NCBI GenBank assembly: GCA_012514535.1
Contig: JAAZAA010000299.1
Location: 1-64,000, forward strand
DNA from: Myxococcales bacterium
GTDB lineage: Bacteria > Myxococcota_A > Polyangia > Polyangiales > Polyangiaceae
Length of the DNA: 64,000 nucleotides
Reading direction: 5' to 3'
The translations under genes and the position numbers were made by a program. The notes beneath the pieces were generated by a model. The model did no database searches. It had not been told where the DNA came from and was given only the letters and a program-made list of their open reading frames with translations. Positions 1 to 64,000 of the stretch are shown here, one piece after another; position 1 is the stretch's first letter, and every line of letters starts with the position of its first letter.

Positions 1-1049
1 GCCTCGCCGCTCACCGGCACCTTGAAGCCCGTGACCAGGCTGCAGCTCGAGCCGACGGCGCAGTCGAGCGCACACCCCCCACCGTCGTTGACGTCCTCGC
101 AATCGACGTCACAGGTCGCCCCCGGCGCGCAGCGGACGGAGCACTCGGCGAAGTGAGCGCAGTCCATCTGGCAGCGGGAGCCCTCGAGGCACTCCGCGGC
201 GCAGTTCGCCTCCGCCCCGCAGGTGAACTCACAGGACGCGCGGTCCATGCACGACATCCCCGAGCAGGTCTGCTGGAAGCCGCAGTCGAACTCGCAGGAC
301 TCGGTGATGCCGCACTGCTTGCCACTGCACGCCGCGTCCTTGCAGCTGGTCGTGTCATCCCGGAGACAGTCCCCCTCCGGCGCCAGACACTTCCCGCAGC
401 TCGTCGTCTCGAGCTTGCACGTCGCCGCTTCGCACCCCAGCGAGCTGGCTCCGCCAGCGCCACCCATCCCGCCGCTGGTAGCAGGGAGCAGCCCGATGTC
501 CTCACAGCTCTCGTCGGACGGGACCCCCGCCTCGCACTGCTCGCCCTCCTCCACCTCGCCGTTGCCGCAGACGGAGCACCCCTCCGTCACCCAACCGAGC
601 CCGTCGGCGTCGCAGGTGGCCTTCCCTCCGCTGAACGCCTCGGGATCGATGGCGGTGCAGTCCTTCTCGTCCACCTCCGGCGTGCACACCAAACACTCCG
701 TGGTGTCCCAGCCGGTGCACGCCTCGTTGCACACGGCCGTGCCCCCCACGAACGCCTCCGCGTCGACGCTCGCGCACTCGGCCGACTCGCCGACCTCACA
801 AATACAGCTGGTGACTCCACCCGTGCTCGCGCCGCTTCCCCCCGTGGCGGCGCCGCCCGTGGCGGCTCCGCCCGTGGCCGAACCGCCGGTGGTGAATCCG
901 CCCGTCGCGCTCCCACCGCTCGACGCACCTCCCGCCGCGGGGCCCGCCCCACCCGTCGCTCCCGAGACCGGCTCGTCCGTACTGGTGGCGCACGCGCCGA
1001 CGATCACCAACCCGCAGCCAAGCAACGAAAGAAACGCGAAGGGCCTCAT
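1..1049 (-). CDS. Cys-rich putative lipoprotein, 3' end beyond window
   Basis: I found this by translating the minus strand from an ATG at 1049; the frame stays open to the window edge, so the ORF track does not list it. The N-terminus has a hydrophobic stretch ending in VGACA, which looks like a lipobox. It is followed by a Gly/Ser/Thr-rich linker with repeated ATGG units, then about 250 residues dense in cysteine, with many short spacings such as SCEFDCG, CRxxC and CDVDCE. Regular Cys spacing suggests disulfide-rich extracellular repeats of a kind common in myxobacterial surface proteins. No enzymatic motif is visible. About 349 codons are present and the C-terminus is missing. The listed minus-strand ORFs at 11-505, 502-777 and 587-952 are shadows in other frames. 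Confidence 0.8.
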   Translation of the reverse strand, partial: MRPFAFLSLLGCGLVIVGACATSTDEPVSGATGGAGPAAGGASSGGSATGGFTTGGSATGGAATGGAATGGSGASTGGVTSCICEVGESAECASVDAEAFVGGTAVCNEACTGWDTTECLVCTPEVDEKDCTAIDPEAFSGGKATCDADGLGWVTEGCSVCGNGEVEEGEQCEAGVPSDESCEDIGLLPATSGGMGGAGGASSLGCEAATCKLETTSCGKCLAPEGDCLRDDTTSCKDAACSGKQCGITESCEFDCGFQQTCSGMSCMDRASCEFTCGAEANCAAECLEGSRCQMDCAHFAECSVRCAPGATCDVDCEDVNDGGGCALDCAVGSSCSLVTGFKVPVSGE

Positions 1050-1322
1050 AGTTTCGTTTATCGTGAGAAGAACTCTGCCGTCCAGGCGCAACGAAACGAG
1101 CACCGTAAGGGGCCGACACCGTTGTCCTTTCCCGCTCCCGTTCGCCCGCACGGCGTCCTCCCTTCGGCTCGTCTCCGTCCAGCGGGCCCGCTGCGGTCCG
1201 CCCTCGAGACCAGCACCACCGCTCTCGAGGCTGGAGGTCTCTCGGCTCGCCGACGACCCCGACGCCCTTCGGCCCGCGGCTCGACCAGGCGAACGGGACG
1301 GCCGCTCTCGCCCCCTCCACGC

Positions 1323-1400
1323 GCGCAATTTCTGCGCACCTCAACACATAAACGCAACAACTGCGTTTTGCGCAAAGGGGAGCTCCTCGATATTCGCGCA
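1323..1400 (+). promoter_or_regulatory. GCGCA-type palindromes, possible enhancer sites
   Basis: Three related sites lie 75-155 bp upstream of the predicted sigma-54 start point: GCGCA-ATTTC-TGCGC (1323-1337), the perfect palindrome TTTGCGCAAA (1367-1376), and a half-site CGCGCA around 1395-1400. Sigma-54 promoters need upstream sites for a bacterial enhancer-binding protein, and repeated palindromes at this distance fit that role. The link to such a protein is inference. The rest of 1050-1450 holds nothing I can interpret. Confidence 0.4.
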
Positions 1401-1449
1401 AAAGCAGCAAATTTCACCCAGTTCAGGGGCAAGCCCGGCTTGAGAAAAT

Positions 1450-1466
1450 CTGGCCCGCATTTTGCT
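1450..1466 (+). promoter_or_regulatory. sigma-54 (-24/-12) promoter candidate
   Basis: The sequence CTGGCCCGCATTTTGCT matches the sigma-54 consensus YTGGCACGNNNNTTGCW at all but one defined position, with the required GG-N10-GC spacing. Transcription would start near 1477, about 43 nt before the ATG of the 70-aa membrane peptide. Confidence 0.65.
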
Positions 1467-1519
1467 CTATGGAGGGTAGCCCGGCCATGTCGGTCGGGAG
1501 AATCAGAAAGGAGGCAGTC

Positions 1520-1732
1520 ATGAACCCCCTCAAGAAGCGAGCAGCAGCCTGGATGGCAGGTATGTTCTTGCTCATCGGAGGCTTTTTGGCTGCTGCGGTC
1601 ATCTTGCCTCATCGCGCCGAGCCCTACGGTGCCGGCGCGCCGGAGGTCGAGGTCCCGCGGATGGAAAACGTCCCCGGGCCGCACGCACCCCGCATGGCGA
1701 TCGAGCTCGAAGCCGCGGAGGCAGCCGAGTAG
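1520..1732 (+). CDS. 70-aa single-span membrane peptide
   Basis: The ORF track starts this frame at 1469, but the ATG at 1520 has a strong Shine-Dalgarno (AAAGGAGG, 1507-1514) at ideal spacing, so I use it. The peptide has a basic start (MNPLKKR), one hydrophobic segment at about residues 10-28 ending in AAAVILP, then an acidic, Pro/Glu-rich tail of about 40 residues. It could be a signal-anchored inner-membrane peptide with a periplasmic tail. I do not recognise a family. It lies just downstream of a near-consensus sigma-54 promoter, so expression is probably activator-dependent. It is convergent with the SLC13 gene, 33 bp away. Confidence 0.6.
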   Translation: MNPLKKRAAAWMAGMFLLIGGFLAAAVILPHRAEPYGAGAPEVEVPRMENVPGPHAPRMAIELEAAEAAE

Positions 1733-1765
1733 CCAGTGACGAAGGAGGGCAGGGGCGCCTCCGGC

Positions 1766-3199
1766 TCAACCGAGCACGAGCGCGCCCCAGCCCACCGCCA
1801 GCGCAGGGCAGAGGAACGCCAAGACCAGCCCGATGCGCATGAAATCTTTCCCCTCGAGCCCTCCGGCAGAGAACGCGATGGCGTTCGGAGGCGTCGAGAT
1901 CGGCAAACACATCCCCGTCGACGCCGCCAGCGCGATCGACACCGCCGCGAGGGGCTCGAAGCCAGGAGCCAACGCCACTCCGACGGGCACGAGGATCGTC
2001 GCCGCCGCCGTGTTGCTCATGAAGTTGGACAGGATGGACGTCGTGTAGGCCATCACCAACGAGAGGGCGACGGGCGCGAGGCCCTGCACGGGCAGACGGG
2101 CGACCATCCAGCTGGCGAGCCCGGTCTCCGTGACGGCGACCCCGAGCGCGAGGCCGCCGAACAACAGGAGGAGCACGTCCCACTGGAGGGACCGCACGTC
2201 CGCCGCGCGGAGGATGCCCGTGGCAGCGAACAGACAGATCGGCACGAACGAGACGACCGGCGTGGGCACCCCGTGCCAGGTGCCGGTCATCCAGAGGATG
2301 ACGGTCAAGGTGAAGACCACCATCACGATGATCTGCCGCCACGCAGGCAACCTCTCCGAGACATCCAAGTTGGCGAACGTCGGGAGCGGCGCCGCGGCGC
2401 CGTCCTGCGCCGGGTACCACGTCCGGAGCAACGTGTAGCTGACGAGGAAGAGCGCCAGGGCGGGAGGCAGACCGATCAGGAGCCAGCGGGCGAAGTCGAT
2501 CTCGCCTTCACCCCCGACGGCGCCCGCGGCGATCGCGTTGGGCGGTGATCCGATGAGGGTCGCCATGCCCCCGAGGTTCGTCGCCACGGCGACGCCCAGG
2601 AGCAGCGCCCGGCGAGACGGATCGCCGTTCGGGCGAGCAGCGGCGATGGGCATCGCGATGGCCATCAGCATCGCCGCGGCCGCCGTGTTCGACATGAACA
2701 TGGAGAGGACGAAGCCGACCACCATCAACCCGAGCAGGGCGCGGGCTGGTGTCGTCCCGGAGATCATCAGGACCCGACGCGCCATCCAGCGGTCGAGCCC
2801 GGTCTTGCTGGCGGCTTGGCCGAGCACGAAGCCTCCCAAGAAGAGCCACAACAGCGGGCTCGCCCAGGGCGCCAGGAAGCGGTCCCAGTCCGCGCGCCGC
2901 CCCATGTCCCCGAGGAGCAGGATCTCCAAGCCGACCACGAGGAGCGCGACGCCGTAGGAGGCGACCGCCTCGGTCACCCAGAGTCCCGCCGCGAACAGCA
3001 GGATGAACAGCGCGTGGCGCCCCTGCTCGGGCAGATCCGCGTGCGCCGGCAGGTAACTGAACGACCACGCGAGCGCCAGGCAGACGACCGTCAAGACGCC
3101 TTGGCGCCACGAGCGCACCTCCAGCCGCTCGAGCAGCTCCCGTAGCTCCCGGCGCTCTTCGCTGAGGAGCGACCACCTCCTGGACGACCCTGGCTTCAT
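1766..3199 (-). CDS. SLC13/DASS-family anion:sodium symporter
   Basis: A 477-aa polytopic inner-membrane protein of the divalent anion:Na+ symporter family, which moves dicarboxylates, sulfate or in some members phosphate with sodium. Both hallmark repeats are present: SNTAAAAM followed by IGSPPNAIA in the first half, and SNTAAAT followed by ISTPPNAIAF in the second. The SNT motifs bind substrate and sodium in this family. About twelve hydrophobic segments can be counted. The track extends the frame to 3553 through an Arg/Pro-rich stretch that looks non-coding; I start at the ATG at 3199 (MKPGSSRRW). It lies 91 nt after the small lipoprotein of the TonB operon on the same strand and may be its last gene. 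The substrate is unknown; phosphate or a phosphorylated compound is possible given the Pho-like boxes upstream of the operon. Confidence 0.85.
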   Translation of the reverse strand: MKPGSSRRWSLLSEERRELRELLERLEVRSWRQGVLTVVCLALAWSFSYLPAHADLPEQGRHALFILLFAAGLWVTEAVASYGVALLVVGLEILLLGDMGRRADWDRFLAPWASPLLWLFLGGFVLGQAASKTGLDRWMARRVLMISGTTPARALLGLMVVGFVLSMFMSNTAAAAMLMAIAMPIAAARPNGDPSRRALLLGVAVATNLGGMATLIGSPPNAIAAGAVGGEGEIDFARWLLIGLPPALALFLVSYTLLRTWYPAQDGAAAPLPTFANLDVSERLPAWRQIIVMVVFTLTVILWMTGTWHGVPTPVVSFVPICLFAATGILRAADVRSLQWDVLLLLFGGLALGVAVTETGLASWMVARLPVQGLAPVALSLVMAYTTSILSNFMSNTAAATILVPVGVALAPGFEPLAAVSIALAASTGMCLPISTPPNAIAFSAGGLEGKDFMRIGLVLAFLCPALAVGWGALVLG

Positions 3200-3290
3200 G
3201 GGACCACCGGGCCCGCATGATGCCCCTCTGCCCTGCCCGACGAAAGACGGCGTTCCCAGCGGGCACCAGCGGGGGCCCAGGCGCGCCCCC

Positions 3291-3611
3291 TCAGCGCTCG
3301 CCCAGGCAGCGCACGACGACGACGCCGGAGTAGTAGGGAAAGCCTGGCCCGACGTCGTAGCGCCCCTGGTGGCGCGCCAGCTCGTAGCCCTCCGCGCACA
3401 GCTCGTCGGCCTCCTCGAGGCAGGCTTGGGGGTCGTCACGACAGGTGATGCGCCACCACCCCGCGGAACCATCGGGACCGACGACGGGCGTCGCCTGAGC
3501 CCTCGCGCTGCATCCGGCGACGACGTGGGCAGCGCACAAAAGGACCAGGCCACCCCAGGCCCGCGCGCGGGCGCTGTTCCCAGAGGACGACGAAGGCTCG
3601 GTGCGTGCCAT
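3291..3611 (-). CDS. small Cys-containing lipoprotein of the TonB operon
   Basis: A 106-aa protein with a hydrophobic N-terminal segment ending in HVVAGCSA, a good lipobox. The mature part contains WWRITC, then CLEEADELC and a terminal VVVRCLG, giving a few conserved-looking cysteines that may pair. Its ATG at 3611 overlaps the TGA of the TonB-dependent receptor (TGATG), so translation is probably coupled. I do not recognise a named family; it may be a periplasmic accessory of the receptor. The longer 421-aa track ORF is a shadow that runs in this frame through the receptor gene. Confidence 0.75.
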   Translation of the reverse strand: MARTEPSSSSGNSARARAWGGLVLLCAAHVVAGCSARAQATPVVGPDGSAGWWRITCRDDPQACLEEADELCAEGYELARHQGRYDVGPGFPYYSGVVVVRCLGER

Positions 3612-6600
3612 CAGTAGGAGTACCCCGCCGAGAGAGAGAGGACGACGCCGTTCCGGTAGCTGTGCGTGGCGCGGTCCTGTCGACGCTCGCGTCCCTGCGT
3701 CACCAAATACTGCGTGTTCAGGATGTTCTCCGCCGAGAACCCGATCTGGACCCCACCGCCGACCTCTCGGGAGACGGTCAGATCCACCTGGTGTTGCGGC
3801 TGCAGGTAGTAGTCGTCGAGCCCCGCGGTGCCCACGCGGACGATCCGCTTCCCGGTCGTGTTGTAGAGGAGACGAACGTTCGTCTCCGATGGGCCCGAGT
3901 AGTCGAGGGCGATGTTCACGACGTAGGGCGCTTGGTTGACCATGGCGCGCTCCGTGTTCGTCAAGAAGCCCACCCCCGTGGCGTCCGCTCCCGTCTGGTC
4001 GAGGCGGATGCGGGAGGTGGTCAGGGTCAGGTTCCCCATGAGGCTGAAGTCCTCCAGAGCCTCGTCGATGAACTCGAGGCTCTTGCGCGCTTCGATCTCG
4101 ACGCCGATCAGAAAGGCGCCGCGCGCGTTGCGATAGCGGAGGAAGTTCAAGCTGGAGGAGGGCTCGAGCACGGGCTCCAGCGGATCGGTGAAGTCCTTCG
4201 CGAAGGCGGAGATCGAGACGACCTCCTGCGGCGACGGGAAGTAGTCGGCCCTCAGATCCGCGTTGACGACCTTCGTGATCCTCAGGTTCGGATCGCCTGC
4301 CACCAGGGCGCCGCCGTAGTAGTCCTGGAAGGTGAAGCTCGCGAGCTCCCGCAGCTGCGGACGCGCCAAGGTCCGGCTGACCGCGCCACGGAGCTCGAGG
4401 GACTCCGACAAGGCGTAGACGACGGACAGGCTCGGGAGCACGTCCACGCTCTCGAGCTCCGCCCGGTCGCCGTCGATCTCGCGACGCGCGAACTGATCGT
4501 AGGGAGCCAGGAAGATGCGGGTGCTCTCCAGGCGCGCCCCACCGATGAGCCGCCACCGCTCGGTGAGTTGGCTGTCGCCCATCAGGTAGCCGGCGTAGAT
4601 GCCGGTCTCCGCCGAGTACGCGTCGGACTTCAGGTTCGTGTCTTCGAGGAGCTCCAGCGGAGAGCCCCCCAAGTGCTCACGAACGAAGAGGTCTCCGGGG
4701 CAGCGCGCGGAGTCGAACTCCGGGCCGCAGGTGAACACCCCGTCGTCCGCCCCGCGCGCCGTGCGAAAGGAGAAGCGACGCGCCCCGAAGATGCGCTCCC
4801 TGGTGTTCACCGCGCCGCCCACCTTCAGCTTCGTCGGCAGCTCCCCGCGGAGGATGGGCTGGGTCCAGTCGACGAACACCGCCTGCGCGTTCTCGTCCAT
4901 GTCCGCGTAGAAGTGACGGCCGCTGGTCGCGCCCCCCAAGAACGCGAAGGTATCGGACTGAGCGCCGCGGAAGTACACGGCGTCGCGCATGTCCGGCTGG
5001 CTCATGGAGGCCTTCGCCAAGGACAGCCGCCAATCGAGCTCCGCGTCGTGCAGCTCCGGGAAGGCGTGGACGCCGCGGAGCTGGGCGAAGTCGAGGGTCC
5101 GGCTCGTGAAGTCCAAACGCGAGTTACCGACGGTGCCGTCGTTGTTCGCCAGATAGCCACGGAACACCGAGGTGGTGTCGTCGGCGAGCTGACTGCGCAT
5201 CGCGAGCAGGTTGATCGCGTGGTGCTCCCCGAGCTCGAGACCGATGATCCCGAAGCTCCCCCAACGGACCGACTCGCGCCCCAGGCGGCGCCGGGCATCG
5301 ATCGAGACGCTCAGCGCGTCGCTGCCTCCTTCACCGGTCGGGATGAACTCTCGGATGAGCTCGTCACGGACGGTGTACTTGCGCCCGTAGGTCAGAGCAC
5401 CTACGGCCCCCAGGCGCGCGCCCCTGCCCAAGTCCCAGCCATTGCCCAGCATGACGGTCCCGCCGTGATGGGGTGGGGTGAACGCCCGCGTCGTGTTCAT
5501 CGGGTTGTCGAAGGCGGGACCCAACCCATCGATGTCTCCGCGCCCGATCCGGTCGCCCTCGGGGGTCCTCTGCCCGGGGGCGAGCGCGTAGTCCCGGGGG
5601 ACCTCATCGGGCAGCGCCCGGTGCCCGTCGTCGATCCCCAGCCAGTCCGTGCTCCCCCCGTCGTAGGAGAGGCGATGGCGGAAGGTGGCCTGGCTGTTCC
5701 AACCTGCCTTTAGGGAGAAGTTGAAGAGCAGACGCTCCGGCACGGTGATCGTCTCGATGCGCACCGAGCCGCCAGCGAAATCCGCGGGCATGTCGGGGGT
5801 GAACGTCTTGGCGATGTCGATGGACCGGATCGTCTGCGTCGGGAAGAGATCGAGCGGGACCGTCGCCCTGTCCGGCTCCGGGCTCGGCAGGGTCGATCCG
5901 TTCACCAACGCGTTCGTGTACCGCTCACCCAAGCCCCGCACATAGACGAAGCGGCCGTCGACGATCGTGACCCCCACGACCCGCTGCGCGGCGCCTGCGG
6001 CGTCGCCCGCGGGCGTCCGCGAGATGTCCTCCGAGGTGATGGCGTCGGTCAGGGAGGCAGACTCCCGCCGCTCGTCCATGTAGGCCGCCACGCTGCCCTC
6101 GATGTGCGGCGCGGTGACGACGAAGTCGTCCAGGGCCACGGAGGACGGCGCGAGCTCGATCTCGATCTCCCGAGTGCGAGCGGCGTCGACGACGACCTCC
6201 GAGCGCGACTCCGTCGAGTAGTCCGTGTGGATGACGGACAGATCCCACGTGCCCTCCGGCAGCTCGACCCGAAAGCGCCCCTGCTCGTCCGTAACGGCCT
6301 CCACGGGCGCTCCCCGAACGTACACCTTGGCCCCGGCGACGGGCGCCTTGGCCTCCAGCGCCCGCACGACGCCCACCAGCGTCCCGATGGCTTCACTCGG
6401 CTCGTCCGGTGCTTCCTGGCGGGCCTCCCGAGCTTCGCTGGCCTCCGCCCCTTCGACGAGGAGCGACTCCACCGTCCCGTCGAGCCGCAGCGTGGCCACG
6501 AGCTCGGCGGTCTGCCCCGCGACGAGCCGGATCTGCCCCAGGTCCAATCGGAGCGCTCCGGTCCCCGGAGCCTCGGGCACCAACGCTCGGGGGACGGTGA

Positions 6601-7003
6601 GGCCGACGCGAGCGACACGCGACGCGGCTTCCCGGACGCCCTCCGTCGCGCTCACGAGCTCCGCGCTGCCGTTCTCGTTGGTCCGAGCCGCCACCATCGC
6701 GCCGTGCGCCACACTCACCGCGCCGTGCTCCAGCGTCACCGACACGTCAGCGGCTGGCGTCGCTCCCACGAACACCAGGACGTGGAGCTGCGTCGTCCCC
6801 TGGTGTCCTGCCTCCGGCGCCCCTGGTCCTTCGTGACCCGTCGCTTCTTGAGGTGTCGCCTCCTGGGCCGCCTCCTTTGCCGCCACTTCCTGGACCTCCT
6901 CGGGCACCGCTTCTCGAGACAGCGCAGACGGCGCCGAGAACAGGGTCACCGAGACGACGCCCACGCGGATCATCCCCGACCGCAACCATCGGATCGTTCG
7001 CAT
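3611..7003 (-). CDS. TonB-dependent outer-membrane receptor with carboxypeptidase-regulatory-like domain
   Basis: A 1130-aa outer-membrane receptor. It has a signal peptide (about 1-29), a Glu/Ala-rich low-complexity region, and a CarboxypepD_reg-like beta-sandwich that includes the stretch DEQGRFRVELPEGTW. Then come a possible TonB box (DDFVVTAP), a plug domain with VYVRGLGERYTN and FAGGSVRIET, and a long beta-barrel ending in an aromatic residue (GYSY), as barrel proteins do. The track start (GTG at 7309) lies inside the preceding lipoprotein gene; the ATG at 7003 precedes a clear signal peptide. It sits downstream of a full TonB2-type motor and of a paired lipoprotein. The substrate is not readable from sequence; phosphate-related cargo is inferred from the putative Pho boxes. 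Confidence 0.92.
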   Translation of the reverse strand: MRTIRWLRSGMIRVGVVSVTLFSAPSALSREAVPEEVQEVAAKEAAQEATPQEATGHEGPGAPEAGHQGTTQLHVLVFVGATPAADVSVTLEHGAVSVAHGAMVAARTNENGSAELVSATEGVREAASRVARVGLTVPRALVPEAPGTGALRLDLGQIRLVAGQTAELVATLRLDGTVESLLVEGAEASEAREARQEAPDEPSEAIGTLVGVVRALEAKAPVAGAKVYVRGAPVEAVTDEQGRFRVELPEGTWDLSVIHTDYSTESRSEVVVDAARTREIEIELAPSSVALDDFVVTAPHIEGSVAAYMDERRESASLTDAITSEDISRTPAGDAAGAAQRVVGVTIVDGRFVYVRGLGERYTNALVNGSTLPSPEPDRATVPLDLFPTQTIRSIDIAKTFTPDMPADFAGGSVRIETITVPERLLFNFSLKAGWNSQATFRHRLSYDGGSTDWLGIDDGHRALPDEVPRDYALAPGQRTPEGDRIGRGDIDGLGPAFDNPMNTTRAFTPPHHGGTVMLGNGWDLGRGARLGAVGALTYGRKYTVRDELIREFIPTGEGGSDALSVSIDARRRLGRESVRWGSFGIIGLELGEHHAINLLAMRSQLADDTTSVFRGYLANNDGTVGNSRLDFTSRTLDFAQLRGVHAFPELHDAELDWRLSLAKASMSQPDMRDAVYFRGAQSDTFAFLGGATSGRHFYADMDENAQAVFVDWTQPILRGELPTKLKVGGAVNTRERIFGARRFSFRTARGADDGVFTCGPEFDSARCPGDLFVREHLGGSPLELLEDTNLKSDAYSAETGIYAGYLMGDSQLTERWRLIGGARLESTRIFLAPYDQFARREIDGDRAELESVDVLPSLSVVYALSESLELRGAVSRTLARPQLRELASFTFQDYYGGALVAGDPNLRITKVVNADLRADYFPSPQEVVSISAFAKDFTDPLEPVLEPSSSLNFLRYRNARGAFLIGVEIEARKSLEFIDEALEDFSLMGNLTLTTSRIRLDQTGADATGVGFLTNTERAMVNQAPYVVNIALDYSGPSETNVRLLYNTTGKRIVRVGTAGLDDYYLQPQHQVDLTVSREVGGGVQIGFSAENILNTQYLVTQGRERRQDRATHSYRNGVVLSLSAGYSY

Positions 7004-7078
7004 AACTTTCGACTGCTTCGCCCCGACTCTTCGGGTTCCGCGGGGGGATCGACACACCCCGATGCGGGCACGGAGGCC

Positions 7079-7115
7079 CTGCCACCGCCAGCTCATCGCG
7101 AGCTCGCGGCGGCAG
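7079..7115 (-). other. intercistronic stem-loop before the receptor gene
   Basis: Arms CTGCCACCGCCAGCTC (7079-7094) and GAGCTCGCGGCGGCAG (7100-7115) pair at 14 of 16 positions around a 5-nt loop. It lies in the 131-nt gap between the beta-strand-rich lipoprotein and the receptor gene, with no T-tract on the minus strand. It may act as an mRNA processing or stability element rather than a terminator. Confidence 0.55.
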
Positions 7116-7134
7116 GTCGGCCCGGGTCTTTCTG

Positions 7135-8532
7135 TCAGTCCACGCTCCAGTCGACCCACAGGCCCTGCATCCAGTCCGCCTCGTCCTTGAAGGCGCCCAG
7201 GCCGGAGCCCGTCACTGCCGAGCCGGGGCCGTCCGCGGCGAGACAGTCCGAGAGCTCGAAGGGCGGCTCGTCCGGCACCTCGTTGCCGCGCTCCTCGAAC
7301 TCGAACCACTCCACCGGGTCGAGGGGAGGATCACTGCTGTCATGGACCGTCCCGATGACGTTCACGTGGTTCTCGAAGAACGTCGAGTCCGTGAGGAGCA
7401 CCCGCGGCTCCTCCGCCGTCCCTGCCGGATCGCGCAGGCTCACCCCGTTGTGCCAGCCGAGGAACACCTGATCCGTGAAGGTCCCCGTCACCCCGCGGCG
7501 GAACACGGCGCCGTTCGACGTCGTCGCCAGGCCCTCGCCGGGCCCGCAGAGGGTGACCTTGCTCGACGTCACGTTCGTGACCGGCTCGAGGTCGGGGTTG
7601 CTGCTGTTGTTGTCGCACTCCCAGCCGTTGGGGTCGCGGGAGTCCACGTCCGTCCTCGTCAGGCGGCCGAAGAGCGTGTGGAGCTCCCCGTTGTAGCCCT
7701 GATCCGCGTCGAACATGTCGTCGTCGGCGTTGTGGGCGATCAGATGGTGGGCGTTCACCGTGCCGCCGAACCACTCGAACGCGTCGTCGAGGGCGTTCGA
7801 CACCATGACGTGATGGACCTCGGTTCCCCTGCCGACGCTCCCGAACGTGATGCCGTTGATCTCGTTGTCCGGCGCGATCTCCACGCCCGGGAACTCGATG
7901 CGCACGTACTTGATCACGCCGCTGTCGTCGTCCGGATCGTCGCCGCCGTGCTGGTACTTCGGGTCCGGATCCAGTCCCTCGATGTTGACGCTGCCTTGGT
8001 TGTTCGGAGCGCGCCCGAGGATCACGATGCCGCCCCAGTCGCCCGGGCGACGCTCCCCCTCCTCGGCCCAGCTCGTGAACAAGATGGGAGCGTCCGGCTC
8101 TCCCGCGGCGATGATCTTCGCGCCGCGGGAGACCACCAGCACGCTGTTGCCGTTGGCCCCTTCCGGCTGTCCCTCGATCCTCGTGCAAGGCTCGATGGTG
8201 AGCGTGCTGCCTTCTTCGACGTAGGTCAGGCCGTCGAGCAGCCAGACCTTGTCGCTCGTCAACGTCATATCCGGGTTCTGCGGGATGACGGCCTCCTCCT
8301 TGTCGCCGCGGGAGAGATCGCACTCGCCTGAGTTCATGCGGCCTCCAGAGCCGGAGCCCGAGTCGTTGCCGCTACCGCCGCTCCCGTCGTCCCCGGCGCT
8401 GCCGCCCGAGCTGGCGCCGCCCGAGCTGGCGCCGCCCGTGTTGCCGCCGTCGCCGCCGTTCTCGTCATCACCGCACGCGACGACGCAGGTCGTCGCCGCG
8501 ATCAAAGACAGAAGTGAAATCGTTCGGTTCAT
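7135..8532 (-). CDS. beta-helix-like lipoprotein paired with the TonB receptor
   Basis: A 465-aa lipoprotein. The signal peptide ends in CVVACG, a lipobox, followed by a Gly/Ser/Asp-rich linker. The mature domain contains short beta-strand turns (LTIEPCTRI, SVLVVSRGAKIIA, PILFTSW, WGGIVILG, TEVHHVMVSN), the pattern of a right-handed parallel beta-helix. Acidic loops such as ADDDMFDADQ could bind calcium or another cation. Start at the ATG at 8532, behind GAGGAG at good spacing. Related surface lipoproteins are often encoded next to TonB-dependent receptors, where they may capture substrate; that role is inference. Both flanking gaps contain stem-loops. Confidence 0.75.
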   Translation of the reverse strand: MNRTISLLSLIAATTCVVACGDDENGGDGGNTGGASSGGASSGGSAGDDGSGGSGNDSGSGSGGRMNSGECDLSRGDKEEAVIPQNPDMTLTSDKVWLLDGLTYVEEGSTLTIEPCTRIEGQPEGANGNSVLVVSRGAKIIAAGEPDAPILFTSWAEEGERRPGDWGGIVILGRAPNNQGSVNIEGLDPDPKYQHGGDDPDDDSGVIKYVRIEFPGVEIAPDNEINGITFGSVGRGTEVHHVMVSNALDDAFEWFGGTVNAHHLIAHNADDDMFDADQGYNGELHTLFGRLTRTDVDSRDPNGWECDNNSSNPDLEPVTNVTSSKVTLCGPGEGLATTSNGAVFRRGVTGTFTDQVFLGWHNGVSLRDPAGTAEEPRVLLTDSTFFENHVNVIGTVHDSSDPPLDPVEWFEFEERGNEVPDEPPFELSDCLAADGPGSAVTGSGLGAFKDEADWMQGLWVDWSVD

Positions 8533-8606
8533 TGGTTGCTCCTCATCATTTCCCAAGCGCGGCTCTCGCGCGCTCGCTGCAGAGCTCGTGCTCGCGCCCT
8601 CTCTTT

Positions 8607-8637
8607 GCCCGTCCCGGATGGCAACTCCGTGACGGGC
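8607..8637 (-). other. intercistronic stem-loop between TPR and lipoprotein genes
   Basis: GCCCGTCCCGGA (8607-8618) pairs with TCCGTGACGGGC (8626-8637) at 11 of 12 positions around a 7-nt loop. It lies in the 147-nt gap between the TPR gene and the lipoprotein gene, with no T-tract after it in the minus direction. Confidence 0.5.
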
Positions 8638-8679
8638 GGGCGACTTCTCGGCAAGGCAGAGGCCAACGGGTCGGGGTGC

Positions 8680-10014
8680 TCAGAGGCACTCCCAGCCGGC
8701 CTGCGCGCACGATTCCATCGCGCGCCGCAGCTGGACCGCGCTCTCGAAGAGACGTGGTTCGCGGATGTGCTGCAGCTGCAGCTCTGCTTCTCGCAGCTCG
8801 CCGCTACGGAAGTACCCATAGGCGAGCGCGTAGCGCACGCTGTCGTCCTGAAGCAGGCCGAGGCGCTCGAGCCGGGGCGCCATCGCCACGATCGTCTCGT
8901 AGCGCTCGAGCTCGATGAGGATGCTCAGGCGCTGCTTCATCTTGCGTGCCTGATCGGCGACGCGCGCGTTGAGGGTGAGCGCCCGTTCGAGGCGTCCAGC
9001 CCGCAAGTACAGCTCAGCCGCCTCCAGCGCGTACTTGGGGTTTCGGCGCGCGGCGTCTTCGAACAGCAGGGCCGCCACGAGGGGACGGTCCTCGTCGAGG
9101 TACACGTGGGCCAGGAGCACTGTCAGCTTCTCGTCTTCGGGGAAGACCAGGTGCGCGGCCTCCAAGACGTCGCGAGCCTTCTCCAGCTGCTTGGCCCGCC
9201 GCAGCCCCTCGGCGACGGCGGCGTAGTCGTCCGCCGTGACCCCAGGGCGCGCGAGATACGCCGCGCCGACCCGGGCCACCTCCTGGAACAGACCGAGTTC
9301 GATGAGGTAGAGGATGTGGACGCGGCCGAACTCGGCCTCTTTGGGGAACGCCTTCTGACCGGCGACCAGCGCCGCCAGCGCCTGCGCCGGCTGCTCGAGC
9401 TCCCAGTGACTTTGAGCTCGCATCATGAACGTCCCGGGGACGTCGGAGCCGGCGCTGCCGGCGCGGGCCAGCGCCTCGAGCACCTTGGCGTAGCTCTTCT
9501 CCCCGAAGTGCGCCTGAGCGAGGTAGAGGAACACGGCGGGCTGCTGCTGCCCCGCCGCGATGGCGCGCTCGAAGCTCTTTCGCGCCGCGTCGTACTGCCG
9601 CCCGTCGAGGGCGATGAGCCCCCGCAAGGTATGGTATCGGGGCAGATCGAGTTCCGGCTGCTGCGGGTCGACCTGATCGAGGACGACGCGAGCGCGATCG
9701 AAGTGACCGTCCTTGACCAGCTTCGCTGCGAGCGCGAGATGGTCGATCTCCTCTCGGTCCTCCGCCTCTTCCTGCTTCTCGTCCTTGGCATCGGCCGGGC
9801 CCTCCGCGACGACGAACGCGGCCGCAGCGAGCGCCAGCAAGACGACTCCGGGCCGCCGTCGACGGCCTCGCCTTGCCGCCAGCCGCTCCGCCGACCTCCG
9901 CCCCGTCGATGGTCGCTCGATCGACTGTCGTCCAGCCAACGACTGAACCTCCGACGCCTGTCCCGGCGACTCGTCGGCACCGTCGTCTGCGCGAGGGCGT
10001 ATTCTATCCATCAT
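8680..10014 (-). CDS. TPR-repeat protein of the TonB system
   Basis: A 444-aa protein with an Arg-rich N-terminus, a membrane or signal segment (GVVLLALAAAAFVVAEG, about residues 56-72), and then tandem 34-residue helical repeats of TPR type, for example DLPRYHTLRGLIALDGRQYD and AVFLYLAQAHFGEKSYAKVL. The C-terminus ends in a Cys pair (CAQAGWEC). In TonB2-type loci of Vibrio and Shewanella a periplasmic TPR protein follows tonB and is thought to link the energising complex with the receptor. It begins 10 nt after the TonB stop, so it is in the same operon. The large plus-strand ORF 8536-10215 is its antisense shadow. Confidence 0.85.
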   Translation of the reverse strand: MMDRIRPRADDGADESPGQASEVQSLAGRQSIERPSTGRRSAERLAARRGRRRRPGVVLLALAAAAFVVAEGPADAKDEKQEEAEDREEIDHLALAAKLVKDGHFDRARVVLDQVDPQQPELDLPRYHTLRGLIALDGRQYDAARKSFERAIAAGQQQPAVFLYLAQAHFGEKSYAKVLEALARAGSAGSDVPGTFMMRAQSHWELEQPAQALAALVAGQKAFPKEAEFGRVHILYLIELGLFQEVARVGAAYLARPGVTADDYAAVAEGLRRAKQLEKARDVLEAAHLVFPEDEKLTVLLAHVYLDEDRPLVAALLFEDAARRNPKYALEAAELYLRAGRLERALTLNARVADQARKMKQRLSILIELERYETIVAMAPRLERLGLLQDDSVRYALAYGYFRSGELREAELQLQHIREPRLFESAVQLRRAMESCAQAGWECL

Positions 10015-10024
10015 AGCACATCCC

Positions 10025-10657
10025 TCAGTTCAGCTCGAACCGGACGACTTGATCCATCCAGGTCTCGACCGGGCTTCCCTGGTACACGGCGGGTTCGAAC
10101 TCCCACTGGCGCACGGCGGCGAGGGCCGCCTCCTCGAAGACGCCGCGCGGCTTCGCCTCCACGACGCGAACACGGCCGATCTCCCCGTTCGCGCCGAGCA
10201 GGATCTTCAACTTGACGTACCCGGTGATGCCGCGCTGTCGGGCCTTGTCCGGATACGCAGGCGCGGTGCGCCGCCGCGGCTTGGGGAGCTCGTCGACGAC
10301 CTCCGCGGTCATCGTGGTGTGCTTGGTCGTGTCTCCGAGCAGCTGGTCGCCGAGGGAGCCGAAGTCCGCCACGGCCAACCCAGGTAGCGAGAAATCGATG
10401 CCGCCGATGGCGTTCGCCAGCTGAGGCGTCGGCGCCCGTGGCGCCGCGGACGTCTTCACCTCCCGCCGCTTTCGAGGCTTCGGCTTCTCCTTTTTCGGTG
10501 GAGGTTCCTTCGCGACCGCGAACTCGGCGCTCGGGGACTTCTCCTCACCAGGAGGCGGCGGAGCCAACGAGTTCATCGCGAACACCGAGGCCAAAGCGGT
10601 CGACCCGCCCAGCACCATGCTCGCCAAGCCACACAGATGTCGTCTGAAGTTCACCAC
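10025..10657 (-). CDS. tonB: TonB energy-transducing protein
   Basis: A 210-aa TonB. It has a short N-terminal hydrophobic segment, a periplasmic Pro/Lys-rich spacer (PPPKKEKPKPRKRR), and a C-terminal TonB domain with AYPDKARQRGITGYVKLK, EAALAAVRQWEFEPA and a final VRFEL strand. It transmits proton-motive-force energy from ExbB/ExbD to outer-membrane receptors. I use the GTG at 10657, which follows AAGGGAGG by six bases; the track start at 10732 lies inside exbD. Its closest match by domain pattern is the short TonB2 type. Confidence 0.93.
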   Translation of the reverse strand: MVNFRRHLCGLASMVLGGSTALASVFAMNSLAPPPPGEEKSPSAEFAVAKEPPPKKEKPKPRKRREVKTSAAPRAPTPQLANAIGGIDFSLPGLAVADFGSLGDQLLGDTTKHTTMTAEVVDELPKPRRRTAPAYPDKARQRGITGYVKLKILLGANGEIGRVRVVEAKPRGVFEEAALAAVRQWEFEPAVYQGSPVETWMDQVVRFELN

Positions 10658-10674
10658 GGTGGGCCTCCCTTTCG

Positions 10675-11079
10675 TCAGCCGGCTTCCTTCTCCGTAGCCA
10701 CGCCCACCTCCACCGCTCCCGCGAGGCGGCACTGGTCCACGACCTCGACGAGCCGCTCGGCCGTCACGCGCCGGTCGGTGATCACCAGCACCTGGGAGGA
10801 GGCACCGCTCTCGAGGAACTCACGGACGCGGCTCTGGACCATCCATGGCCGCACGGGGGTTCCATCGACGTAGATGTTGGAGCTCGAGTCGATGTTGACG
10901 CGGAGCGCCTTCCCGGAGGCGCGCTCCGCGCTGGCTGCCCCGGGGCGTTCGATGTCGACCTTCATGTCCTTGACGAAGGTCGTCGAGACCATGAAGAAAA
11001 TGAGCAGAATGAACACCATGTCGATGAGGGGTGAGATGTCGATGCTCCCTACCTCCTCGGTCTTCCTGCGACGTCTCAT
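10675..11079 (-). CDS. exbD: ExbD biopolymer transport protein
   Basis: A 134-aa protein with one N-terminal transmembrane segment and the family motif IDISPLIDMVFILLIFF, in which the Asp (LID) carries protons through the ExbB/ExbD channel. The periplasmic part ends with a typical ExbD fold (VLVITDRRVTAERLVEVVDQ). Its ATG overlaps the exbB stop (ATGA). It is hidden inside a longer track ORF (10675-11649) whose N-terminal half is a shadow of exbB. Confidence 0.93.
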   Translation of the reverse strand: MRRRRKTEEVGSIDISPLIDMVFILLIFFMVSTTFVKDMKVDIERPGAASAERASGKALRVNIDSSSNIYVDGTPVRPWMVQSRVREFLESGASSQVLVITDRRVTAERLVEVVDQCRLAGAVEVGVATEKEAG

Positions 11080-11702
11080 GGATTCCCCACTCGTGGTTCT
11101 CCGGAGCACGACGGCTCCGTGCACAAGATGTCCTTGAGCTGCTCCAGCTCGCGGACGAGGTTCGCTTGGCGGCGGTCGAGGAACCGCCCGACGATCAGCC
11201 CGGGCACGGCGACGCTCAAGCCCATCTGCGTGGTGAACAGCGCTTGCGAAATCCCCCCAGCGATGCCACCGGATTGGGAGAACAACGACATGTCCGCCAG
11301 GGAGTCGAAGGTCTCGATCATGCCCGTGACCGTCCCGAGGAGCCCCGCCAGCGGCGCGACCGCCACGACGCTGGCGATCAGGATGCGCCCTCGCCCGAGC
11401 TGCCCCTCGACGTCCGCGAACGCGTCGTCGAGGACGCGCCGGAGATCGACGCGGTGCAGATCCACACCCCGCGCGAGCTCGAGCCCCCGGATGACCGCGG
11501 CGTCGATGACCCCGCGCGGCTCCCGCAGCTGGCCGTTCCGGTATCGCTCGACGAGCACGCGCACACTCCTGGGGCTGCCACGTCGCAGGGTCAGGAGCCG
11601 ATACCCCAGCGCGTACCACAGCACGAACGTGCCGATGACGAGCGGCCACATGATGAAGCCGCCGCTGTGCACGTAGTCGAGCAACGAGCGCACCGGTCCC
11701 AT
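11076..11702 (-). CDS. exbB: ExbB proton channel protein
   Basis: A 208-aa MotA/TolQ/ExbB-family protein with three transmembrane segments: MWPLVIGTFVLWYALGY, IASVVAVAPLAGLLGTVTGM, and a third around FTTQMGLSVAVPGLIVG. The GTVTGM segment is the conserved family signature. It forms the proton channel with ExbD. Its ATG at 11702 shares its A with the TGA of the upstream TtpC-like gene. It is embedded in a longer composite track ORF (11076-13244). Confidence 0.92.
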   Translation of the reverse strand: MGPVRSLLDYVHSGGFIMWPLVIGTFVLWYALGYRLLTLRRGSPRSVRVLVERYRNGQLREPRGVIDAAVIRGLELARGVDLHRVDLRRVLDDAFADVEGQLGRGRILIASVVAVAPLAGLLGTVTGMIETFDSLADMSLFSQSGGIAGGISQALFTTQMGLSVAVPGLIVGRFLDRRQANLVRELEQLKDILCTEPSCSGEPRVGNP

Positions 11703-13105
11703 CACGAGACCTCCACGAGACTCCCTGGCAGCTCCGAGGAGGGGACAGGGGGCGGCGGCGGCGTGCTCAGGGCGACGCCCGTCGCGATGTTCGTGACGCG
11801 CAGCGCGGACTTGTCCATGGCGTCCTTGATGTTCTCTGCCCAGCCGGTCAGCAGGTTGCCGACGAGCAGGGCCGGGATGGCGACGATGAGGCCGAGCTCC
11901 GTCGTGATCAGCGCCTCGGAGATGCCGCCCGACAGCAACTTCGGGTTCCCGGTGCCGAACTCGGTGATGACGTCGAAGGTGGCGATCATGCCCGTCACGG
12001 TCCCCAGCAAGCCCAGGAGCGGCCCCACCGCGGCGCACACGAGGATCGCCGAGCCGAAGCGATCGAGGTGAGGTTGTTCGTGGAGGACGCTCTCGGAGAT
12101 CACGTCCTCCAGGTGGTCGCGGGGGCGATCGATGTGCTTCAGGGTCGCCGTGAGTACGCGGCCTGCCGCGCTCTTCGCGTTGCCGCACACCGCGAGCGCG
12201 CCCGCCACGTCCCCCACCCGCAGCTTCGGGATGATCTCGTCCACGAGCCGATCCGTGTTGCTCGCGGCACGCCAGAGGAACAGGCCGCGCAGCGCGATCA
12301 TCACGAGCGCGGCGAAGCCGAGCACGACGATTACCCAGCCGATCGGCCCCCCCGCCTTCACGACGTCCAGCGCCGTCTTCTCCTGGCGAGCCTCGACTCC
12401 CTTGTCGAGTGCCTCGTAGAGAAAGAGCTTCAAACGCTCCGGGCTCGCGCCGTTTGCCAGCGCGATGGCCGTTTCCGCGGTCGCGTTCTCGGGCCACACC
12501 TTCAGCTGCCCGTCTCCAGCGGGAGCCAGCGCGCCAGCGACCTGGTCGCTCACCCCGTAGCTGGCGATGTTGCCGACGCGCAGGATCGTCCCGCGCACCT
12601 GGCGCCCCGTGGCAGAGAAGAACTCTCCCTCCTCCCGACGCACGCTCCCCTGGCGCTCGAGCAGCTCCACGACCTTGCGGAAGGCGAAGCGCACCTGCTC
12701 GACCACGGCGGTCTCGCCCTCCTGCGCCACCGGGAGCTTCTCGCCGCCCCGCTCGAGCGCGGCGGCGGCCTGGGTCAGCATTCCCGCGAGAACGTCGCCT
12801 CCTTCTTGGGCGGTCTCGGCCTGGGTCTCCGTCTGCATGAGCTGGTCCGCGAGGCGATCGGCCTCGAGGGCAGCGCCCATCACCTTCCCCTGGAGCGTCG
12901 CGAGCTCCTCCTCCGCCTCCGCGACGGTCTTGGCGGCGCGCGCGTCCAGGTCTCGGATCCGCTGCTCCAGGGCGCTGCGTTCGGCTTCGAGGAAGGCGAA
13001 CTCCCGCTTGTAGGCCGCGTCCAGCGCGGCCTGGTCCTGGGCGGTGGCCCAGGTGGCTCCCAACAGCGTGAACGACGTCACCAGCACCATCGTCAGCGTG
13101 CGCAT
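11702..13105 (-). CDS. TtpC-like MotA/TolQ/ExbB protein with periplasmic coiled coil
   Basis: A 467-aa protein combining a signal peptide (ending ATWATAQ), a long predicted periplasmic coiled coil (about 25-110, rich in Glu/Ala/Leu heptads), a linker domain, and a C-terminal three-TM ExbB module with the signature LLGLLGTVTGMIATF. In Vibrio TonB2 systems the equivalent TtpC is a fourth essential component, thought to reach across the periplasm. The start is the ATG at 13105, which overlaps the TGA of the DUF3450 gene; the track uses a GTG one codon earlier. It is translationally coupled on both sides. Confidence 0.88.
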   Translation of the reverse strand: MRTLTMVLVTSFTLLGATWATAQDQAALDAAYKREFAFLEAERSALEQRIRDLDARAAKTVAEAEEELATLQGKVMGAALEADRLADQLMQTETQAETAQEGGDVLAGMLTQAAAALERGGEKLPVAQEGETAVVEQVRFAFRKVVELLERQGSVRREEGEFFSATGRQVRGTILRVGNIASYGVSDQVAGALAPAGDGQLKVWPENATAETAIALANGASPERLKLFLYEALDKGVEARQEKTALDVVKAGGPIGWVIVVLGFAALVMIALRGLFLWRAASNTDRLVDEIIPKLRVGDVAGALAVCGNAKSAAGRVLTATLKHIDRPRDHLEDVISESVLHEQPHLDRFGSAILVCAAVGPLLGLLGTVTGMIATFDVITEFGTGNPKLLSGGISEALITTELGLIVAIPALLVGNLLTGWAENIKDAMDKSALRVTNIATGVALSTPPPPPVPSSELPGSLVEVS

Positions 13106-13908
13106 CACTTCGCCTCCGGGGGCAACGCGTTCGGGAGCTCGAAGTAGCCGATACGGATCTGCTTCTTCTGACTCTCGAACAGGGCCTCGACGAGCCGCTG
13201 GTCCTCACGCTTCTCGAGCCTGCGGTACTCCCAATTTCCGTCACTGCGAGCGGCGTACCCGACGGAGCCGTCGCTCGTCTTGAAGAAGAGCATGACCATG
13301 CCGACGCGGACCACGTCCGCCAGGAGCTCCTCGCCAGCGAGCTCGATCGACTGGCGGTACATTCCGCTCTCCCGCGCGAGTCGCAGCTCGTCCTCGGCGA
13401 AGGTCCACAGGCGCGCCAGCGCCCGCGGCGGCGTGAGCAACCCTGAGCTCAGCTGATCGTCGATCTTGTCGAGCTCCGCCAGGCGCTCTCCCCTCCGGAA
13501 GGGCAGCGAACGCTCCACATAAGCCCGGAGCTCCGCGAGGCTCTCCGCGTAGAGAGGCTTCAGGGCCTCGTCCCCCTGCTGCTCCTCGGCGATGACCTTC
13601 TTCTTTTGGGCGATCGCCGACCGGATCTTCTGGAGGCGCACCTGCTCCTTCTGGAGCTCGAGCTTCAGGTCCGACTTCTGGCGCGCCAGAGACCTCACCT
13701 GATCCCTCAGGTCGTTGTCCTTGCGCGAGAGCTCTGCCGAAAGCTCCTCGACCTCGCCGCGCAGGGCGGCGAGGCGGCGACCGAGATCGACGACCTGATC
13801 GCCGACGGCGGGCGCCGCCACGGTGAGTCCACCGACGAGGAGCGCCCCGCGCAGCGCGCGGCCGACCCATGGTCGAGATGATGTTGGATGGTTTGGATGT
13901 CGGGACAT
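13105..13908 (-). CDS. DUF3450 periplasmic coiled-coil protein
   Basis: A 267-aa protein. A signal-type N-terminus (ALRGALLVGGLTVAAPAVGD) is followed by a long coiled coil (about 40-120), then a domain with GLLTPPRALARLWTFAEDELRLARESG and a C-terminal strand-rich part (RIGYFELPNALPPEAK). These features match DUF3450, which regularly opens TonB2/TtpC operons in proteobacteria. It is the first gene of the operon, so the upstream Pho-like boxes would control the whole set. I prefer the ATG at 13908, preceded by AAGG; a GTG at 13926 is also possible. Confidence 0.85.
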   Translation of the reverse strand: MSRHPNHPTSSRPWVGRALRGALLVGGLTVAAPAVGDQVVDLGRRLAALRGEVEELSAELSRKDNDLRDQVRSLARQKSDLKLELQKEQVRLQKIRSAIAQKKKVIAEEQQGDEALKPLYAESLAELRAYVERSLPFRRGERLAELDKIDDQLSSGLLTPPRALARLWTFAEDELRLARESGMYRQSIELAGEELLADVVRVGMVMLFFKTSDGSVGYAARSDGNWEYRRLEKREDQRLVEALFESQKKQIRIGYFELPNALPPEAK

Positions 13909-13971
13909 CGCCTTGCCTTGATTCACTCTCTGGGCGGCACCGGGCCGCTCCGTGCAGTGTCGAGGACCGCC

Positions 13972-13987
13972 TTGACGTTCCCGTGAC
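13972..13987 (-). promoter_or_regulatory. putative Pho box 2 of the TonB operon
   Basis: On the minus strand this reads GTCACGGGAACGTCAA: two GTCA-type half sites with 11-bp period, the layout of a PhoB-binding box. It lies about 65 bp upstream of the DUF3450 start, facing the operon. Confidence 0.5.
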
Positions 13988-14014
13988 CTGCGCGAAAATC
14001 GATCGTGCCGAACG

Positions 14015-14030
14015 ATGACGACTTCGTGAC
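14015..14030 (-). promoter_or_regulatory. putative Pho box 1 of the TonB operon
   Basis: On the minus strand this reads GTCACGAAGTCGTCAT, almost the same as the box in front of the response regulator gene on the other strand and 43 bp upstream of box 2. The half sites are 11 bp apart. E. coli Pho boxes are CTGTCAT-type repeats with the same period. Confidence 0.6.
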
Positions 14031-14142
14031 CGAGGAGCGCCCGGCCCGTGTCAGCCGCTTCGTTGGGCGAGAGACTGGAGACGCTTCGTGACGAACCCGT
14101 GGCGTCTCCGGAAAATCCAGGTGACCCGATTCTTGCGGGAGC

Positions 14143-14169
14143 TTCATCGATCGGTCACGGAACCGTCAT
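14143..14169 (+). promoter_or_regulatory. putative Pho box of the response regulator gene
   Basis: TTCAT (14143), GTCAC (14154) and GTCAT (14165) form three direct half sites with exact 11-bp period; weaker half sites continue upstream at 14132 and 14121. The last half site ends 24 bp before the ATG at 14194, so the transcript would have a very short leader. It suggests autoregulation by a PhoB-like protein. Confidence 0.6.
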
Positions 14170-14193
14170 GTGGCCCGAGTATCGACGCTGGGT

Positions 14194-14994
14194 ATGGGGA
14201 CCATCGTCATCGTCGACGACGAGCAGGACATCATCGACGTCCTCGAGTTCAACCTGCGGCAGGCCGGCCATGAGGTCTTGCCGGCGACGCGCGGGCGCGC
14301 GGGACTCGAGCTGGCGCTCACGAAGCGCCCCGACCTCGTCATCTTGGATCTGATGCTGCCCGACCTCTCGGGCACCGAGCTGTGCCGCGCCCTACGGAGC
14401 GCCACCCAGACGCGCAACACCCCCGTCCTGATGCTGAGCGCCCGGGGAGAGGAGATCGATCGAGTGGTCGGCTTCGAGCTGGGGGCGGACGACTACGTGA
14501 CGAAGCCCTTCAGCGTCCGTGAGCTGCTGCTCCGGGTCCGCGCCCTGCTGCAGCGCTCTCGGTCCACGGCCCCGGAGCGCACGTCCTTCGTCGAGTTCGG
14601 TCGCCTCGGGATCGACCGAGACGCGCACAGGATCTGGGTGAACGACACGGAGGTGCCCCTGACGGCCCTGGAGTTCCGGCTGCTCGTGACGTTGTTCGAG
14701 CGAAGGAACCGGGTCCAGACGCGAGCCGCCCTCCTGGAGCACGTCTGGGGCATGAACGCTCACATCTCGACGCGCACCGTCGACGCCCATGTGAAGCGGC
14801 TCCGCGAGAAGCTCGGCGCCGCCCGGGAGTACGTCGAGACGGTGCGCGGAGTCGGCTACCGCTTCCGCGACGCTCCGGAGCCCGGTGACAGCGGCACCCA
14901 TCTCACTCGCCGCGCAGGGGAGGACCCTGGCGCGGACGGGGGGGCCGACGTCGCCGGTGCTCCCCCCGGTGGTCCCCGCGCCGCCGTGCCCTGA
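14194..14994 (+). CDS. PhoB-like OmpR-family response regulator
   Basis: A 266-aa regulator with an N-terminal receiver domain (acidic pair in VDDEQD, phospho-acceptor Asp in LVILDLMLPD, switch Lys in YVTKPF) and a C-terminal winged helix (TRTVDAHVKRLREKLG, then VETVRGVGYRF), the PhoB/OmpR layout. A low-complexity Gly/Ala/Pro tail of about 35 residues follows. I use the ATG at 14194; the track GTG at 14170 overlaps the putative Pho box. No histidine kinase gene is adjacent, so the partner must lie elsewhere. The shared intergenic region with Pho-like boxes pointing both ways suggests that it regulates itself and the TonB operon. Identity as PhoB is inference. Confidence 0.85.
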   Translation: MGTIVIVDDEQDIIDVLEFNLRQAGHEVLPATRGRAGLELALTKRPDLVILDLMLPDLSGTELCRALRSATQTRNTPVLMLSARGEEIDRVVGFELGADDYVTKPFSVRELLLRVRALLQRSRSTAPERTSFVEFGRLGIDRDAHRIWVNDTEVPLTALEFRLLVTLFERRNRVQTRAALLEHVWGMNAHISTRTVDAHVKRLREKLGAAREYVETVRGVGYRFRDAPEPGDSGTHLTRRAGEDPGADGGADVAGAPPGGPRAAVP

Positions 14995-15635
14995 GGTCCG
15001 ACGGCGCGTCCTCGTCCGTGGGTGGCTCGGGGAATTTCGGCGCCGCCGCCCCTCTGACGCTACAGCGCTAGCGAATTTCCCGGGGGCACCCACCGTCGGG
15101 ACCCTGCGTCTCCCCGGGGGTGGCCGGGGCGCAGCTCGCTCGCTCTGGGACCTCCACCGTTTCCGGCGGACCACCAAACCCGCGAAACTATTGATGTTTT
15201 TCCACCACTTGACCTCGGGGCGAGATTCAGGCTCGCGCGGGTAGCGCCGGGCGTCCCGGTGGATTATGTGTGCGCCCCCGCAGCGACCTCAGCGCGTCTG
15301 GTCTTTCCGCAGCGCGCGTCGTGCGGCGCTCCCTCACCACCCTGACCGAGACCGCCTAGCGGATTTCTCCGAAAACGGACCAACTCTCCGCGAAATCGTC
15401 TTATTGTCCGCCCGGAACAGGGCCCCATGCTAGGGTCCTCACCCCGAACGTTCTCAGGGCAGCTCCTCTGGACAGTCCCCGAAACCCTCGAACTTATCCA
15501 ATTGTGAATCGATGATCCCCGGCGCCGAGCCTTGGCTCAGCGTAACGCCGAACACGCGCCCCCGCGTGCGGCACGGCCTGGCAGGCGCCGACCACCCCAC
15601 TGCGTAGCGCTCATCGCGCCCCAACAGGGTACTTC
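14995..15635. other. intergenic region, no gene recognised
   Basis: About 640 bp between the response regulator and the sigma factor gene. The ORFs crossing it (for example 14885-15244) are Arg/Pro/Gly-rich and look like chance frames. No RNA gene is visible. It presumably holds the sigma-factor promoter; I could not pick a convincing -35/-10 pair. Confidence 0.5.
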
Positions 15636-16937
15636 ATGGCATCCGACTCGCTCACTCCCCCTCCCCTCGAGCCGAACTCCAACGATCCGCTTCGCGTCTA
15701 TCTTCGGAAGATGGGCACCGTGCCGCTCCTCACCCGCGAGGGCGAGGTCGAGCTGGCCAAGCGCATCGAAGAAGGGACCAACGCCGTTCGGGACGCGCTG
15801 TTCTCCAGCCCCGTCATCATCGACGAGCTGACCCGAACGAGTGAGCTGCTCCAAGAGAACCGTGTCCGGGCCCGCGAGCTCCTGAACGTCGAAGCCGACG
15901 ACGACAGCTTCGACGAGGAGGCCGCCGCCAACCACCTGGTCGAGCAGATCGACAAGATCAAGCGCGTCGCCAAGCGACGAGGCTCCCTGCTCAACGGGCA
16001 GCCCGCGGATGCCCGCCAGACGAAGGCCCAAGCCGAGCTCGAGAAGCTGCTGCTCGAGCTCAACCTCAACAAGCGGACCATCGACAAGATGGCGCAGAAG
16101 CTGAAGGCCAAGGCGCTCATCGAGCCCGGCCCCGACAGCGACGTCTCGCAGGAGGAGCACGAGACGCTGCGGCGCCTCTCCCTCGAGGTCAGCCGCGGCG
16201 AGCGACGGGCGCAGCAGGCCAAGGCCGCCTTGGTCGAGGCGAACCTGCGGCTCGTCGTCTCCATCGCCAAGCGCTACACGAACCGTGGCCTGCAGCTGCT
16301 CGACCTCATCCAGGAGGGCAACATCGGCGTGATGATCGCCGCCGACAAGTTCGAGTATCGGCGCGGGTACAAGTTCAGCACGTACGCGACCTGGTGGATC
16401 CGCCAGGCCATCACTCGTGCGATCGCCGACCAGGCGCGCACCATCCGCATCCCGGTGCACATGGTGGAGACCATGAACAAGATGCACCGGACCGCCCACG
16501 ACTTGGTGCAGGAGCTCGGCCGCGAACCCACACCCGAAGAACTCGCGCAGCGCCTCGATATTCCCGTTTCCAAGGTCCGGAGCCTGCTCCGCATCGTGAA
16601 GGAGCCCTTGAGCCTCGAGACCCCGCGCGGCGAGGACGGGGACTGTACCTTGGGCGACTTCGTGGAAGACCAGAAGGCGCCCAGTCCCTCCGATAGCCTG
16701 ATGTCGAATGACCTCAACAAGCAGACGCGCGAGCTCCTGAACTCCTTGAGCGTGCGCGAGCAGCGCGTCCTCCAGAAGCGCTTCGGCATCGGGGAGAAGA
16801 GCGAGCACACCCTCGAAGAGATCGGCAAGGAGTTCAACGTCACCCGCGAGCGCATCCGGCAGATCGAGGCCAAGGCGCTGCAGAAGCTCAAGAGCTCCCG
16901 CCGCTCGCGGTCCCTCAAGGCGTACCTCGAGCAGTGA
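15636..16937 (+). CDS. rpoD: RpoD-family RNA polymerase sigma-70 factor
   Basis: A 433-aa sigma factor. Region 1.2 begins at once ([21 protein letters not shown]), followed by a charged non-conserved region, region 2 ([40 protein letters not shown]), region 3, and region 4 with the -35-binding helix ([24 protein letters not shown]). The primary-sigma core motifs are nearly intact, but region 1.1 is absent and region 2.2 reads [17 protein letters not shown] where the usual form is [17 protein letters not shown]. It could therefore be the housekeeping factor or a group-2 relative. A probable terminator follows. Confidence 0.85.
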
Positions 16938-16986
16938 ACCGCGGGCGCTTCACGGCGCCCCGCAAGAACGAGTCAGCGACCTCGAG

Positions 16987-17034
16987 CGAACGACGGCGAC
17001 CCTCCCTCACGGAGCGGTCGCCGTTCTCGTTTCC
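16987..17034 (+). terminator. terminator after the sigma factor gene
   Basis: The arm CGAACGACGGCGACC pairs with GGTCGCCGTTCTCG (eight perfect pairs next to the loop, more with one bulge), followed by TTTCC. It begins 50 bp after the rpoD stop. Confidence 0.6.
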
Positions 17035-17143
17035 GGCCGGCGCATCGGCTCAGGCGTCTCCGAGCGGGACGCACCAGCGACGTTCCCGGGGGCGTCCATG
17101 CGTGGAAACGCGCTGATTTTGGACGCGAGCCGAGGACATGGCG

Positions 17144-17160
17144 TTGGCAGCGCCCTTGCA
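17144..17160 (+). promoter_or_regulatory. sigma-54 promoter candidate of the exopolysaccharide locus
   Basis: TTGGCAGCGCCCTTGCA carries TTGGCA and TTGCA with exact GG-N10-GC spacing, differing from the sigma-54 consensus at two positions. Predicted start is near 17171, giving a leader of about 44 nt before the priming transferase ATG. Confidence 0.65.
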
Positions 17161-17214
17161 TTGGCCGGAGGGACGGGTGGGCCGTCTTCCATCCCCCACC
17201 CCGAACGAGGTGCC

Positions 17215-18636
17215 ATGACTCGACTGGGCCAGCAGAACTACGGGCCCCTGATGTCTCACACCACGGCGGTGTCCAGCGCTCAGCGCATCAGTGACGGCTG
17301 CCTGATCGCTGCGACCTACTGGTTGGTGGAGGGACTCCGCCCGCAGTCTTGGAACGTTTACAACACGCTCGCGCTCGTCCTCACCGTCGTCATCTTCCTG
17401 ATCGTCGCGGAGACCAACGGGCTCTATCGCTCCTGGCGTGGCGTCGCGCTCCGGCACGAGCTGCAGCACACGGTCGCGACCTGGTTCCTGGCGACCCCCA
17501 TCTTGCTGTTCACCGCGTTCCTCACGGAGACGAGCGAGGAGTTCTCTCGCATCGGCACGGTGGTGTGGTTCATCGTGACGCCGACCGCGCTCGTGGTCTG
17601 GCGGGCGGCCATGCGCAGCCTGCTCGCCGAACTGCGCCGACGTGGCTACAACAACAAGTCCGTCGCGATCGCGGGCTGCACCGCCTCCGCGGGCGCCTTG
17701 CTCGATCACATCGAGCGCGACCCGAGCGCCGGCATGCGCCTCTACGGGGTCTACGACGATCGCGCGGCGGCGCGGCGCACCCCGATGGAGCACATCGGCG
17801 GGCCGTTCCGCGGCGATCTCGACCAGCTCGTCGACGACGCCCGCGCGGGCAAGATCGACCTCGTCTACATCAGCTTGCCGCTTCGGGCCGAGACGCGCAT
17901 CGCGTCCATCCTGCGCAAGCTCGGAGACACGACGACCACCGTCTACGTCATCGCAGACTTCTTCGGGTTGAGCTTGCTGCACTCGGAGTGGTCCACCGTC
18001 GGGCATCTGCCGGTGGTCAGCCTCAACGACACGCCGTTCAACGGCCTCGGCGGCTGGGCCAAGCGGGTCGAGGATCTCGTTCTGGGGACCATCATTCTCA
18101 TGCTCACCGCGCTGCCCATGCTCGTGGTCGCGATCGCCATCAAGTTGACGAGCCCGGGTCCGGTGTTCTTCCGGCAACGCCGCTACGGGCTGAACGGGAA
18201 GGAGATTCGCGTTCTCAAGTTTCGCACGATGACCGTTTGTGAGGACGGGGACGAGGTCAAGCAGGCCAGCCGAGACGACGCACGGATCACGCGCCTCGGT
18301 CTGTTCCTGAGGCGCACCTCGCTCGACGAGCTGCCTCAGTTTTTCCAGGTCATCACGGGCGAGATGTCCATCGTCGGGCCGCGGCCGCACGCCGTCGCCC
18401 ACAACGAGGAGTACAGGAGAGTGATCGACGGCTACATGCTCCGCCACAAGGTGAAGCCGGGCATCACTGGTTGGGCGCAAGTGAACGGCTGGCGCGGGGA
18501 GACGGACGCGCTCGACAAGATGCGCATGCGTGTCCAGCACGACCTCGAGTACATCCGCAACTGGCGACTCGGGCTCGACATCTGGATCATCTTCATGACG
18601 GTGTTCAGCCCGAAGGCGCGCACGAACGCCTACTGA
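17215..18636 (+). CDS. undecaprenyl-phosphate sugar phosphotransferase (WcaJ/EpsZ-like)
   Basis: A 473-aa polyisoprenyl-phosphate hexose-1-phosphate transferase that starts repeat-unit synthesis at the inner membrane. It has four N-terminal hydrophobic segments, a nucleotide-binding-like middle domain (KSVAIAGCTASAGALLDHI), a further TM (LILMLTALPMLVVAIAIKL), and the C-terminal bacterial sugar transferase domain with SPGPVFFRQRRYG, KFRTM, RRTSLDELPQF and a final KPGITGWAQVNGWRGET. The length is usual for the WcaJ/EpsZ group. I start at the ATG at 17215 (RBS GAGG) rather than the track GTG/ATG at 17098. It is probably the first gene of the polysaccharide locus and has its own sigma-54-type promoter. 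Confidence 0.93.
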   Translation: MTRLGQQNYGPLMSHTTAVSSAQRISDGCLIAATYWLVEGLRPQSWNVYNTLALVLTVVIFLIVAETNGLYRSWRGVALRHELQHTVATWFLATPILLFTAFLTETSEEFSRIGTVVWFIVTPTALVVWRAAMRSLLAELRRRGYNNKSVAIAGCTASAGALLDHIERDPSAGMRLYGVYDDRAAARRTPMEHIGGPFRGDLDQLVDDARAGKIDLVYISLPLRAETRIASILRKLGDTTTTVYVIADFFGLSLLHSEWSTVGHLPVVSLNDTPFNGLGGWAKRVEDLVLGTIILMLTALPMLVVAIAIKLTSPGPVFFRQRRYGLNGKEIRVLKFRTMTVCEDGDEVKQASRDDARITRLGLFLRRTSLDELPQFFQVITGEMSIVGPRPHAVAHNEEYRRVIDGYMLRHKVKPGITGWAQVNGWRGETDALDKMRMRVQHDLEYIRNWRLGLDIWIIFMTVFSPKARTNAY

Positions 18637-18700
18637 TTTCGTCCGTATCTCTGGCGCGCCCGCCCCGAGCGGTCGTTGCCACAAGGAAGGGGAACGCTAG

Positions 18701-19933
18701 ATGATTTCGACCACTCAGCTCGGTGTTTGCCTCGCGCTCGTTCCACTGGGCGCGATGATGGTGGCTTGTTCGGACTCGGACGACGATGGAGATTTCACCA
18801 GCTCGCCGCTGACGATCGCCTTCGTTGGTGAGGAGTACGCCTACACCGTGACCACGAAGGGCAAGGGGGACGTACCTCGCATCCTGACGAGCCCCGCGCT
18901 CCCTCGTTGGCTCACCTTCACCGATCACGGGGACGGGTCTGCCCTGCTGCGGGGAGTGCCAGGGCCGAAAGATGCTGGGCTTCACCCCGTCGAGCTCAGG
19001 CTCGAAGTCGCGGGGCGCAGCTCGAGCCAAGGCTTCGACATCGACGTGCAGAGCGGCTTCACCGAAGTCGGGGTGGACGACGAGTTCGAGGACGACGAGC
19101 TGCAGAAGCACTGGCGCTTCTTCGATCCGCGCGGGACGTCGGAGCTCACCATCGCGGACGGGACGATCCAAATTTCCATCCCCGGCGGGGTTCCCCACGA
19201 TCTCTGGCGCGGCAACGAGAACCAGGCCCCGCGGCTGCTGCAGAGCGTGGAGAACAAGAACTTCGGGGTGGAGGCCCGCTTCTTGTCCGTCCCGGAGAAG
19301 CGTTTCCAGATCCAAGGGATCGTCGCGCAGGAAGCTGATGACAAGTTCGTCCGGCTCGACATGCACCACGACGGCGTGTCCGTGCGCGTCTATGCAGCGT
19401 ACATCGACGGCAACATCGCGCGCGTGCGCATGAACGAGTCGATCAAAGGAGAGATCCCCGACCGCCTGCGCGTGCTGCGGACCGGTGATTTCTGGACCCT
19501 GCAGTATTCGGCGGGAGAAGACGACTGGAAGGTCGCCTCCGCCTTCTCGCAGCCGCTGGAGGTGAACGAGATCGGTGTGTTCGCGGGCAACGCCCACGGG
19601 GTGGACAGCCCGGCCTTCACGGCGATCATCGACTACTTCCGCAACGCGGACGTCTCCGACCTGCCAGACGTCGACTTCACGCTCCCGGACCCCGATGACG
19701 AGAAGGGTGACCCGGGTGACGGCGGCAAGCAGCGCCCGGACGACGACTCGAAGGACGACGCGGATCCCGACGACGACGCGGATCCCGACGACGCGGATCC
19801 CGATGACACGGATCCGGACGACACGGATCCCGACGACACGGACGAGGACGAACCCCCCGCCCCGGATGCTCCGACGAACGAGGAGACCGGCGACGACGAC
19901 TCCGACGATGAGGAGCTCCCGGAGGACGACTGA
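18701..19933 (+). CDS. acidic lipoprotein with Ig-like and LamG/DUF1349-like domains
   Basis: A 410-aa lipoprotein with signal peptide ending GAMMVACSD. A short beta-sandwich resembling a putative Ig domain (IAFVGEEYAYTVTTKG to RGVPGPKDAGLHPVELRL) precedes a jelly-roll-like domain (FRDF-type: DDELQKHWRFFDPRGTSELTI, then VFAGNAHG), which could bind carbohydrate. The C-terminal 90 residues are an acidic run of DPDD/DADPDD repeats encoded by about 15-bp units. The acidic tail may bind calcium or matrix polymer. The RBS is strong (AAGGAAGGGG). It follows the priming transferase by 64 nt and is probably co-transcribed. The function is unknown; a matrix or surface protein is a reasonable guess. Confidence 0.65.
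   Translation: MISTTQLGVCLALVPLGAMMVACSDSDDDGDFTSSPLTIAFVGEEYAYTVTTKGKGDVPRILTSPALPRWLTFTDHGDGSALLRGVPGPKDAGLHPVELRLEVAGRSSSQGFDIDVQSGFTEVGVDDEFEDDELQKHWRFFDPRGTSELTIADGTIQISIPGGVPHDLWRGNENQAPRLLQSVENKNFGVEARFLSVPEKRFQIQGIVAQEADDKFVRLDMHHDGVSVRVYAAYIDGNIARVRMNESIKGEIPDRLRVLRTGDFWTLQYSAGEDDWKVASAFSQPLEVNEIGVFAGNAHGVDSPAFTAIIDYFRNADVSDLPDVDFTLPDPDDEKGDPGDGGKQRPDDDSKDDADPDDDADPDDADPDDTDPDDTDPDDTDEDEPPAPDAPTNEETGDDDSDDEELPEDD
19750..19845 (+). repeat. tandem repeat coding for DPDD units
   Basis: Five to six imperfect copies of a 15-bp unit related to GACGACGCGGATCCC lie within the acidic lipoprotein gene. The unit is in frame, so copy number can change without frameshift. Confidence 0.7.
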
Positions 19934-19990
19934 GCCCGCGCGCTCCCGGTGTCGCTACGGGAAGACTTCGGAAGGACCGCACTCGGTTCC

Positions 19991-20015
19991 GGGGGGCCCA
20001 TGGGACGGGCCCCCC
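19991..20015 (+). terminator. GC-rich hairpin after the acidic lipoprotein gene
   Basis: GGGGGGCCC (19991-19999) and GGGCCCCCC (20007-20015) form a perfect 9-bp stem with a 7-nt loop, 57 nt after the stop. There is no T-tract, so termination may be partial. Confidence 0.5.
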
Positions 20016-20076
20016 GCGAACACCCTCGAAGCTCACCCCTGGGAACCGACCCAGGATTGTCGTATTTTACGGAGAA

Positions 20077-20709
20077 GTGGTCCTCCTCACCCCCGGGCTG
20101 TTGCCCCAGGAGTTCGTGGACGAGCTCCTCCAGCTCCCCCCTCCTCGCCTGCTCGACGAGCCCTTCGGCCCCCTGTTGCTGCTCCTGCGCGTCCCCGATC
20201 GGACCGTACCTGGCTTCACCGCGGCCCTCGATCAGTGCGTTCGGCGCGGTCTGACGCAGCCGGGCGTGGGCGGCCCGAGCACCAGCGGCGCGGGCTTCGG
20301 CGTGGTGACGGCCGAAGTGCCGGCGGTGCAGCGCGACCAGGCTCGAGACGCGGAAGCAGACCACGCGAGCTTGCTCGCCGAGCTCGACGCGTCGACTCAC
20401 TACGTCTTTCCCCTACGTCCCGGAGCAGGGCCGCTCGGGATCGGACGCTCCCGTGACAACGCCCTCGTCCTCCGCGACGACTCCGTCTCCCAGCTCCACG
20501 CCGAGATCCACGTTGGCGCCGATGGCGTGTCCGTGAGCGACGTGGATAGCAAGAACGGAACCTGGGTGGGGGGGACCCGCCTCGCCCCGAACACCCCACG
20601 CTGGCTCCAGCCCATGGACAGCCTGCGCTTCGGCCGCGTCCAGGCGTTCACCTGCGCGCCAACCGTGCTGCGCAGCGTGTTGCGTCGCCGTCTCCGTCAG
20701 CTGCTCTGA
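20077..20709 (+). CDS. FHA-domain protein
   Basis: A 210-aa soluble protein. An N-terminal part of unknown fold (about 1-100, Leu/Pro-rich) is followed by a forkhead-associated domain at about 110-190 with GIGRSRDNALVL, SVSQLHAEIHV and DSKNGTWVGG, the Gly-Arg-Ser, Ser-His and Asn-Gly signatures of phosphothreonine binding. The start is a GTG at 20077 with GGAG just upstream, at tight spacing. It is one of two FHA proteins in the locus and could read phosphorylation by the membrane Ser/Thr kinase at 32180-34459. Confidence 0.85.
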   Translation: MVLLTPGLLPQEFVDELLQLPPPRLLDEPFGPLLLLLRVPDRTVPGFTAALDQCVRRGLTQPGVGGPSTSGAGFGVVTAEVPAVQRDQARDAEADHASLLAELDASTHYVFPLRPGAGPLGIGRSRDNALVLRDDSVSQLHAEIHVGADGVSVSDVDSKNGTWVGGTRLAPNTPRWLQPMDSLRFGRVQAFTCAPTVLRSVLRRRLRQLL

Positions 20710-20832
20710 GCCGGCGACGCCCGAAGGGCGTACTCGAAACGGCGCTCGAGCCGACCCTCGATGGGGCTCGACCGCGTCCTTCGAAATGTCACATTGGAGA
20801 AGGTTTCGTCACGGAAGGGGACCACGAGGGGC

Positions 20833-21783
20833 ATGGGATCACCGCTCGAACAGCGCTGGGCAAAGCTCGAGGGCCGGCTGGACTTGCAGCTGGATTCACT
20901 CTCGCTGCTGCGTGAGAACCGCACTTGTTGGATCTACGCCGCTCGAGCGGCCGGCGAGGCCGTCGTGGTCAAGCAGTACAAGCCTCAGGCGCGTGCCCTG
21001 TGTGCTCGTGAGGCCCGCGCGCACCGGGTCTACACCCAGCTGTGCGACGCTGTCCCGGGATTGCTCCCCTCGGAGATCCGAGGGATCAACGAGGAGACGG
21101 GGAGCCTCTGCCTCACCTTCATCGAAGGTGAGCTCATGAGTGAGGTGCTCCGCAAACGCGGGGACGACACCGGGGAGCAGCGGCGCTGCCGCGCGGCCCT
21201 CGAGCGCGTCGGCGAGCTCCTGGCGCACCTGCGCGCGCGAACGTCCAGTGACCGTCCCCCCGCGCCATTCCTGGAGGAGTACCTCGTCCATACGTCGCGC
21301 AGCCTGGAGAGGACGCCGGTGCTCGGGGCGCTCTTTGCAGGCTACGAGGCCTCAGCGCGCTCCCTCTACGAAGAGCTCGGAGCAGCGGGAGAGCCCACGT
21401 CGTTGAGCCACGGTGACCTCGTCTTCGCGAACCTGATCCTGGACGGCGCGCAGGTCGGGCTGATCGACTTCGCGAACGCCAACCCCGAGAGCCACCCCCT
21501 CGACGACGTCTACAACCTCGAGGTCACCTGCGCGAACTTGCTGCACCTGTCGGCGCGCTTCCGTGCCGATCTCGCGCAGGCCCTGCGCAGCAGGCTCGAT
21601 CTCTCCGGCAGCGACGCGCGCACCCACCGCTTCTACTGGGAGTATCACAAACGTCGTTGGCTCCATTTGCAGCTCGGATCCGGGTGGATTCACCGCGCCC
21701 GCGCGGTGACCGTGCTCCCTCGCCTGCTGCGGAGTTCCGCGGCGCCTTGGGCGCCTGGCGTGCACGCGGTGGCCATGGCTTGA
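20833..21783 (+). CDS. APH/LPS-kinase-fold phosphotransferase
   Basis: A 316-aa protein with the aminoglycoside-phosphotransferase/choline-kinase type of kinase fold. It has an ATP-binding Lys in AVVVKQYKPQ, the catalytic loop LSHGDLVFANLIL (HGD...N) and the metal-binding GLIDFANANP. Such enzymes phosphorylate sugars, lipopolysaccharide core residues or small alcohols; Kdo or heptose kinases are close in pattern. I start at the ATG at 20833, behind GAGGGG, rather than at 20761. It lies 123 nt after the FHA gene and ends 7 bp from the convergent O-antigen ligase gene. The substrate is unknown; a sugar or glycolipid is likely given the context. Confidence 0.75.
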   Translation: MGSPLEQRWAKLEGRLDLQLDSLSLLRENRTCWIYAARAAGEAVVVKQYKPQARALCAREARAHRVYTQLCDAVPGLLPSEIRGINEETGSLCLTFIEGELMSEVLRKRGDDTGEQRRCRAALERVGELLAHLRARTSSDRPPAPFLEEYLVHTSRSLERTPVLGALFAGYEASARSLYEELGAAGEPTSLSHGDLVFANLILDGAQVGLIDFANANPESHPLDDVYNLEVTCANLLHLSARFRADLAQALRSRLDLSGSDARTHRFYWEYHKRRWLHLQLGSGWIHRARAVTVLPRLLRSSAAPWAPGVHAVAMA

Positions 21784-21790
21784 GGCCGAC

Positions 21791-23092
21791 TTACCCGCGG
21801 TTGGTGAAGAACGCGCCGAAGGCGGCCTCTCGCTCCCGATACGGGTGCCGCCGGATGTCCTGCAGCAGCGCGTACCCGAAGACGGCGACGATCCAAAAGA
21901 GGTACGACTGAACGGTCTGGCGCGCGATCCACTCCAACACCCCCTGCAAGTACATGACGGAGAGGCCCGCGACGCAGCCAGCGGCGAGCTGCCCCCGATA
22001 GTCCCTCCAACCCGCCGCGAGCGCCCGCAGAGACGCCCACAGGACGACCGCCAGGAGCAAGAGGTACGCGAAGATGCCGAAGTAGCCGGCCTCCGCCACC
22101 GTGAGCCAATAGATGTGGTGAGCCACCCCCGCCTCGGACTCCGGCAACGCCAGCCGGGGTCCGTACACCGTTCGGATCTCCCACGAGTACATGTTCAGCC
22201 CCACGCCGAGGGGGTGCTCGTCGAGCATCATCTGGGCGACGAGCTCGAACTTCTGCCGCGCTTCTGCAGAGGCCTCGGGCGCGCTCTCGAAGCGGCGCAT
22301 GATCGTGTCGAAGGATTTGACGAGGACGGCGCCCGCCCCCGCGAAGCCGGCGCATGTGATCAAGACCTTCCTTGTCGTCACCCCCCGCAGCATGGATGCG
22401 AGGTACACCATCGACAGCCCCGTGATGAGCATGACGAGGCTCCCCCGTGACAGGGAGAAGATGACGCACACGCAGCCTGCCGCGACCGCGCCGCCGGAGA
22501 GTCGTGAGCCCGTGCTCATGAAGCGCGCCAGCTGTAGCGGGAGCACGATGTTGACCGCCATGCCCAGCGAGTTCTGGTGCGAGAAGACGCCCGCGATCTG
22601 ATGGTACCCGTCGAGGTAGCGCAGCTTCACGCAGTAGAGCGCCTGAAAGATGAGGCCCAACGCGAGGCCGTCGAGGACCTTCACCATGCGGGTCGGCGTG
22701 GCGCACACGCGCCACATCACCGCGACGAAGACGAACATGCGCAGCAGCTTCCACAGGGTGAACGCCGTGTAGAGCGGGACTACCGAGCCGACCAGGGTGA
22801 GCGCACCGGCAAAGAAGTAGAGGATCTGCACCTTGCGGAAGGGCATCGGCTCACTCGGACGGGGCAGCGCGAACAGCAGTACCCACGCGAACAGGTCGAT
22901 GTGCGTGAACTCGAAGCCGCGGTCGGCCCCCCTGTAGGTCTCGTGGGAGACGAGGTTCACCGTGACGAGCGGCGTCCACGGCAAGAGCCCCATCACGAGC
23001 GCCGCCCGCTCGAGGACGCGCTCTTTCCCCCGCAGCATCCAGCCCAGGGGGATCACCGCGCACAGAGCCACGAACAAGACCGCATACTTCAC
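21791..23092 (-). CDS. O-antigen ligase/polymerase family protein (Wzy-like)
   Basis: A 433-aa polytopic membrane protein with about ten hydrophobic segments and the Wzy_C/O-antigen-ligase pattern: a conserved FSHQNSLG-type loop, SLSRGSLV, then a large periplasmic loop with MMLDEHPLGVGLNMY and EAGVAHHIYWLTVAEAGYFGIF. It would polymerise repeat units in the periplasm, or ligate them to an acceptor. The start is the GTG at 23092, preceded by GGAGG at seven bases; the track adds an Arg-rich non-coding extension. It is divergent from the PHP lipoprotein gene. Confidence 0.88.
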   Translation of the reverse strand: MKYAVLFVALCAVIPLGWMLRGKERVLERAALVMGLLPWTPLVTVNLVSHETYRGADRGFEFTHIDLFAWVLLFALPRPSEPMPFRKVQILYFFAGALTLVGSVVPLYTAFTLWKLLRMFVFVAVMWRVCATPTRMVKVLDGLALGLIFQALYCVKLRYLDGYHQIAGVFSHQNSLGMAVNIVLPLQLARFMSTGSRLSGGAVAAGCVCVIFSLSRGSLVMLITGLSMVYLASMLRGVTTRKVLITCAGFAGAGAVLVKSFDTIMRRFESAPEASAEARQKFELVAQMMLDEHPLGVGLNMYSWEIRTVYGPRLALPESEAGVAHHIYWLTVAEAGYFGIFAYLLLLAVVLWASLRALAAGWRDYRGQLAAGCVAGLSVMYLQGVLEWIARQTVQSYLFWIVAVFGYALLQDIRRHPYREREAAFGAFFTNRG

Positions 23093-23145
23093 GGCCGCGC
23101 CTCCGGTCCGTCCTGAGCGTTCATGACCTCGACGGGAGCCACCCA

Positions 23146-24327
23146 GTGAACCGCGAACGGACGCTCGTGCCCCTCGTCGCCGTCCTGCTCGCAGCGCAGC
23201 TGGCGGGCTGTGAGCCGGCGGAGCGACGCTCTCGGACGACACCGGCTCCGCCTCCAGCTCTGCGCGCCGAGGGTGAGCCGCCGCGCCACGACGCCTCCCC
23301 CGGGCCCGCCTCCGCCGAGCAAGCCGCGAGCCCCAGCGGGGAGCATTTCGCGCTCCGCCACGCCGCGACGCTCCGCGCGGGGCCCCTCGAGCTGCGCAGT
23401 CCCCACCGCCGCCTCGCCCACCAGATCCGCGGCAGCGGCCACACCCACTGCGCTCCGGACCACTCCGGCATCGACGCCGCCGCTCAGCAGCGCCGCCTGA
23501 TGGGGCTCGGGCCCGACCACCGCCACCATTTCGTCTGGATCACTGCGCACGACTTCGTCGCCCCGGATCCCGACGTGCCTGGGGTTCAACACATGTTCGG
23601 GGTCGAGATCTACACGAAGCGCCTCGAGGCTCGGCAATCCCCCCATGTGCTGGCCCTCCTCCCCGACGGCGCCCTCGCCGATCCAGCGAAGCGGCCCTTC
23701 GGTGTCTACGAGCTCGACGTCCAGGGCGCGTCCTCGGCCATCGCCCGCGCCGGTGGGCTCGCCGTCTTGGCGCACCCGAGCCGCTACTCCCCCAGCCTGG
23801 AGGCGGTGAAGGCGGTGGATGAGCATTTGTGGGCGCTGGAGATCCTGAGCGGCAGCACGGACCCCGACGCGAACGCCGCCTTCGTCGACGCCCGCCTGAG
23901 CGCCGGGAAGTACACCTGCCTCTCCGCCGGTGGCGACATCCATGATGAGGATTACAAGCTGACGCTCGGCTATCAGGTCGTGGACGTCGCCGGACCGCGC
24001 CCAACCCGGGACGAGCTGTTCGAGGCCGTCCGACGCTGCAACTTCTTCGCCTGCGCCGTGAAGGGCGTCCGGCATGGCCCGATCCGTCGGCCCGCGCTCG
24101 AGCTGCGCGACGGCGGAATCCATTTCTCTTCGAACACGGTCCTGCGCAGCGTCCGCTTCGTCGGGCGCGGCGGAGAGGTGCTCCATGAGGCTCGGAGCAC
24201 CGCCCGAGCCAGCTACTCGCCCCAGATCGGTGACTCCTACGTGCGCGTCGAGGCCGTCTCCGCGGACGGCGCCGCCCGCTGCTACTCCCAGCCCACCTGG
24301 ATCGTCCAGCGCCGGCAGACCCCCTGA
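23146..24327 (+). CDS. PHP-domain lipoprotein
   Basis: A 393-aa lipoprotein (signal peptide ending LAAQLAGC) carrying a PHP-type metal-dependent phosphoesterase domain. The metal-ligand motifs appear in order: GHTHCAPDHSG, ITAHDF, GVEIYT, LAVLAHPSR and GGDIHDED. PHP enzymes hydrolyse phosphoesters with two or three bound metal ions. A C-terminal beta-rich domain of about 80 residues follows (SNTVLRSVRFVGRGGEVLH). The start is a GTG at 23146 behind GGGAG. Location on the periplasmic side or surface, inside a polysaccharide locus, suggests that it acts on a phosphorylated or lipid-linked glycan. PHP (polymerase/histidinol phosphatase) proteins of polysaccharide loci are usually cytoplasmic Tyr phosphatases, so this one is different. 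Confidence 0.8.
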   Translation: MNRERTLVPLVAVLLAAQLAGCEPAERRSRTTPAPPPALRAEGEPPRHDASPGPASAEQAASPSGEHFALRHAATLRAGPLELRSPHRRLAHQIRGSGHTHCAPDHSGIDAAAQQRRLMGLGPDHRHHFVWITAHDFVAPDPDVPGVQHMFGVEIYTKRLEARQSPHVLALLPDGALADPAKRPFGVYELDVQGASSAIARAGGLAVLAHPSRYSPSLEAVKAVDEHLWALEILSGSTDPDANAAFVDARLSAGKYTCLSAGGDIHDEDYKLTLGYQVVDVAGPRPTRDELFEAVRRCNFFACAVKGVRHGPIRRPALELRDGGIHFSSNTVLRSVRFVGRGGEVLHEARSTARASYSPQIGDSYVRVEAVSADGAARCYSQPTWIVQRRQTP

Positions 24328-24329
24328 CG

Positions 24330-25628
24330 TCAACGCGACCATCCGGCCTCCACGTCCTTCGGATCGAACACGAAGCGGAGAGCCCCGTAGGCCCACACCT
24401 CGACGCGCGAGAACCCGCCGCCGGAGCCGATGGCCGGCCCTCGCAGGTTCGAGCGCGCCCCGAACTCGAGCCCAATGTACCGCGAGACCTCGTAGGTCAC
24501 GGGGAAATCGATGCGCAGCATGCTCTGATCGAAGCGCCGCACGCTCACGAACTCCGGGGGTTCGAAGTCGTCGTTGCCGATGGTCGTGAAGTAGGTGACT
24601 GTCGGGCGCACTGCCCAATCCGGGGGCAGCTCGAGCGCCGCCATCACGCCCGCGCCGAGCCGTCGCACCGGCCGCCCCAGGATCGGATCGAAGAACCAGC
24701 GGTACTGCGCGAAGGCTCCCGTGACCAGGGAGCGACCGTGGCTCCGCCAGGTCTCGTTCTGGACCTCGACTCCGGCCGTCGGCGCCACCTCGACCTCCCC
24801 TTGCCGAGCTCCGAGCATCTCGGAACCCTGCACCACCTGCAGATAGCCGACGCCCCCGCTGATGGACCCTTGTGTGGTCCGCGAGAACTGATGACGTAGG
24901 CGCAGGGTCGGCGCCACCAAGGCGAACGTGGTCGCCCCCGAGTCGGCCTCCGGGGTGCCGATCACCCCCGTCTCGCCGATCCCGAGGCTGAACCAGGAGA
25001 ACCCTGCGGTGGTGAGGAACGTCAGCTCGTTCCTCCGGTCCAGCTGGTAGCCGACGAACGGCTCGATCTCCACGCGCGCCGAGGTCCGAAAGCCGGTCTC
25101 GTCCTCGTCGTACAGGGGGGCGTTGTAGGCGCCGAACAGCGTGACGCCGGTGGCCGTGCGCCGGCTCACCGCGTGCGTCAGGGTCGAGCTCGCCTGACCG
25201 CGGACGAGAGGCGTGACCTCGTCCGTCGGCACCGTGGGCTGGGCGGGGTCGAAAACGAACGCGCTCAAGGCGTAGTCGACCTCCCCGATGCTCAGGTGGA
25301 GCCGGTTCTGCCAAACGGTCTGCCGCGACCAGGATAGCCGATGTTCCAGGCTGCCCTGGTGCAGCAGGAGCGGCCGCTTCAGATCCAACCGATTCGGGAT
25401 CCTCATGAAGACCCGCGGTCGATAGAGTCCGGTGAACTCGTAGCGTTGTCGCTGCACATGGAGACCCACCACGGGCACCACCGCCACCGCCATCTGTGCC
25501 CGGGACGGGCGCAGCGGGTCGTCCGGCACCGCACCAGCGAGCACCTCCACGCGCCCGCCGGCGGCAGCCTGAACGCTGCGCTCGGCGCTGAAGGTCATCG
25601 CCAGCACCAAAGCTGCCGCCGCCGACAT
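24330..25628 (-). CDS. outer-membrane beta-barrel exporter (Wzp-like)
   Basis: A 432-aa protein with a signal peptide (ending VQAAAGG) and alternating amphipathic strands throughout, for example VVPVVGLHVQRQRYEFTGLY, RVEIEPFVGYQLDRRNELTF and APTLRLRHQF. This is typical of an outer-membrane barrel of about 16-18 strands. It follows the OPX gene by 3 nt. In Myxococcus, short OPX proteins lack the outer-membrane helix of E. coli Wza, and a separate Wzp barrel supplies the pore; this pair has the same layout. The assignment rests on context and strand pattern rather than a signature motif. Confidence 0.75.
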   Translation of the reverse strand: MSAAAALVLAMTFSAERSVQAAAGGRVEVLAGAVPDDPLRPSRAQMAVAVVPVVGLHVQRQRYEFTGLYRPRVFMRIPNRLDLKRPLLLHQGSLEHRLSWSRQTVWQNRLHLSIGEVDYALSAFVFDPAQPTVPTDEVTPLVRGQASSTLTHAVSRRTATGVTLFGAYNAPLYDEDETGFRTSARVEIEPFVGYQLDRRNELTFLTTAGFSWFSLGIGETGVIGTPEADSGATTFALVAPTLRLRHQFSRTTQGSISGGVGYLQVVQGSEMLGARQGEVEVAPTAGVEVQNETWRSHGRSLVTGAFAQYRWFFDPILGRPVRRLGAGVMAALELPPDWAVRPTVTYFTTIGNDDFEPPEFVSVRRFDQSMLRIDFPVTYEVSRYIGLEFGARSNLRGPAIGSGGGFSRVEVWAYGALRFVFDPKDVEAGWSR

Positions 25629-25631
25629 GCA

Positions 25632-26276
25632 CTACTCCACGACGATCGTGTCACCGTCGAGTAGCCGGAAGCGCGCCGCCGCGTGTTCCGGGCGCATCAA
25701 CTCCCGGTAGCGCACCCGGATTCTCTGCAGCTCCGGGTGCCGACGGATCACGAAGATCTCGTCCTCGTCGGCGAAATCGTTGAGCCCCCCGGCCCGCGCC
25801 AGCCCGGACAGGATGCCCTCATCCACGCCAAGCTCGAAGTATCCCGGTTGCAGCACCTCGCCGATCACCCCGATCCGAATCGGTCGACGTGTCGCCACGG
25901 CCACGCTGACGAGGGGCTCCGCCAGGATGCCGCGTAGGCGCTCGGTCAGGTGGCGCTGGACCTGGTCGGGCGTCCTTCCGGCCACGTGGACCGCTCCGAG
26001 GATGGGCTGCACGTACGATCCATCCGCCCCCACCAGGAAGTCTCCCGAGAGCCCCTCCTGCTCCTGCACGAACACCGTGATCGTGTCCCCCGCTTGAATC
26101 GGCGCGTCCGCGCTCGGCGCCTTCGGTGGCACCACGTCCTGCACCCACACGTAGGGCAACGACGAACCGCACCCGCTGCACGCGCTGGCGACCGCGAGCG
26201 CCACCGCCCACCCCGAAAGGCGCCGAAGCCCACCGAGCCTCCCGCGTCGGCTGAGCCGTTCTCCACCTTGCGTCAT
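25632..26276 (-). CDS. polysaccharide export OPX lipoprotein (Wza-like)
   Basis: A 214-aa lipoprotein (lipobox CSGCG after a hydrophobic segment). The Poly_export domain (DAPIQAGDTITVFVQEQEGLSGD, then DGSYVQPILGAV) is followed by a SLBB-type repeat (RIGVIGEVLQPGYFELGVDEGILSGLARAGGLND) and a C-terminal DGDTIVVE. The length is short, without the C-terminal membrane helix of E. coli Wza, as in Myxococcus OPX proteins that work with a separate barrel. Start at the ATG at 26276. It is divergent from rfbF. Confidence 0.9.
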   Translation of the reverse strand: MTQGGERLSRRGRLGGLRRLSGWAVALAVASACSGCGSSLPYVWVQDVVPPKAPSADAPIQAGDTITVFVQEQEGLSGDFLVGADGSYVQPILGAVHVAGRTPDQVQRHLTERLRGILAEPLVSVAVATRRPIRIGVIGEVLQPGYFELGVDEGILSGLARAGGLNDFADEDEIFVIRRHPELQRIRVRYRELMRPEHAAARFRLLDGDTIVVE

Positions 26277-26529
26277 GTCGCGTCCTCGCCGGTGGTGTAC
26301 GGCCACGCTGGCGTCCCAAAAAAGTGCAGCGGCCCTCCAGGTCCGGGACGAGGCCGCCGTCGTCTCGACCTGGGGCGCTCCTCCTCGTGAGTGTCTCGAA
26401 AGGACGGGCGTCCTGCGTGCTGGCCCGGGAGAAACCGTTTCCGAATCATGTGTCTACGTCGCAGCTCCCGCGGCCTGTGCCGACGGCATCGCGCGGCGCT
26501 CGGCGTCGAGACGGACAGCGGAGGAGTCC

Positions 26530-27306
26530 ATGAAAGTCGCGATTCTTGCGGGAGGGGTGGGCAGCCGCCTCTCCGAGGAGACGGTCGAGAAGCCCAAGCC
26601 CATGGTGGAGATCGGTGGCCGACCGATCCTCTGGCACATCATGCGCCACTATCACTACTTCGGGCACAAGGACTTCGTGATCGCCCTCGGTTACAAGGGC
26701 GAGATCATCAAGAAGTACTTCGTGGACTACTGCTCTTTGAACGGTAGCAGCCTCACGGTCGATCTGCGGGAGCGCAGGGTGATCAACCACGAGGGCGCCG
26801 AGCCCCTCGACTGGCGCGTGCAGCTCGTCGACACGGGGATGTCGACCGCGACGGGCGGGCGCATCAAGCGGCTCCGTGACTACGTCGGCAACGAGACATT
26901 CATGCTCACCTGGGGTGACGGGGTGTCCAACGTCGACATCCGCAAGCTCCTCGAGTTCCACCGCTCTCACGGGAAGCTCGCCACCTTGACCGCGGTGCAT
27001 CCGGTCGCTCGCTTCGGTCACCTGGAGCTGGACGGCGACGTCGTCTCCGAGTTCTCCGAGAAGCCGCAGACGAAGCAGGGCTGGATCAACGGCGCGTTCT
27101 TCGTGCTCGAGCCGCAGGTGTTCGATTACATCGAGGGCGACGAGACGCAGTGGGACTACGAGCCCATGATGAATCTCGCCCGCGACGGCCAGCTCATGGC
27201 CTACAAGCACACGGATTTCTGGCAATGCATGGATACGCTGCGGGAGCGGAAGCTCTTGGAGGAGCTCTGGTCCTCCGGGAAAGCCCCCTGGCGCATCTGG
27301 GATTGA
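26530..27306 (+). CDS. rfbF: glucose-1-phosphate cytidylyltransferase
   Basis: A 258-aa nucleotidyltransferase that makes CDP-glucose from CTP and glucose-1-phosphate. It has the nucleotide-binding start VAILAGGVGSRLSEETVEKPKPMVEIGG, WHIMRHY, the metal-binding TWGDGVSNVD, and QGWINGAFFVLEP, all as in RfbF. The length matches the family. The RBS is GGAGGAG right before the ATG at 26530; the upstream part of the track ORF is intergenic. It begins the sugar-nucleotide module with the SDR and methyltransferases downstream. No rfbG-type CDP-glucose 4,6-dehydratase is visible in the window. Confidence 0.93.
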   Translation: MKVAILAGGVGSRLSEETVEKPKPMVEIGGRPILWHIMRHYHYFGHKDFVIALGYKGEIIKKYFVDYCSLNGSSLTVDLRERRVINHEGAEPLDWRVQLVDTGMSTATGGRIKRLRDYVGNETFMLTWGDGVSNVDIRKLLEFHRSHGKLATLTAVHPVARFGHLELDGDVVSEFSEKPQTKQGWINGAFFVLEPQVFDYIEGDETQWDYEPMMNLARDGQLMAYKHTDFWQCMDTLRERKLLEELWSSGKAPWRIWD

Positions 27307-27473
27307 GAGCAGCGCCGGACGCCAGAGAGGCGCCCGCATCCGCGCGGCGCGAGTCTGACGTATGTCAGAGTTCGCAGCCCACCCACTCGTCGCGGTCGTG
27401 AGCCTCCAACAAGGAGACTCACGTATCACACAACGCACACGCAACGGCTCACGACAGTCAGACGGCCACGATC

Positions 27474-28511
27474 ATGAGAGTGCTACTCACAGGACACAAG
27501 GGATACATCGGCACCGTGTTGGCGCCGATGCTTCGAGACGCTGGACACGAGGTGCACGGATACGACTCCGACCTGTTCAAGCGCTGCACCTTCGGGGAGG
27601 AGCCGCGCCCGATCCCCGAGACCATCAAGGACATCCGGGACTGCGAGCTGTCTGACGTGCAAGGGTTCGACGCCGTGGTCCACCTGGCAGGCCTGTCGAA
27701 CGACCCGCTCGGCGATCTCGACCCGCAGCTCACCTACGAGATCAACTATCACGCGTCGGTGCGCCTCGCAGAGCTCGCGAAGAAGGCCGGAGTCTCGCGC
27801 TTCGTGTTCTCCTCGTCCTGCAGCAACTACGGGGCCGCAGGGGACGACATCCTGACCGAGGAGTCCCCGCTCAACCCCGTCACGCCTTACGGGAAGTCGA
27901 AGGTGCTGTTGGAGCAGGAGCTCTCGCGCCTGGCCGATCCGACGTTCACCCCGGTGTACCTGCGGAACGCGACGGCCTACGGCGTCTCACCTCGGCTCCG
28001 CTTCGATCTCGTGCTCAACAACCTGGTCGCCTGGGCGCACACCACCGGCAAGGTCCATTTGAAGAGCGACGGATCGCCGTGGCGACCCCTGGTCCACATC
28101 GAGGACATCTCGCGCGCGTTCCTCGCGGTGCTCGGCGCCCCCAAGGAGCGCGTCCACAAGCGCGCCTTCAACGTCGGCGTGCCCGGAGAGAACTTCCGCA
28201 TCCGGGAGGTCGCCGGCATCGTGCGCGAGGTCGTCGCCGGATCGGAGCTGAGCTTCGCGGACGGCGCCTCGCCCGACATCCGAAACTACCGAGTAGACTG
28301 CTCTCTCCTGCCGCGCGAGCTCCCCGAGTTCCACACGAAATGGCGGGTCCCGCACGGAGCCGAGGAGCTCCTCGACGCCTACGTGCGCACGGGCCTGTCC
28401 CTCGATGAGTTCGAGGGCAAACGTTACAAGCGCATCGACCACATCCGCACCCTGATCGCCGAAGGGATCATCGACCAGGAGCTGCGTCACACGGGAAAGG
28501 ACTTGTCATGA
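27474..28511 (+). CDS. NAD-dependent epimerase/dehydratase (extended SDR)
   Basis: A 345-aa SDR with an N-terminal Rossmann motif [17 protein letters not shown], the active-site serine region [12 protein letters not shown] and the catalytic YGKSK. It acts on a nucleotide sugar, probably the CDP-activated one made by the neighbouring RfbF. The exact reaction (epimerisation, reduction or dehydration) cannot be read from sequence; it is not a typical RfbG. The stop overlaps the start of the next gene (ATGA). The 167-bp gap upstream contains a small palindrome, TCTGAC-GTAT-GTCAGA (27354-27369). Confidence 0.88.
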
Positions 28512-29770
28512 ACATGCTGAGCACTTCGGGGCCGGCGCGCATCTCCGAGACGATCACCCACTGCCGTGCCTGTGGGAAGTCCGGGTTCGTGCCCTTCCTC
28601 GATCTGGGGAGTACTCCGCTCGCCGACCGCCTGCTCACGCAGGAACAGCTCGACGCCCCGGAGCCGCGCGTACCGCTCGAGGTCGTCTTCTGTCCCCATT
28701 GCACCCTCGTGCAGATCACGGAGACGGTCCACCCAGCGGTGTTGTTTGGCGGAGACTACCCGTACTTCTCCTCGGTCTCGCCGAGCCTCCTCGCGCACTT
28801 CCGAGCCAGCGCGCTGCACCTCCTCGAGTCACGGCAGCTCGGTCCGGATACCCTGGTCGTCGAGGCCGCGAGCAACGACGGTTACATGCTGGTCAACTTC
28901 GCCGAGCGTGGGGTGCCGGTGCTCGGCATCGACCCCGCCCGGGATCCGGCTCGTGCGGCCCAGGCCCGGGGCATACCCACCCTCAACACCTTCTTCACCG
29001 TCGAGCTGGCCCGCCAGCTGCGCGCGGACGGCAAGTCGGCGGACGTCTTCCTCGCGAACAACGTGCTCGCCCACGTCGCGGACCTGAACGGGTTCGTGGA
29101 GGGGATCGCGACGCTGCTCGAGCCGGGAGGGGTCGCCGTCCTCGAGTGCCCGTACCTGATGGACCTGCTGGACCACTGCGAGTTCGACACGATCTACCAT
29201 CAACACCTCTGCTACTTCTCGGTGACGGCGCTCACCAAGCTGTTCGCACGGCACGGCCTGTCCCTGAACGACGTCGAGCGCACCCCCATCCACGGTGGAT
29301 CGCTGCGCCTCTTCGTCGAGCACACGACAGACGTGCGACCGCGTGTACGCGATCTGCTCGAGGAGGAAGCACGACGTGGGGTGACCCGCATCGACTTCTA
29401 CAGGCAATTCGCGGAGAAGGTCCGCTCCCTGCGGGAAGAGCTCCGAGAGGCCCTCGGCCACCTGCGCGGCGAAGGCAAGCGCATCGTCGGCTACGCCGCC
29501 GCGGCCAAGGCCTGCACGCTGATGAGCTTCTGCGGCATCGACCGGGAGCACCTCGACTACCTCGTCGACCTGAACCCGTACAAGCAGGGTCGCTTCATGA
29601 GCGGGAACAAGCTCCCGATCCTGGACCCCGCGCAGCTCCTCGAGGACCGCCCGGACTTCGTCCTCATCCTGGCCTGGAACTTCGCGGAAGAGATCATGCG
29701 TCAGCAGGACGGCTACCGAGGCCGCGGCGGTCGCTTCATCATCCCGGTGCCCGAGGTCCGCGTGCACTGA
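28508..29770 (+). CDS. sugar C-methyltransferase 1 (TylCIII-like)
   Basis: A 420-aa protein with the three-part layout of sugar C-methyltransferases. It has an N-terminal zinc-binding domain with two CxxC pairs (HCRACGK and FCPHCTL), a SAM-binding domain ([12 protein letters not shown], as in TylCIII-type enzymes), and a C-terminal domain ([28 protein letters not shown]) that contacts the nucleotide part of the sugar. It would add a branch methyl, usually at C-3 of a keto-deoxysugar. It is coupled to the SDR by an ATGA overlap. Confidence 0.88.
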
Positions 29771-29839
29771 TCCGTGGGGGCCGCCCAGCCGCCGTCCTGC
29801 GCGCTCGGAGCTCCCCACGCCGCCTCGAAGGAGAGAACC

Positions 29840-31051
29840 GTGTCTGAGCCACGTTACATGACCTGTCCCTGTTGCGGAGGGCGTCGCGTCGACGTCTTCT
29901 ACGAGGTCACTCGCGTCCCGGTGAACAGTGTCCTGCAGCTCCCGACCCGCGAGGAGGCGCTGAGCTTCCCCACGGGGGACATCGCCCTCGGGTTCTGCGC
30001 CGACTGCGGGTTCGTGTACAATACGGCCTTTCGCTCCGAGCTCTTGGAGTACTCGGACCGCTACGATCCCACGCAGGCCTTTTCGCCGACGTTCAATCGG
30101 TGGCACGAGGAGCTGGCAGCGCGCCTCGTCGAGCGCTACGAGCTCCGCAACAAGCGGCTCATCGAGATCGGCTGCGGCAAGGGAGAGTTCCTCAACCTGC
30201 TCTGCGAGATCGGCGGTAACGAAGGGCTCGGCTTCGATCCGGCGTACGTGCCGGAGCGAGACCTACGTCAAGGGCGCACACGCGCGAAGTTCATCTCCGA
30301 CTTCTACGACGAACGCTACGCCGGCGAGCGGGGTGACTTCGTGTGCTGCAAGATGACGCTCGAGCACATCCAGCCAGCCGCCGAGTTCATGGGGACGGTG
30401 CGGCGCGCGGTCGGCGACGATCCTCGGACGGTCGTGTTCTTCCAGGTGCCGGACGTGGAACGGATCCTCGAAGAGACCGCGTTCTGGGACGTCTACTACG
30501 AGCACTGTTCGTACTACTCGATGGGATCGTTGGGGCGGCTGTTCCGGCGAACCGGCTTCGAGGTCCTCGACCTGGCGCGGGAGTACGAGAACCAGTACTT
30601 GATGATCGAGGCTCGACCAGCCAGCGGTCTGCACCGGACCCCGCTCCCGCAAGAGAACGATCTCAAGCGCTTGCGCTGCCTCGTCCGCGACTTCACGAGG
30701 CGGCTCGAAGCGCAGACGTCTCACTGGAGGGGGCTCCTCGAACGCCACGGGCGCGATGGGAAGAAGGTCGTGATCTGGGGCTCTGGTTCGAAGGGCGTGT
30801 CGTTCTTGACCACGCTCGGCGACCTGGGCCGCGCCGCGGGTCCGTCGAAGGGCTCGATCGAGTACGTGGTGGACATCAACCCCCATCGCCAGGGTCACTT
30901 CATGGCGAGGACGGGGCAGGAGATCGTGGGTCCGGAGTTCCTGGAGGAGTATCGACCCGACACCGTGATCGTCATGAACCCGGTCTACACCCGCGAAATT
31001 CGGGACACTTTGACGTCGAGGGGTCTGCAACCCGAGGTGCTGACTACATGA
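29840..31051 (+). CDS. sugar C-methyltransferase-like 2
   Basis: A 403-aa relative of the neighbouring methyltransferases. It has two CxxC pairs (CPCCGG and FCADCG), SAM-binding motif IEIGCGKGEFL, and the C-terminal WGSGSKGVSFLTTLG and VVDINPHRQGHFM. It resembles its downstream neighbour more than its upstream one, so it probably has a different sugar or position. The start is a GTG at 29840 behind AAGGAG; the track start at 29774 is too early. Its stop overlaps the next start (ATGA). Confidence 0.85.
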   Translation: MSEPRYMTCPCCGGRRVDVFYEVTRVPVNSVLQLPTREEALSFPTGDIALGFCADCGFVYNTAFRSELLEYSDRYDPTQAFSPTFNRWHEELAARLVERYELRNKRLIEIGCGKGEFLNLLCEIGGNEGLGFDPAYVPERDLRQGRTRAKFISDFYDERYAGERGDFVCCKMTLEHIQPAAEFMGTVRRAVGDDPRTVVFFQVPDVERILEETAFWDVYYEHCSYYSMGSLGRLFRRTGFEVLDLAREYENQYLMIEARPASGLHRTPLPQENDLKRLRCLVRDFTRRLEAQTSHWRGLLERHGRDGKKVVIWGSGSKGVSFLTTLGDLGRAAGPSKGSIEYVVDINPHRQGHFMARTGQEIVGPEFLEEYRPDTVIVMNPVYTREIRDTLTSRGLQPEVLTT

Positions 31052-32205
31052 GAGAATCGACTTGCACGGTTTGTGCGAGCAACCGAGTCGTCATCGTCGC
31101 GGACACCGGCGCCGTGCCCGTGTTCTGCAATCAACTCTGCCGCACGCGCGCGGCAGCGGTGTCCACGACGAAGGCGAACGTCAAGCTGGGCTACTGCGAG
31201 GATTGCGGCCACGTATACAACGTGTGCTTCGACGAGCGGCTCCTGCGCTACGGCCCCGAGTACGAGAACTCACTGCACTGCTCGGGACAGTTTCGGGACT
31301 TCGCGGAGCGCCTCGCCGAGGAGCTCGTCGCGAGGCACGCCCTGCGTGGGAAGCGCATCGTGGAGGTGGGGTGCGGCAACGGGGAGTTCCTGCTGACCCT
31401 CTGCCGAGAGGGCAGGAACGAGGGCTTCGGCTTCGACGTCAGCCATGCGGGTCGCCCCGACGGACTCCCTGCCAACGTGCGCATCGAGACGGATACCTTC
31501 GGGCCGCGCCACGCCGCCCTCGATCCGGATTTCGTGTACACGCGGCACGTGCTGGAGCACGTCGGCGATCCCATCGCGTTCCTGCGGGAAATTCGGGACA
31601 ACGTACGGGAGGGGGCCGCCTTCTACGTCGAGGTGCCGAACGCCCTCTACACCCTCCGTGATGGCGGGGTGTGGGACATCATCTACGAGCACTGCGGGTA
31701 TTTCACCCCGGACTCCCTGCGCACCGCGCTCGAGCGGAGTGGCTTCGTCGTGGAGCTGATCCAGGAGGCCTTCGACGGGCAGTTTCTGTGCGCCCACGCC
31801 CGGGCAGAGACGTCCGCGGCGATGTCGCGCCGCCCACCCGATCCGCTCCTGCGACGCCTCGTCTCGGACTTCGTCTGCCATCACGGCGCCAAGATCGCCG
31901 CGTGGCGCGCGACCGTCGCGGAGCTCGCGACGCAGCAACGGCGGGTGGTCGCGTGGGGCGCCGGCTCCAAGGGCAACACCTTCGCGAACCTCGTGGCCCG
32001 AGCGGACGTGGTCCCATACGTCGTCGACCTGAACCCGAGGAAGCACGGCATGTTCGTCGCCGGCACCGGGGCCCGCATCGTCCCTCCCGAGTTCCTCGTC
32101 CAGTACCGACCCGACGTAGTCGTGGTCCTCAACCCGGTGTACGAGCGAGAGATCCGGCAGCGCCTGGCGGGTTTGGGCCTCAGTCCATCGGTTCTTCTGG
32201 CGTGA
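31048..32205 (+). CDS. sugar C-methyltransferase-like 3
   Basis: A 385-aa third member of the row. It has the CxxC pairs CTVCAS and YCEDCG, SAM motif IVEVGCGNGEFLL, and C-terminal WGAGSKGNTFANLV and VVDLNPRKHGMFVAG, ending VVVLNPVYEREIRQRL. It starts at the ATG at 31048, overlapping the previous stop. It is a clear paralogue of gene 2, so tandem duplication is likely. Its 3' end overlaps the convergent kinase gene by 26 bp. The track ORF begins upstream in a shadow frame. Confidence 0.85.
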   Translation: MRESTCTVCASNRVVIVADTGAVPVFCNQLCRTRAAAVSTTKANVKLGYCEDCGHVYNVCFDERLLRYGPEYENSLHCSGQFRDFAERLAEELVARHALRGKRIVEVGCGNGEFLLTLCREGRNEGFGFDVSHAGRPDGLPANVRIETDTFGPRHAALDPDFVYTRHVLEHVGDPIAFLREIRDNVREGAAFYVEVPNALYTLRDGGVWDIIYEHCGYFTPDSLRTALERSGFVVELIQEAFDGQFLCAHARAETSAAMSRRPPDPLLRRLVSDFVCHHGAKIAAWRATVAELATQQRRVVAWGAGSKGNTFANLVARADVVPYVVDLNPRKHGMFVAGTGARIVPPEFLVQYRPDVVVVLNPVYEREIRQRLAGLGLSPSVLLA

Positions 32206-34459
32206 CGCCGGGGGGAGGACCTTCGAGGGGTTCGAGGCCCTCGATGGGATCGAGCCCCTCGTCGAGGGGCACGAAGAGGGGCTCGTCCTCGTCGATCCGG
32301 ATGCGCAGCTCGGAGGGGTCCGGTTGATCTTGGCTGGGCCCTCTTCGGGCGTCATCGGGCAGCGGTGACGGCGGCGGCGTGGAGCCGCTGAACGCGTCCA
32401 GGGCGAGCGCCAGCCCGAGGACGAGCACCAGGAAGAGCGCGACCGCCCACACGGGCGGGGGTTTGGATGCGCGGGTCGACGGCAAGACCTGGGTCTCCCA
32501 CGGGTCCACTCGGCGATCGGGGCGCCTGCCTGGCCTCGCGAGGACGATCGCCCGGCTGCCTGGTCTCGGTGCTCGCAGCTCGCCCGCGGCGCCGAGGTCC
32601 AACCTGCCCCACCCCAGCGCGGCGCGGTCGGCAGGGTCCAGACCAGCAGGGTCCAAACCACCAGGATCCAGACCGGCAGGGTCCAGACCGGCATCCTCCA
32701 AGACGGGATCCAGCATGCCGGGACCGGCAACGCCGGGAGACTCGCCAGGGGGCAGAGATTTTGCCCCGATGCGGGCGGCCTCGGCCACTTCGCTGGGCAG
32801 CGCGAGCTGGTCGAGGAGCACGGCGGTACGCAGGAGGTCCGCGCGGAAATGTTCGGCAGACTGATAACGACGCTCCCGATCGCGCTCGAGGGCACGCAGG
32901 CACACGGGGTCGAAGGCGGGGTGAGGACGGCGCCCCACGGTGCTGGGAGGAGCGATGGGCTCGTAGAGCACCTGCTGCATGATCTCCTCGGCGGTGTCCC
33001 CATCGAAGAGCTGCAGCCCCGTCAACAGCCGGTAGAGCACGACGCCCAAGGCGAAGATGTCGGCGCGGTGATCGACCTCCCCCGTGGCGATGCGCTCGGG
33101 GGCCAGGTACTGGGGCTTGCCGCGAGCGCGCCCGTCGCCCGCCCAGTTGTCGCTGACGTGCGCGACCCCGAAGTCCGTCACCCGCGTCACGCCGTCGAAG
33201 CCGACGAGCAGGTTGTCCGGAGAAACGTCCTGGTGCACGAGACCGAGCAGGCGGCCCTGGTCGTCCCCCAAGGTGTGCGCGGCGTGCAGCCCTGCCAGGG
33301 CTTCGACGCCGATGGCGGCGGCGATCGAAGGATCGATCAGGAGGGTCCCCCTGGCCTCGGCTGCGAGCAGGTCGGCGACGCTGCACCCCGCGACGAACTC
33401 CATCACGAGATAGGGCTGCCCGCGGCTGCTCCCCACGTCGACGACGCTGACGACGTTCGGGTGGTGGAGACGCCCGGTGAGCCGGGCCTCGCGCAGGAGC
33501 AGGCGCACTGCCTCCGGGTTCTGGCAGAGGTGTTCCCGGAGCACCTTCATCGCGAACAGGCGCGAGAAGCCTCCCTCGCCGCGCACCCGGCACGCGTACA
33601 CGGTGGCCATGCCCCCGCGCCCCAACCGGCTCAGGATCTCGTAGCGCCCGACGACGGGACGTGGCCTCGAGGAAGCGGATCGCTCTCCGCCCGCTCCCTC
33701 CGCTGCCGCGGGGGTGGAGGATCGGGGCGGCAGCGTCGGCTCGCTCGGGCTGACGTCCTGCGCCCGGCGGGGAGGCTCGACGGGCGACGAGGTCGTCGCC
33801 TCCAACGCCGCGAGCTCTTCGAGGTCCCGGTCGCTACCGGGGTCCTCCGTGACGTCGGAGGGCGAACGGGAGGGGGCCTCCGGCCAGATCACCACCCCGG
33901 CGTCGAGGAGCTGCACGACGCTGCTCAACACCACCACCGGATCCAGCCCGCTCTGATCGATGAGCGCGTACAGGGGCCTCTCGCCGTCGATCAGCGCGTG
34001 CACGGCGCCGCGCGCTCCGTCGAGCGTCACTCCGGCGGGAGCCGAGCACGGCTCGAGGACCGCCGACAGCGGGGGCACGCGCGCCAGCAGCTCGGACCAC
34101 TGACGACGCCGCGCCTGCACCTTCTCCTCGAGCTCGGGGAGCGAGGCGTGCAAGGACTGGCGTCCGTGGCTCACTCCGGTCTGCTCGCGCCAGCGCGCCG
34201 CGGGATAGGAGAGGAGGTGTAACAACGCGCGCTCCCCCGCAGAGCCCGCGAGAGACGCGTCGACGATGACGCCCGTTCGCAGCCACACCTCCGCGAGCCC
34301 CGCGGGGGTGTGGAAGACGACCTGGCCCGTCGCGCCCCGACTCGACGCGTCGCGCAACACCGCGAGGGGCGACCCCAGAAGGACCCTCTCCCGATCCGCT
34401 CGCCGTCCGTTCCCCGGTGCGGGGGCGTTTTCGCCGGGAGCCTGAAGTGCCAGCGGCAC
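32180..34459 (-). CDS. membrane Ser/Thr protein kinase with N-terminal PATAN/DUF4388-like domain
   Basis: An N-terminal region of about 170 residues resembles DUF4388/PATAN (GQVVFHTPAGLAEVWLRTG). A Hanks-type kinase domain follows at about 270-540: GRGGMATVYACR (P-loop), FAMKVL (Lys), VHQDVSPDNLLV (catalytic loop with HQD in place of HRD), VTDFGVAH, and YLAPERI. A linker with GLDPAGLDPGG repeats, one TM helix (about 668-690) and an acidic tail end the protein. The start is unclear: the frame is open to 34987, and I chose the GTG at 34459 behind GAGG, giving 759 aa. It is divergent from the FHA-Wzz gene, a likely substrate or partner. Confidence 0.88.
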   Translation of the reverse strand: MPLALQAPGENAPAPGNGRRADRERVLLGSPLAVLRDASSRGATGQVVFHTPAGLAEVWLRTGVIVDASLAGSAGERALLHLLSYPAARWREQTGVSHGRQSLHASLPELEEKVQARRRQWSELLARVPPLSAVLEPCSAPAGVTLDGARGAVHALIDGERPLYALIDQSGLDPVVVLSSVVQLLDAGVVIWPEAPSRSPSDVTEDPGSDRDLEELAALEATTSSPVEPPRRAQDVSPSEPTLPPRSSTPAAAEGAGGERSASSRPRPVVGRYEILSRLGRGGMATVYACRVRGEGGFSRLFAMKVLREHLCQNPEAVRLLLREARLTGRLHHPNVVSVVDVGSSRGQPYLVMEFVAGCSVADLLAAEARGTLLIDPSIAAAIGVEALAGLHAAHTLGDDQGRLLGLVHQDVSPDNLLVGFDGVTRVTDFGVAHVSDNWAGDGRARGKPQYLAPERIATGEVDHRADIFALGVVLYRLLTGLQLFDGDTAEEIMQQVLYEPIAPPSTVGRRPHPAFDPVCLRALERDRERRYQSAEHFRADLLRTAVLLDQLALPSEVAEAARIGAKSLPPGESPGVAGPGMLDPVLEDAGLDPAGLDPGGLDPAGLDPADRAALGWGRLDLGAAGELRAPRPGSRAIVLARPGRRPDRRVDPWETQVLPSTRASKPPPVWAVALFLVLVLGLALALDAFSGSTPPPSPLPDDARRGPSQDQPDPSELRIRIDEDEPLFVPLDEGLDPIEGLEPLEGPPPGVTPEEPMD
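32640..32705 (-). repeat. tandem repeat coding for GLDPAGLDPGG units in the kinase linker
   Basis: About four copies of a 15-bp unit (CAGGGTCCAGACCAG-like on the plus strand) encode GLDPA/GLDPG repeats between the kinase domain and the TM helix. Confidence 0.7.
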
Positions 34460-34662
34460 CTCGAGCGCCTCGGCGCGTCTCGAATCGGGATGATTCGGTC
34501 GAGCAATCAAAGCAGTGTCCGTTGGGGAGTTCTCGGGACGACCAGGTCCTCCCGGCCGCGGCGTCGCGGAGAACCGCCCGCGGTGACGCCGTTCACGAGG
34601 CCAGCGCCGTGGTCGTCCGCGGCGACTGGTACGGCCCGCTTGCTGCCTCTCGAAAGGCTGCC

Positions 34663-36627
34663 ATGAGCGCAGGGGAACACGAGCAACCACGAGGCTCCGA
34701 GCCCACACTGGAGCAGAGCTTGGACGACGCTCTCGGCGCGCCTCCGTCGGAGCCGAGGCACGCTGGCCAGGCCGGCACCGAGGAGCTCGCCTCCCCCGAC
34801 GGACGAGGGGAGGAAGCGTCAGCCAACGGAGGAGGCCAGGACGCGCCACGCCCTGCGCTGCCCTCGGCGCAGCTCGTCGTGGTCGGGGGACCGGAGACGG
34901 GCCGGCTGATCCGCTTGGGCTCGGTGGAGACGGTCCTCGGGCGGAGCGAAGACGTGGGCGGCAAGGTGCGCGATCCCAGCGCATCACAACGCCACGCGAA
35001 GATCCTCTGGCACGACGACGGCTACCTGCTCGTCGACCTCGGCTCGACCAACGGGACCCATCTGAACGGGGAGCGCCTCGAGGGGCCGACCCTCCTCACC
35101 CACGGCGACACGATCCGCATCGGCCAAACGGCGCTGCGCTTCCTGTGCAGGGGCACCAGGCGAGAGCGCAACGCCACGGTCCCGCTCGATCTCCAGCCGC
35201 CGCCTCCGCCCGGGCAGGCGCCCCGCCAGGATCTCGTCCGGTACCGCGACGCTCGCCTCACTTCGTGGGGCCCCCGGGACCCGAACGCTTACGGCAGCGG
35301 GGCGACGAACGGCACGGACTGGGTCATCTACGTCCGGACTGGGCTCGGTTACCTCAAGCGCTACGGGACGTTCTTGGCGGTGATGACCGCCGTCGGCGCG
35401 TCCGCCGGAGCCCTGCACGCCCTGATCAAGCCGCCCCTCGGGGCAGCCTATTTCGAGATCAGCCTGAGCCGGGACGGCCGCGCCAACCCCGTCGACCAGG
35501 AGCGAGCCACGACGTTCTTCGTGGCGGCGGAGAAGTCCTTCACGAGCACGCGCCTGATCAAGGAGACCCTCACCCGTCTGGGCGCAGAACCCCACCCCGG
35601 AGCGGCCCTGGCGATCCAGCGCCGCGTGAGCTTCCAACCCCTCGACAAGCAGGAGCTCGTGTGGCGGGGCGAGTACCAGGAGGCGGACGCCGAGCACGCG
35701 AAGACGTTCCTGACCCGCCACCTCGAGGTCTATCTGGAGCGCGAGTTCGGCAAGACGCTGCAGGTACTGCAGGCTCAGGTGTCGCTCCTCGAGGAGCAGG
35801 TCGAGCGCAGCGGGCAAGAGCTCCGCAGGACCGAAGAGGAGCTCGCCGCCTTCAAGAAGGAGCACCCCGGCGTCGTGGGGACGGAGGGGGGCGCGGAGCA
35901 GTACGCCGCCCTCGGCCCGCTCCAGACCCGGCGCGACGACCTACGCGCGCAGGTGGAGCGCCTCCAGCTCGAACTCGCCCTGAACAGGAAGCGGCTGAAC
36001 AGCGGAGATGCGCTCCTCCAGGGGCGGGTCTCATCTGCCGGGTCCTACGCCACGTCCCTCCAAGACGTGGAAAAGCAGCTCACCGAGGCCAAGGCCGCCG
36101 GGCTCGGCGAGCAGCACCCCCAGGTCAAGCGGCTCCGACAGCAAGCGCGGGAGCTGGCCCAGCTGCGTGACTCGACCATCACGGCGGAGTCCACGGACAT
36201 CGAGCGCCGCTCGAACGAGGGCTACGTGGCCGTCCGCGAACGCGTGCGAGACTTGGAGGTGGCTCTGCGGGTCGCCACGACCGAGCTAGAGCAGGTCGAT
36301 CAGCGCCTGGGGCAGCTGGAGGGCCGGGTCAGTCAGCTCCCCGAGGCAGAGGCGCGCCTCTCGACGCTGACACGAAACTATGCGTCCACGAAGGATCTGC
36401 ACGATCGCTTGTATCAGAAGCTGCGCGCGAGCCGCATTCAGCTCAAGATGGAGCGCGAATCGATGCGCGGGCGCTACGACCTGCTCACCCCTCCTACTCC
36501 GGTACACCCCGATATGATCACCGCGACGGCGCAGCGAAGCACCCTGGGAGGGCTCGGCATGTTCTTCGTCGCCGTCGTCTGCGCAGGGACGCGTGAGGCG
36601 TTCCGCTACCTACGGTCCGTCCTATGA
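34663..36627 (+). CDS. FHA domain fused to Wzz/Wzc-type chain-length protein
   Basis: A 654-aa protein with an unusual layout. An acidic N-terminus leads to an FHA domain (about 70-160) with VLGRSEDVGG, PSASQRHAKI, DLGSTNGTHLNG and HGDTIRIGQ. Then come a linker, TM1 (about 229-255, YGTFLAVMTAVGASAGALHAL), a periplasmic Wzz-like region with long coiled coils (about 363-445 and later), the conserved ARLSTLTRNYASTKDLHDRLYQKL segment of GNVR-type proteins, and TM2 (about 630-650). No tyrosine-kinase Walker motifs follow. It would control polymer length and export, with the cytoplasmic FHA domain binding a phosphothreonine. Start at the ATG at 34663. Confidence 0.88.
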   Translation: MSAGEHEQPRGSEPTLEQSLDDALGAPPSEPRHAGQAGTEELASPDGRGEEASANGGGQDAPRPALPSAQLVVVGGPETGRLIRLGSVETVLGRSEDVGGKVRDPSASQRHAKILWHDDGYLLVDLGSTNGTHLNGERLEGPTLLTHGDTIRIGQTALRFLCRGTRRERNATVPLDLQPPPPPGQAPRQDLVRYRDARLTSWGPRDPNAYGSGATNGTDWVIYVRTGLGYLKRYGTFLAVMTAVGASAGALHALIKPPLGAAYFEISLSRDGRANPVDQERATTFFVAAEKSFTSTRLIKETLTRLGAEPHPGAALAIQRRVSFQPLDKQELVWRGEYQEADAEHAKTFLTRHLEVYLEREFGKTLQVLQAQVSLLEEQVERSGQELRRTEEELAAFKKEHPGVVGTEGGAEQYAALGPLQTRRDDLRAQVERLQLELALNRKRLNSGDALLQGRVSSAGSYATSLQDVEKQLTEAKAAGLGEQHPQVKRLRQQARELAQLRDSTITAESTDIERRSNEGYVAVRERVRDLEVALRVATTELEQVDQRLGQLEGRVSQLPEAEARLSTLTRNYASTKDLHDRLYQKLRASRIQLKMERESMRGRYDLLTPPTPVHPDMITATAQRSTLGGLGMFFVAVVCAGTREAFRYLRSVL

Positions 36628-37283
36628 CTCGATGGATTACCCCGGGAGAGAGCGCGCCCCGCCCCTACTTCGTCGGCGTCGTGGGCGGCACCGGCTCCGG
36701 CAAGACGACGATCGCCAAGCGTCTGCGCGACGCCCTCCCGGAGGGCAGCGTGGCCATGTTGCAGCACGACGCCTACTACAAACATCGCCCGGAGCTTTCC
36801 CTCGAGGAACGGGATCAGCTCAACTTCGATCATCCCGACTCGCTGGACAACGAGCTTCTGCGGAAGCATCTCGGTGAGCTCCGCGCCGGGCGCCCCATCG
36901 AGGCGCCCCAGTACGACTTTGCCTCCCACCTGCGGCTCGCCGAGACGCGGCGCGTCGAGCCGGCTCCGGTCATCGTGGTGGAGGGGATCCTCCTGTTCGT
37001 CGATCAGGAGCTGCGCGATTGCTTCGACGCGAAGATTTACGTCGACACGGACGCCGACATTCGCATCCTCCGGCGCATCGAGCGAGACCTGCAGCGCCGC
37101 GGCCGCACCTTCGAGCAGGTCCGCGAGCAGTACTTCGCCACGGTCCGGCCGATGCATCTCCAGTTCGTGGAGCCCAGCAAGCGCTGGGCGGACGTGATCA
37201 TCCCCGAGGGCGGCCACAACCGAGTGGCCCTGGACCTGATCGTCAGCAAACTCGAAGCGCTCCTGGCCGTTCATCGTCGCTAG
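36624..37283 (+). CDS. udk: uridine kinase
   Basis: A 219-aa uridine/cytidine kinase. It has a P-loop GGTGSGKTTIAKRL, the substrate motif LQHDAYYKHRPEL, NFDHPDSLDN, PQYDFASHLRL, VVEGILLF and the RRIERDLQRRGRT lid. It makes UMP or CMP from the nucleoside in the salvage route. Its ATG overlaps the stop of the FHA-Wzz gene (ATGA), so the two are translated together; a role in supplying UTP or CTP for sugar nucleotides is a plausible inference. Confidence 0.93.
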   Translation: MTRWITPGESAPRPYFVGVVGGTGSGKTTIAKRLRDALPEGSVAMLQHDAYYKHRPELSLEERDQLNFDHPDSLDNELLRKHLGELRAGRPIEAPQYDFASHLRLAETRRVEPAPVIVVEGILLFVDQELRDCFDAKIYVDTDADIRILRRIERDLQRRGRTFEQVREQYFATVRPMHLQFVEPSKRWADVIIPEGGHNRVALDLIVSKLEALLAVHRR

Positions 37284-37284
37284 G

Positions 37285-40068
37285 ATGCTTCGACGAGAGA
37301 ACCGTCCGCCGACGCTCCGCCGCGTCGGCGGGTCGACGGCAGGGGCGCTTTGCGCAAGGGCCGTGCCGCGCCTCGTGCTACCTGGCCGCGCGCCGTCCTG
37401 CCTGGCTTATTTCTGCCTCGCCTTGTCCTGCCTGGCTTGGTCCTGCACGTGCAGCGAGGTCGAGCGCCGGGCCCGGGGCGGTGCTCCTTCCCTCGCGACG
37501 CACGAGGCGCTGCCCGCCACCAGGGTCCTCGATGGCCAGGTGCGGGGCGTCGCCCATGTCCGTGGTGCGCTCCCCGTCCGGGTCGAGGAGATCGACAGCG
37601 GTGGGTTCACGCTCCGCTGGGACCCCGTCGAACACGCGAGCGGATACGAGGTCCACCTGGGCCCGGAGCCGCCGGACGCCGACGGGCTCCTGAGGGGCGG
37701 TCGCCTCGTCGCCGTGCTCGAGCGCGCCGCACGGTACCGCGTGGGCCCCCTGGCGCCCAACACGCACGCCTTCGTCCAGGTGCGGGCGCGCGTCGACGAC
37801 GCCGAGGTCCCTTGGGGCACCGTGCACCTGCGCCTGCCCCACGCGGAGGCCACGCGCGGCGGAGCGCTGTCGAGCGCCTACGCGGTCGCTCCCGACGTCC
37901 TGACCGTCGTCCTCCGGCAGAGCGGGCTCGACTTCTCCAACGGCAAGCTGTCCGGCGACACCGGCGAGCGCTGGCAGGGCGGCACCTGGGAGCTCGAGCG
38001 GGCCGACGGCACCCCGATCGCCGTGCGACGGGCAATGCGGCACACGGTCGTCGCCGGCATCGAGGATCTCCCCATCGGCTACGATCGACACGGCCGCACG
38101 ACGGTCCGCCTCGAGCACCGCATCTACCTGCGGCTCGCCACGCCGATCGGCGAACGCGACCTCCTACGCATCCGGCATCGAGGATCGAACGTCACCGCAC
38201 TGGATGTCCTCCTCCCCTTCAGCGATCGCTACCTGGAGACACCAGCCATCCAGGTGAACCAGGTCGGCTACAACCCCTTGGCGACCCGGCGCTGGGCCTA
38301 CATCTACGCCTGGCTCGGCGACGGCGGCGCCCTGGCGCTCGACAAGCTCCCTCCCCACGCGCACCTCCTCGTCGAGCCGACGAAGGCGCTCGAACCGCGC
38401 GCGCCCACGGATCATGTGCTGCACATCCGCCGTCGCCCGGGGTCGCAAGACGACGTCGGTGGACCGGTCGCGCAGATCGATCTCGCCGCCGTACCGCCAG
38501 CGGAAGGCGTGCGCTATCGCGTCCGCGTGCCCGGGGTCGGCGTCTCCTTCCCCACCGCCGTCAGCAAGCAGGCCAGCTTCAAGGCCTACTCCACGATTCT
38601 CCGCGGCCTCTTCCACAATCGCTGGTGCGGCGATCTGCGGCCGGAGTCCACCGAGTGGTCCCGGCCGAGCGATCACTGCTCTGCCTACTTCGTGGGCGGG
38701 CGACGCCAGGGGTTCTTCCCGGAGGACACGGAGCGGACTTCGCCTCGACCGCTCCGCGGTGGGCACCACGACGCTGGCGACTTCGACATCCGCCCGATGC
38801 ACGTGCTGGTCGGGCAGATGCTCCTCCGCGCCTTCGAGCTCGGCGGCGCGACCAAGTTCACGGACGGACAGCTCGGCATCCCCGAGAGCAAGAACGGCAT
38901 CCCGGATCTGCTGGACGAGGCCCTGTGGAGCGTCGGCGCCTGGGAGTACCTACAGAAGCCCGACGGGAGCGTTCGCCGCGGGGTAGAGAGCACCCGGCAC
39001 CCGCCCGGCTACTACTTCGCCCACGAAGACCGCCTCCCCTACTTCGCCTACGACTCGGACGCGGCACACACCGCCTACGTCGCGGGACTGTTCGCACAAG
39101 CCGCGCACCTGGTGGGCCCCTTCGACGGGAGCCGCGCCGAGCGCCTGCAGGAGGCCGCCCGGCGGGCCCTCGACTACGCGCGGCGCCAGGGCGCCCCTGA
39201 CACGTACCTCGCCTACGCGGTCGGCGAGCTCTCCCGCGCCACGCGCGATCCCCAGCTCCGTCGCGAGTTCGAGGAGCGGTGGCGCGCGGTGAACGTCCAT
39301 GGACGCGGTCTGTTCGACCACCTGCAACCGGCGGCGAAGATCTACCCTGGCTCCTTCGAGTCGCAACACCCCGCGATGGTCGACTTCGTCGTCGCCTACC
39401 TCGAAGGGGCGCCCGCTTCACCCTCCATCCGCCAGACCACGATCGGCGAGCTCCGCCGCTGGGCGGATCGCGCCACCAAGAGCCTCCTGGAGTCTCCCCA
39501 GCCCCACCGGAGCGCGCGCCCCCCCGGCGCACGCGCCGACTGGGGCATGGAGACGAGCCAGGGACGCTATCTCGACGGGGTCTATCAGCTCTTGCAGCTG
39601 GGGCCGCTGATCGAGCCCGAGCGACGCCGCTACTTCGACGCGCTCAGCCTCGCCGCGGACGCGATGCTGGGATGCAACCCGGCCAGCCTCTCCTACGTCA
39701 CCGGGCTCGGGAGTCGATCTCCGACGCAGCCGCTCCACCTCGACTCCCTCGCCTTCCAAGCGACGCGCGGACTCCCGCCGATCCCGGGGCTCGTGGTGTA
39801 CGGGCCGGTGGAACACATGCCGGGCGCCGACTACTACCGCCCTCTCGTCGCCGGCTTTTACCCCCCCTTCGAGGAGCAGCCCCGCGCGCTCCGGTACATC
39901 GACGCCGCTCACGCGGTGAACACGAACGAGTTCAGCGTGTGGGAGACCCAGGCACCGGCCGCGCTGCTGTTCGCCGCGCTCCTCCCCGAAGGCGCGTCCC
40001 CCTGGCCCGAACTCGCGCCGGGCCAGCCCGAGCACAAGAGCCCGCTCCCGCCCCACACGCGGCCGTGA
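37285..40068 (+). CDS. GH9-family glycoside hydrolase lipoprotein
   Basis: A 927-aa enzyme. A hydrophobic N-terminus rich in Cys (ending LAWSCTCS) suggests a lipoprotein. A fibronectin-like domain (EIDSGGFTLRWDPVEHASGYEVHLG) and a CelD_N-type Ig domain (IQVNQVGYNPLATRRWAYIY) precede the GH9 catalytic domain, with GGHHDAGDFD holding the catalytic base Asp (near residue 492) and NEFSVWETQAP with the acid Glu (near 880). GH9 enzymes mostly cleave beta-1,4-glucans. Here it may trim or release the exopolysaccharide. It starts 1 nt after the udk stop and is probably in the same operon. A homologous N-terminal domain is encoded at 63194-64000. Confidence 0.9.
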   Translation: MLRRENRPPTLRRVGGSTAGALCARAVPRLVLPGRAPSCLAYFCLALSCLAWSCTCSEVERRARGGAPSLATHEALPATRVLDGQVRGVAHVRGALPVRVEEIDSGGFTLRWDPVEHASGYEVHLGPEPPDADGLLRGGRLVAVLERAARYRVGPLAPNTHAFVQVRARVDDAEVPWGTVHLRLPHAEATRGGALSSAYAVAPDVLTVVLRQSGLDFSNGKLSGDTGERWQGGTWELERADGTPIAVRRAMRHTVVAGIEDLPIGYDRHGRTTVRLEHRIYLRLATPIGERDLLRIRHRGSNVTALDVLLPFSDRYLETPAIQVNQVGYNPLATRRWAYIYAWLGDGGALALDKLPPHAHLLVEPTKALEPRAPTDHVLHIRRRPGSQDDVGGPVAQIDLAAVPPAEGVRYRVRVPGVGVSFPTAVSKQASFKAYSTILRGLFHNRWCGDLRPESTEWSRPSDHCSAYFVGGRRQGFFPEDTERTSPRPLRGGHHDAGDFDIRPMHVLVGQMLLRAFELGGATKFTDGQLGIPESKNGIPDLLDEALWSVGAWEYLQKPDGSVRRGVESTRHPPGYYFAHEDRLPYFAYDSDAAHTAYVAGLFAQAAHLVGPFDGSRAERLQEAARRALDYARRQGAPDTYLAYAVGELSRATRDPQLRREFEERWRAVNVHGRGLFDHLQPAAKIYPGSFESQHPAMVDFVVAYLEGAPASPSIRQTTIGELRRWADRATKSLLESPQPHRSARPPGARADWGMETSQGRYLDGVYQLLQLGPLIEPERRRYFDALSLAADAMLGCNPASLSYVTGLGSRSPTQPLHLDSLAFQATRGLPPIPGLVVYGPVEHMPGADYYRPLVAGFYPPFEEQPRALRYIDAAHAVNTNEFSVWETQAPAALLFAALLPEGASPWPELAPGQPEHKSPLPPHTRP

Positions 40069-40085
40069 GGTGCCCGACCTCGTCC

Positions 40086-40898
40086 TCAACCGAAACGCCA
40101 CTTCGCGCGGGCGACGTGCCACAGGAACTCGGGGTTTCCAAACAGATAACGGGTGAGCTTCCCCTGCTGAAAGAGCATGCGGTAGACCCACTCCATCCCC
40201 GCCCGCTGCATCCAGAGCGGCGCGCGGCGCTCCGCCCCCGCCCAGTAGTCGAACAGGGCTCCCACCCCCATCGCGAGGGGTACGTCCAGGCGCTCCAGGT
40301 GCCTGTCGATCCAGGTCTCCTGGCGTGGGTTCCCCATCGCCACGAGCAGCAGGTCGGCCTGGGACGCGTTGACGAGGTCCAGGACGCGGCGATCCTCCGC
40401 GTCGCCGAAGAACCCATGGTGGAGCCCGGCGACCGACCACCCGTCGAACTCTCGCTCCACGGCCGTTGCGGCCCCGCGCAGCACCTCCTCCCGCGTCCCC
40501 AGCAGGAACACCCGCGGCCTGCGCCGCGCGGCGCGCCGCATGAAGTAGGGCACCAGGTCCGTGCCGTTCAGGTTGGCGCGGAGCTGCACGCCGTGCAGGG
40601 CGCGCACGGCCCAGCGGACCCCGGTCCCGTCTCCGAAGAGGTGCTCCGCCCGCCCCAGCACCTGCCGGTAGGCGGTGTCGCCGTTGGCGTGGTTCAGGGT
40701 GTGGGCGTTGACGAAGTGCGCGGCTCGCGCCCGATCGCGGCGCAAGAGGAGGCCTTCCAGGAGGTGCGCCGCCTCGGAGTAGGTGGCGTCGGTGATCTGG
40801 AGGTCGAAGATCGGGATCCTGCGGTCGAGCGCGAGCTCTGCTCCGAAGGACGACGAGCTACGGCTGGACGGCGGTCCCTGCAAGGTGATCGAGCTCAT
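40086..40898 (-). CDS. WecG/TagA/CpsF-family glycosyltransferase
   Basis: A 270-aa GT26 enzyme: FVNAHTLNHANGDTAYRQVL, FGDGTGVRWA, LLGTREEVL, and the LLVAMGNPRQETWIDRH and GVGALFDYWAGAERRAPLWMQRAGMEWVYRM blocks of the family. It transfers a sugar (ManNAc/ManNAcA in known members) to a lipid-linked acceptor at the inner membrane. The start is the ATG at 40898 behind GGGAGG, which overlaps the stop of the upstream GT4 gene (ATGA). Confidence 0.93.
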   Translation of the reverse strand: MSSITLQGPPSSRSSSSFGAELALDRRIPIFDLQITDATYSEAAHLLEGLLLRRDRARAAHFVNAHTLNHANGDTAYRQVLGRAEHLFGDGTGVRWAVRALHGVQLRANLNGTDLVPYFMRRAARRRPRVFLLGTREEVLRGAATAVEREFDGWSVAGLHHGFFGDAEDRRVLDLVNASQADLLLVAMGNPRQETWIDRHLERLDVPLAMGVGALFDYWAGAERRAPLWMQRAGMEWVYRMLFQQGKLTRYLFGNPEFLWHVARAKWRFG

Positions 40899-42214
40899 GG
40901 TGTTCCCTCCCCGAGCAAGCGCGGCGCGCCTCCGCTCCGCGGCGTCGGCGACATCACGAGGGGGCTCGTCCAACGCACGCCGAGCGCGCGGTAGAGCGAG
41001 AGCAACCCCTCGGCGCGTCGTTCCCAGGTGAACTCCTCCTGCGCGCGCCGCGCTCCGGCTCTCGCCAGGCGCTCCCGCTGCGTGTCGTCGTCGAGCAGCT
41101 CTCGCAACAGCGCGCGCAGCGCTTCGTGATCACCTGGAGGAAAGAGCCGCCCGGCGGTGCCGTCCCGCAACAGCCAGCGGGGCCCGCCGACGTCGGCCGC
41201 GACCAGACACCTCCGCGCTGCCCACGCCTCGAGGCAGCTGAGCCCGAAGGGCTCGTGCCGACTCGGGAGCACCGCCACCTGCGCCGCGGCGAGCACGTCG
41301 GGGACCTTCTCGGACGCCAAGCTCTCGACGATCCGGATGCGATCCGCCGCCGCGCCCGCCAGTTGGCGGCACAGCGCCGCGTACCCGGGCTCCGTCTCTG
41401 GACCGACGAGGGCCAGATAACAGCTGGGGTCTTCGAGGGAGAGCCACGCGCGGACGAGGGTCTCCTGATCCTTCTGCGGATCGAGCCGCGCCACACAGAT
41501 CATGAGGCGCGCGTCCGCGGGGATCCCGAGCAAGCGGCGACCGCGCTCGGGCGACCCGGCTGCGAACACGTCCGGGTCGACGCCCCCGGGGAGGAGCACC
41601 ACGCGCGATCCTCGCAGCTGGGCGCGGGCCACCTCGAACTCCTCGATCCCCACGCACACCACCGCGTCGGCGCGCTCGAGGAGCGTGCGCGTGCCCCACA
41701 TCAAGGAGAGCACCTTGCCCCAAGGGATGGTCCAGTCGGACCCCTCCGCGGCTGCGGCGCTCGCCCCGCGTCGCTGCTGCCACCGGCGCCGCTCGTCCTC
41801 GGGCACCGCGAAATGGCCGCCGTGCAACGTCACGACGAACGGGACCCCTCGCCGGCGCGCCACCTGCAGACACTGCGCGGCGAGCCGGTTGCCCGTATGG
41901 CAGTGGACGAGCGCCAGGTCCCTGAGGTGCATGAGGCGCCGTGCCAGCGGGAAGCTCACCAGGTTGCCCCCGCAGCGGTCGTAGCGCTCGCGCCGCTCCG
42001 CGCTCAGAGGCCACTCCGGGTAGCCGTAGGTGAAGCGCGCGACGGGGACACCCCCGACGTCCCCGATGGGCTCGTCGTCGAGCGCCCGGGTCGTGAGCAC
42101 GCGCTGCTCGAGACCCGCGCGTCTCAGCAGGGGCAGAGTTTGCGACAGGACGCGTTCGGTGCCTCCCCAGGACCGCGGCGTCAGGCGGCGCGGGATGTGC
42201 GCGATCGTTCGCAT
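40895..42214 (-). CDS. GT4-family glycosyltransferase
   Basis: A 439-aa GT-B fold transferase. It has an N-terminal acceptor-binding half (IAHIPRRLTPRSWGGTERVL, VTLHGGHFAVP) and a C-terminal donor-binding half (LLPGGVDPDVFAAG, VARLDPQKDQETLVRAWL, and the E-x7-E region PSRHEPFGLSCLEAWAARR). The His-rich acceptor site and the Lys/Glu donor site are intact. Start at the ATG at 42214, behind GAGGA. It lies 10 nt downstream of the phosphatase-fold gene on the same strand. Confidence 0.9.
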   Translation of the reverse strand: MRTIAHIPRRLTPRSWGGTERVLSQTLPLLRRAGLEQRVLTTRALDDEPIGDVGGVPVARFTYGYPEWPLSAERRERYDRCGGNLVSFPLARRLMHLRDLALVHCHTGNRLAAQCLQVARRRGVPFVVTLHGGHFAVPEDERRRWQQRRGASAAAAEGSDWTIPWGKVLSLMWGTRTLLERADAVVCVGIEEFEVARAQLRGSRVVLLPGGVDPDVFAAGSPERGRRLLGIPADARLMICVARLDPQKDQETLVRAWLSLEDPSCYLALVGPETEPGYAALCRQLAGAAADRIRIVESLASEKVPDVLAAAQVAVLPSRHEPFGLSCLEAWAARRCLVAADVGGPRWLLRDGTAGRLFPPGDHEALRALLRELLDDDTQRERLARAGARRAQEEFTWERRAEGLLSLYRALGVRWTSPLVMSPTPRSGGAPRLLGEGTP

Positions 42215-42224
42215 CGGTTCCTCG

Positions 42225-43361
42225 TCAGTTCGTGAGTCCCAGGGACTTCGTCACCAGGGGAGCCAGATCACTCAGGGCTCGACACGTGGCCGGCAGAGGG
42301 CGATCGGAGGCGAGCCCTGCGAAGCACGAGGCGGCGCGCAGGTCGTAGCCGTGCATGCCCGCCGCGGCTCCGCCGAGGAAGCTCGGCGCGAACATGACGC
42401 CCTCGTCCAGGAGGAACAGAGCGTCTCCGTAGCGCCCGTCGCCGGTCGGAGCCTTCGCCTCCCGGAGGTCGTCACGATCCAACCACTTGCCGGGCCAGCC
42501 TCGGCGCTCGATCAGGCTGCGCGCGCGCGCGAGGTCCTGCGACGCGCCCCAGCAGCGCAGCATCGTGCTGTCGACGAAGACGCGGAGCGCGGACAGGGCA
42601 CCGAGCGTGGGGCGCGGGTCGATGGTCGAGCGGATGTCGGCCATACCGTGGTCCCCCACCACGAAGGTCGTGAGCTCACTTCCGTCGTCCGCCAGGCGCT
42701 CCCGAGCGCTGGCCACGCGGGCCGCGATGCGATCCATCGCGTCCTCCGCGCTGGGACCGTGGTTGCCCTCCCGGTGCAGGATGGCGTCGAGCTCCGCGCA
42801 GTAGAGGAACGCGAGATCCGGCCGGCTCCGCCCGAGCGTCTCCAGTGCCCCTCGCCATCGCGCCGGCTCCGCCACGCGCCAGGGGCTCGCGTACACCGAG
42901 AGCCCGGCTTCCCTCGCGCGGCTCAAGAACGTGGGCGCGCCGCCGATCGCGGGTGCCTCGAAGAGATCCTCCCGCTCGGGCAGATCGAGCCAGCGGAAGT
43001 GCTCCGGAGGCACCTTGTGGAGCGCGACATAGCCGCTGAGCCCATGGCGGAACGCGAGCCAGCGCTCCACGAGCGCGCGAAAGCGCCGGCGCTCGTGGAG
43101 CACGCGCGGCAGCAACCCCATCCACCGCAGCGGCGCGAGCAGGTGCGCCTCACCGGGACGGTGCTCGCTGAAGAGGCACATACGGCCGTGGACCGCGGGC
43201 TCCGCGCCGGTGAGCACCGTCGGCAGCGCGCCGGACGTGTAGCCCAACACCCCCTCGAGCTGCTTGCGGTGCCCCAAGTAGGCGAGGCGACTGCCGAACC
43301 GCTCGAGCTGACGCGGACCGAAGGCGTCTACGAACACCACGAGCACTCGTCGTCGAGTCAC
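42225..43361 (-). CDS. alkaline-phosphatase-superfamily hydrolase (phosphodiesterase-like)
   Basis: A 378-aa protein of the type I phosphodiesterase/sulfatase fold. The metal motif VVFVDAFG, the nucleophile loop YTSGALPTVLTGAEP, the late FVVGDHGM and the terminal MHGYD are all present, consistent with a two-metal hydrolase of phosphate or sulfate esters, or a phosphoglycerol-type transferase. The frame is open to an ATG at 43562, but the first 67 codons are Arg/Ser/Gly-rich; I use the GTG at 43361, so the start is uncertain. It heads a minus-strand unit with the GT4 and WecG-type genes. Confidence 0.75.
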   Translation of the reverse strand: MTRRRVLVVFVDAFGPRQLERFGSRLAYLGHRKQLEGVLGYTSGALPTVLTGAEPAVHGRMCLFSEHRPGEAHLLAPLRWMGLLPRVLHERRRFRALVERWLAFRHGLSGYVALHKVPPEHFRWLDLPEREDLFEAPAIGGAPTFLSRAREAGLSVYASPWRVAEPARWRGALETLGRSRPDLAFLYCAELDAILHREGNHGPSAEDAMDRIAARVASARERLADDGSELTTFVVGDHGMADIRSTIDPRPTLGALSALRVFVDSTMLRCWGASQDLARARSLIERRGWPGKWLDRDDLREAKAPTGDGRYGDALFLLDEGVMFAPSFLGGAAAGMHGYDLRAASCFAGLASDRPLPATCRALSDLAPLVTKSLGLTN

Positions 43362-43624
43362 GTCCCGGTGGAACGACCGGACGAACCGGCCCCGGAGACT
43401 CGGCGTCTCAGCGGGTGACGGGCGATCCGGCCCGCAGCCGCACGGAGGCTTCTCGTTCGATGCGCCTTGCCCGGTCCGTGATGACTCGCTCGGGCCTCGG
43501 CCTCGTCTTCCCCGGCGCGAGGACGCCTCGAGGCGAGCTCCCTGAGCCCCTCGGACGATCATCCTGATACGTCGCCGGCCACGAGCCGACGCCGACGCCG
43601 TTCCCTGCGGACACAGGAGCCACG

Positions 43625-44542
43625 ATGAAGAACGCGCCCAAGGTCAGCATCGGCATCCCCGTGTTCAACGGAGAGAACTTCCTGGAGTCGGCCTTACGCT
43701 CCATCCTCGCCCAGACCTTCGAGGACTTCGAGCTGATCATCTCCGACAACGCGTCGACGGACCGGACCGCGGACATCTGCGAGCAGTACGCCTCCCAGGA
43801 CGGCCGGGTGCTGTACCTCAGGCAACCCGCGAACCTCGGCGCCCAGCCCAACTACAATCTCCTGGTGGGCCAGGCCCGGGGTCGCTATTTCAAGTGGGCC
43901 GCGCACGACGACATGCTCGCTCCGACCTTCCTGGAGCGCTGCGTCGACGTGCTGGACACCCACCCGCGGGTGACTCTCGTCTACCCCCGCGCCGAGGTCA
44001 TCGACGCCCACGGTCGCACCATCGAGCGCTATGACGTGCACCTCCAGACGGACTCGGAGGACGCCGGAGTGCGCTTCCGCGAGCTCCTGCTCTCGTGGCA
44101 CCGCTGTTACGAGATTTTCGGCGTGTTCCGGAGGGAGGCGTTGGCGCAGACGGATCTCTTCGACACCTTCTGGGGGGCGGATCGCACGCTCCTCCAGGAG
44201 GTGGCCCTGCTGGGACCCTTCCACGAGATCCCGGACTACCTGTTCCATCCTCGGAGCCACCCGGAGCAGTCGATCACCAAGCTCCGCGGCAAGGACGTGG
44301 CGCGCACCTACTGGAGCGACATGCGCAGCGCCGGCCGCATCGTGCTGCCCGCCTGGAACGTCATGCTCGGCAACCTGCGGCTCGTGCACAAAGCGGATGT
44401 CCCCCTGGGGGAGAAGGCACGCCTGTGTGGCTACGTCGGCAGCTGGGTGGGTCAGCACTGGAGCGATCTCGCTCGCGACGTGACCCGCGCCACACGGGCC
44501 GCGGCGTCACGCCCGACGGCTCCACCACGCCTGGGTCCGTGA
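43625..44542 (+). CDS. GT2-family glycosyltransferase
   Basis: A 305-aa GT-A fold transferase: VSIGIPVFNGENFLESALRSIL, ISDNASTDRTADI, and the DxD-type region WAAHDDMLAP. A C-terminal hydrophobic and basic part may contact the membrane. The start is an ATG at 43625 behind AGGAG. It opens a plus-strand pair with the GT4 gene 61 nt downstream. Confidence 0.92.
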   Translation: MKNAPKVSIGIPVFNGENFLESALRSILAQTFEDFELIISDNASTDRTADICEQYASQDGRVLYLRQPANLGAQPNYNLLVGQARGRYFKWAAHDDMLAPTFLERCVDVLDTHPRVTLVYPRAEVIDAHGRTIERYDVHLQTDSEDAGVRFRELLLSWHRCYEIFGVFRREALAQTDLFDTFWGADRTLLQEVALLGPFHEIPDYLFHPRSHPEQSITKLRGKDVARTYWSDMRSAGRIVLPAWNVMLGNLRLVHKADVPLGEKARLCGYVGSWVGQHWSDLARDVTRATRAAASRPTAPPRLGP

Positions 44543-44603
44543 CGGTCCTCGAGCGCAGGATTCGACGGCACCCCAACCTTCCATTCTACCACGCTCCACC
44601 AGT

Positions 44604-45893
44604 ATGCGCATCCTGAGCGTCTGCAATCTCTTCCCACCCTACGTGTTGGGAGGCAACGAAGTTCGCCTGCGCGAAATCCTGGAACGCCTCCGGTCGCAGC
44701 ACGAGGTGCGCGTCCTCACGAGCGCTCCGCCGCACGACGTCCACGCTCCCCCGGAGCCGTGGATCACCCGGGAGCTCGTCCAGGCCGTGCCGTATCCGCG
44801 GCCCATCACGGACCGCAGACTGTATCTCGCGCGAGAGCTCGTGGTCAGCGCCCTCAACTACGCCACCACGCTCCGGATCATCGAAGAGTTCACGCCCGAC
44901 GTGGTCTATGTGAGCGACACCAAGCGCACCTTCCTCGGCCCTGCCCACGCCGCGCAGCGCGCCCAGCTCCCGCTCGTCTGGGACATCACCGATCTGTCCC
45001 TCCTGGCGTACAGGCGCCGCCAGGGGCTCCGCCGCTGGGCGCCCTGGGCACACCTGGACGGGCTGAGCTTCCGGTATCCGATCGCGATCTCGCGCTTCAT
45101 CCGCGACGAGCTCATCCGCCAAGGAGTGCTCGAGCCAATCGCGGACGACGAGGCCGGCTACATCCGGCAAGGCGTGGACCTCTCCCGCTTCGCGGTCGAC
45201 GAGCCCGCGGTCGCCGACGGTCCGGCCCATCGCCTCCTGTTCGTCGGCACGCTGATCGAGGACAAGGGAGCGCACGTCGTGCTGCGCGCCCTCGAGCGCC
45301 TCGTGCGCCACGAACCCCCGGGGCATCCTGGGTATCGCTTGACGGTCTGCGGCGACAGCGGGGACGAGGCCTACAAGGCGCGTCTCCGCGCCATGGTGGA
45401 CGGCAGCGAGCTCAAGGACCGTGTGATCTTCCGGGGGCGCGTCACGCCGCAGGAGGCGGCGCGGATGTACCGCAGCCACGACGTGTTCGTGTTCTCGTCC
45501 ATCTGGCCAGAGCCCTTCGCGACGACGCCCCTCGAGGCGATGGCCTCCGGATGTCCCGTCGTCGGGACGCCGGTGGGTGGCCAAGCCGACTTCTTCCGAC
45601 ACGACGAAAACTGCCTCACCTACCGACCCGAGAGCGACCTCGAGCTGGCGGATCGCCTGCGCGCGCTGGCGGACCCGGCGCGGCGTCGACGGCTCGCGTC
45701 GCAGGCTCTGACGGAGGTCAAGGCCAAGTTCGACGTGCGCGACTACGTCCGTCGTATCGAGGAGGTCCTCCTGGAGGCGGCGGCGCGGCCCAACCCCCAA
45801 ACGATGAACACCTCGCGGCTCATCGCGGGGGCGGGTACGCCGAGCCAGTCGCTGGGGTCAGCGAGTCAGAGCGCCGATCCCGGCTCCCGGTGA
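44604..45893 (+). CDS. GT4-family glycosyltransferase
   Basis: A 429-aa GT-B protein with RILSVCNLFPPYVLGGNE at the N-terminus and LLFVGTLIEDKGAHVVLRAL, GRVTPQEAARMYRSHDVFVF and WPEPFATTPLEAMASGCPVVG in the donor half. It has a low-complexity C-terminal tail (Ser/Gly/Pro-rich). No strong Shine-Dalgarno precedes the ATG at 44604. It ends 26 bp from the convergent flippase gene. Confidence 0.92.
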   Translation: MRILSVCNLFPPYVLGGNEVRLREILERLRSQHEVRVLTSAPPHDVHAPPEPWITRELVQAVPYPRPITDRRLYLARELVVSALNYATTLRIIEEFTPDVVYVSDTKRTFLGPAHAAQRAQLPLVWDITDLSLLAYRRRQGLRRWAPWAHLDGLSFRYPIAISRFIRDELIRQGVLEPIADDEAGYIRQGVDLSRFAVDEPAVADGPAHRLLFVGTLIEDKGAHVVLRALERLVRHEPPGHPGYRLTVCGDSGDEAYKARLRAMVDGSELKDRVIFRGRVTPQEAARMYRSHDVFVFSSIWPEPFATTPLEAMASGCPVVGTPVGGQADFFRHDENCLTYRPESDLELADRLRALADPARRRRLASQALTEVKAKFDVRDYVRRIEEVLLEAAARPNPQTMNTSRLIAGAGTPSQSLGSASQSADPGSR

Positions 45894-45919
45894 GTTGGCT
45901 CCCGGTGAGCTCACTGAGC

Positions 45920-47515
45920 TCAGCGTGCCATCGCGCGCTGGAAACGTCCTCGCAGGCGAGCCACCACATACTGCCGCTCCTCGGGCGCGACCCCGAGCCA
46001 CCAGAACGCCACCCAGAACACGACGACGTTGATCGCCTCGAGGAGCGCCACCTCCCACAGGGCGTCCACGAGCCACACCTGCCGCAGAGAGTGCTGCACC
46101 GCGACCATCGCCAGGCACGGGAGGACGCTGGGGAGCAAGGTCTGCCGATAGAAGGCGGGCAGCCCGACCCCGAAGCGCCCCCGCATCCGCGGCTGGACGA
46201 GGCACACGTCGGTGGCGAGCGGTCCCACGAGGGAAGCCGCCGCCACGCCGATGAGGCCGAACTCCACCACGAGCCCCATGGACAGCCCCAGGTTCAAGAT
46301 CTGCCCCAGGATCATCGCGAGGGCGAGGAACCGCTGATCTCCGCACATGCTGAGCTGACTCTGCGAGTTCCCGTGGACCAACGACCCCAGGCTCGCGAGT
46401 AGGAGCAGCTGCATGGGGACGATCGTCTCTTCGAACTCGGGCCCCATCCACGCCAGCACCAGAGGGCGCGCCAGCACGGCGCAGCCGATGAGCAACGGCG
46501 TGGCGAACGCCACGGTGAACCGTGTCCCGGTGAGCCACACGCGCACCAGCCGCTCCTGAGCACCGGCGCTGTGGAGCTCCGCCACCACCGGCGTCAGGGT
46601 GCGCGTGATCTGAATGCAGAAGGTTCTGGCCTCGTCGGTCACCCGGAGTCCGATGGCGTAGACCGCGACCGCCGTCAGAGGCAGCGCGCTCTTCACCACG
46701 AAGGTGTCCACCCGTGAGCCGACGAGCGCGGCGATCTGGATCAGCATGAGGTAGAAGGAAAAACCCCAGATCTCCCGCAGCACGCTCCAATCGAAGTACC
46801 TGGGAGCGATGCTCACCTCGCGGCGCATCGTCGTGGCGCAGTGCACCGCCACCAGCAGTGCCGGCAGCAACGTGGCGATCCAGTTCAGCCACGCGAACGT
46901 CCGCAGGCTCGGGCTCATGGGGAGGATCAGGAGCACCGCGCTGAAGTAAACGAGGTTCGTCCCGATGTGGTATCCGTTCGCCAGCCACGTCTTCTGGTCC
47001 CCCACGAGCACGCCGCGAAACATCGCCAGAGGCAGCTTCAACAAGAACCCCGACGCAGCCACCAAGAACACGACCTCGGCGATGGGCCGGAGCTGGTGCG
47101 GCAGCTCGAACAGGGAGTCGAAGTTCTGGTAGAGGGAGAACGAGACGACCGCCAGGACGGTCGACTGGGCGACGAAGACCCAGAACAGCGTGCAGATCAC
47201 GCGACGGAGCCTGGCCGGATCGCGCTTCCCCCGAGCGTCGGCCACGTACTTCACCACGGACGTCCCGAAGCCGAGATCGATCAGGGTAAACAGGCTCACC
47301 ACGGCCCAAATCAAGCTCCAGAGGCCCCATTCCTCCTTCCCGACCGTATGGACGACGAAGGGAATGAGGACGAGGAACACGACGGCGTCGACCGCCCGAT
47401 CCACCTGGCTCGTCACCGTGTTGACGACGATGCGTTTCAGCCCGAGACGCTTCGAGTCACTACTCGGCGTCGTCGCGGGACCGCTCGGGGCTTCCGAATC
47501 ATCGGCTTTCGACAT
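45920..47515 (-). CDS. Wzx-type oligosaccharide flippase
   Basis: A 531-aa polytopic membrane protein with about 12-14 hydrophobic segments and the MATE/PST-type pattern: VVNTVTSQVDRAVDAVVFLVLIPFVV, GKEEWGLWSLIWAVVSLFTLIDLGFG, and a middle FSFYLMLIQIAALVGSRVDTFVV. It would move lipid-linked repeat units across the inner membrane. I start at the ATG at 47515. It is divergent from a GT4 gene. Confidence 0.9.
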   Translation of the reverse strand: MSKADDSEAPSGPATTPSSDSKRLGLKRIVVNTVTSQVDRAVDAVVFLVLIPFVVHTVGKEEWGLWSLIWAVVSLFTLIDLGFGTSVVKYVADARGKRDPARLRRVICTLFWVFVAQSTVLAVVSFSLYQNFDSLFELPHQLRPIAEVVFLVAASGFLLKLPLAMFRGVLVGDQKTWLANGYHIGTNLVYFSAVLLILPMSPSLRTFAWLNWIATLLPALLVAVHCATTMRREVSIAPRYFDWSVLREIWGFSFYLMLIQIAALVGSRVDTFVVKSALPLTAVAVYAIGLRVTDEARTFCIQITRTLTPVVAELHSAGAQERLVRVWLTGTRFTVAFATPLLIGCAVLARPLVLAWMGPEFEETIVPMQLLLLASLGSLVHGNSQSQLSMCGDQRFLALAMILGQILNLGLSMGLVVEFGLIGVAAASLVGPLATDVCLVQPRMRGRFGVGLPAFYRQTLLPSVLPCLAMVAVQHSLRQVWLVDALWEVALLEAINVVVFWVAFWWLGVAPEERQYVVARLRGRFQRAMAR

Positions 47516-47661
47516 TGCACGCGGTGCTTCCTCGCGGCCGATGGGCACGACTCCACGAGCCGAGGAGGGCTCGGGCGATTCCGAGCGGCGCCTTATCCCG
47601 AGCCATCGAGCCGACGTCTGCTCACGTCACTACGGCGTCCCAAGGACCGGAGGTTAGTCAG

Positions 47662-48843
47662 GTGCGGATCGTATTCACTTTGGGGGGAACCGACGCCGGC
47701 AAGTCAGGGCTTGGCAGCTACGTCAACGCGGTGCTGCCCGAGCTCCGAGTCATCACCGACAAGGAGGGTGTCGAGCTCGTGGCGCTCGGCTCCGCGTCGG
47801 AGCTCGAGTCCTATGCCGCCGCGCTCGTCGGCATCCAGACACTCACCGCGCCGCGTTGGGCCGCCTCGCCGGGACCGAGCGCGCTCTGGTACCTGGCGGC
47901 CGCCGGTCGCGCCGCGAAGCTGACCGCGGAGGACGTGATCCTCTACTCGGCGGCCAACCGACGCTTCGGAGCCTTCAACGGAGGCCCCTCGGTCGCGGTG
48001 GTGCACGACCTGGCCCAGCTGCACGTCCCGGGCAAGTACGACGCCTTGCGCATGGCCTATGTCCGCTATGGCCTCTGGTCCTTGCTCCGACGAGCGTCAC
48101 GGCTCGTGGCGATCAGCGAGGCCACGCGCACGGACCTCGTCGACGCCCTCGGGGTGGAGCGCGACCTCGTCGACGTCGTGCCCAACGGCGTCGACGCGAC
48201 GCGCTTCGCACCGCGCGCCCCTGACGATCCCGCCGTGCTCGAGGTGCGGCGGGCCCTCGGGCTCGCCTCCCCCTACCTGCTCTATCCCGCGCGGCTGGAG
48301 CTGCCCGCCAAGAACCACCTGCGGCTGCTGCGCGCCTTCGCCCGCTCCCGCGCCAGCACCTCGCACCAGCTGGTCCTCGTCGGCGCCGACTGGGGGGCTC
48401 GCGCGGCCATCTCCGACGCGATCACGACCCACGGCCTCGGGGCGCACGTGAAGCTCTGCGGTTACGTCGACGACAACGCGATCGCGCCGCTCGTCGCCGG
48501 CGCGGACGGCGTCGTCATGGTCGGCCTCTGTGAGGGGTTCGGGCTGCCGGCGCTCGAGGCGCTCGCCGCGGGGAGGCCGGTGTGCGCGTCCAACACGGGG
48601 GCCTTGCCCGAGGTGGTCGGCGATCTGGGCGCGCTCTGCGATCCGTTCAGCGTCGACTCCATCGCCGACGCGCTCAACCGCGTCGCCTTCGATGACGAAT
48701 ACCGAGCGCAGTGCGCGCGGCGCGGGCCGGAGCTCGCCCGAACCCGCACCTGGGCTCGCACCGCCGAAGGCCTGTATCAATCCTGCCGCCGCGCGGTCGT
48801 TTCCAGGAGGAGCTCACCACCACAGGAGGCGGCAGCAGAGTGA
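47662..48843 (+). CDS. GT4-family glycosyltransferase
   Basis: A 393-aa GT-B enzyme: IVFTLGGTDAGKSGLGSYV at the N-terminus, VVPNGVDATRFAPRA, LLYPARLELPAKNHLRLLRAF and LCEGFGLPALEALAAGRPVCAS in the donor half. The start is a GTG at 47662 behind GGAGG at eight bases; the track ORF extends into the flippase promoter region. Its stop overlaps the next start (GTGA). Confidence 0.92.
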   Translation: MRIVFTLGGTDAGKSGLGSYVNAVLPELRVITDKEGVELVALGSASELESYAAALVGIQTLTAPRWAASPGPSALWYLAAAGRAAKLTAEDVILYSAANRRFGAFNGGPSVAVVHDLAQLHVPGKYDALRMAYVRYGLWSLLRRASRLVAISEATRTDLVDALGVERDLVDVVPNGVDATRFAPRAPDDPAVLEVRRALGLASPYLLYPARLELPAKNHLRLLRAFARSRASTSHQLVLVGADWGARAAISDAITTHGLGAHVKLCGYVDDNAIAPLVAGADGVVMVGLCEGFGLPALEALAAGRPVCASNTGALPEVVGDLGALCDPFSVDSIADALNRVAFDDEYRAQCARRGPELARTRTWARTAEGLYQSCRRAVVSRRSSPPQEAAAE

Positions 48844-50030
48844 GGGTCTTGTTCGTGCACCAGCGCCTCGGCGACCTCGGCGGCGCCGAGTCCACCGTCC
48901 GCAGGCTCGGCGAGGGCCTGCGAGCGCGCGGCGTCGAGCTGGGGCTCGTCCATGGCGAGCTGACCGGCAAGGGACACGAGCGCTTCCGCGACTGCTTCGA
49001 GCGGTGCTGGTGCTGGAAGGAAGGCGAACTGCCGAGCGCCCTGGCTTGGGGCGCGGACGTCACCTTCGTCCACAAACTGGACGACCTCGCGGTGCTCGAG
49101 CACCTCGTGGAGGAGGCCTCCCCGCTCGTGCGCATGGTGCACGACCACGACATTTACTGTCAGCGCCGCCACCGCTACCTGCCCTGGAACCGGGAGATCT
49201 GCACGCGCCGCGCTGGTTGGGTGTGCGGCGCCCTCTGCGGCGTGGTGCGGGAAGGGCAGCGGCTGCGCCTGGCGTGGCCCGGAGACAAGCTGAAGGAGAT
49301 CGAGCTCAGCCGTCGCTTCGACCACCACGTGACGGTCAGCGATTACTTGAAGCGCGAGCTGCTCCTCCACGGCTTCGACGAGGCTCGCATCACGACCTTG
49401 TGGCCCGCCGTACGAGACGCCGCCGCGGACCACCAGGCGACCTATCGGGAGCCGCTGGTCGTGTTCGCCGGGCAGATCCTCCGGGGCAAGGGGGTCGACG
49501 TGCTGCTGCAGGCGCTCGCTCTCCTGCGCACGCCTGGGTGGCGCTGCAGCATCGTCGGGGACGGCTCCTACAAGGGCCGTTGCGAAGCGCTCGTCCGTGA
49601 GCTCCGCCTGGAAGATCGAGTGACGCTGCCGGGCTGGGTGCCCCAGGACGAGCTGCACCGCACGCTTTCGGGCGCTCGCGTGGGGGTCGTGCCCTCCGTG
49701 TGGCCGGAGCCGCTGGGGGCCGTCGGCATCGAGATGCTCCGGCATGGTCTGCCCGTGGTGGGGTTCGACGTCGGCGGGATCTCCGAGTGGCTGAAGGACG
49801 GCGTCAACGGCTACCTGGTGCCGGTCTTCGACCGCGCGCGCCTCGCCGAACGCATCGACGCCCTCCTCGCCGACCCTGAGCTCGCACGCCGCCTGGGGCA
49901 GGCCGGGCGTGAACAGGCAGCGACCTGGTGCGACGAGGAGCGAAACTTCGCGGTCGTCCTCGACGTCCTACGCGACGTGGCAGAGCGCAGCACCTCCCAG
50001 GAGCGCCCGCGAGCCGCGCAACTCGCCTGA
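48840..50030 (+). CDS. GT4-family glycosyltransferase
   Basis: A 396-aa GT-B enzyme with VRVLFVHQRLGDLGGAES at the start, VVFAGQILRGKGVDVLLQALALL, GDGSYKGRCEALV and SVWPEPLGAVGIEMLRHGLPVVG. A cysteine-rich stretch (CFERCWCWKEGE) and a further CQRRHRYLPWNREICTRRAGWVCG segment are unusual for the family and could bind a metal or form disulfides. GTG start at 48840 overlapping the previous stop, with AGGAGG upstream. Confidence 0.9.
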   Translation: MRVLFVHQRLGDLGGAESTVRRLGEGLRARGVELGLVHGELTGKGHERFRDCFERCWCWKEGELPSALAWGADVTFVHKLDDLAVLEHLVEEASPLVRMVHDHDIYCQRRHRYLPWNREICTRRAGWVCGALCGVVREGQRLRLAWPGDKLKEIELSRRFDHHVTVSDYLKRELLLHGFDEARITTLWPAVRDAAADHQATYREPLVVFAGQILRGKGVDVLLQALALLRTPGWRCSIVGDGSYKGRCEALVRELRLEDRVTLPGWVPQDELHRTLSGARVGVVPSVWPEPLGAVGIEMLRHGLPVVGFDVGGISEWLKDGVNGYLVPVFDRARLAERIDALLADPELARRLGQAGREQAATWCDEERNFAVVLDVLRDVAERSTSQERPRAAQLA

Positions 50031-50048
50031 ACACTCCCTGCGAACGCC

Positions 50049-51092
50049 ATGTCCCGATTCACGGTCCACGGCAGCGAACGACTCGAGCGGACGATCGCGG
50101 CTCAGCTCGGGGCGGTACGAGACGACCTCCTGAGCGCGCTCCCCCGTCGGTGGCTCGACTGTCTCGTGCTCGGCGGCGGCTACGGGCGCGGCGAGGGAGG
50201 CGCCGCGCGGACGAGAGACGGGCGCGAAGCCCCCCACAACGACTACGATCTCTTGCTCGTCCACCGCGCCGGCCCTCCGGCGGCGGGAGGCTGGACAAGG
50301 CCGCGGGCTCTCTCGCAGGCGCTCCGCGCGGTGGAGGCGAAGCACGCGCGCCTCACTGGCCTCCACGTCGACATCCTGCCCGTGCACCGAGCTCGCGTGC
50401 GCCGCCTGCCGCCCGCTCTGACCTGGTACGAGCTGGGCCGCGGCCACCACGTGCTCTGGGGCGACGCGCGCACCCTCGATCCCCTCGTGCGGCGGCAGCT
50501 CTCCCAGGTGCATCCGACCGAGTGGGGGCGCCTCCTGATGAACCGCGCGGCGGGACTCACCTTCGCGCGCTGGGTGCTGCGGGGGGAGCCCTGCGCCCTC
50601 GCGGAGGGAGAAGATCCGGACGCGTTCGTCACGCGCCAGCTCCAGAAGGCGTGGCTCGCTTTGGGTGACGTGTGGCTGGCGGATCGCGGCGATTACCACC
50701 ACCTCGTCTGCACTCGCCTGCGCCGCTTCGAGGCCCGGGCGACCGAGCACCCGGCCTGGGCGGACGCCTACCGGGACGCCGTCGCCTACAAGCTCGCTCC
50801 CGGCGCCCCACTCGACCGTCGAAGCCAACGAGCCCACCTCGACGAGCTCACGGAGCTCTACGTACCGCTCCTGCTCGAGCGCGCCGCCTCCCCTCGCCGC
50901 CCCACCGTAGGTCTGCTCGCCACGGTTCGCCACGTCCCCGCGGCTCGTTGGCTGAGCTTGCGGCCCTGGGCCTACCCACGGGAGCGACTACGACGAGCGA
51001 TCGCCGCCGAGCTGTCCGGCGATCGAGCCGGGTTCACCGCGCTCGTCCACGGTCCCGAGCCCTTCCTCCGTCTCTGGAGTCGCTATGGTTGA
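50049..51092 (+). CDS. nucleotidyltransferase-like protein
   Basis: A 347-aa protein with an N-terminal Pol-beta-type nucleotidyltransferase signature: VLGGGYGRGEGG, then NDYDLLLV, and DILPVH as a possible third acidic site. The rest is helical and of unknown function. Proteins of this kind occur in polysaccharide loci but their reaction is not established; they could transfer NMP to a sugar or protein. It lies 18 nt after the GT4 gene and overlaps the GT2 gene by 8 nt. Confidence 0.65.
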   Translation: MSRFTVHGSERLERTIAAQLGAVRDDLLSALPRRWLDCLVLGGGYGRGEGGAARTRDGREAPHNDYDLLLVHRAGPPAAGGWTRPRALSQALRAVEAKHARLTGLHVDILPVHRARVRRLPPALTWYELGRGHHVLWGDARTLDPLVRRQLSQVHPTEWGRLLMNRAAGLTFARWVLRGEPCALAEGEDPDAFVTRQLQKAWLALGDVWLADRGDYHHLVCTRLRRFEARATEHPAWADAYRDAVAYKLAPGAPLDRRSQRAHLDELTELYVPLLLERAASPRRPTVGLLATVRHVPAARWLSLRPWAYPRERLRRAIAAELSGDRAGFTALVHGPEPFLRLWSRYG

Positions 51093-51999
51093 GCCGCTTC
51101 ACCCGATCACCGTCGTCATGCGCAGCTACAACGACGCGCGCCTCCTCCCCCATACCCTGGGCGCCCTGGACGCCCAGGAGGGCGTGACGACGCGGCTGTT
51201 CGTCTTCGAGAGCGCGAGCACCGACGGCTCGAAGGAGATCTTCGAGCGACATGGCTACGACCGCATCGTGCACCTCGAGCCCGGCAGCTACCACTCGGCG
51301 ACGGTGCTCAACCAAGGCACGGAGTGGGCGGAGACGGAGCTCGTCGCCTACGTCAACAGCGACGCGATCATGATGAGCCGCCGTGTGCTGCGCCTGCTCG
51401 CGGACGCCATCGTCGCCGACGAGCGCTGCGCCGGCGCCTTTTGTCGACAGATCGTACGTCCCGACGCGACCCCGATGACGCGGCTCGACTACTTCACGGC
51501 CTTCGACAACCGGCACGAGCTCGGGAGCTTCGCCGACAAGATGAGCCTCGTGTGCAGCATGGTCCGACGCAGCGCCTGGGAAGGGAACCGCTTCGACGGC
51601 GCCCTCACCTTCTCCGAAGACTACGTGTGGAGCCACCGCGCGCAGCTCCAAGGCTGGCGCCTCCGCTACGTCCCCGAGGCCGTCGTCGAGCACAGCCACA
51701 ACTATGGGGCAGACGAGCTCTACCGACGTCACTTCGGCGACGCCGCGGCCCTGGCCTGCATCCGCGACACGGCCCCCAGTAGCTCGGCCCTCGGCGGCGT
51801 CGTGCTGCCCTGGACCAGGCGCTGCCTGCGCGACACCTGGCGCCTCGCCCGCATGGGAGCCTTCACGGAGGCGTGGCGTCTACCGGCCTATCGCTGGCCC
51901 ATGCTCCTCGGAGAGTGGCACGGCGCCCGCGCTGGCTGGCGCCATTTCCGCGATGAGGGGCGCAGCGATCCCCAACCCGTGGCTCCCCGCGTCGCGTGA
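51085..51999 (+). CDS. GT2-family glycosyltransferase
   Basis: A 304-aa GT-A enzyme: ITVVMRSYNDARLLPHTLGAL, FESASTDGSKEI, and VNSDAIMM as the DxD-like site, with a C-terminal EDYVWSHRAQLQGWRLRYVPEAVVEHSHNYG block typical of rhamnosyl-like transferases. Translation is likely coupled to the nucleotidyltransferase-like gene by the 8-nt overlap. It is probably the last gene of the locus. Confidence 0.9.
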   Translation: MVEPLHPITVVMRSYNDARLLPHTLGALDAQEGVTTRLFVFESASTDGSKEIFERHGYDRIVHLEPGSYHSATVLNQGTEWAETELVAYVNSDAIMMSRRVLRLLADAIVADERCAGAFCRQIVRPDATPMTRLDYFTAFDNRHELGSFADKMSLVCSMVRRSAWEGNRFDGALTFSEDYVWSHRAQLQGWRLRYVPEAVVEHSHNYGADELYRRHFGDAAALACIRDTAPSSSALGGVVLPWTRRCLRDTWRLARMGAFTEAWRLPAYRWPMLLGEWHGARAGWRHFRDEGRSDPQPVAPRVA

Positions 52000-52039
52000 C
52001 GAGGGGAGCCCGCGCTCCTCGAGCCGCTCGGGCCCCTCG
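52000..52039. terminator. GC-rich hairpin between convergent genes
   Basis: CGAGGGGAGCCCG (52000-52012) pairs imperfectly with CGGGCCCCTCG (52029-52039), directly after the GT2 stop and before the convergent ATPase stop. There is no T-tract. It could terminate both genes. Confidence 0.35.
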
Positions 52040-52066
52040 CTGAGGGAGCTCGCTGAGGGCTCTCGC

Positions 52067-54094
52067 TCAGGCCCCGGCCCACCAGGCGGATTCGAGCTCG
52101 TCCATCAGCCGCCGCACCAGCTCCCGGGGCGAACGGGCCTCCCGCGCCGCAGCGCGGGCGATCTCCGGCCACTGCTCGATCTCCACGGGCCCGCGCACGG
52201 CGCGATGGGCGCTGACGACGCGATCGATCAGCTCGAGCCGCATCCCGCGGGAGAAGGGCGGCACCACCTCGGGCTCGAGGCGGCTCAGCCGTCGCCTGAA
52301 CAAGGCCGGATCCTCCCCGTCCAGGGTCGACGCGAGCTCCTTCAGCTCCCGGAGGAGCGTGTTCGCTTCCTTGCGGAGCTCCGCGTAAGCGGGAGGAGTC
52401 ATCGCCAACACCACACAGGCACCCGGGAGCGAGCCCCCACAGTAGAACGAGAGCGTGCGCAGCGCCGAGCGGCGTGCTGCCTGGCTCAGCCCCGTGGTGT
52501 AGAGGTTCTCCGCCTCGTCGATCAGGAGCACCGGCCCGGAGCATCCCTCGAGGCGCGCCAGCAGCTCGAGCCACAGCAACAGCCGCCGGTACGCGTCCTG
52601 CCGGTAAGAGGTCCCGGAGCTCTTGCGGGCGAGGTCCTCGGCGCGGAGGAAGTTCTCCAGGGCCTTGCCCGGATCTTTCGCGGCATCGGCGATGAGCAGC
52701 GCCTTCTTGGCGGCGATCGCCTCTGCGCTCGTCCCGAGCGCGATCTCCTCGAGGGTCGTCCGCAGGGCGCGGAGCTTCGCCGGTGAGCGGGTCCAGACGG
52801 ACGCGCGCTGCAGGGCGCTGGGGCGGCCCCGCTTCGGGAGCACGGAGTGATCCAGCAGCCGCGACAGGTGGCGCTGCGGGTTCCCCAGATCGAGGTTCAT
52901 GCGTTCGAGGTTCAACCAGAAGACCGGGTGCCCCTGGGACAGAGCCCGCTCCGCGAGGTGCATGAGCAGGTGGGTCTTCCCGCTGCCGTAGTCCCCGACG
53001 AGGACCTGGAACACGCTGCCCGCCATCTCCGAGTGCGCGAAGAGCCGGTCGACGACGCGATCGATGCGCTCGTGGCCCACGCTCATCGACGTCACCGCCT
53101 CCGTCGGCGGCAGCCCTTGGGAGACCCGCACCAGGGAGCGGAGTGTGACCGGCCGGGTCAGCTCCGGAGAGCGGGGCCGACGGTGCACGTACTCGTAAGG
53201 ATCCTTGATGAGCTGTGTCCAGGCCCGGTGCGGAGGCGGGGGCTCCGCCGGCGAGGGGACCTCCAGGCGCGTCAACAAAGGCGTCAGCGTGCGGATCGAG
53301 CGCGGCCCCTGGAAGAGCCGCTCGTCCCCGGTGATGACGATGCGCGTGCACACCGCGCCGCGCCCCGAGTCGAAGTTGTCGACCAGCTCCCGGAGCACCG
53401 TGTAGGACTTCTCACGTTGACGCTGGGTGCGCAGGGTCAGCGCGCCGCCGTCGTGAAGGAGGACGAGCAGTCCCTTGTATCCCAGGGCCCGCACCAGCCG
53501 CGTCAGCTCGCCGAACACCCGCTGCGCCGTATGAGGTCCGAGCACCGAGCGGACCTCGGCGACGGCGCGCCCCTTGAGCTCGACGCCGCGTGCCCACGCG
53601 TCGAAGGCCCGCACCTCGCGATGGGCGTCGTCCTCGGCCGCCAGGTAGGCGCGGCAGAGGGCCGTCAGATCGCCGCTCGCGTCGAACTCCCCCGTGGCCT
53701 CGTCGAAGCGGTCCAGGGACTTGCGGCCATGCCGCGCATGGAACTCGTCGAGCAACCCCAAGATGCCGGCGACGCGCGTCTCCCGGGCGGGTACCAACGC
53801 GTCCAGGAGCACGGCCACCAGCTCGTGCAGCGCCGCCAGGCTCATCTCCTCGAGGGAGAGCCGCGCCGTCACCCACCCCCGATCCCGAGCCCGCTTGGAG
53901 AGCTCGCGCACCAGCGCCGCCTCGCGCGCGGGAGTGGCGCACTGGGTGAGCGTGACGGAGCTGGCGTCACAGAGCTCGAGATCTCGGAGGGCCTGCTCGA
54001 AGCGGGCCACTTCGTCCTCGACGGTGGAGACGGAGCGGGCAGCGGCAGAAAGCTCCGCGCCTTGCGCCGTAGTGGGGGCAGTCGCAGAAAGCAT
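52067..54094 (-). CDS. BREX-type (DUF2791-like) ATPase with two tandem modules
   Basis: A 675-aa P-loop ATPase of the BrxC/BrxD-related DUF2791 type. The second half has Walker A (GDYGSGKTHLLMHLAE, near 370) and Walker B (VLLIDEAENLY, near 525), followed by TPPAYAELRKEA and a helical C-terminus. The first half resembles another copy of the same module (GYKGLLVLLHDGGALTLRTQ, then YTVLRELVDNFDSG) but lacks a Walker A, so it looks degenerate. No other BREX gene is nearby. I use the ATG at 54094; the track starts at 54157. The function is unknown; regulation or stress response are possible. Confidence 0.7.
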   Translation of the reverse strand: MLSATAPTTAQGAELSAAARSVSTVEDEVARFEQALRDLELCDASSVTLTQCATPAREAALVRELSKRARDRGWVTARLSLEEMSLAALHELVAVLLDALVPARETRVAGILGLLDEFHARHGRKSLDRFDEATGEFDASGDLTALCRAYLAAEDDAHREVRAFDAWARGVELKGRAVAEVRSVLGPHTAQRVFGELTRLVRALGYKGLLVLLHDGGALTLRTQRQREKSYTVLRELVDNFDSGRGAVCTRIVITGDERLFQGPRSIRTLTPLLTRLEVPSPAEPPPPHRAWTQLIKDPYEYVHRRPRSPELTRPVTLRSLVRVSQGLPPTEAVTSMSVGHERIDRVVDRLFAHSEMAGSVFQVLVGDYGSGKTHLLMHLAERALSQGHPVFWLNLERMNLDLGNPQRHLSRLLDHSVLPKRGRPSALQRASVWTRSPAKLRALRTTLEEIALGTSAEAIAAKKALLIADAAKDPGKALENFLRAEDLARKSSGTSYRQDAYRRLLLWLELLARLEGCSGPVLLIDEAENLYTTGLSQAARRSALRTLSFYCGGSLPGACVVLAMTPPAYAELRKEANTLLRELKELASTLDGEDPALFRRRLSRLEPEVVPPFSRGMRLELIDRVVSAHRAVRGPVEIEQWPEIARAAAREARSPRELVRRLMDELESAWWAGA

Positions 54095-54201
54095 GGGTTG
54101 CCTGTGACTACCGCGAAAATCCCCGTTCGTGTCCAGAAATCTCGCCATGAGCGGCATTTTGGCCCTATTTCGGGCTGAAAAATGTCAATCAGGGCCCTGT
54201 T

Positions 54202-57200
54202 TCACGTGCCGACGCCTCCGCTGACGTCCCCTCGAGGGCTCGGGCGGGTCCCTCCTCGCAGGCCGCGAGGGCGGGGACTCAGCTCGGCGAGGCCCACGTT
54301 TCCATAGCGATGGTGATGGATACAGATGGACTGCTCCACCAAATAGCGGAGCAGTTCGACGCGCCCCCAATCCGAGACCGGCTCCGCCTCGATGTGGGCG
54401 TCCGCCGCCCCGAACACCCGCCACGCGTCCTCGCCCTCGCAGCCGATGAGACGCACGCGCGCCGGCACCCTGCCCTCCCAGGACACGGGGAGCTCCTCGA
54501 GGGTCGACACCCGCCGCGCCCGGGCGAGCCACGGGTGCCACGGGCTCACCTCGGGGCCCACGACGAAGAAGCGCAGCGCCCCCGCGAGGAGCTCGTCGAC
54601 GAGCAGGAGGCTCGCCACGTCCACCCCCTGGGCGGCGCGCCCGAGCACCACCGCGACGTCGCACGGCCGGTAGCGGAACCAGTTCGCCTCTCCCAGCAGG
54701 TGCGCTTGTAGATGCTCGGCGGGAGCCAAACGCTGGAACGCTTCCAGGTAACTCTGCTGCCGCGCCGCAAAGCGCTCACGTTCGGCGCGCGCCAAAGACT
54801 GGACGAGGGACGAGACCACGGTCGACACGCCGACGGATACACCCCGGTCCCCGTCCACCTCGGCGCCCGGTCCCGAGGACGTCCCCCGCTGCGCGCGGGG
54901 GCGCAGCACTCGGCACAGCTGCTGCACATAATTGGGGCCCCCCGCCTTCGCCCCGGGGCCGAAGCTCGAGCCCTTCCATCCACCGAAGGGCTGCCGCCCG
55001 ACGATGGCCCCCGTCGTCGTCCGGTTCACGTACAGGTTACCGGCCCGCATGCCCTCGACGAACAGCGCTTGCTCACGTTCGTCGAGGCCGTGGAAGCCGG
55101 CAGTGAGGCCGTAAGCGGTGCCGTTGGCGAGCCGGAGCGCGTGGGAAAGATCCTCCGCGGCCAGCACGGCGAGCAGCGGACCGAAGAGCTCCGTGCAATA
55201 GACGTGGCTGCCGGGCGTGACGCCCAGCTTGATCCCTGGACCGAGGAGATGGGGGTTCTCCGCGGAGCGCGAGGGCTCGAGGAGCCAACGCTCGCCTGCC
55301 TCCAGCTCCAGGCCGCGCGCCAAGGGCCCCGCGGGAGGTCGGATCAAGGGCGTGACGAAGGAGCGCGGATCCCAAGCGGATCCCATGGGGAGGCTCGCGG
55401 CGGCGTCGCGGAGCTGACGCAGAAACGCGGGGTCGTCATGCAGCTCACGCTCGACGATGAGCAGGCTCAGCGCGCTACACTTCTGACCGGCGTGCGCGAA
55501 CGCCGACCGCACCGCGTCGCGGACGGCGAGCTCCCGGTCGGAGACGGCGCTGACGATCATCGCGTTCTTGCCCCCGGTCTCCGCGAACAGGCGGATCCCC
55601 GGTCGCAGGCGGCGAAACAGCCGCGCCGTGTCCGTCGCCCCGGTCAAGATCACTGCGTCCACGCGCGGGTCCACGACGAGCCTCGAGCCCACGGACTCGT
55701 GACACGGGACGAACTGCAACACGGCTCTCGGGACCCCGGCGCGCCACAGCGCCTGCGCGCCGAGGTACGCGATGAGCGGCGTCTCCCCCGCTGGCTTGAG
55801 CAACACGGCGTTCCCCGCCGCCAGGGCGGCGAGCGCCCCTCCCAGAGGGATGGCCAGGGGGAAGTTCCAGGGCGGGGTGACGAGCACCAGCCCCCAGGGC
55901 GCCGTCTCGTACTCGCGCTCCAGCTCTTCGGCGGTGGCCGCGTAGTACTCGGCGAAGTCGATCGCCTCGCTCACCTCCGCGTCTGCCTCCTCCAGTCGTT
56001 TGCCGCCATCGAGGACGAGCGCGCGGATGAGCTCCTGCCGCGCTCGACGGAGCTCGACCGCCGCGCGGCGTAGGGTGAGGACCCGCTCCTCCAGAGGCAC
56101 GGCGCCCCAGCAGGCGGCGCCATGGCGCCCCTGGGTGAGCGCTTCTTCGATCTCCTCCTCCGTCGCCCTCCGCGCCACGTAGGGGACCACGCCGGGCCGC
56201 GAAGGATCGAACCCGGCGGTCGTGGGTCCGTCCCAACGTTCACCATCCCCCAGGCTCAGGGGTACCCGCTCCAACGCCGCCCCGGGGACGAGACACTCCC
56301 GCAAAAATGCGCGATCTCCGGGCCGCGAGGGGTCCGTGTCGGGTTCGTTGACGAAGCCGCCCGCGGTGGCGGCCTGGGTCTCCTCGTTCGCCTCCCGCGC
56401 GGCCCCGCGCACCGCCGCCCGGAAGGGCGGCTGCTCCACGTGAGCGGAGAAGGCCCGTTCGAAGCGCTGACGCTGGATCTCGAAGCTCGCGTCGCCCACC
56501 GCCATGGCGAAGCCGTGTCGCAGAAAGTTCTCTTCGGCGGCGTTCTCGTCGAAGCGGCGCACCAGGTAAGCCACCGCGCTCGGAAAATCCTCGGGCTCCA
56601 CCGCAGGCACGTAGAGGAGCACCTGGCCGCTCACGCCCTGCACCGCCCGCCGCAGCGGCTCGGCCATGCCATAGAGCATTTCGATCTGGACGCGCTCCGG
56701 ATCCTGCGCGCGCTCCCGCAGAATCAACGCGTAAGCGATGTCGAACAGGTTGTGGCTCCCGACTCCGACGGACGCCACCTCCAGGGCCGAGTCCTCACAG
56801 GCGACGCGGAGCATGTGCTTGAACTGCGCGTCCACCTCGGCCTTGGCCCGGTGCACGGGCGAGGGCCAACCGCGCAGAGACGACTCGACCCGCTCGAGGT
56901 TCGCGTTCGCTCCCTTCACGAGCCTGAGACGCACCGGCGCGCCACCGAGGTCGAGACGTCTGCGAGCGAACTCGAGCAACCGCCGCTGCCAGATCACCGC
57001 GTCCGGAAGATACGCCTGGAGCACCAGCCCCGCCTTCACCCCGAGCAGCTCAGGCTCTTCGAGCAGGCTCATGAACAAGGTCGAGGTGAGCTCGACGTCC
57101 CGGTAGGCTTCCATGTCGAGGTACACGAGCTTCGGTGGCCGCGCCGCTGCGGCCGCCCGGTAGATGCGCCGCAAGCGCTCCCGAAGGACTGCCAGGGACT

Positions 57201-57849
57201 CCTCGAAGGCGTACAGGCTCGTCTGGCTGGAGAGGGCCGAGACCTTCACGCTGAGGGTCGTCACGTCCGGACGGCCCGCGAGCTCTTCGTAGCGACGCCC
57301 GTGGCGCGCCGCCTGCTCCTCGCCCACCACCTCCTCACCCAAGCGGTTGAGGTTCACCTGCAGCTCACCGGCGCCTTCCCGGCGGAGGATCGCCTCGAGC
57401 TCAGCCCGGCCGCGCACGAGATACGCAGAGGCCTCCTCGGCGACGGCGCGCTCGACCGCGAGCGCCGCCCACCCCGGGAACACGGCGCCGAGACGGGGCA
57501 AGGCGCGCAGGCCGAACTTCTGCCAGCCCTCCAGCGCGTCCGGGATCCCCAGCCGCTCCTCGAGGTGCTCGACGACGGCGACCAACCGCTCCGGAGAGGG
57601 GCGCCTGCACGCCCGGTCCGTCAGCGCCACCGTGAAGCGCTGGGCTCTCGGGTCTTGCACGAGGCGCGCCGTGCGCAGGCGTCGACGACGCTCCTCGAGG
57701 GTCTCCATCCGGCGAGCGGCGTCCCAGAGGGCGGTGGCGAGCTCGTACGTGAGCGACGGGTGGGTCGTCGGAGGAGCATCGCGGGCGCGCTCCAAGACGC
57801 GGCGCGCCTGGCGCAGAACCCCGAGCTCGTCTTCCGTAAGAGGGGCCAT
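54202..57849 (-). CDS. putA: bifunctional proline dehydrogenase/P5C dehydrogenase
   Basis: A 1215-aa enzyme that oxidises proline to glutamate. The PRODH barrel covers about 106-450 (LSVKVSALSSQTSLYAFEES, then LRLVKGANANLERVES and GSHNLFDIAYALI). The aldehyde dehydrogenase domain covers about 530-980 with VTPPWNFPLAIPLGG, ETGGKNAMIVS (Glu near 755) and HAGQKCSALS (catalytic Cys near 790), ending FGGWKGSSFGPGAKAGG. A further region of about 235 residues follows, of the C-terminal ALDH-like kind seen in some long PutA proteins. The ATG at 57849 has GGAGG very close upstream; the frame is open further. It is divergent from deoC. Confidence 0.92.
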   Translation of the reverse strand: MAPLTEDELGVLRQARRVLERARDAPPTTHPSLTYELATALWDAARRMETLEERRRRLRTARLVQDPRAQRFTVALTDRACRRPSPERLVAVVEHLEERLGIPDALEGWQKFGLRALPRLGAVFPGWAALAVERAVAEEASAYLVRGRAELEAILRREGAGELQVNLNRLGEEVVGEEQAARHGRRYEELAGRPDVTTLSVKVSALSSQTSLYAFEESLAVLRERLRRIYRAAAAARPPKLVYLDMEAYRDVELTSTLFMSLLEEPELLGVKAGLVLQAYLPDAVIWQRRLLEFARRRLDLGGAPVRLRLVKGANANLERVESSLRGWPSPVHRAKAEVDAQFKHMLRVACEDSALEVASVGVGSHNLFDIAYALILRERAQDPERVQIEMLYGMAEPLRRAVQGVSGQVLLYVPAVEPEDFPSAVAYLVRRFDENAAEENFLRHGFAMAVGDASFEIQRQRFERAFSAHVEQPPFRAAVRGAAREANEETQAATAGGFVNEPDTDPSRPGDRAFLRECLVPGAALERVPLSLGDGERWDGPTTAGFDPSRPGVVPYVARRATEEEIEEALTQGRHGAACWGAVPLEERVLTLRRAAVELRRARQELIRALVLDGGKRLEEADAEVSEAIDFAEYYAATAEELEREYETAPWGLVLVTPPWNFPLAIPLGGALAALAAGNAVLLKPAGETPLIAYLGAQALWRAGVPRAVLQFVPCHESVGSRLVVDPRVDAVILTGATDTARLFRRLRPGIRLFAETGGKNAMIVSAVSDRELAVRDAVRSAFAHAGQKCSALSLLIVERELHDDPAFLRQLRDAAASLPMGSAWDPRSFVTPLIRPPAGPLARGLELEAGERWLLEPSRSAENPHLLGPGIKLGVTPGSHVYCTELFGPLLAVLAAEDLSHALRLANGTAYGLTAGFHGLDEREQALFVEGMRAGNLYVNRTTTGAIVGRQPFGGWKGSSFGPGAKAGGPNYVQQLCRVLRPRAQRGTSSGPGAEVDGDRGVSVGVSTVVSSLVQSLARAERERFAARQQSYLEAFQRLAPAEHLQAHLLGEANWFRYRPCDVAVVLGRAAQGVDVASLLLVDELLAGALRFFVVGPEVSPWHPWLARARRVSTLEELPVSWEGRVPARVRLIGCEGEDAWRVFGAADAHIEAEPVSDWGRVELLRYLVEQSICIHHHRYGNVGLAELSPRPRGLRGGTRPSPRGDVSGGVGT

Positions 57850-57919
57850 ACCTCCAAATCTGTCATGCCCCACGGAGTTCGTCACCCAGGGCCCTCCGGC
57901 GCGGTATAGGGGATACATC

Positions 57920-58633
57920 ATGTCCACCGCCGCCATCGCCGCCCTCATCGATCACTCCGTGCTGCGCCCGACGGCCACCCTCGCCGACCTCGAGGCAGGC
58001 TGCTTGCTCGGGCGACGCGTCGGCGCCGCCAGCGTCTGTGTGCTTCCCCATTTCGTGCCCCGCGCGGCCGCCTTGCTGCGGGGCTCTCCCACGTGCACCA
58101 GCACGGTGATCGGCTTCCCCCATGGCGGGCAGACCTTGTGGGCGAAGGTGCGCGAGTCGGAGCTCGCGCTGGAGCAAGGAGCGACGGAGCTCGACGCGGT
58201 GGTGAACGTCTCCCTCGTGCTCTCGGGCGCCTGGGCTCAGGTCGAGGAAGAGGTCCGCGCGCTGACACGGACGTGTCACGACGGCGGCGCTCGCCTGAAG
58301 CTCATCTTCGAGACCTGCTACCTGAACCGCGAGCAAAAGGTGCGGCTCTGCGAGATCGGCAGCGCGGCGGGCGTCGACTGGGTCAAGACCTCCACCGGCT
58401 TCGGCAGCGGCGGCGCCACGCCGGAGGACGTCCGGCTGCTGCGGGAGAACTGCCCAGCCAGCGTCTCCGTCAAGGCCTCCGGAGGGATCGGCACCTTGGC
58501 GGCGCTGCTCGAGTTCCAGGAGCTGGGCGCCAACCGCATCGGTACCAGCCGTACGGAGGAGATCCTGCGTGCCGCGGCCGACGGGGAGGCCGCGCTCCCC
58601 CGCTCCCCTGCCCCAGGCACGCACGACCGATGA
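57920..58633 (+). CDS. deoC: deoxyribose-phosphate aldolase
   Basis: A 237-aa class I aldolase that splits 2-deoxyribose-5-phosphate into glyceraldehyde-3-phosphate and acetaldehyde. It has [19 protein letters not shown]-type strand, [26 protein letters not shown], and the Schiff-base lysine in WVKTSTGFG, then [10 protein letters not shown] start at the ATG at 57920 with AGGGG upstream; the track ORF begins in putA antisense. It is followed by lhgO after 52 nt. Confidence 0.93.
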
Positions 58634-58685
58634 GCGCAGAGGTTCAGGGGAGCCCGGCGGCGGCCGTTTCCCCATCGAGCTCCTC

Positions 58686-60023
58686 ATGAAAGAAGCGGAT
58701 GTCGTCGTCGTCGGGGCGGGGATCGTCGGTCTGGCGACCGCCTACCAGCTAGCCCATCGCTATCACGGCCTTCGCATCGCCCTGCTCGAGAAGGAGGCGG
58801 GAGAGGCGCACCACCAAACGGGTCGCAACTCGGGAGTGCTCCACTCCGGCATCTACTACAAGCCGGGCTCCCTCAAGGCCGAGAACTGCCGCCAGGGCAA
58901 GAAGGCGATGGAGGTGTTCTGTGCGGCCGAGGGGATTCCCTACGAGATCTGCGGCAAGGTGATCGTCGCCACCGTGGAGGGCGAGCTCACGGCCCTGGAG
59001 AACATCTACCAGCGAGGCATCCAGAACGGCGTCTCCTGCAAGCTCATCGATCCGCCGGAGCTGCGAGCGCTCGAACCCCACGCGCGCGGCGTGCGAGCCA
59101 TTCATGTCCCGGAGGCGGGCATCGTGGACTATCGCGCGGTGTGCCGGCGTCTCCGGGAGCGCATCGACGAGCATCCGGGGAACCGCATCGTGTTCGGGGC
59201 GGAGGTCCGCTGCCTCGAGGCGATCCGGGAGGGGGGGCGAGAGCGCGTCCGTGTCACGACGACGGCCGGCGACTTCTGCGCTCGCTTCGTCGTCAACTGC
59301 GGCGGGCTGCAGTCGGATCGCCTCGCAGCGTTGGGCGGACCCGCTCCGAAGCTGCGCATCGTGCCGTTTCGGGGTGAGTACTACCAGGTACTGCCGGAGG
59401 CCCGCGCCCTGGTCCGGAACCTCATCTATCCCGTGCCACGGCCGGAGTTCCCGTTTCTGGGCGTCCATTTCACCCGCATGATCGACGGGTCCGTGGAGTG
59501 CGGCCCCAACGCGGTGCTCGCTCTGGGGCGCGAGGCCTACCAGAAGTACGAGGTGAACCCCGAAGACCTGCTCGAGGCCCTCACCTACCCGGGGTTCCTA
59601 CGGCTCTCCGCCCGCTACTGGCGCGTCGGTCTGGGAGAGGTGCACCGCTCCGTCAGCAAGGCCGCCTTCGTGGCGGCCTTGCAACGCCTGCTCCCGGAGA
59701 TTCGGAGCGAACACCTGATCCCCGCGCCCGCGGGGATCCGCGCCCAGGCCGTGGCCCCGGATGGATCCCTGGTGGACGACTTCCTCCTCCACGAGAGCGA
59801 GCACGTGCTCAGCGTCGTCAACGCACCTTCTCCGGCCGCGACGGCGTCCCTCAACATCGGTAAGCTGATCGCGGGACGCGTCGCGGCCCGACTCGCCCTG
59901 GAGCCGAACCCCGCGCGCGTTCCCGGCTCCCGGGCGACCACCACTGCGCCGCCCACCAGTCAGGTGCCGCCCAGCAGTCACGCGCCGCCCAGCAGTCAGG
60001 CGACGCCGGCCATCGAAGGCTGA
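58686..60023 (+). CDS. lhgO: L-2-hydroxyglutarate oxidase
   Basis: A 445-aa FAD enzyme of the DAO family: [18 protein letters not shown] (FAD-binding), [24 protein letters not shown] (LhgO signature), [16 protein letters not shown], and [16 protein letters not shown] near the end. It oxidises L-2-hydroxyglutarate to 2-oxoglutarate. A Pro/Ser/Thr-rich tail of about 40 residues with repeated PPSSQ/PPTSQ units is an addition to the family core, and its last 28 nt overlap the convergent MscS-family gene. Start at the ATG at 58686. Confidence 0.92.
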
Positions 60024-62071
60024 CGTTCACTGCTCAGGGACACGCCCGCTTCCCGCAGGGCCTCCATCAGCGCGAAGAACAACGCGTTGCGCACGTCGGG
60101 GCGGCCGCTGGCCACGCTGATCCTGTAGCGGACGAAGGTGGCCTCGACCGCGAGCACCTCCACCTTGACCCGCTCGCCGACCTTGGACGCGGCTTCCCTC
60201 AAGAGCTCGGCCGTCCGCTCGCTGTGATCCGCGACGCAGAGCTCGAGGTTCGTCCGCGGCCGCGTCCCGACGATGCGCGTGCTGTGGAGGAACGACAGTA
60301 AGTGCGGCACCCTCACCTCCAGGCCTTCCGAGTCCTCCAGCCGCACCTCCAGGAGGCTCAGGGCGACGACGCGCCCCGAGCGCCCACCGAACTCCACGAA
60401 GTCGCCGATCCGCAGCCGGCGCCCGAACAGGATTCCCGTCCCGGCGATGGCCGACGCGAGCAGCGGGGTGCCCGAGAGCCCCAGCGCCGCCAGGGCGATG
60501 ACCCCGATCTTGCCGAGAGCGCCCTCGTCGTCTCCGGTCACGACCGGCGCCGCGAACACGACGGCGCCGAGCACGATGGCGACCCGGAGCAGGATGCTCG
60601 TCGGCGCGGCGAGGTCCGGAGCCAGCCACCGGAGCTTCGTCTCCCCCCGCGCGACCCCCGCGAAGAAGAGGTCGACGAACCGCACCAGCACCGCGATGAC
60701 CGCGATGGCGATGAGCGCCACGACCACCACCGGGAGGGACTTGGCGATGCGAGCCATCAAGCTCGACAGGGGCGTCAGCACGATCCCCGTGAGATCTTGC
60801 GTATACTCCCGCGTGGACTCGAACAGGCTCAGGGTCAGCAGCAGCCACAGGTAGACGAGGCCCACCCGGAGCACCCACTTGAGCACCTCGACCCCGAGGG
60901 CGACCGCGCTCCGGATCGTGGCTGCGTCCACGACCTCCACCGACTGGAGGCGGATGCCGGGGATTCTCTCCCGGTGTGCTGCGACCCAAGCGCGAACGCG
61001 CTCCGTGATCTCGCTCGTCTTGCGGAGCAGCAGCAGGGCGGCCAGGGTCAGCAGCGCCGCCAGGGAGAAGGAGAAGATCGTCGTCGCGATCGCGCTCCTC
61101 TTTTGTTCGGCGCGGATCACGTCGCGGAGCTCGGAGGCGACCCGATCCGCGTGGACACCAAGGGACGCGTCCCCCGCGGCGATGGCGTCCTCGGCGGTGA
61201 GGCGCAGGAGCGGGAGGGTCCCCGCGTACACCACGGTCGCGTCACCCAGACTCTCGACGCGAACGGACTCCGGCTTCTCCGTCTCCACCGCCTTGCGGAT
61301 CGCCTGCTCCGCGCTGCGCGCGCGGTCTTCGATGCTCACCGTGCCCTGGGCCACCCGCACCAGGTAGACGTTCTTTCCTCCGATGCGGACGGCGACCGGC
61401 TCGGGCTTCGGGGCCTCCTCTTCGGGAGCAGCAGCCTCCGCGGGGGGCTCCTTGGCCGGAGCGGCAGACGCAGCGGGCGGCGACTTCGACGCCTCGGCGG
61501 CGGCAGCGGGGGCTTCCGCGGGAGGCGTCTTGGGCGCGTCCGCGGCGGCGTCTTCGGGCCGCGTAGGGGGAGCGCTGGTCGGCGACGCAGGCGCGGCGGA
61601 GGCCGTTGCCGGAGCCACCGGAGAAGGAGTCGATGGCGCAGCGGAAGGCTCCTGGGGCGCCGTTTCCGGCGCAGAGGGCGCCGCGGTGGCCTTCGGAGGC
61701 TCACTGGCCTTGGGGGCGGCGCTGGCCTTCGGGGGCGCGCCGGCCGGCGGCGACGTGCTCGGAGTCGAGGCCTCGGACTTCGACGGCTCTCGGGCTGCGG
61801 GTGAGGCGCTGGCTTTCGGAGGCTCCTGCGTCGCTCCGGAGGTGGACGCGGGCTGACTCGTCGTCGGCGCCTTCGGAGCCGCCGTGGGCGTCTTCGGCTG
61901 CCCCGCCTCGCTGGTCGTCCCGCTTTTTTGGGGGGGTGCCGTGACCTCGCCCTGGGTGGGCTGGGACGTCTTCGAGCCGTCGCCGTCCTGAGCCAGCGCG
62001 CCGCCCACGGCCAGCCCTCCGATGGCGAGCAACGCGGTCACGGACATCCACAGACGGAAGCGTCGTTCCAT
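59996..62071 (-). CDS. MscS-family mechanosensitive channel with Ala/Pro-rich N-terminal region
   Basis: A 691-aa membrane protein. It has a signal peptide (about 1-25, ending VGGALAQ) and a periplasmic low-complexity region of about 180 residues rich in Ala, Pro, Ser and Lys (units such as [16 protein letters not shown]). A folded domain follows, then several TM helices and the MscS pore region ([41 protein letters not shown]), and a C-terminal beta/alpha domain. The channel would relieve osmotic pressure. I start at the ATG at 62071, since the codons before it do not form a signal. The long plus-strand ORF 60302-61804 is its antisense shadow. Confidence 0.9.
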
Positions 62072-62181
62072 GCGACCGGCCGAAGCTCGACCCGCGCTCT
62101 TGTCGAAGGACCTCTGGAGACTCACGGGGCCAGCATTCATCGAGCTGGACCAGGAACGCAAGGAATCCGCAGTCGCCTACC

Positions 62182-62850
62182 CTAGGCGGAGAGATACCAG
62201 AGCGCAGTCCCTGCCACACCGCCTCCCGCTGCGACGGCCCAGAGCCACGGCAGCCACTTGCCCACACTCTCCGTCGGGAGCCTCGCGAACATCGCGTCGA
62301 TGACCTCACCTTGCGCCTCTCCGAAGGCGCTCCGCGGCATCCACAGGGGCGCCTCGTTCCGGAACCAGAGAAACCACCCGTCGCTCGACCGGGAGACGCG
62401 CTCGATCCCCTCCCACGGGACCTCACGAACGGCCCCCGGCGAGCTCACTCGGAGCCCGCCGGGCCCGAGCTCGAACGCGACATAGCGCTCGGCTGGTGTC
62501 CAGAACTCGGCGATTTCCCGCGCGCGCCAACTCGGCCACAGGTGCGCCAGGGTCAGCATCACCGCGACCGCGTTCAGGAGCGCCGTGGGCACACCGAAAT
62601 AAGCGCCGACCAGGGCCCCCAAGACAAAGACCCCGGCCCCGGGAAGCAGGAACGGAAAGGACCGCCGCCATCCAGGGAGCCGACGGGCGTGCGTCACGAG
62701 GTCCGGATGCGGGATCCAGGCTCCTCCCTCCGCTCGGGGAGTCTCGCGCTCTCCCGCGCCCCCTGGGGCGAGGGACTTCCCTCGCTGCTGCCTGGGTCCG
62801 GAGACATCACCGGGAACCCTTGGATCCGGAGAGGAGGAGTGAGCACCCAT
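62182..62850 (-). CDS. YcxB-like membrane protein
   Basis: A 222-aa protein with a charged N-terminus, two adjacent hydrophobic segments (about 72-110: FLLPGAGVFVLGALVGAYFG, ALLNAVAVMLTLAH), then a soluble domain of YcxB type (VSSPGAVREVPWEGIERVSRSSDGWFLWF, APLWMPRSAFG) and a final hydrophobic segment. YcxB-like proteins have no known reaction. The start is uncertain between the ATG at 62850 and the track start at 62898. It lies 110 nt upstream of the MscS-family gene on the same strand. Confidence 0.7.
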   Translation of the reverse strand: MGAHSSSPDPRVPGDVSGPRQQRGKSLAPGGAGERETPRAEGGAWIPHPDLVTHARRLPGWRRSFPFLLPGAGVFVLGALVGAYFGVPTALLNAVAVMLTLAHLWPSWRAREIAEFWTPAERYVAFELGPGGLRVSSPGAVREVPWEGIERVSRSSDGWFLWFRNEAPLWMPRSAFGEAQGEVIDAMFARLPTESVGKWLPWLWAVAAGGGVAGTALWYLSA

Positions 62851-63193
62851 GACCCTCGCGGCGACCACCTTGCCAGGCTTTCGGCAGGCGGGAAACACTC
62901 CTGAGCACCACGGCTACCGCGCGCTGGCCCAACGTCGTCGTGCGTCCGCCTCGCCGCCGGACAGCTGCCCGCCGACGAACAGAGGACGCGCGGACGATTG
63001 TCCGCTGCCGCGAGCCTCTCCCGAACGACACCCTTGGGCCAGGTCGTGGACGCGCCCGTCGCCGACGGAGAGCACCATCCGCCTCTTTCTGCGGGTAGGA
63101 CCTCCAACCACCATCGACTCACGCCACGTTCATGCGCGCCCCCCGACGTGGGTCCCTGTGGGAGTTGGCGCGAACTCTGCAGCAGGGCGCGGC
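62851..63193. other. divergent intergenic region, no gene recognised
   Basis: About 340 bp between the YcxB-like gene and the lipoprotein gene at the right edge. The ORFs crossing it are Arg/Gly/Ser-rich shadows. I see no RNA gene and no clear promoter. Confidence 0.5.
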
Positions 63194-64000
63194 ATGACGA
63201 ATCCCCTCCGGTTTCGCCTCCCCCGCGGCGCGCGTCCCCACGCCGTTCTGGCGGCCACGGCCCTCTCGGTGTCGAGCGCCGCGGGCTGCACGTCCACGAG
63301 CGGCGCGGACGAGGCAGATCTGTACGTCGATCCCATGCCCGAAGGGCGCGACACCGCCACCATCGAGGCCAGCGGCTCCGAGTCCGATCCGGACGCGGGC
63401 ATCGACCTCGGTGACATTCCGCTCACCGTGGAGAAGGTGACGTCTTCGCGGGTCGAGCTCTCCTGGAAGATCGAGGGAGCCACCGAGATCCGCCTCTTCG
63501 TCGGGCCCGAGCCAAAGGGCGATCGGGACACCCTGCCCGTGGAGCACGAGATCGCTCGCCTGGATGGCGCGGCCCGGAGCCACGTGATCGAGGGGATCGC
63601 GGCGAGCACCGATCTGTTCGTCCGCGTCGTCGCCGCGACGCCGCAGGGAGAGCAGTGGGGCGTCGCCCATGCCCGCACGGAGGGCGGTCCCCGTCAGGAC
63701 CTGGACACGCCGCTGCGCTCCGTGCACGCCCTCGCCCCCCACGTCCTCCAGCTGGTCTTGGAGACCCGTGAGACCCAGTTCGATGGCGGAGCGCTGCAGG
63801 GGGCTCGCGGCGCGGCGTGGCAGGGTGGGACCTGGCGGATCACCCGCGCCGACGGCAGCGAGCTTCCCGTCGAGCGCGTCCACCGCCGCAGTCTGCCCGT
63901 CGGACAGCCGAGTTACCCCGTGGGCTTCGAACAGTGGGGCACGGACAAGGTCGTCGACGTCGACGACCACGTCTTCCTCGTGCTGAGTGAACCCATCGGA
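63194..64000 (+). CDS. lipoprotein with GH9-associated N-terminal domain, 3' end beyond window
   Basis: This frame is open from the ATG at 63194 to the window edge (269 codons), so the ORF track omits it. The signal peptide ends SSAAGC, a lipobox, followed by an acidic linker. A fibronectin-like domain (VTSSRVELSWKIEGATEIRLFVG) leads to a domain with APHVLQLVLE, WQGGTWRITRADGSELPVERV and YPVGFEQWG. The same order and motifs appear in the N-terminal part of the GH9 protein at 37285-40068 (APDVLTVVLR, WQGGTWELERADGTPI, LPIGYDRHG), so the two are paralogues and the missing part may be a second GH9 domain. Confidence 0.8.
   Translation, partial: MTNPLRFRLPRGARPHAVLAATALSVSSAAGCTSTSGADEADLYVDPMPEGRDTATIEASGSESDPDAGIDLGDIPLTVEKVTSSRVELSWKIEGATEIRLFVGPEPKGDRDTLPVEHEIARLDGAARSHVIEGIAASTDLFVRVVAATPQGEQWGVAHARTEGGPRQDLDTPLRSVHALAPHVLQLVLETRETQFDGGALQGARGAAWQGGTWRITRADGSELPVERVHRRSLPVGQPSYPVGFEQWGTDKVVDVDDHVFLVLSEPIG

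Follow-up and report, generated by a model that had tools for sequence, protein, structure and literature searches.

Gene organization of the locus

The window analysed here is a 64-kb stretch of DNA from a Myxococcales bacterium whose draft genome comprises 5.77 Mb in 442 contigs. Reading from position 13908 to 1766, its minus strand carries ten open reading frames, and the ten-gene, one-strand set that the original prediction had placed there was recovered in full and in the same order: DUF3450 (TtpB), TtpC, ExbB, ExbD, TonB, a TPR protein (TtpD), a beta-helix lipoprotein, a TonB-dependent receptor (TBDR), a small lipoprotein, and an SLC13 transporter. Pfam and NCBIfam models matched DUF3450, two MotA/ExbB proteins, ExbD, TonB_C, TPR, TBDR, and DASS/SLC13, with neither lipoprotein matching any model from the two collections. 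The intergenic gaps in gene order were -1, -1, -4, 2, 10, 147, 98, -1, and 91 bp, the 98 bp before the receptor becoming about 131 bp with ATG 7003 as its start codon. Among the first six genes, neighbours either overlap or are separated by no more than 10 bp, so that DUF3450 to the TPR gene, and again the receptor to the small lipoprotein, are tightly coupled. Wider gaps precede the beta-helix lipoprotein, the receptor, and SLC13 and make internal promoters possible at those points. Consensus scans for promoters and terminators were uninformative in this GC-rich sequence. Recurrent clusters of antisense reading frames at the compared loci were frame shadows and were disregarded.

A TonB2-type energising module

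The operon opens with a TtpB-like coiled-coil protein (13105-13908; PF11932, 101 bits; ATG at 13908, GTG at 13926 as an alternative start), the family of ttpB2, which is the first gene in the TonB2 order of Vibrio vulnificus (PMC6957404). It is followed by TtpC, with a periplasmic extension and an ExbB-like domain (11702-13105; PF01618, 95.6 bits), which scored 516-528 bits against its counterparts in two family relatives, and then by ExbB (11076-11702; PF01618, 86.7 bits), ExbD (10675-11079; PF02472, 87.5 bits), TonB (10025-10672; PF03544, 78.4 bits), and a TtpD-like protein matching TPR families in the position of ttpD2 (8680-10014; PMC6957404), all on the minus strand. The order TtpB-TtpC-ExbB-ExbD-TonB-TtpD is that of a TonB2/TtpC-type system and reproduces, family for family, ttpB2-ttpC2-exbB2-exbD2-tonB2-ttpD2 of V. 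vulnificus (PMC6957404), which bears out the earlier reading of these genes as a known energising module. The Vibrio system, however, is iron-regulated and serves siderophore receptors (PMC6957404), whereas the window has Pho boxes and a joined receptor-lipoprotein pair.

The lipoprotein and its receptor

The beta-helix lipoprotein (7135-8532, minus strand) has a lipoprotein signal with the lipobox VVAC, MNRTISLLSLIAATTCVVAC, the cysteine of which is conserved across a 20-member alignment. Its AlphaFold2 model (pLDDT 82.7) contains a confident beta-helix from about residue 70 on, and a PDB fold search with the protein returned only weak beta-helix resemblances (E > 0.001), nothing confident. 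D249, D250, E253, D271, D272, D275, and E305 were invariant in 120 sequences, as were R211 and N226, and the spacing of the acidic set at roughly one helix turn suggests a metal-binding or catalytic face. Homologues were found in 105 of the 237 genomes of the phylum sample, some of the weak matches reflecting a Gly-Ser-rich N-terminus, and also in Bacteroidota, Poribacteria, Eisenbacteria, Krumholzibacteriota, Acidobacteria, and Gammaproteobacteria; the nearest named relatives came from Sorangiineae and Myxococcales genomes, which points to a myxobacterium as the probable host.

In Indioceanicola (Alphaproteobacteria), a related lipoprotein (34% identical to that of the window) and TBDR (27%) lie directly before type II secretion (gsp) genes, the same arrangement as that reported for Caulobacter cc0170 (elpS) and cc0171 (PMC2996285). 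Because of this bridge, and because the Flavobacterium lipoproteins have been related to ElpS/CC_0170 (PMC8115612), we assign the window's lipoprotein putatively to the ElpS (CC_0170) family through these intermediates. ElpS, a lipoprotein anchored at the cell surface, is produced only during phosphate starvation and was found in association with the TBDR Cc0171; cc0171 was reported to be constitutive, and deletion of elpS left phosphatase activity unchanged (PMC2996285). The Caulobacter crescentus locus resembles the window in placing a lipoprotein of what is probably one family, there induced by phosphate starvation, beside a TBDR, but it adjoins type II secretion genes (PMC2996285), where the window has none of these and instead carries a TonB2-type module and a divergent PhoB-like gene. 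PUSIII (Fjoh_3856/3857) and PUSIV (Fjoh_0545/0546) of Flavobacterium johnsoniae likewise join a TonB-dependent transporter to a related lipoprotein, lie in or by a phoBR cluster, and are strongly induced by Pi depletion, with the transporter Fjoh_0545 and the lipoprotein Fjoh_0546 of the phoBR operon rising by 8.0 and 9.9 log2, respectively (PMC8115612). Unlike the window, these clusters belong to a different phylum and have no energiser genes described in them (PMC8115612).

The receptor itself (3611-7003, minus strand; PF00593/PF07715/PF13620) is CC_0171-like and has carboxypeptidase-regulatory domains in addition to the plug and barrel of a TBDR; its best NCBIfam match, TIGR01782, fell below cut-off. 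When strong members were defined as those scoring >300 bits to a profile of the window-type receptor, this subfamily was present at 101 of the 119 independent lipoprotein loci compared, which span several phyla (31/39 in Myxococcota, 70/80 in the others). None of 40 control TBDR loci taken from those genomes had such a member, the highest control score being 43 bits. Judged from gene neighbourhoods, the receptor is the usual partner of the ElpS-family lipoprotein, and the joining of the two that had been noticed at this one locus proves to be recurrent. An OprO-like porin was also considered as a neighbour, but the candidate protein had no Pfam match and the idea was dropped.

Pho boxes and a PhoB-like regulator

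The 243-bp gap (13927-14169) that separates the operon from a divergent PhoB-like response regulator gene (14170-14994, plus strand) contains two Pho-box-like 11-bp repeats before DUF3450, GTCACGGGAACGTCA (13973-13987, minus strand) and GTCACGAAGTCGTCA (14016-14030, minus strand), and, directly before the regulator gene, three tandem half-sites, TTCAT/GTCAC/GTCAT, with an 11-bp period (14144-14168, plus strand). Three of the four GTCA-N7-GTCA sites in the entire window fall within this gap; Markov simulations placed a mean of 0.017 sites there, and 0 of 5000 reached three. In the whole 5.77-Mb genome the pattern GTCAC-N6-GTCA occurs 40 times and its reversed control 12 times; the genome rate yields an expectation of 0.0017 sites for the gap and a Poisson P near 8e-10 for three. 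A short way upstream of pstS, the pstSCAB genes of the same genome have three tandem half-sites that repeat every 11 bp. The triple half-site before the window's regulator gene has the same tandem layout, so that direct 11-bp GTCA repeats are common to the two upstream regions. A box of this kind also lies between regulator and operon in three family relatives. Over whole loci of distant Myxococcota, strict boxes were only mildly more frequent than in controls, at 0.24 per 10 kb compared with 0.15, and for this reason we base the box argument on the promoter gap, the organism's own genome, and the same-family relatives. On these grounds the Pho-like boxes of the original prediction are real, and we regard the Pho link of the operon, as read from sequence, as real as well.

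The regulator is of the OmpR family, and its best NCBIfam match is the curated PhoB model TIGR02154, whose cut-off of 296 bits is missed both by this protein (242 bits) and by the pst-linked PhoB of the host genome (241 bits); we therefore call it PhoB-like. The two are 59% identical, the pst-linked PhoB being the other close copy in the genome and sitting with phoR-like, pstS, pstC, pstA, and pstB genes. In the window, no histidine kinase gene is adjacent. A PhoB-like neighbour, defined as a protein scoring >150 bits to the pst-linked PhoB inside a 20-kb stretch, was found at 13 of 39 Myxococcota lipoprotein loci and at none of 40 controls (Fisher P 3e-5), and at other loci the lipoprotein-receptor pair lies near Pit, PhoU, PhoU-like DUF47, or Pst genes. 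The Pho boxes and the PhoB-like neighbour together predict that the operon is induced by phosphate starvation.

An apparent exchange of the energising module

Two arrangements occur in the phylum, with the receptor-lipoprotein pair accompanied either by TonB-ExbB-ExbD-ExbD or by the DUF3450 module, and ExbB-type genes were present at 29 of 39 Myxococcota lipoprotein loci compared with 3 of the 40 controls. The receptor tree places the window in a starred set of seven together with six family relatives that carry TonB-ExbB-ExbD-ExbD, and the lipoprotein tree agrees on its placement among these classic-module relatives, branch support being SH-aLRT only. Among 60 family genomes, just two others have the DUF3450 module, one of them from the same genus; in one of the two an apparent TBDR start follows at the contig end, a possible fragment that has no Pfam match. 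Because the receptor and the lipoprotein group with TonB-ExbB-ExbD-ExbD relatives, yet the window has the DUF3450 module, the TonB2-type module appears to have replaced an ancestral TonB-ExbB-ExbD-ExbD set in this lineage while the receptor pair was kept, a direction and timing that we infer from these groupings.

A similar combination is found on plasmid pBGP9 of Alteromonas macleodii (NZ_OX359244.1), which carries phoB-phoR-PstS gene-2OG oxygenase-lipoprotein-TBDR-DUF3450-ExbB-ExbB-ExbD-TonB, where TGTCA-type repeats, each with one mismatch, precede the lipoprotein gene. The plasmid's TBDR shares 31% identity with that of the window over 856 columns, and its PhoB is 40% identical to the window's regulator. 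Like the window, pBGP9 brings a PhoB-type gene, the lipoprotein, the TBDR, and the DUF3450 module together within a single stretch, but its gene order differs and its lipoprotein has several domain copies. Our literature search found no paper on this plasmid locus.

A proposed function for the operon

We think it probable that the operon is a phosphate-starvation-induced, self-powered outer-membrane uptake machine in which the motor has been exchanged. At low phosphate, PhoB-type regulators would become active and bind the GTCA repeats, switching on both the divergent regulator gene and the operon. The ElpS-family lipoprotein, presumably at the cell surface as ElpS is in Caulobacter, would then capture or help to process a phosphorus-containing ligand, and the receptor would import it, driven by the dedicated TtpB-TtpC-ExbB-ExbD-TonB-TtpD proteins as their family roles suggest. 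Released phosphate would pass inside via PstSCAB, which is encoded elsewhere in the same genome. The SLC13 and small lipoprotein genes would be local additions, and the TonB2-type module would stand where relatives of this receptor-lipoprotein lineage use TonB-ExbB-ExbD-ExbD. Counting against this reading are the three gaps of 91-147 bp, with their room for internal promoters; the missing histidine kinase gene next door; the regulator's shortfall against the PhoB cut-off, which the pst-linked PhoB shares; and the Caulobacter reports on constitutive cc0171 and on phosphatase activity unaffected by loss of elpS (PMC2996285).

A narrower form of this explanation, compatible with it, holds that the lipoprotein acts on organic phosphorus, either as an enzyme itself or by activating a phosphatase, and that the receptor imports an organophosphate or a fragment of one, not inorganic phosphate. 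We give it a little less than an even chance. Overproduction of ElpS raised extracellular phosphatase activity, but the purified protein had none (PMC2996285), and while the invariant acidic residues from D249 to E305 look catalytic or metal-binding, the lipoprotein matched no PDB fold confidently and the operon holds no phosphatase gene. The authors of the Flavobacterium study favour organic phosphorus for their systems (PMC8115612).

The original prediction went further than the uptake machine proposed here, suggesting a complete two-membrane route in which phosphate or a phosphorylated compound would cross the inner membrane through the SLC13/DASS symporter (1766-3199, minus strand; TIGR00785, 266 bits). 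The gene is on the operon's strand, 91 bp downstream with no strong terminator between, and may be co-transcribed with it; moreover, the phosphate transporter Pho90 is a relative (121 bits). Among solved structures, however, the dicarboxylate carrier VcINDY is closer (151 bits), and the motifs SNT/SNT and GSPPN/TPPN follow VcINDY and differ from SNV/SHT and SSPQN/SGFPN of Pho90, which sets the protein apart from the Pho87/90/91 type. The original prediction had itself counted a clearly dicarboxylate-type site with a matching phenotype against the idea, and these motifs supply the sequence half of that. No SLC13 gene was found at any of the 119 other lipoprotein loci, the closest homologue in the 60 family genomes, at 50% identity, is not linked to any TonB gene, and PstSCAB already serves the genome, making such a route very unlikely; the transporter is probably an incidental neighbour outside the uptake system. 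Of the proposed two-membrane Pho route, the TonB2-type module, the joined receptor and lipoprotein, and Pho control stand, and the inner-membrane step by SLC13 does not. The small lipoprotein (3291-3611, minus strand), whose start overlaps the receptor stop (TGATG), likewise had no homologue at the 119 other lipoprotein loci, and it was rejected as a conserved partner since its matches elsewhere in the family genomes were weak (E 4e-8 or poorer) and none lay at such loci.

Iron or siderophore uptake, for which the six-gene TonB2 module is known (PMC6957404), with Pho-like boxes arising by chance, is highly improbable given the clustering of the boxes, the PhoB-like neighbour, the Pho neighbourhoods of other loci, and the listing of the F. 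johnsoniae homologues as induced under Pi depletion only (PMC8115612).

Implications

The receptor-lipoprotein pair and the TonB2 energiser are each already known, and similar combinations such as that on pBGP9 are already present in public genomes. The ElpS/Cc0171 pair (2010, PMC2996285) and the Flavobacterium PUS lipoproteins (2020, PMC8115612) were separate discoveries. No publication on a PhoB-DUF3450-ElpS operon turned up in our literature searches, and we came across no earlier account of a receptor pair joined behind Pho boxes to a TonB2-type motor of its own, or of such a pair changing motors. That a single operon unites the pair with Pho boxes and a dedicated TonB motor suggests an active uptake system, beyond a helper of secreted phosphatases, and this linkage makes the uptake idea directly testable. 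More tentatively, the ElpS protein might lid or feed the receptor in the manner of SusD, as part of a dedicated importer of phosphate or other phosphorus compounds that is spread across many phyla and runs on two swappable TonB motors.

The passage of phosphorus compounds through the outer membrane is usually attributed to porins. The receptor-lipoprotein pair is widespread and, in its published homologues, phosphate-responsive, and a widespread energised route of this kind would, given the credit usually accorded to porins, matter for phosphorus cycling.

Two further features of the window lie near its PhoB-like gene or beyond it: a primary-type sigma-70 factor gene (15636-16937) close to this regulator, and an exopolysaccharide gene set (17098-27306) comprising a sugar transferase, a Wzy-like ligase, a polysaccharide export protein and a nucleotidyl transferase. 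In the family relatives L042 (371-1078 and 1666-2358) and L039, the operon is adjoined by a tandem pair of PhoB-like regulator genes, with GTCA-type boxes close to them, and a further tandem GTCAC repeat with an 11-bp period was observed elsewhere in the window's own genome (G000:C297:1887-1912).

Near the loci that pair an ElpS-type lipoprotein with a TonB-dependent receptor, a membrane protein similar to pumps for arsenite efflux was found four times (L062:11640-12698 and three more loci). The beta-helix domain is repeated within single ElpS-type lipoproteins at comparison loci L205:8818-12888, from the Alteromonas record, where the gene is 1356 aa long and gave three matches to this domain, and L204:7276-10146, from Indioceanicola, where it occurs twice. 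The gammaproteobacterial beta-helix homologues at L121:9530-11191 and L132:9539-11176 differ in their N-terminal domain, have no evident lipobox and no adjoining TonB-dependent receptor, and are an orphan branch of this family.

Follow-up and report, generated by a model that had tools for sequence, protein, structure and literature searches.

The gene at 52067..54157 on the minus strand of the window (the whole 64,000-nucleotide stretch of DNA that was analysed) encodes a 696-residue protein with two BrxD-type AAA+ ATPase modules in tandem, the second intact and the first catalytically degenerate. It is a new, class-restricted variant that falls within the PF10923 superfamily and outside BrxD proper in score, length and linkage. 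The best explanation of the evidence, to which we give a little under an even chance, is that it belongs to the resident chromosomal genes of some members of one myxobacterial class and encodes a single-chain pair of ORC/Cdc6-like AAA+ modules acting outside BREX, with module 1 regulating or completing the active site of module 2.

An earlier note on this DNA had placed the gene at 52067-54094. The open reading frame is present, but the ATG at 54094 is internal, at residue 22 of a frame that runs to an ATG at 54157, and is best listed as an alternative start. A sigma-70 promoter scan found nothing. The same note had called the product a DUF2791-like protein, and the profile search bears this out: the frame matches Pfam PF10923 (BrxC_BrxD), which we take to be the family formerly named DUF2791, in three stretches at 1.4e-26 and 93.8 bits (cut-off 22.2), which places it in the superfamily. 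The strongest of the three stretches lies in the first, "degenerate" half of the protein, and in several relatives PF10923 matches both modules. The nearest specific relative is BrxD of Type-2 BREX, but the score against the NCBIfam BrxD model (NF033438) was 87.7 bits, far below the equivalog cut-off of 350. Against the PADLOC collection the frame gave a partial match to the BrxD model (4.4e-25) and otherwise matches to the P-loop only; no full-length model with partners, as in a listed defence system, was found. A sequence search of the PDB recovered no homologue, and a literature search found neither a paper that mentions DUF2791 nor any account of a tandem BrxD-type family.

The architecture was resolved by profile-profile alignment (hhalign), with BrxD proteins from relatives, including the host genome's own BrxD, as the reference. 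Because two separate alignments to BrxD were obtained, the protein is a tandem: first comes a BrxD core that lacks the C-terminal helical part, then a whole BrxD. Module 1 (residues ~50-318; 53204..54010, minus strand) covers columns 35-327 of BrxD at E 1.4e-21, and module 2 (residues ~347-690; 52088..53119, minus strand), which includes the C-terminal helical part, aligns nearly end to end, with columns 16-393 (E 2.6e-14). Each module is colinear with BrxD, which rules out a circular permutation, an idea raised by the matches of module 1 to the late part of the profile and of module 2 to the early part.

The two modules differ in their nucleotide-binding motifs (all positions on the minus strand), much as the earlier note had read them from the sequence: a full Walker A and B in the second half, and a degenerate first half. 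The intact pair, a BrxD trait, is found in module 2 only. Its Walker A is GDYGSGKT (residues 388-395; 52973..52996), with the P-loop glycines and lysine conserved in all relatives, and its Walker B is PVLLIDEAENL (residues 542-552; 52502..52534), with DEAENL conserved in every aligned row that holds the region. In module 1 the P-loop position is occupied by TLTQCATPAREAALV (residues 69-83; 53909..53953), a lost Walker A site, and the Walker B position by the eroded GLLVLLHDGGAL (53438..53473). The pattern GxxxxGK[ST] is absent from module 1 in 24/24 aligned relatives holding the region, so the combination of dead and live motifs is not a matter of chance. Three relatives still have DE or DD at the Walker B position of module 1 (VLDEGE or VLDDAD), which indicates descent from an active ATPase.

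Other parts of module 1 have been kept. The motif YTVLRELVDN (53375..53404) corresponds to near-invariant alignment columns, and LLTRLEV (53258..53278) contains Arg297, which aligns with the invariant BrxD arginine (LaqR); all relatives that retain the region have an arginine at this position of module 1, as does BrxD. In ORC/Cdc6-type AAA+ proteins the arginine finger comes after strand 5; judging from the alignment, Arg297 probably occupies the finger position of BrxD, and it may serve as a finger equivalent to the published one. Across nine pairs, dN/dS ranged from 0.05 to 0.31 in module 1 and from 0.05 to 0.27 in module 2. The dead module is therefore not decaying, and purifying selection on both modules rules out a decaying pseudogene as well as a decaying first module.

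These features are consistent with a division of labour within one chain. Module 2 would be the motor, binding and presumably hydrolysing ATP. Module 1 appears to have lost nucleotide binding yet retains its fold and, at the finger position of BrxD, the arginine. As a dead partner it would lend structure and perhaps the finger, and would most likely complete or gate the active site of module 2; in a putative head-to-tail assembly that site would probably belong to an adjacent chain. By analogy with what has been proposed for BrxD and its helicase, the ATP cycle may serve as a switch or loader acting on a client. The rings of ORC and of clamp loaders contain catalytically dead subunits, and in these assemblies a dead module with an arginine-finger position stands beside a live one, as in the present protein; this is a functional analogy only, and ORC subunits match weakly in fold. 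The AlphaFold model of the protein is confident, with a pLDDT of 87.6 and a pTM of 0.86, and a Foldseek search of the PDB returned weak matches (best E 1.3e-3, TM ~0.2 over the tandem), among them ORC subunits (E > 0.001), RUVBL and other AAA+ or Walker-type ATPases. Since these matches are weak, the oligomer geometry is without template support.

BrxD has been classed as an ORC/Cdc6 AAA+ protein with an arginine finger and only proposed to load or activate the helicase BrxHI, and BrxC/PglY belongs to the same AAA+ class (PMC12839542). The likeness of the present protein to BrxD lies in the alignment of both modules, module 2 near full length with intact Walker motifs and module 1 with its retained arginine. 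BrxD is, however, a single ATPase module of about 440 amino acids, whereas here two modules, one of them dead, share one longer chain, with low sequence identity to BrxD and no linkage to BrxHI or any other BREX gene. With BrxC/PglY the protein shares the ORC/Cdc6 AAA+ class and a Pfam family of the same name, but BrxC runs to 1200-1300 residues and includes a wHTH and other domains, none of which were found here. Nor is there a helicase partner or a recognised DNA-binding domain fused to the protein or linked to its gene, which tells against the explanation favoured here.

Other arrangements of BrxD-like genes were seen in related genomes. Two adjacent BrxD-like ATPase genes stand with an SNF2-type helicase in three genomes of the class (L121, 5309-12813; L122, 4140-13977; L123, 1-9178), L122 and L123 having a DEAD helicase too and all three loci also carrying unknown genes. 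As in the window's protein, two ATPases of the BrxC_BrxD family are paired, but as separate genes beside helicases and both with a Walker A, whereas the window's gene is one chain with no helicase beside it. A second, single-module BrxD-like gene (451-466 amino acids, ~140 bits to PF10923) occurs in two genomes of one genus (L124, 807-2162; L125, 822-2222), with no evident BREX neighbours.

The earlier note had reported that no BREX methyltransferase, phosphatase or nuclease gene is near, and neighbourhood analysis agrees: the window's flanks hold glycosyltransferases, a flippase, a PutA-type proline dehydrogenase/aldehyde dehydrogenase, an FAD oxidoreductase and an MscS-like channel. The run of glycosyltransferases with a polysaccharide flippase at 44604-51999 is probably a surface polysaccharide cluster. 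No BREX gene, BrxHI included, stands beside any family member in the window or in relatives, and the orphan status first noted for this one gene holds for the family as a whole, also in genomes that lack a BREX BrxD.

Family members of one genus mostly share their neighbours, and from genus to genus the neighbours change, with in general none shared across genera; the only direct neighbour of the window's gene that recurs across genera is the PutA-type gene, which G261 has as well. The orphan and the PutA-type gene form the same pair in both genomes, and in the window the orphan follows 44 nt downstream on the same strand, as would be expected of an ATPase that is encoded in a putA operon and takes part in the use of proline or in redox stress. 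In another genome of the same genus (G002), however, no PutA end lies just upstream and the best PutA match is on another contig, a further genome (G001) has PutA and no orphan, and the pairing is absent in the other carriers. An operon partnership was ruled out because the pairing is not conserved within the genus, and such a role is very improbable.

The family was found in 25/318 genomes of the class (relatives at E < 1e-40), some of which carry two copies. Among 379 genomes sampled from the phylum, matches came only from the same order, and scanning the genome collection with a pattern brought up only MAGs labelled Myxococcota or Deltaproteobacteria. Among plasmids there was ordinary BrxD only, among phages nothing and among viral contigs two weak P-loop matches; no full-length copy was found in any of the three, which rules out a mobile or phage origin. 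In the gene tree several families stay together and two others nest in the clade of the window's gene, so inheritance is mixed.

On another contig (C34, 2204-9498) the host genome (G000) does contain consecutive genes for a protein with a PglZ domain, a true BrxD and a helicase of DEAD/Lhr type, and these are part of a Type-2-like BREX locus; a methyltransferase and BrxC were not seen on that 11.6 kb contig. The orphan might then be an accessory or regulator acting in trans on the genome's BREX, for instance as a partner of the real BrxD, and it is module 1 that is closest to canonical BrxD. A true BrxD is also slightly more frequent among carriers of the family than among non-carriers (10/25 vs 63/293, p 0.046, uncorrected for kinship; counted by hand from the match list, with about 300 bits as the threshold). 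Yet true BrxD was not found in 15/25 carriers, including the complete genomes G048, G316 and G291, and this, together with the family's constant separation from BREX genes, makes such a role improbable.

The earlier note had also raised an undescribed defence function, and a single-gene anti-phage protein in the style of STAND/Avs systems, in which module 1 would be a sensor or a decoy and module 2 a switch driven by ATP, would fit the kinship with a defence ATPase, the patchy distribution with other families nested in the clade, and the weak Avs2, mad8 and NACHT-type matches to the P-loop. Inactive P-loop modules have, moreover, been proposed as sensors in BREX-type systems (PMC12839542). Against this, no effector domain was found, the location is common within genera, full-length copies on mobile elements were not seen, and the 129 flanking proteins include no recurrent defence family beyond a few PADLOC matches, mostly to kinase-type and sigma-54-activator models. 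A defence island was ruled out by these flanks, and the context gives the defence proposal no support; we regard it as unlikely.

The occurrence of relatives across one class, away from defence genes, suggests instead a defence ATPase adapted to another job. It is quite possible, at somewhat less than even chance, that the single-chain AAA+ pair favoured here forms a class-specific dead/live family of ORC-Cdc6 type recruited to a chromosomal process unrelated to BREX, in which it might load a helicase or another client, or remodel it. Should the protein turn out to protect against phage, current catalogues would have overlooked a defence made of a single gene. In its other role it would document a defence-type ATPase put to a different use, and it raises the question of what a BrxD-type ATPase does without BREX. 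As a two-module relative without BREX partners, it would open both the ATPase cycle and the logic of the dead module to study in one protein.
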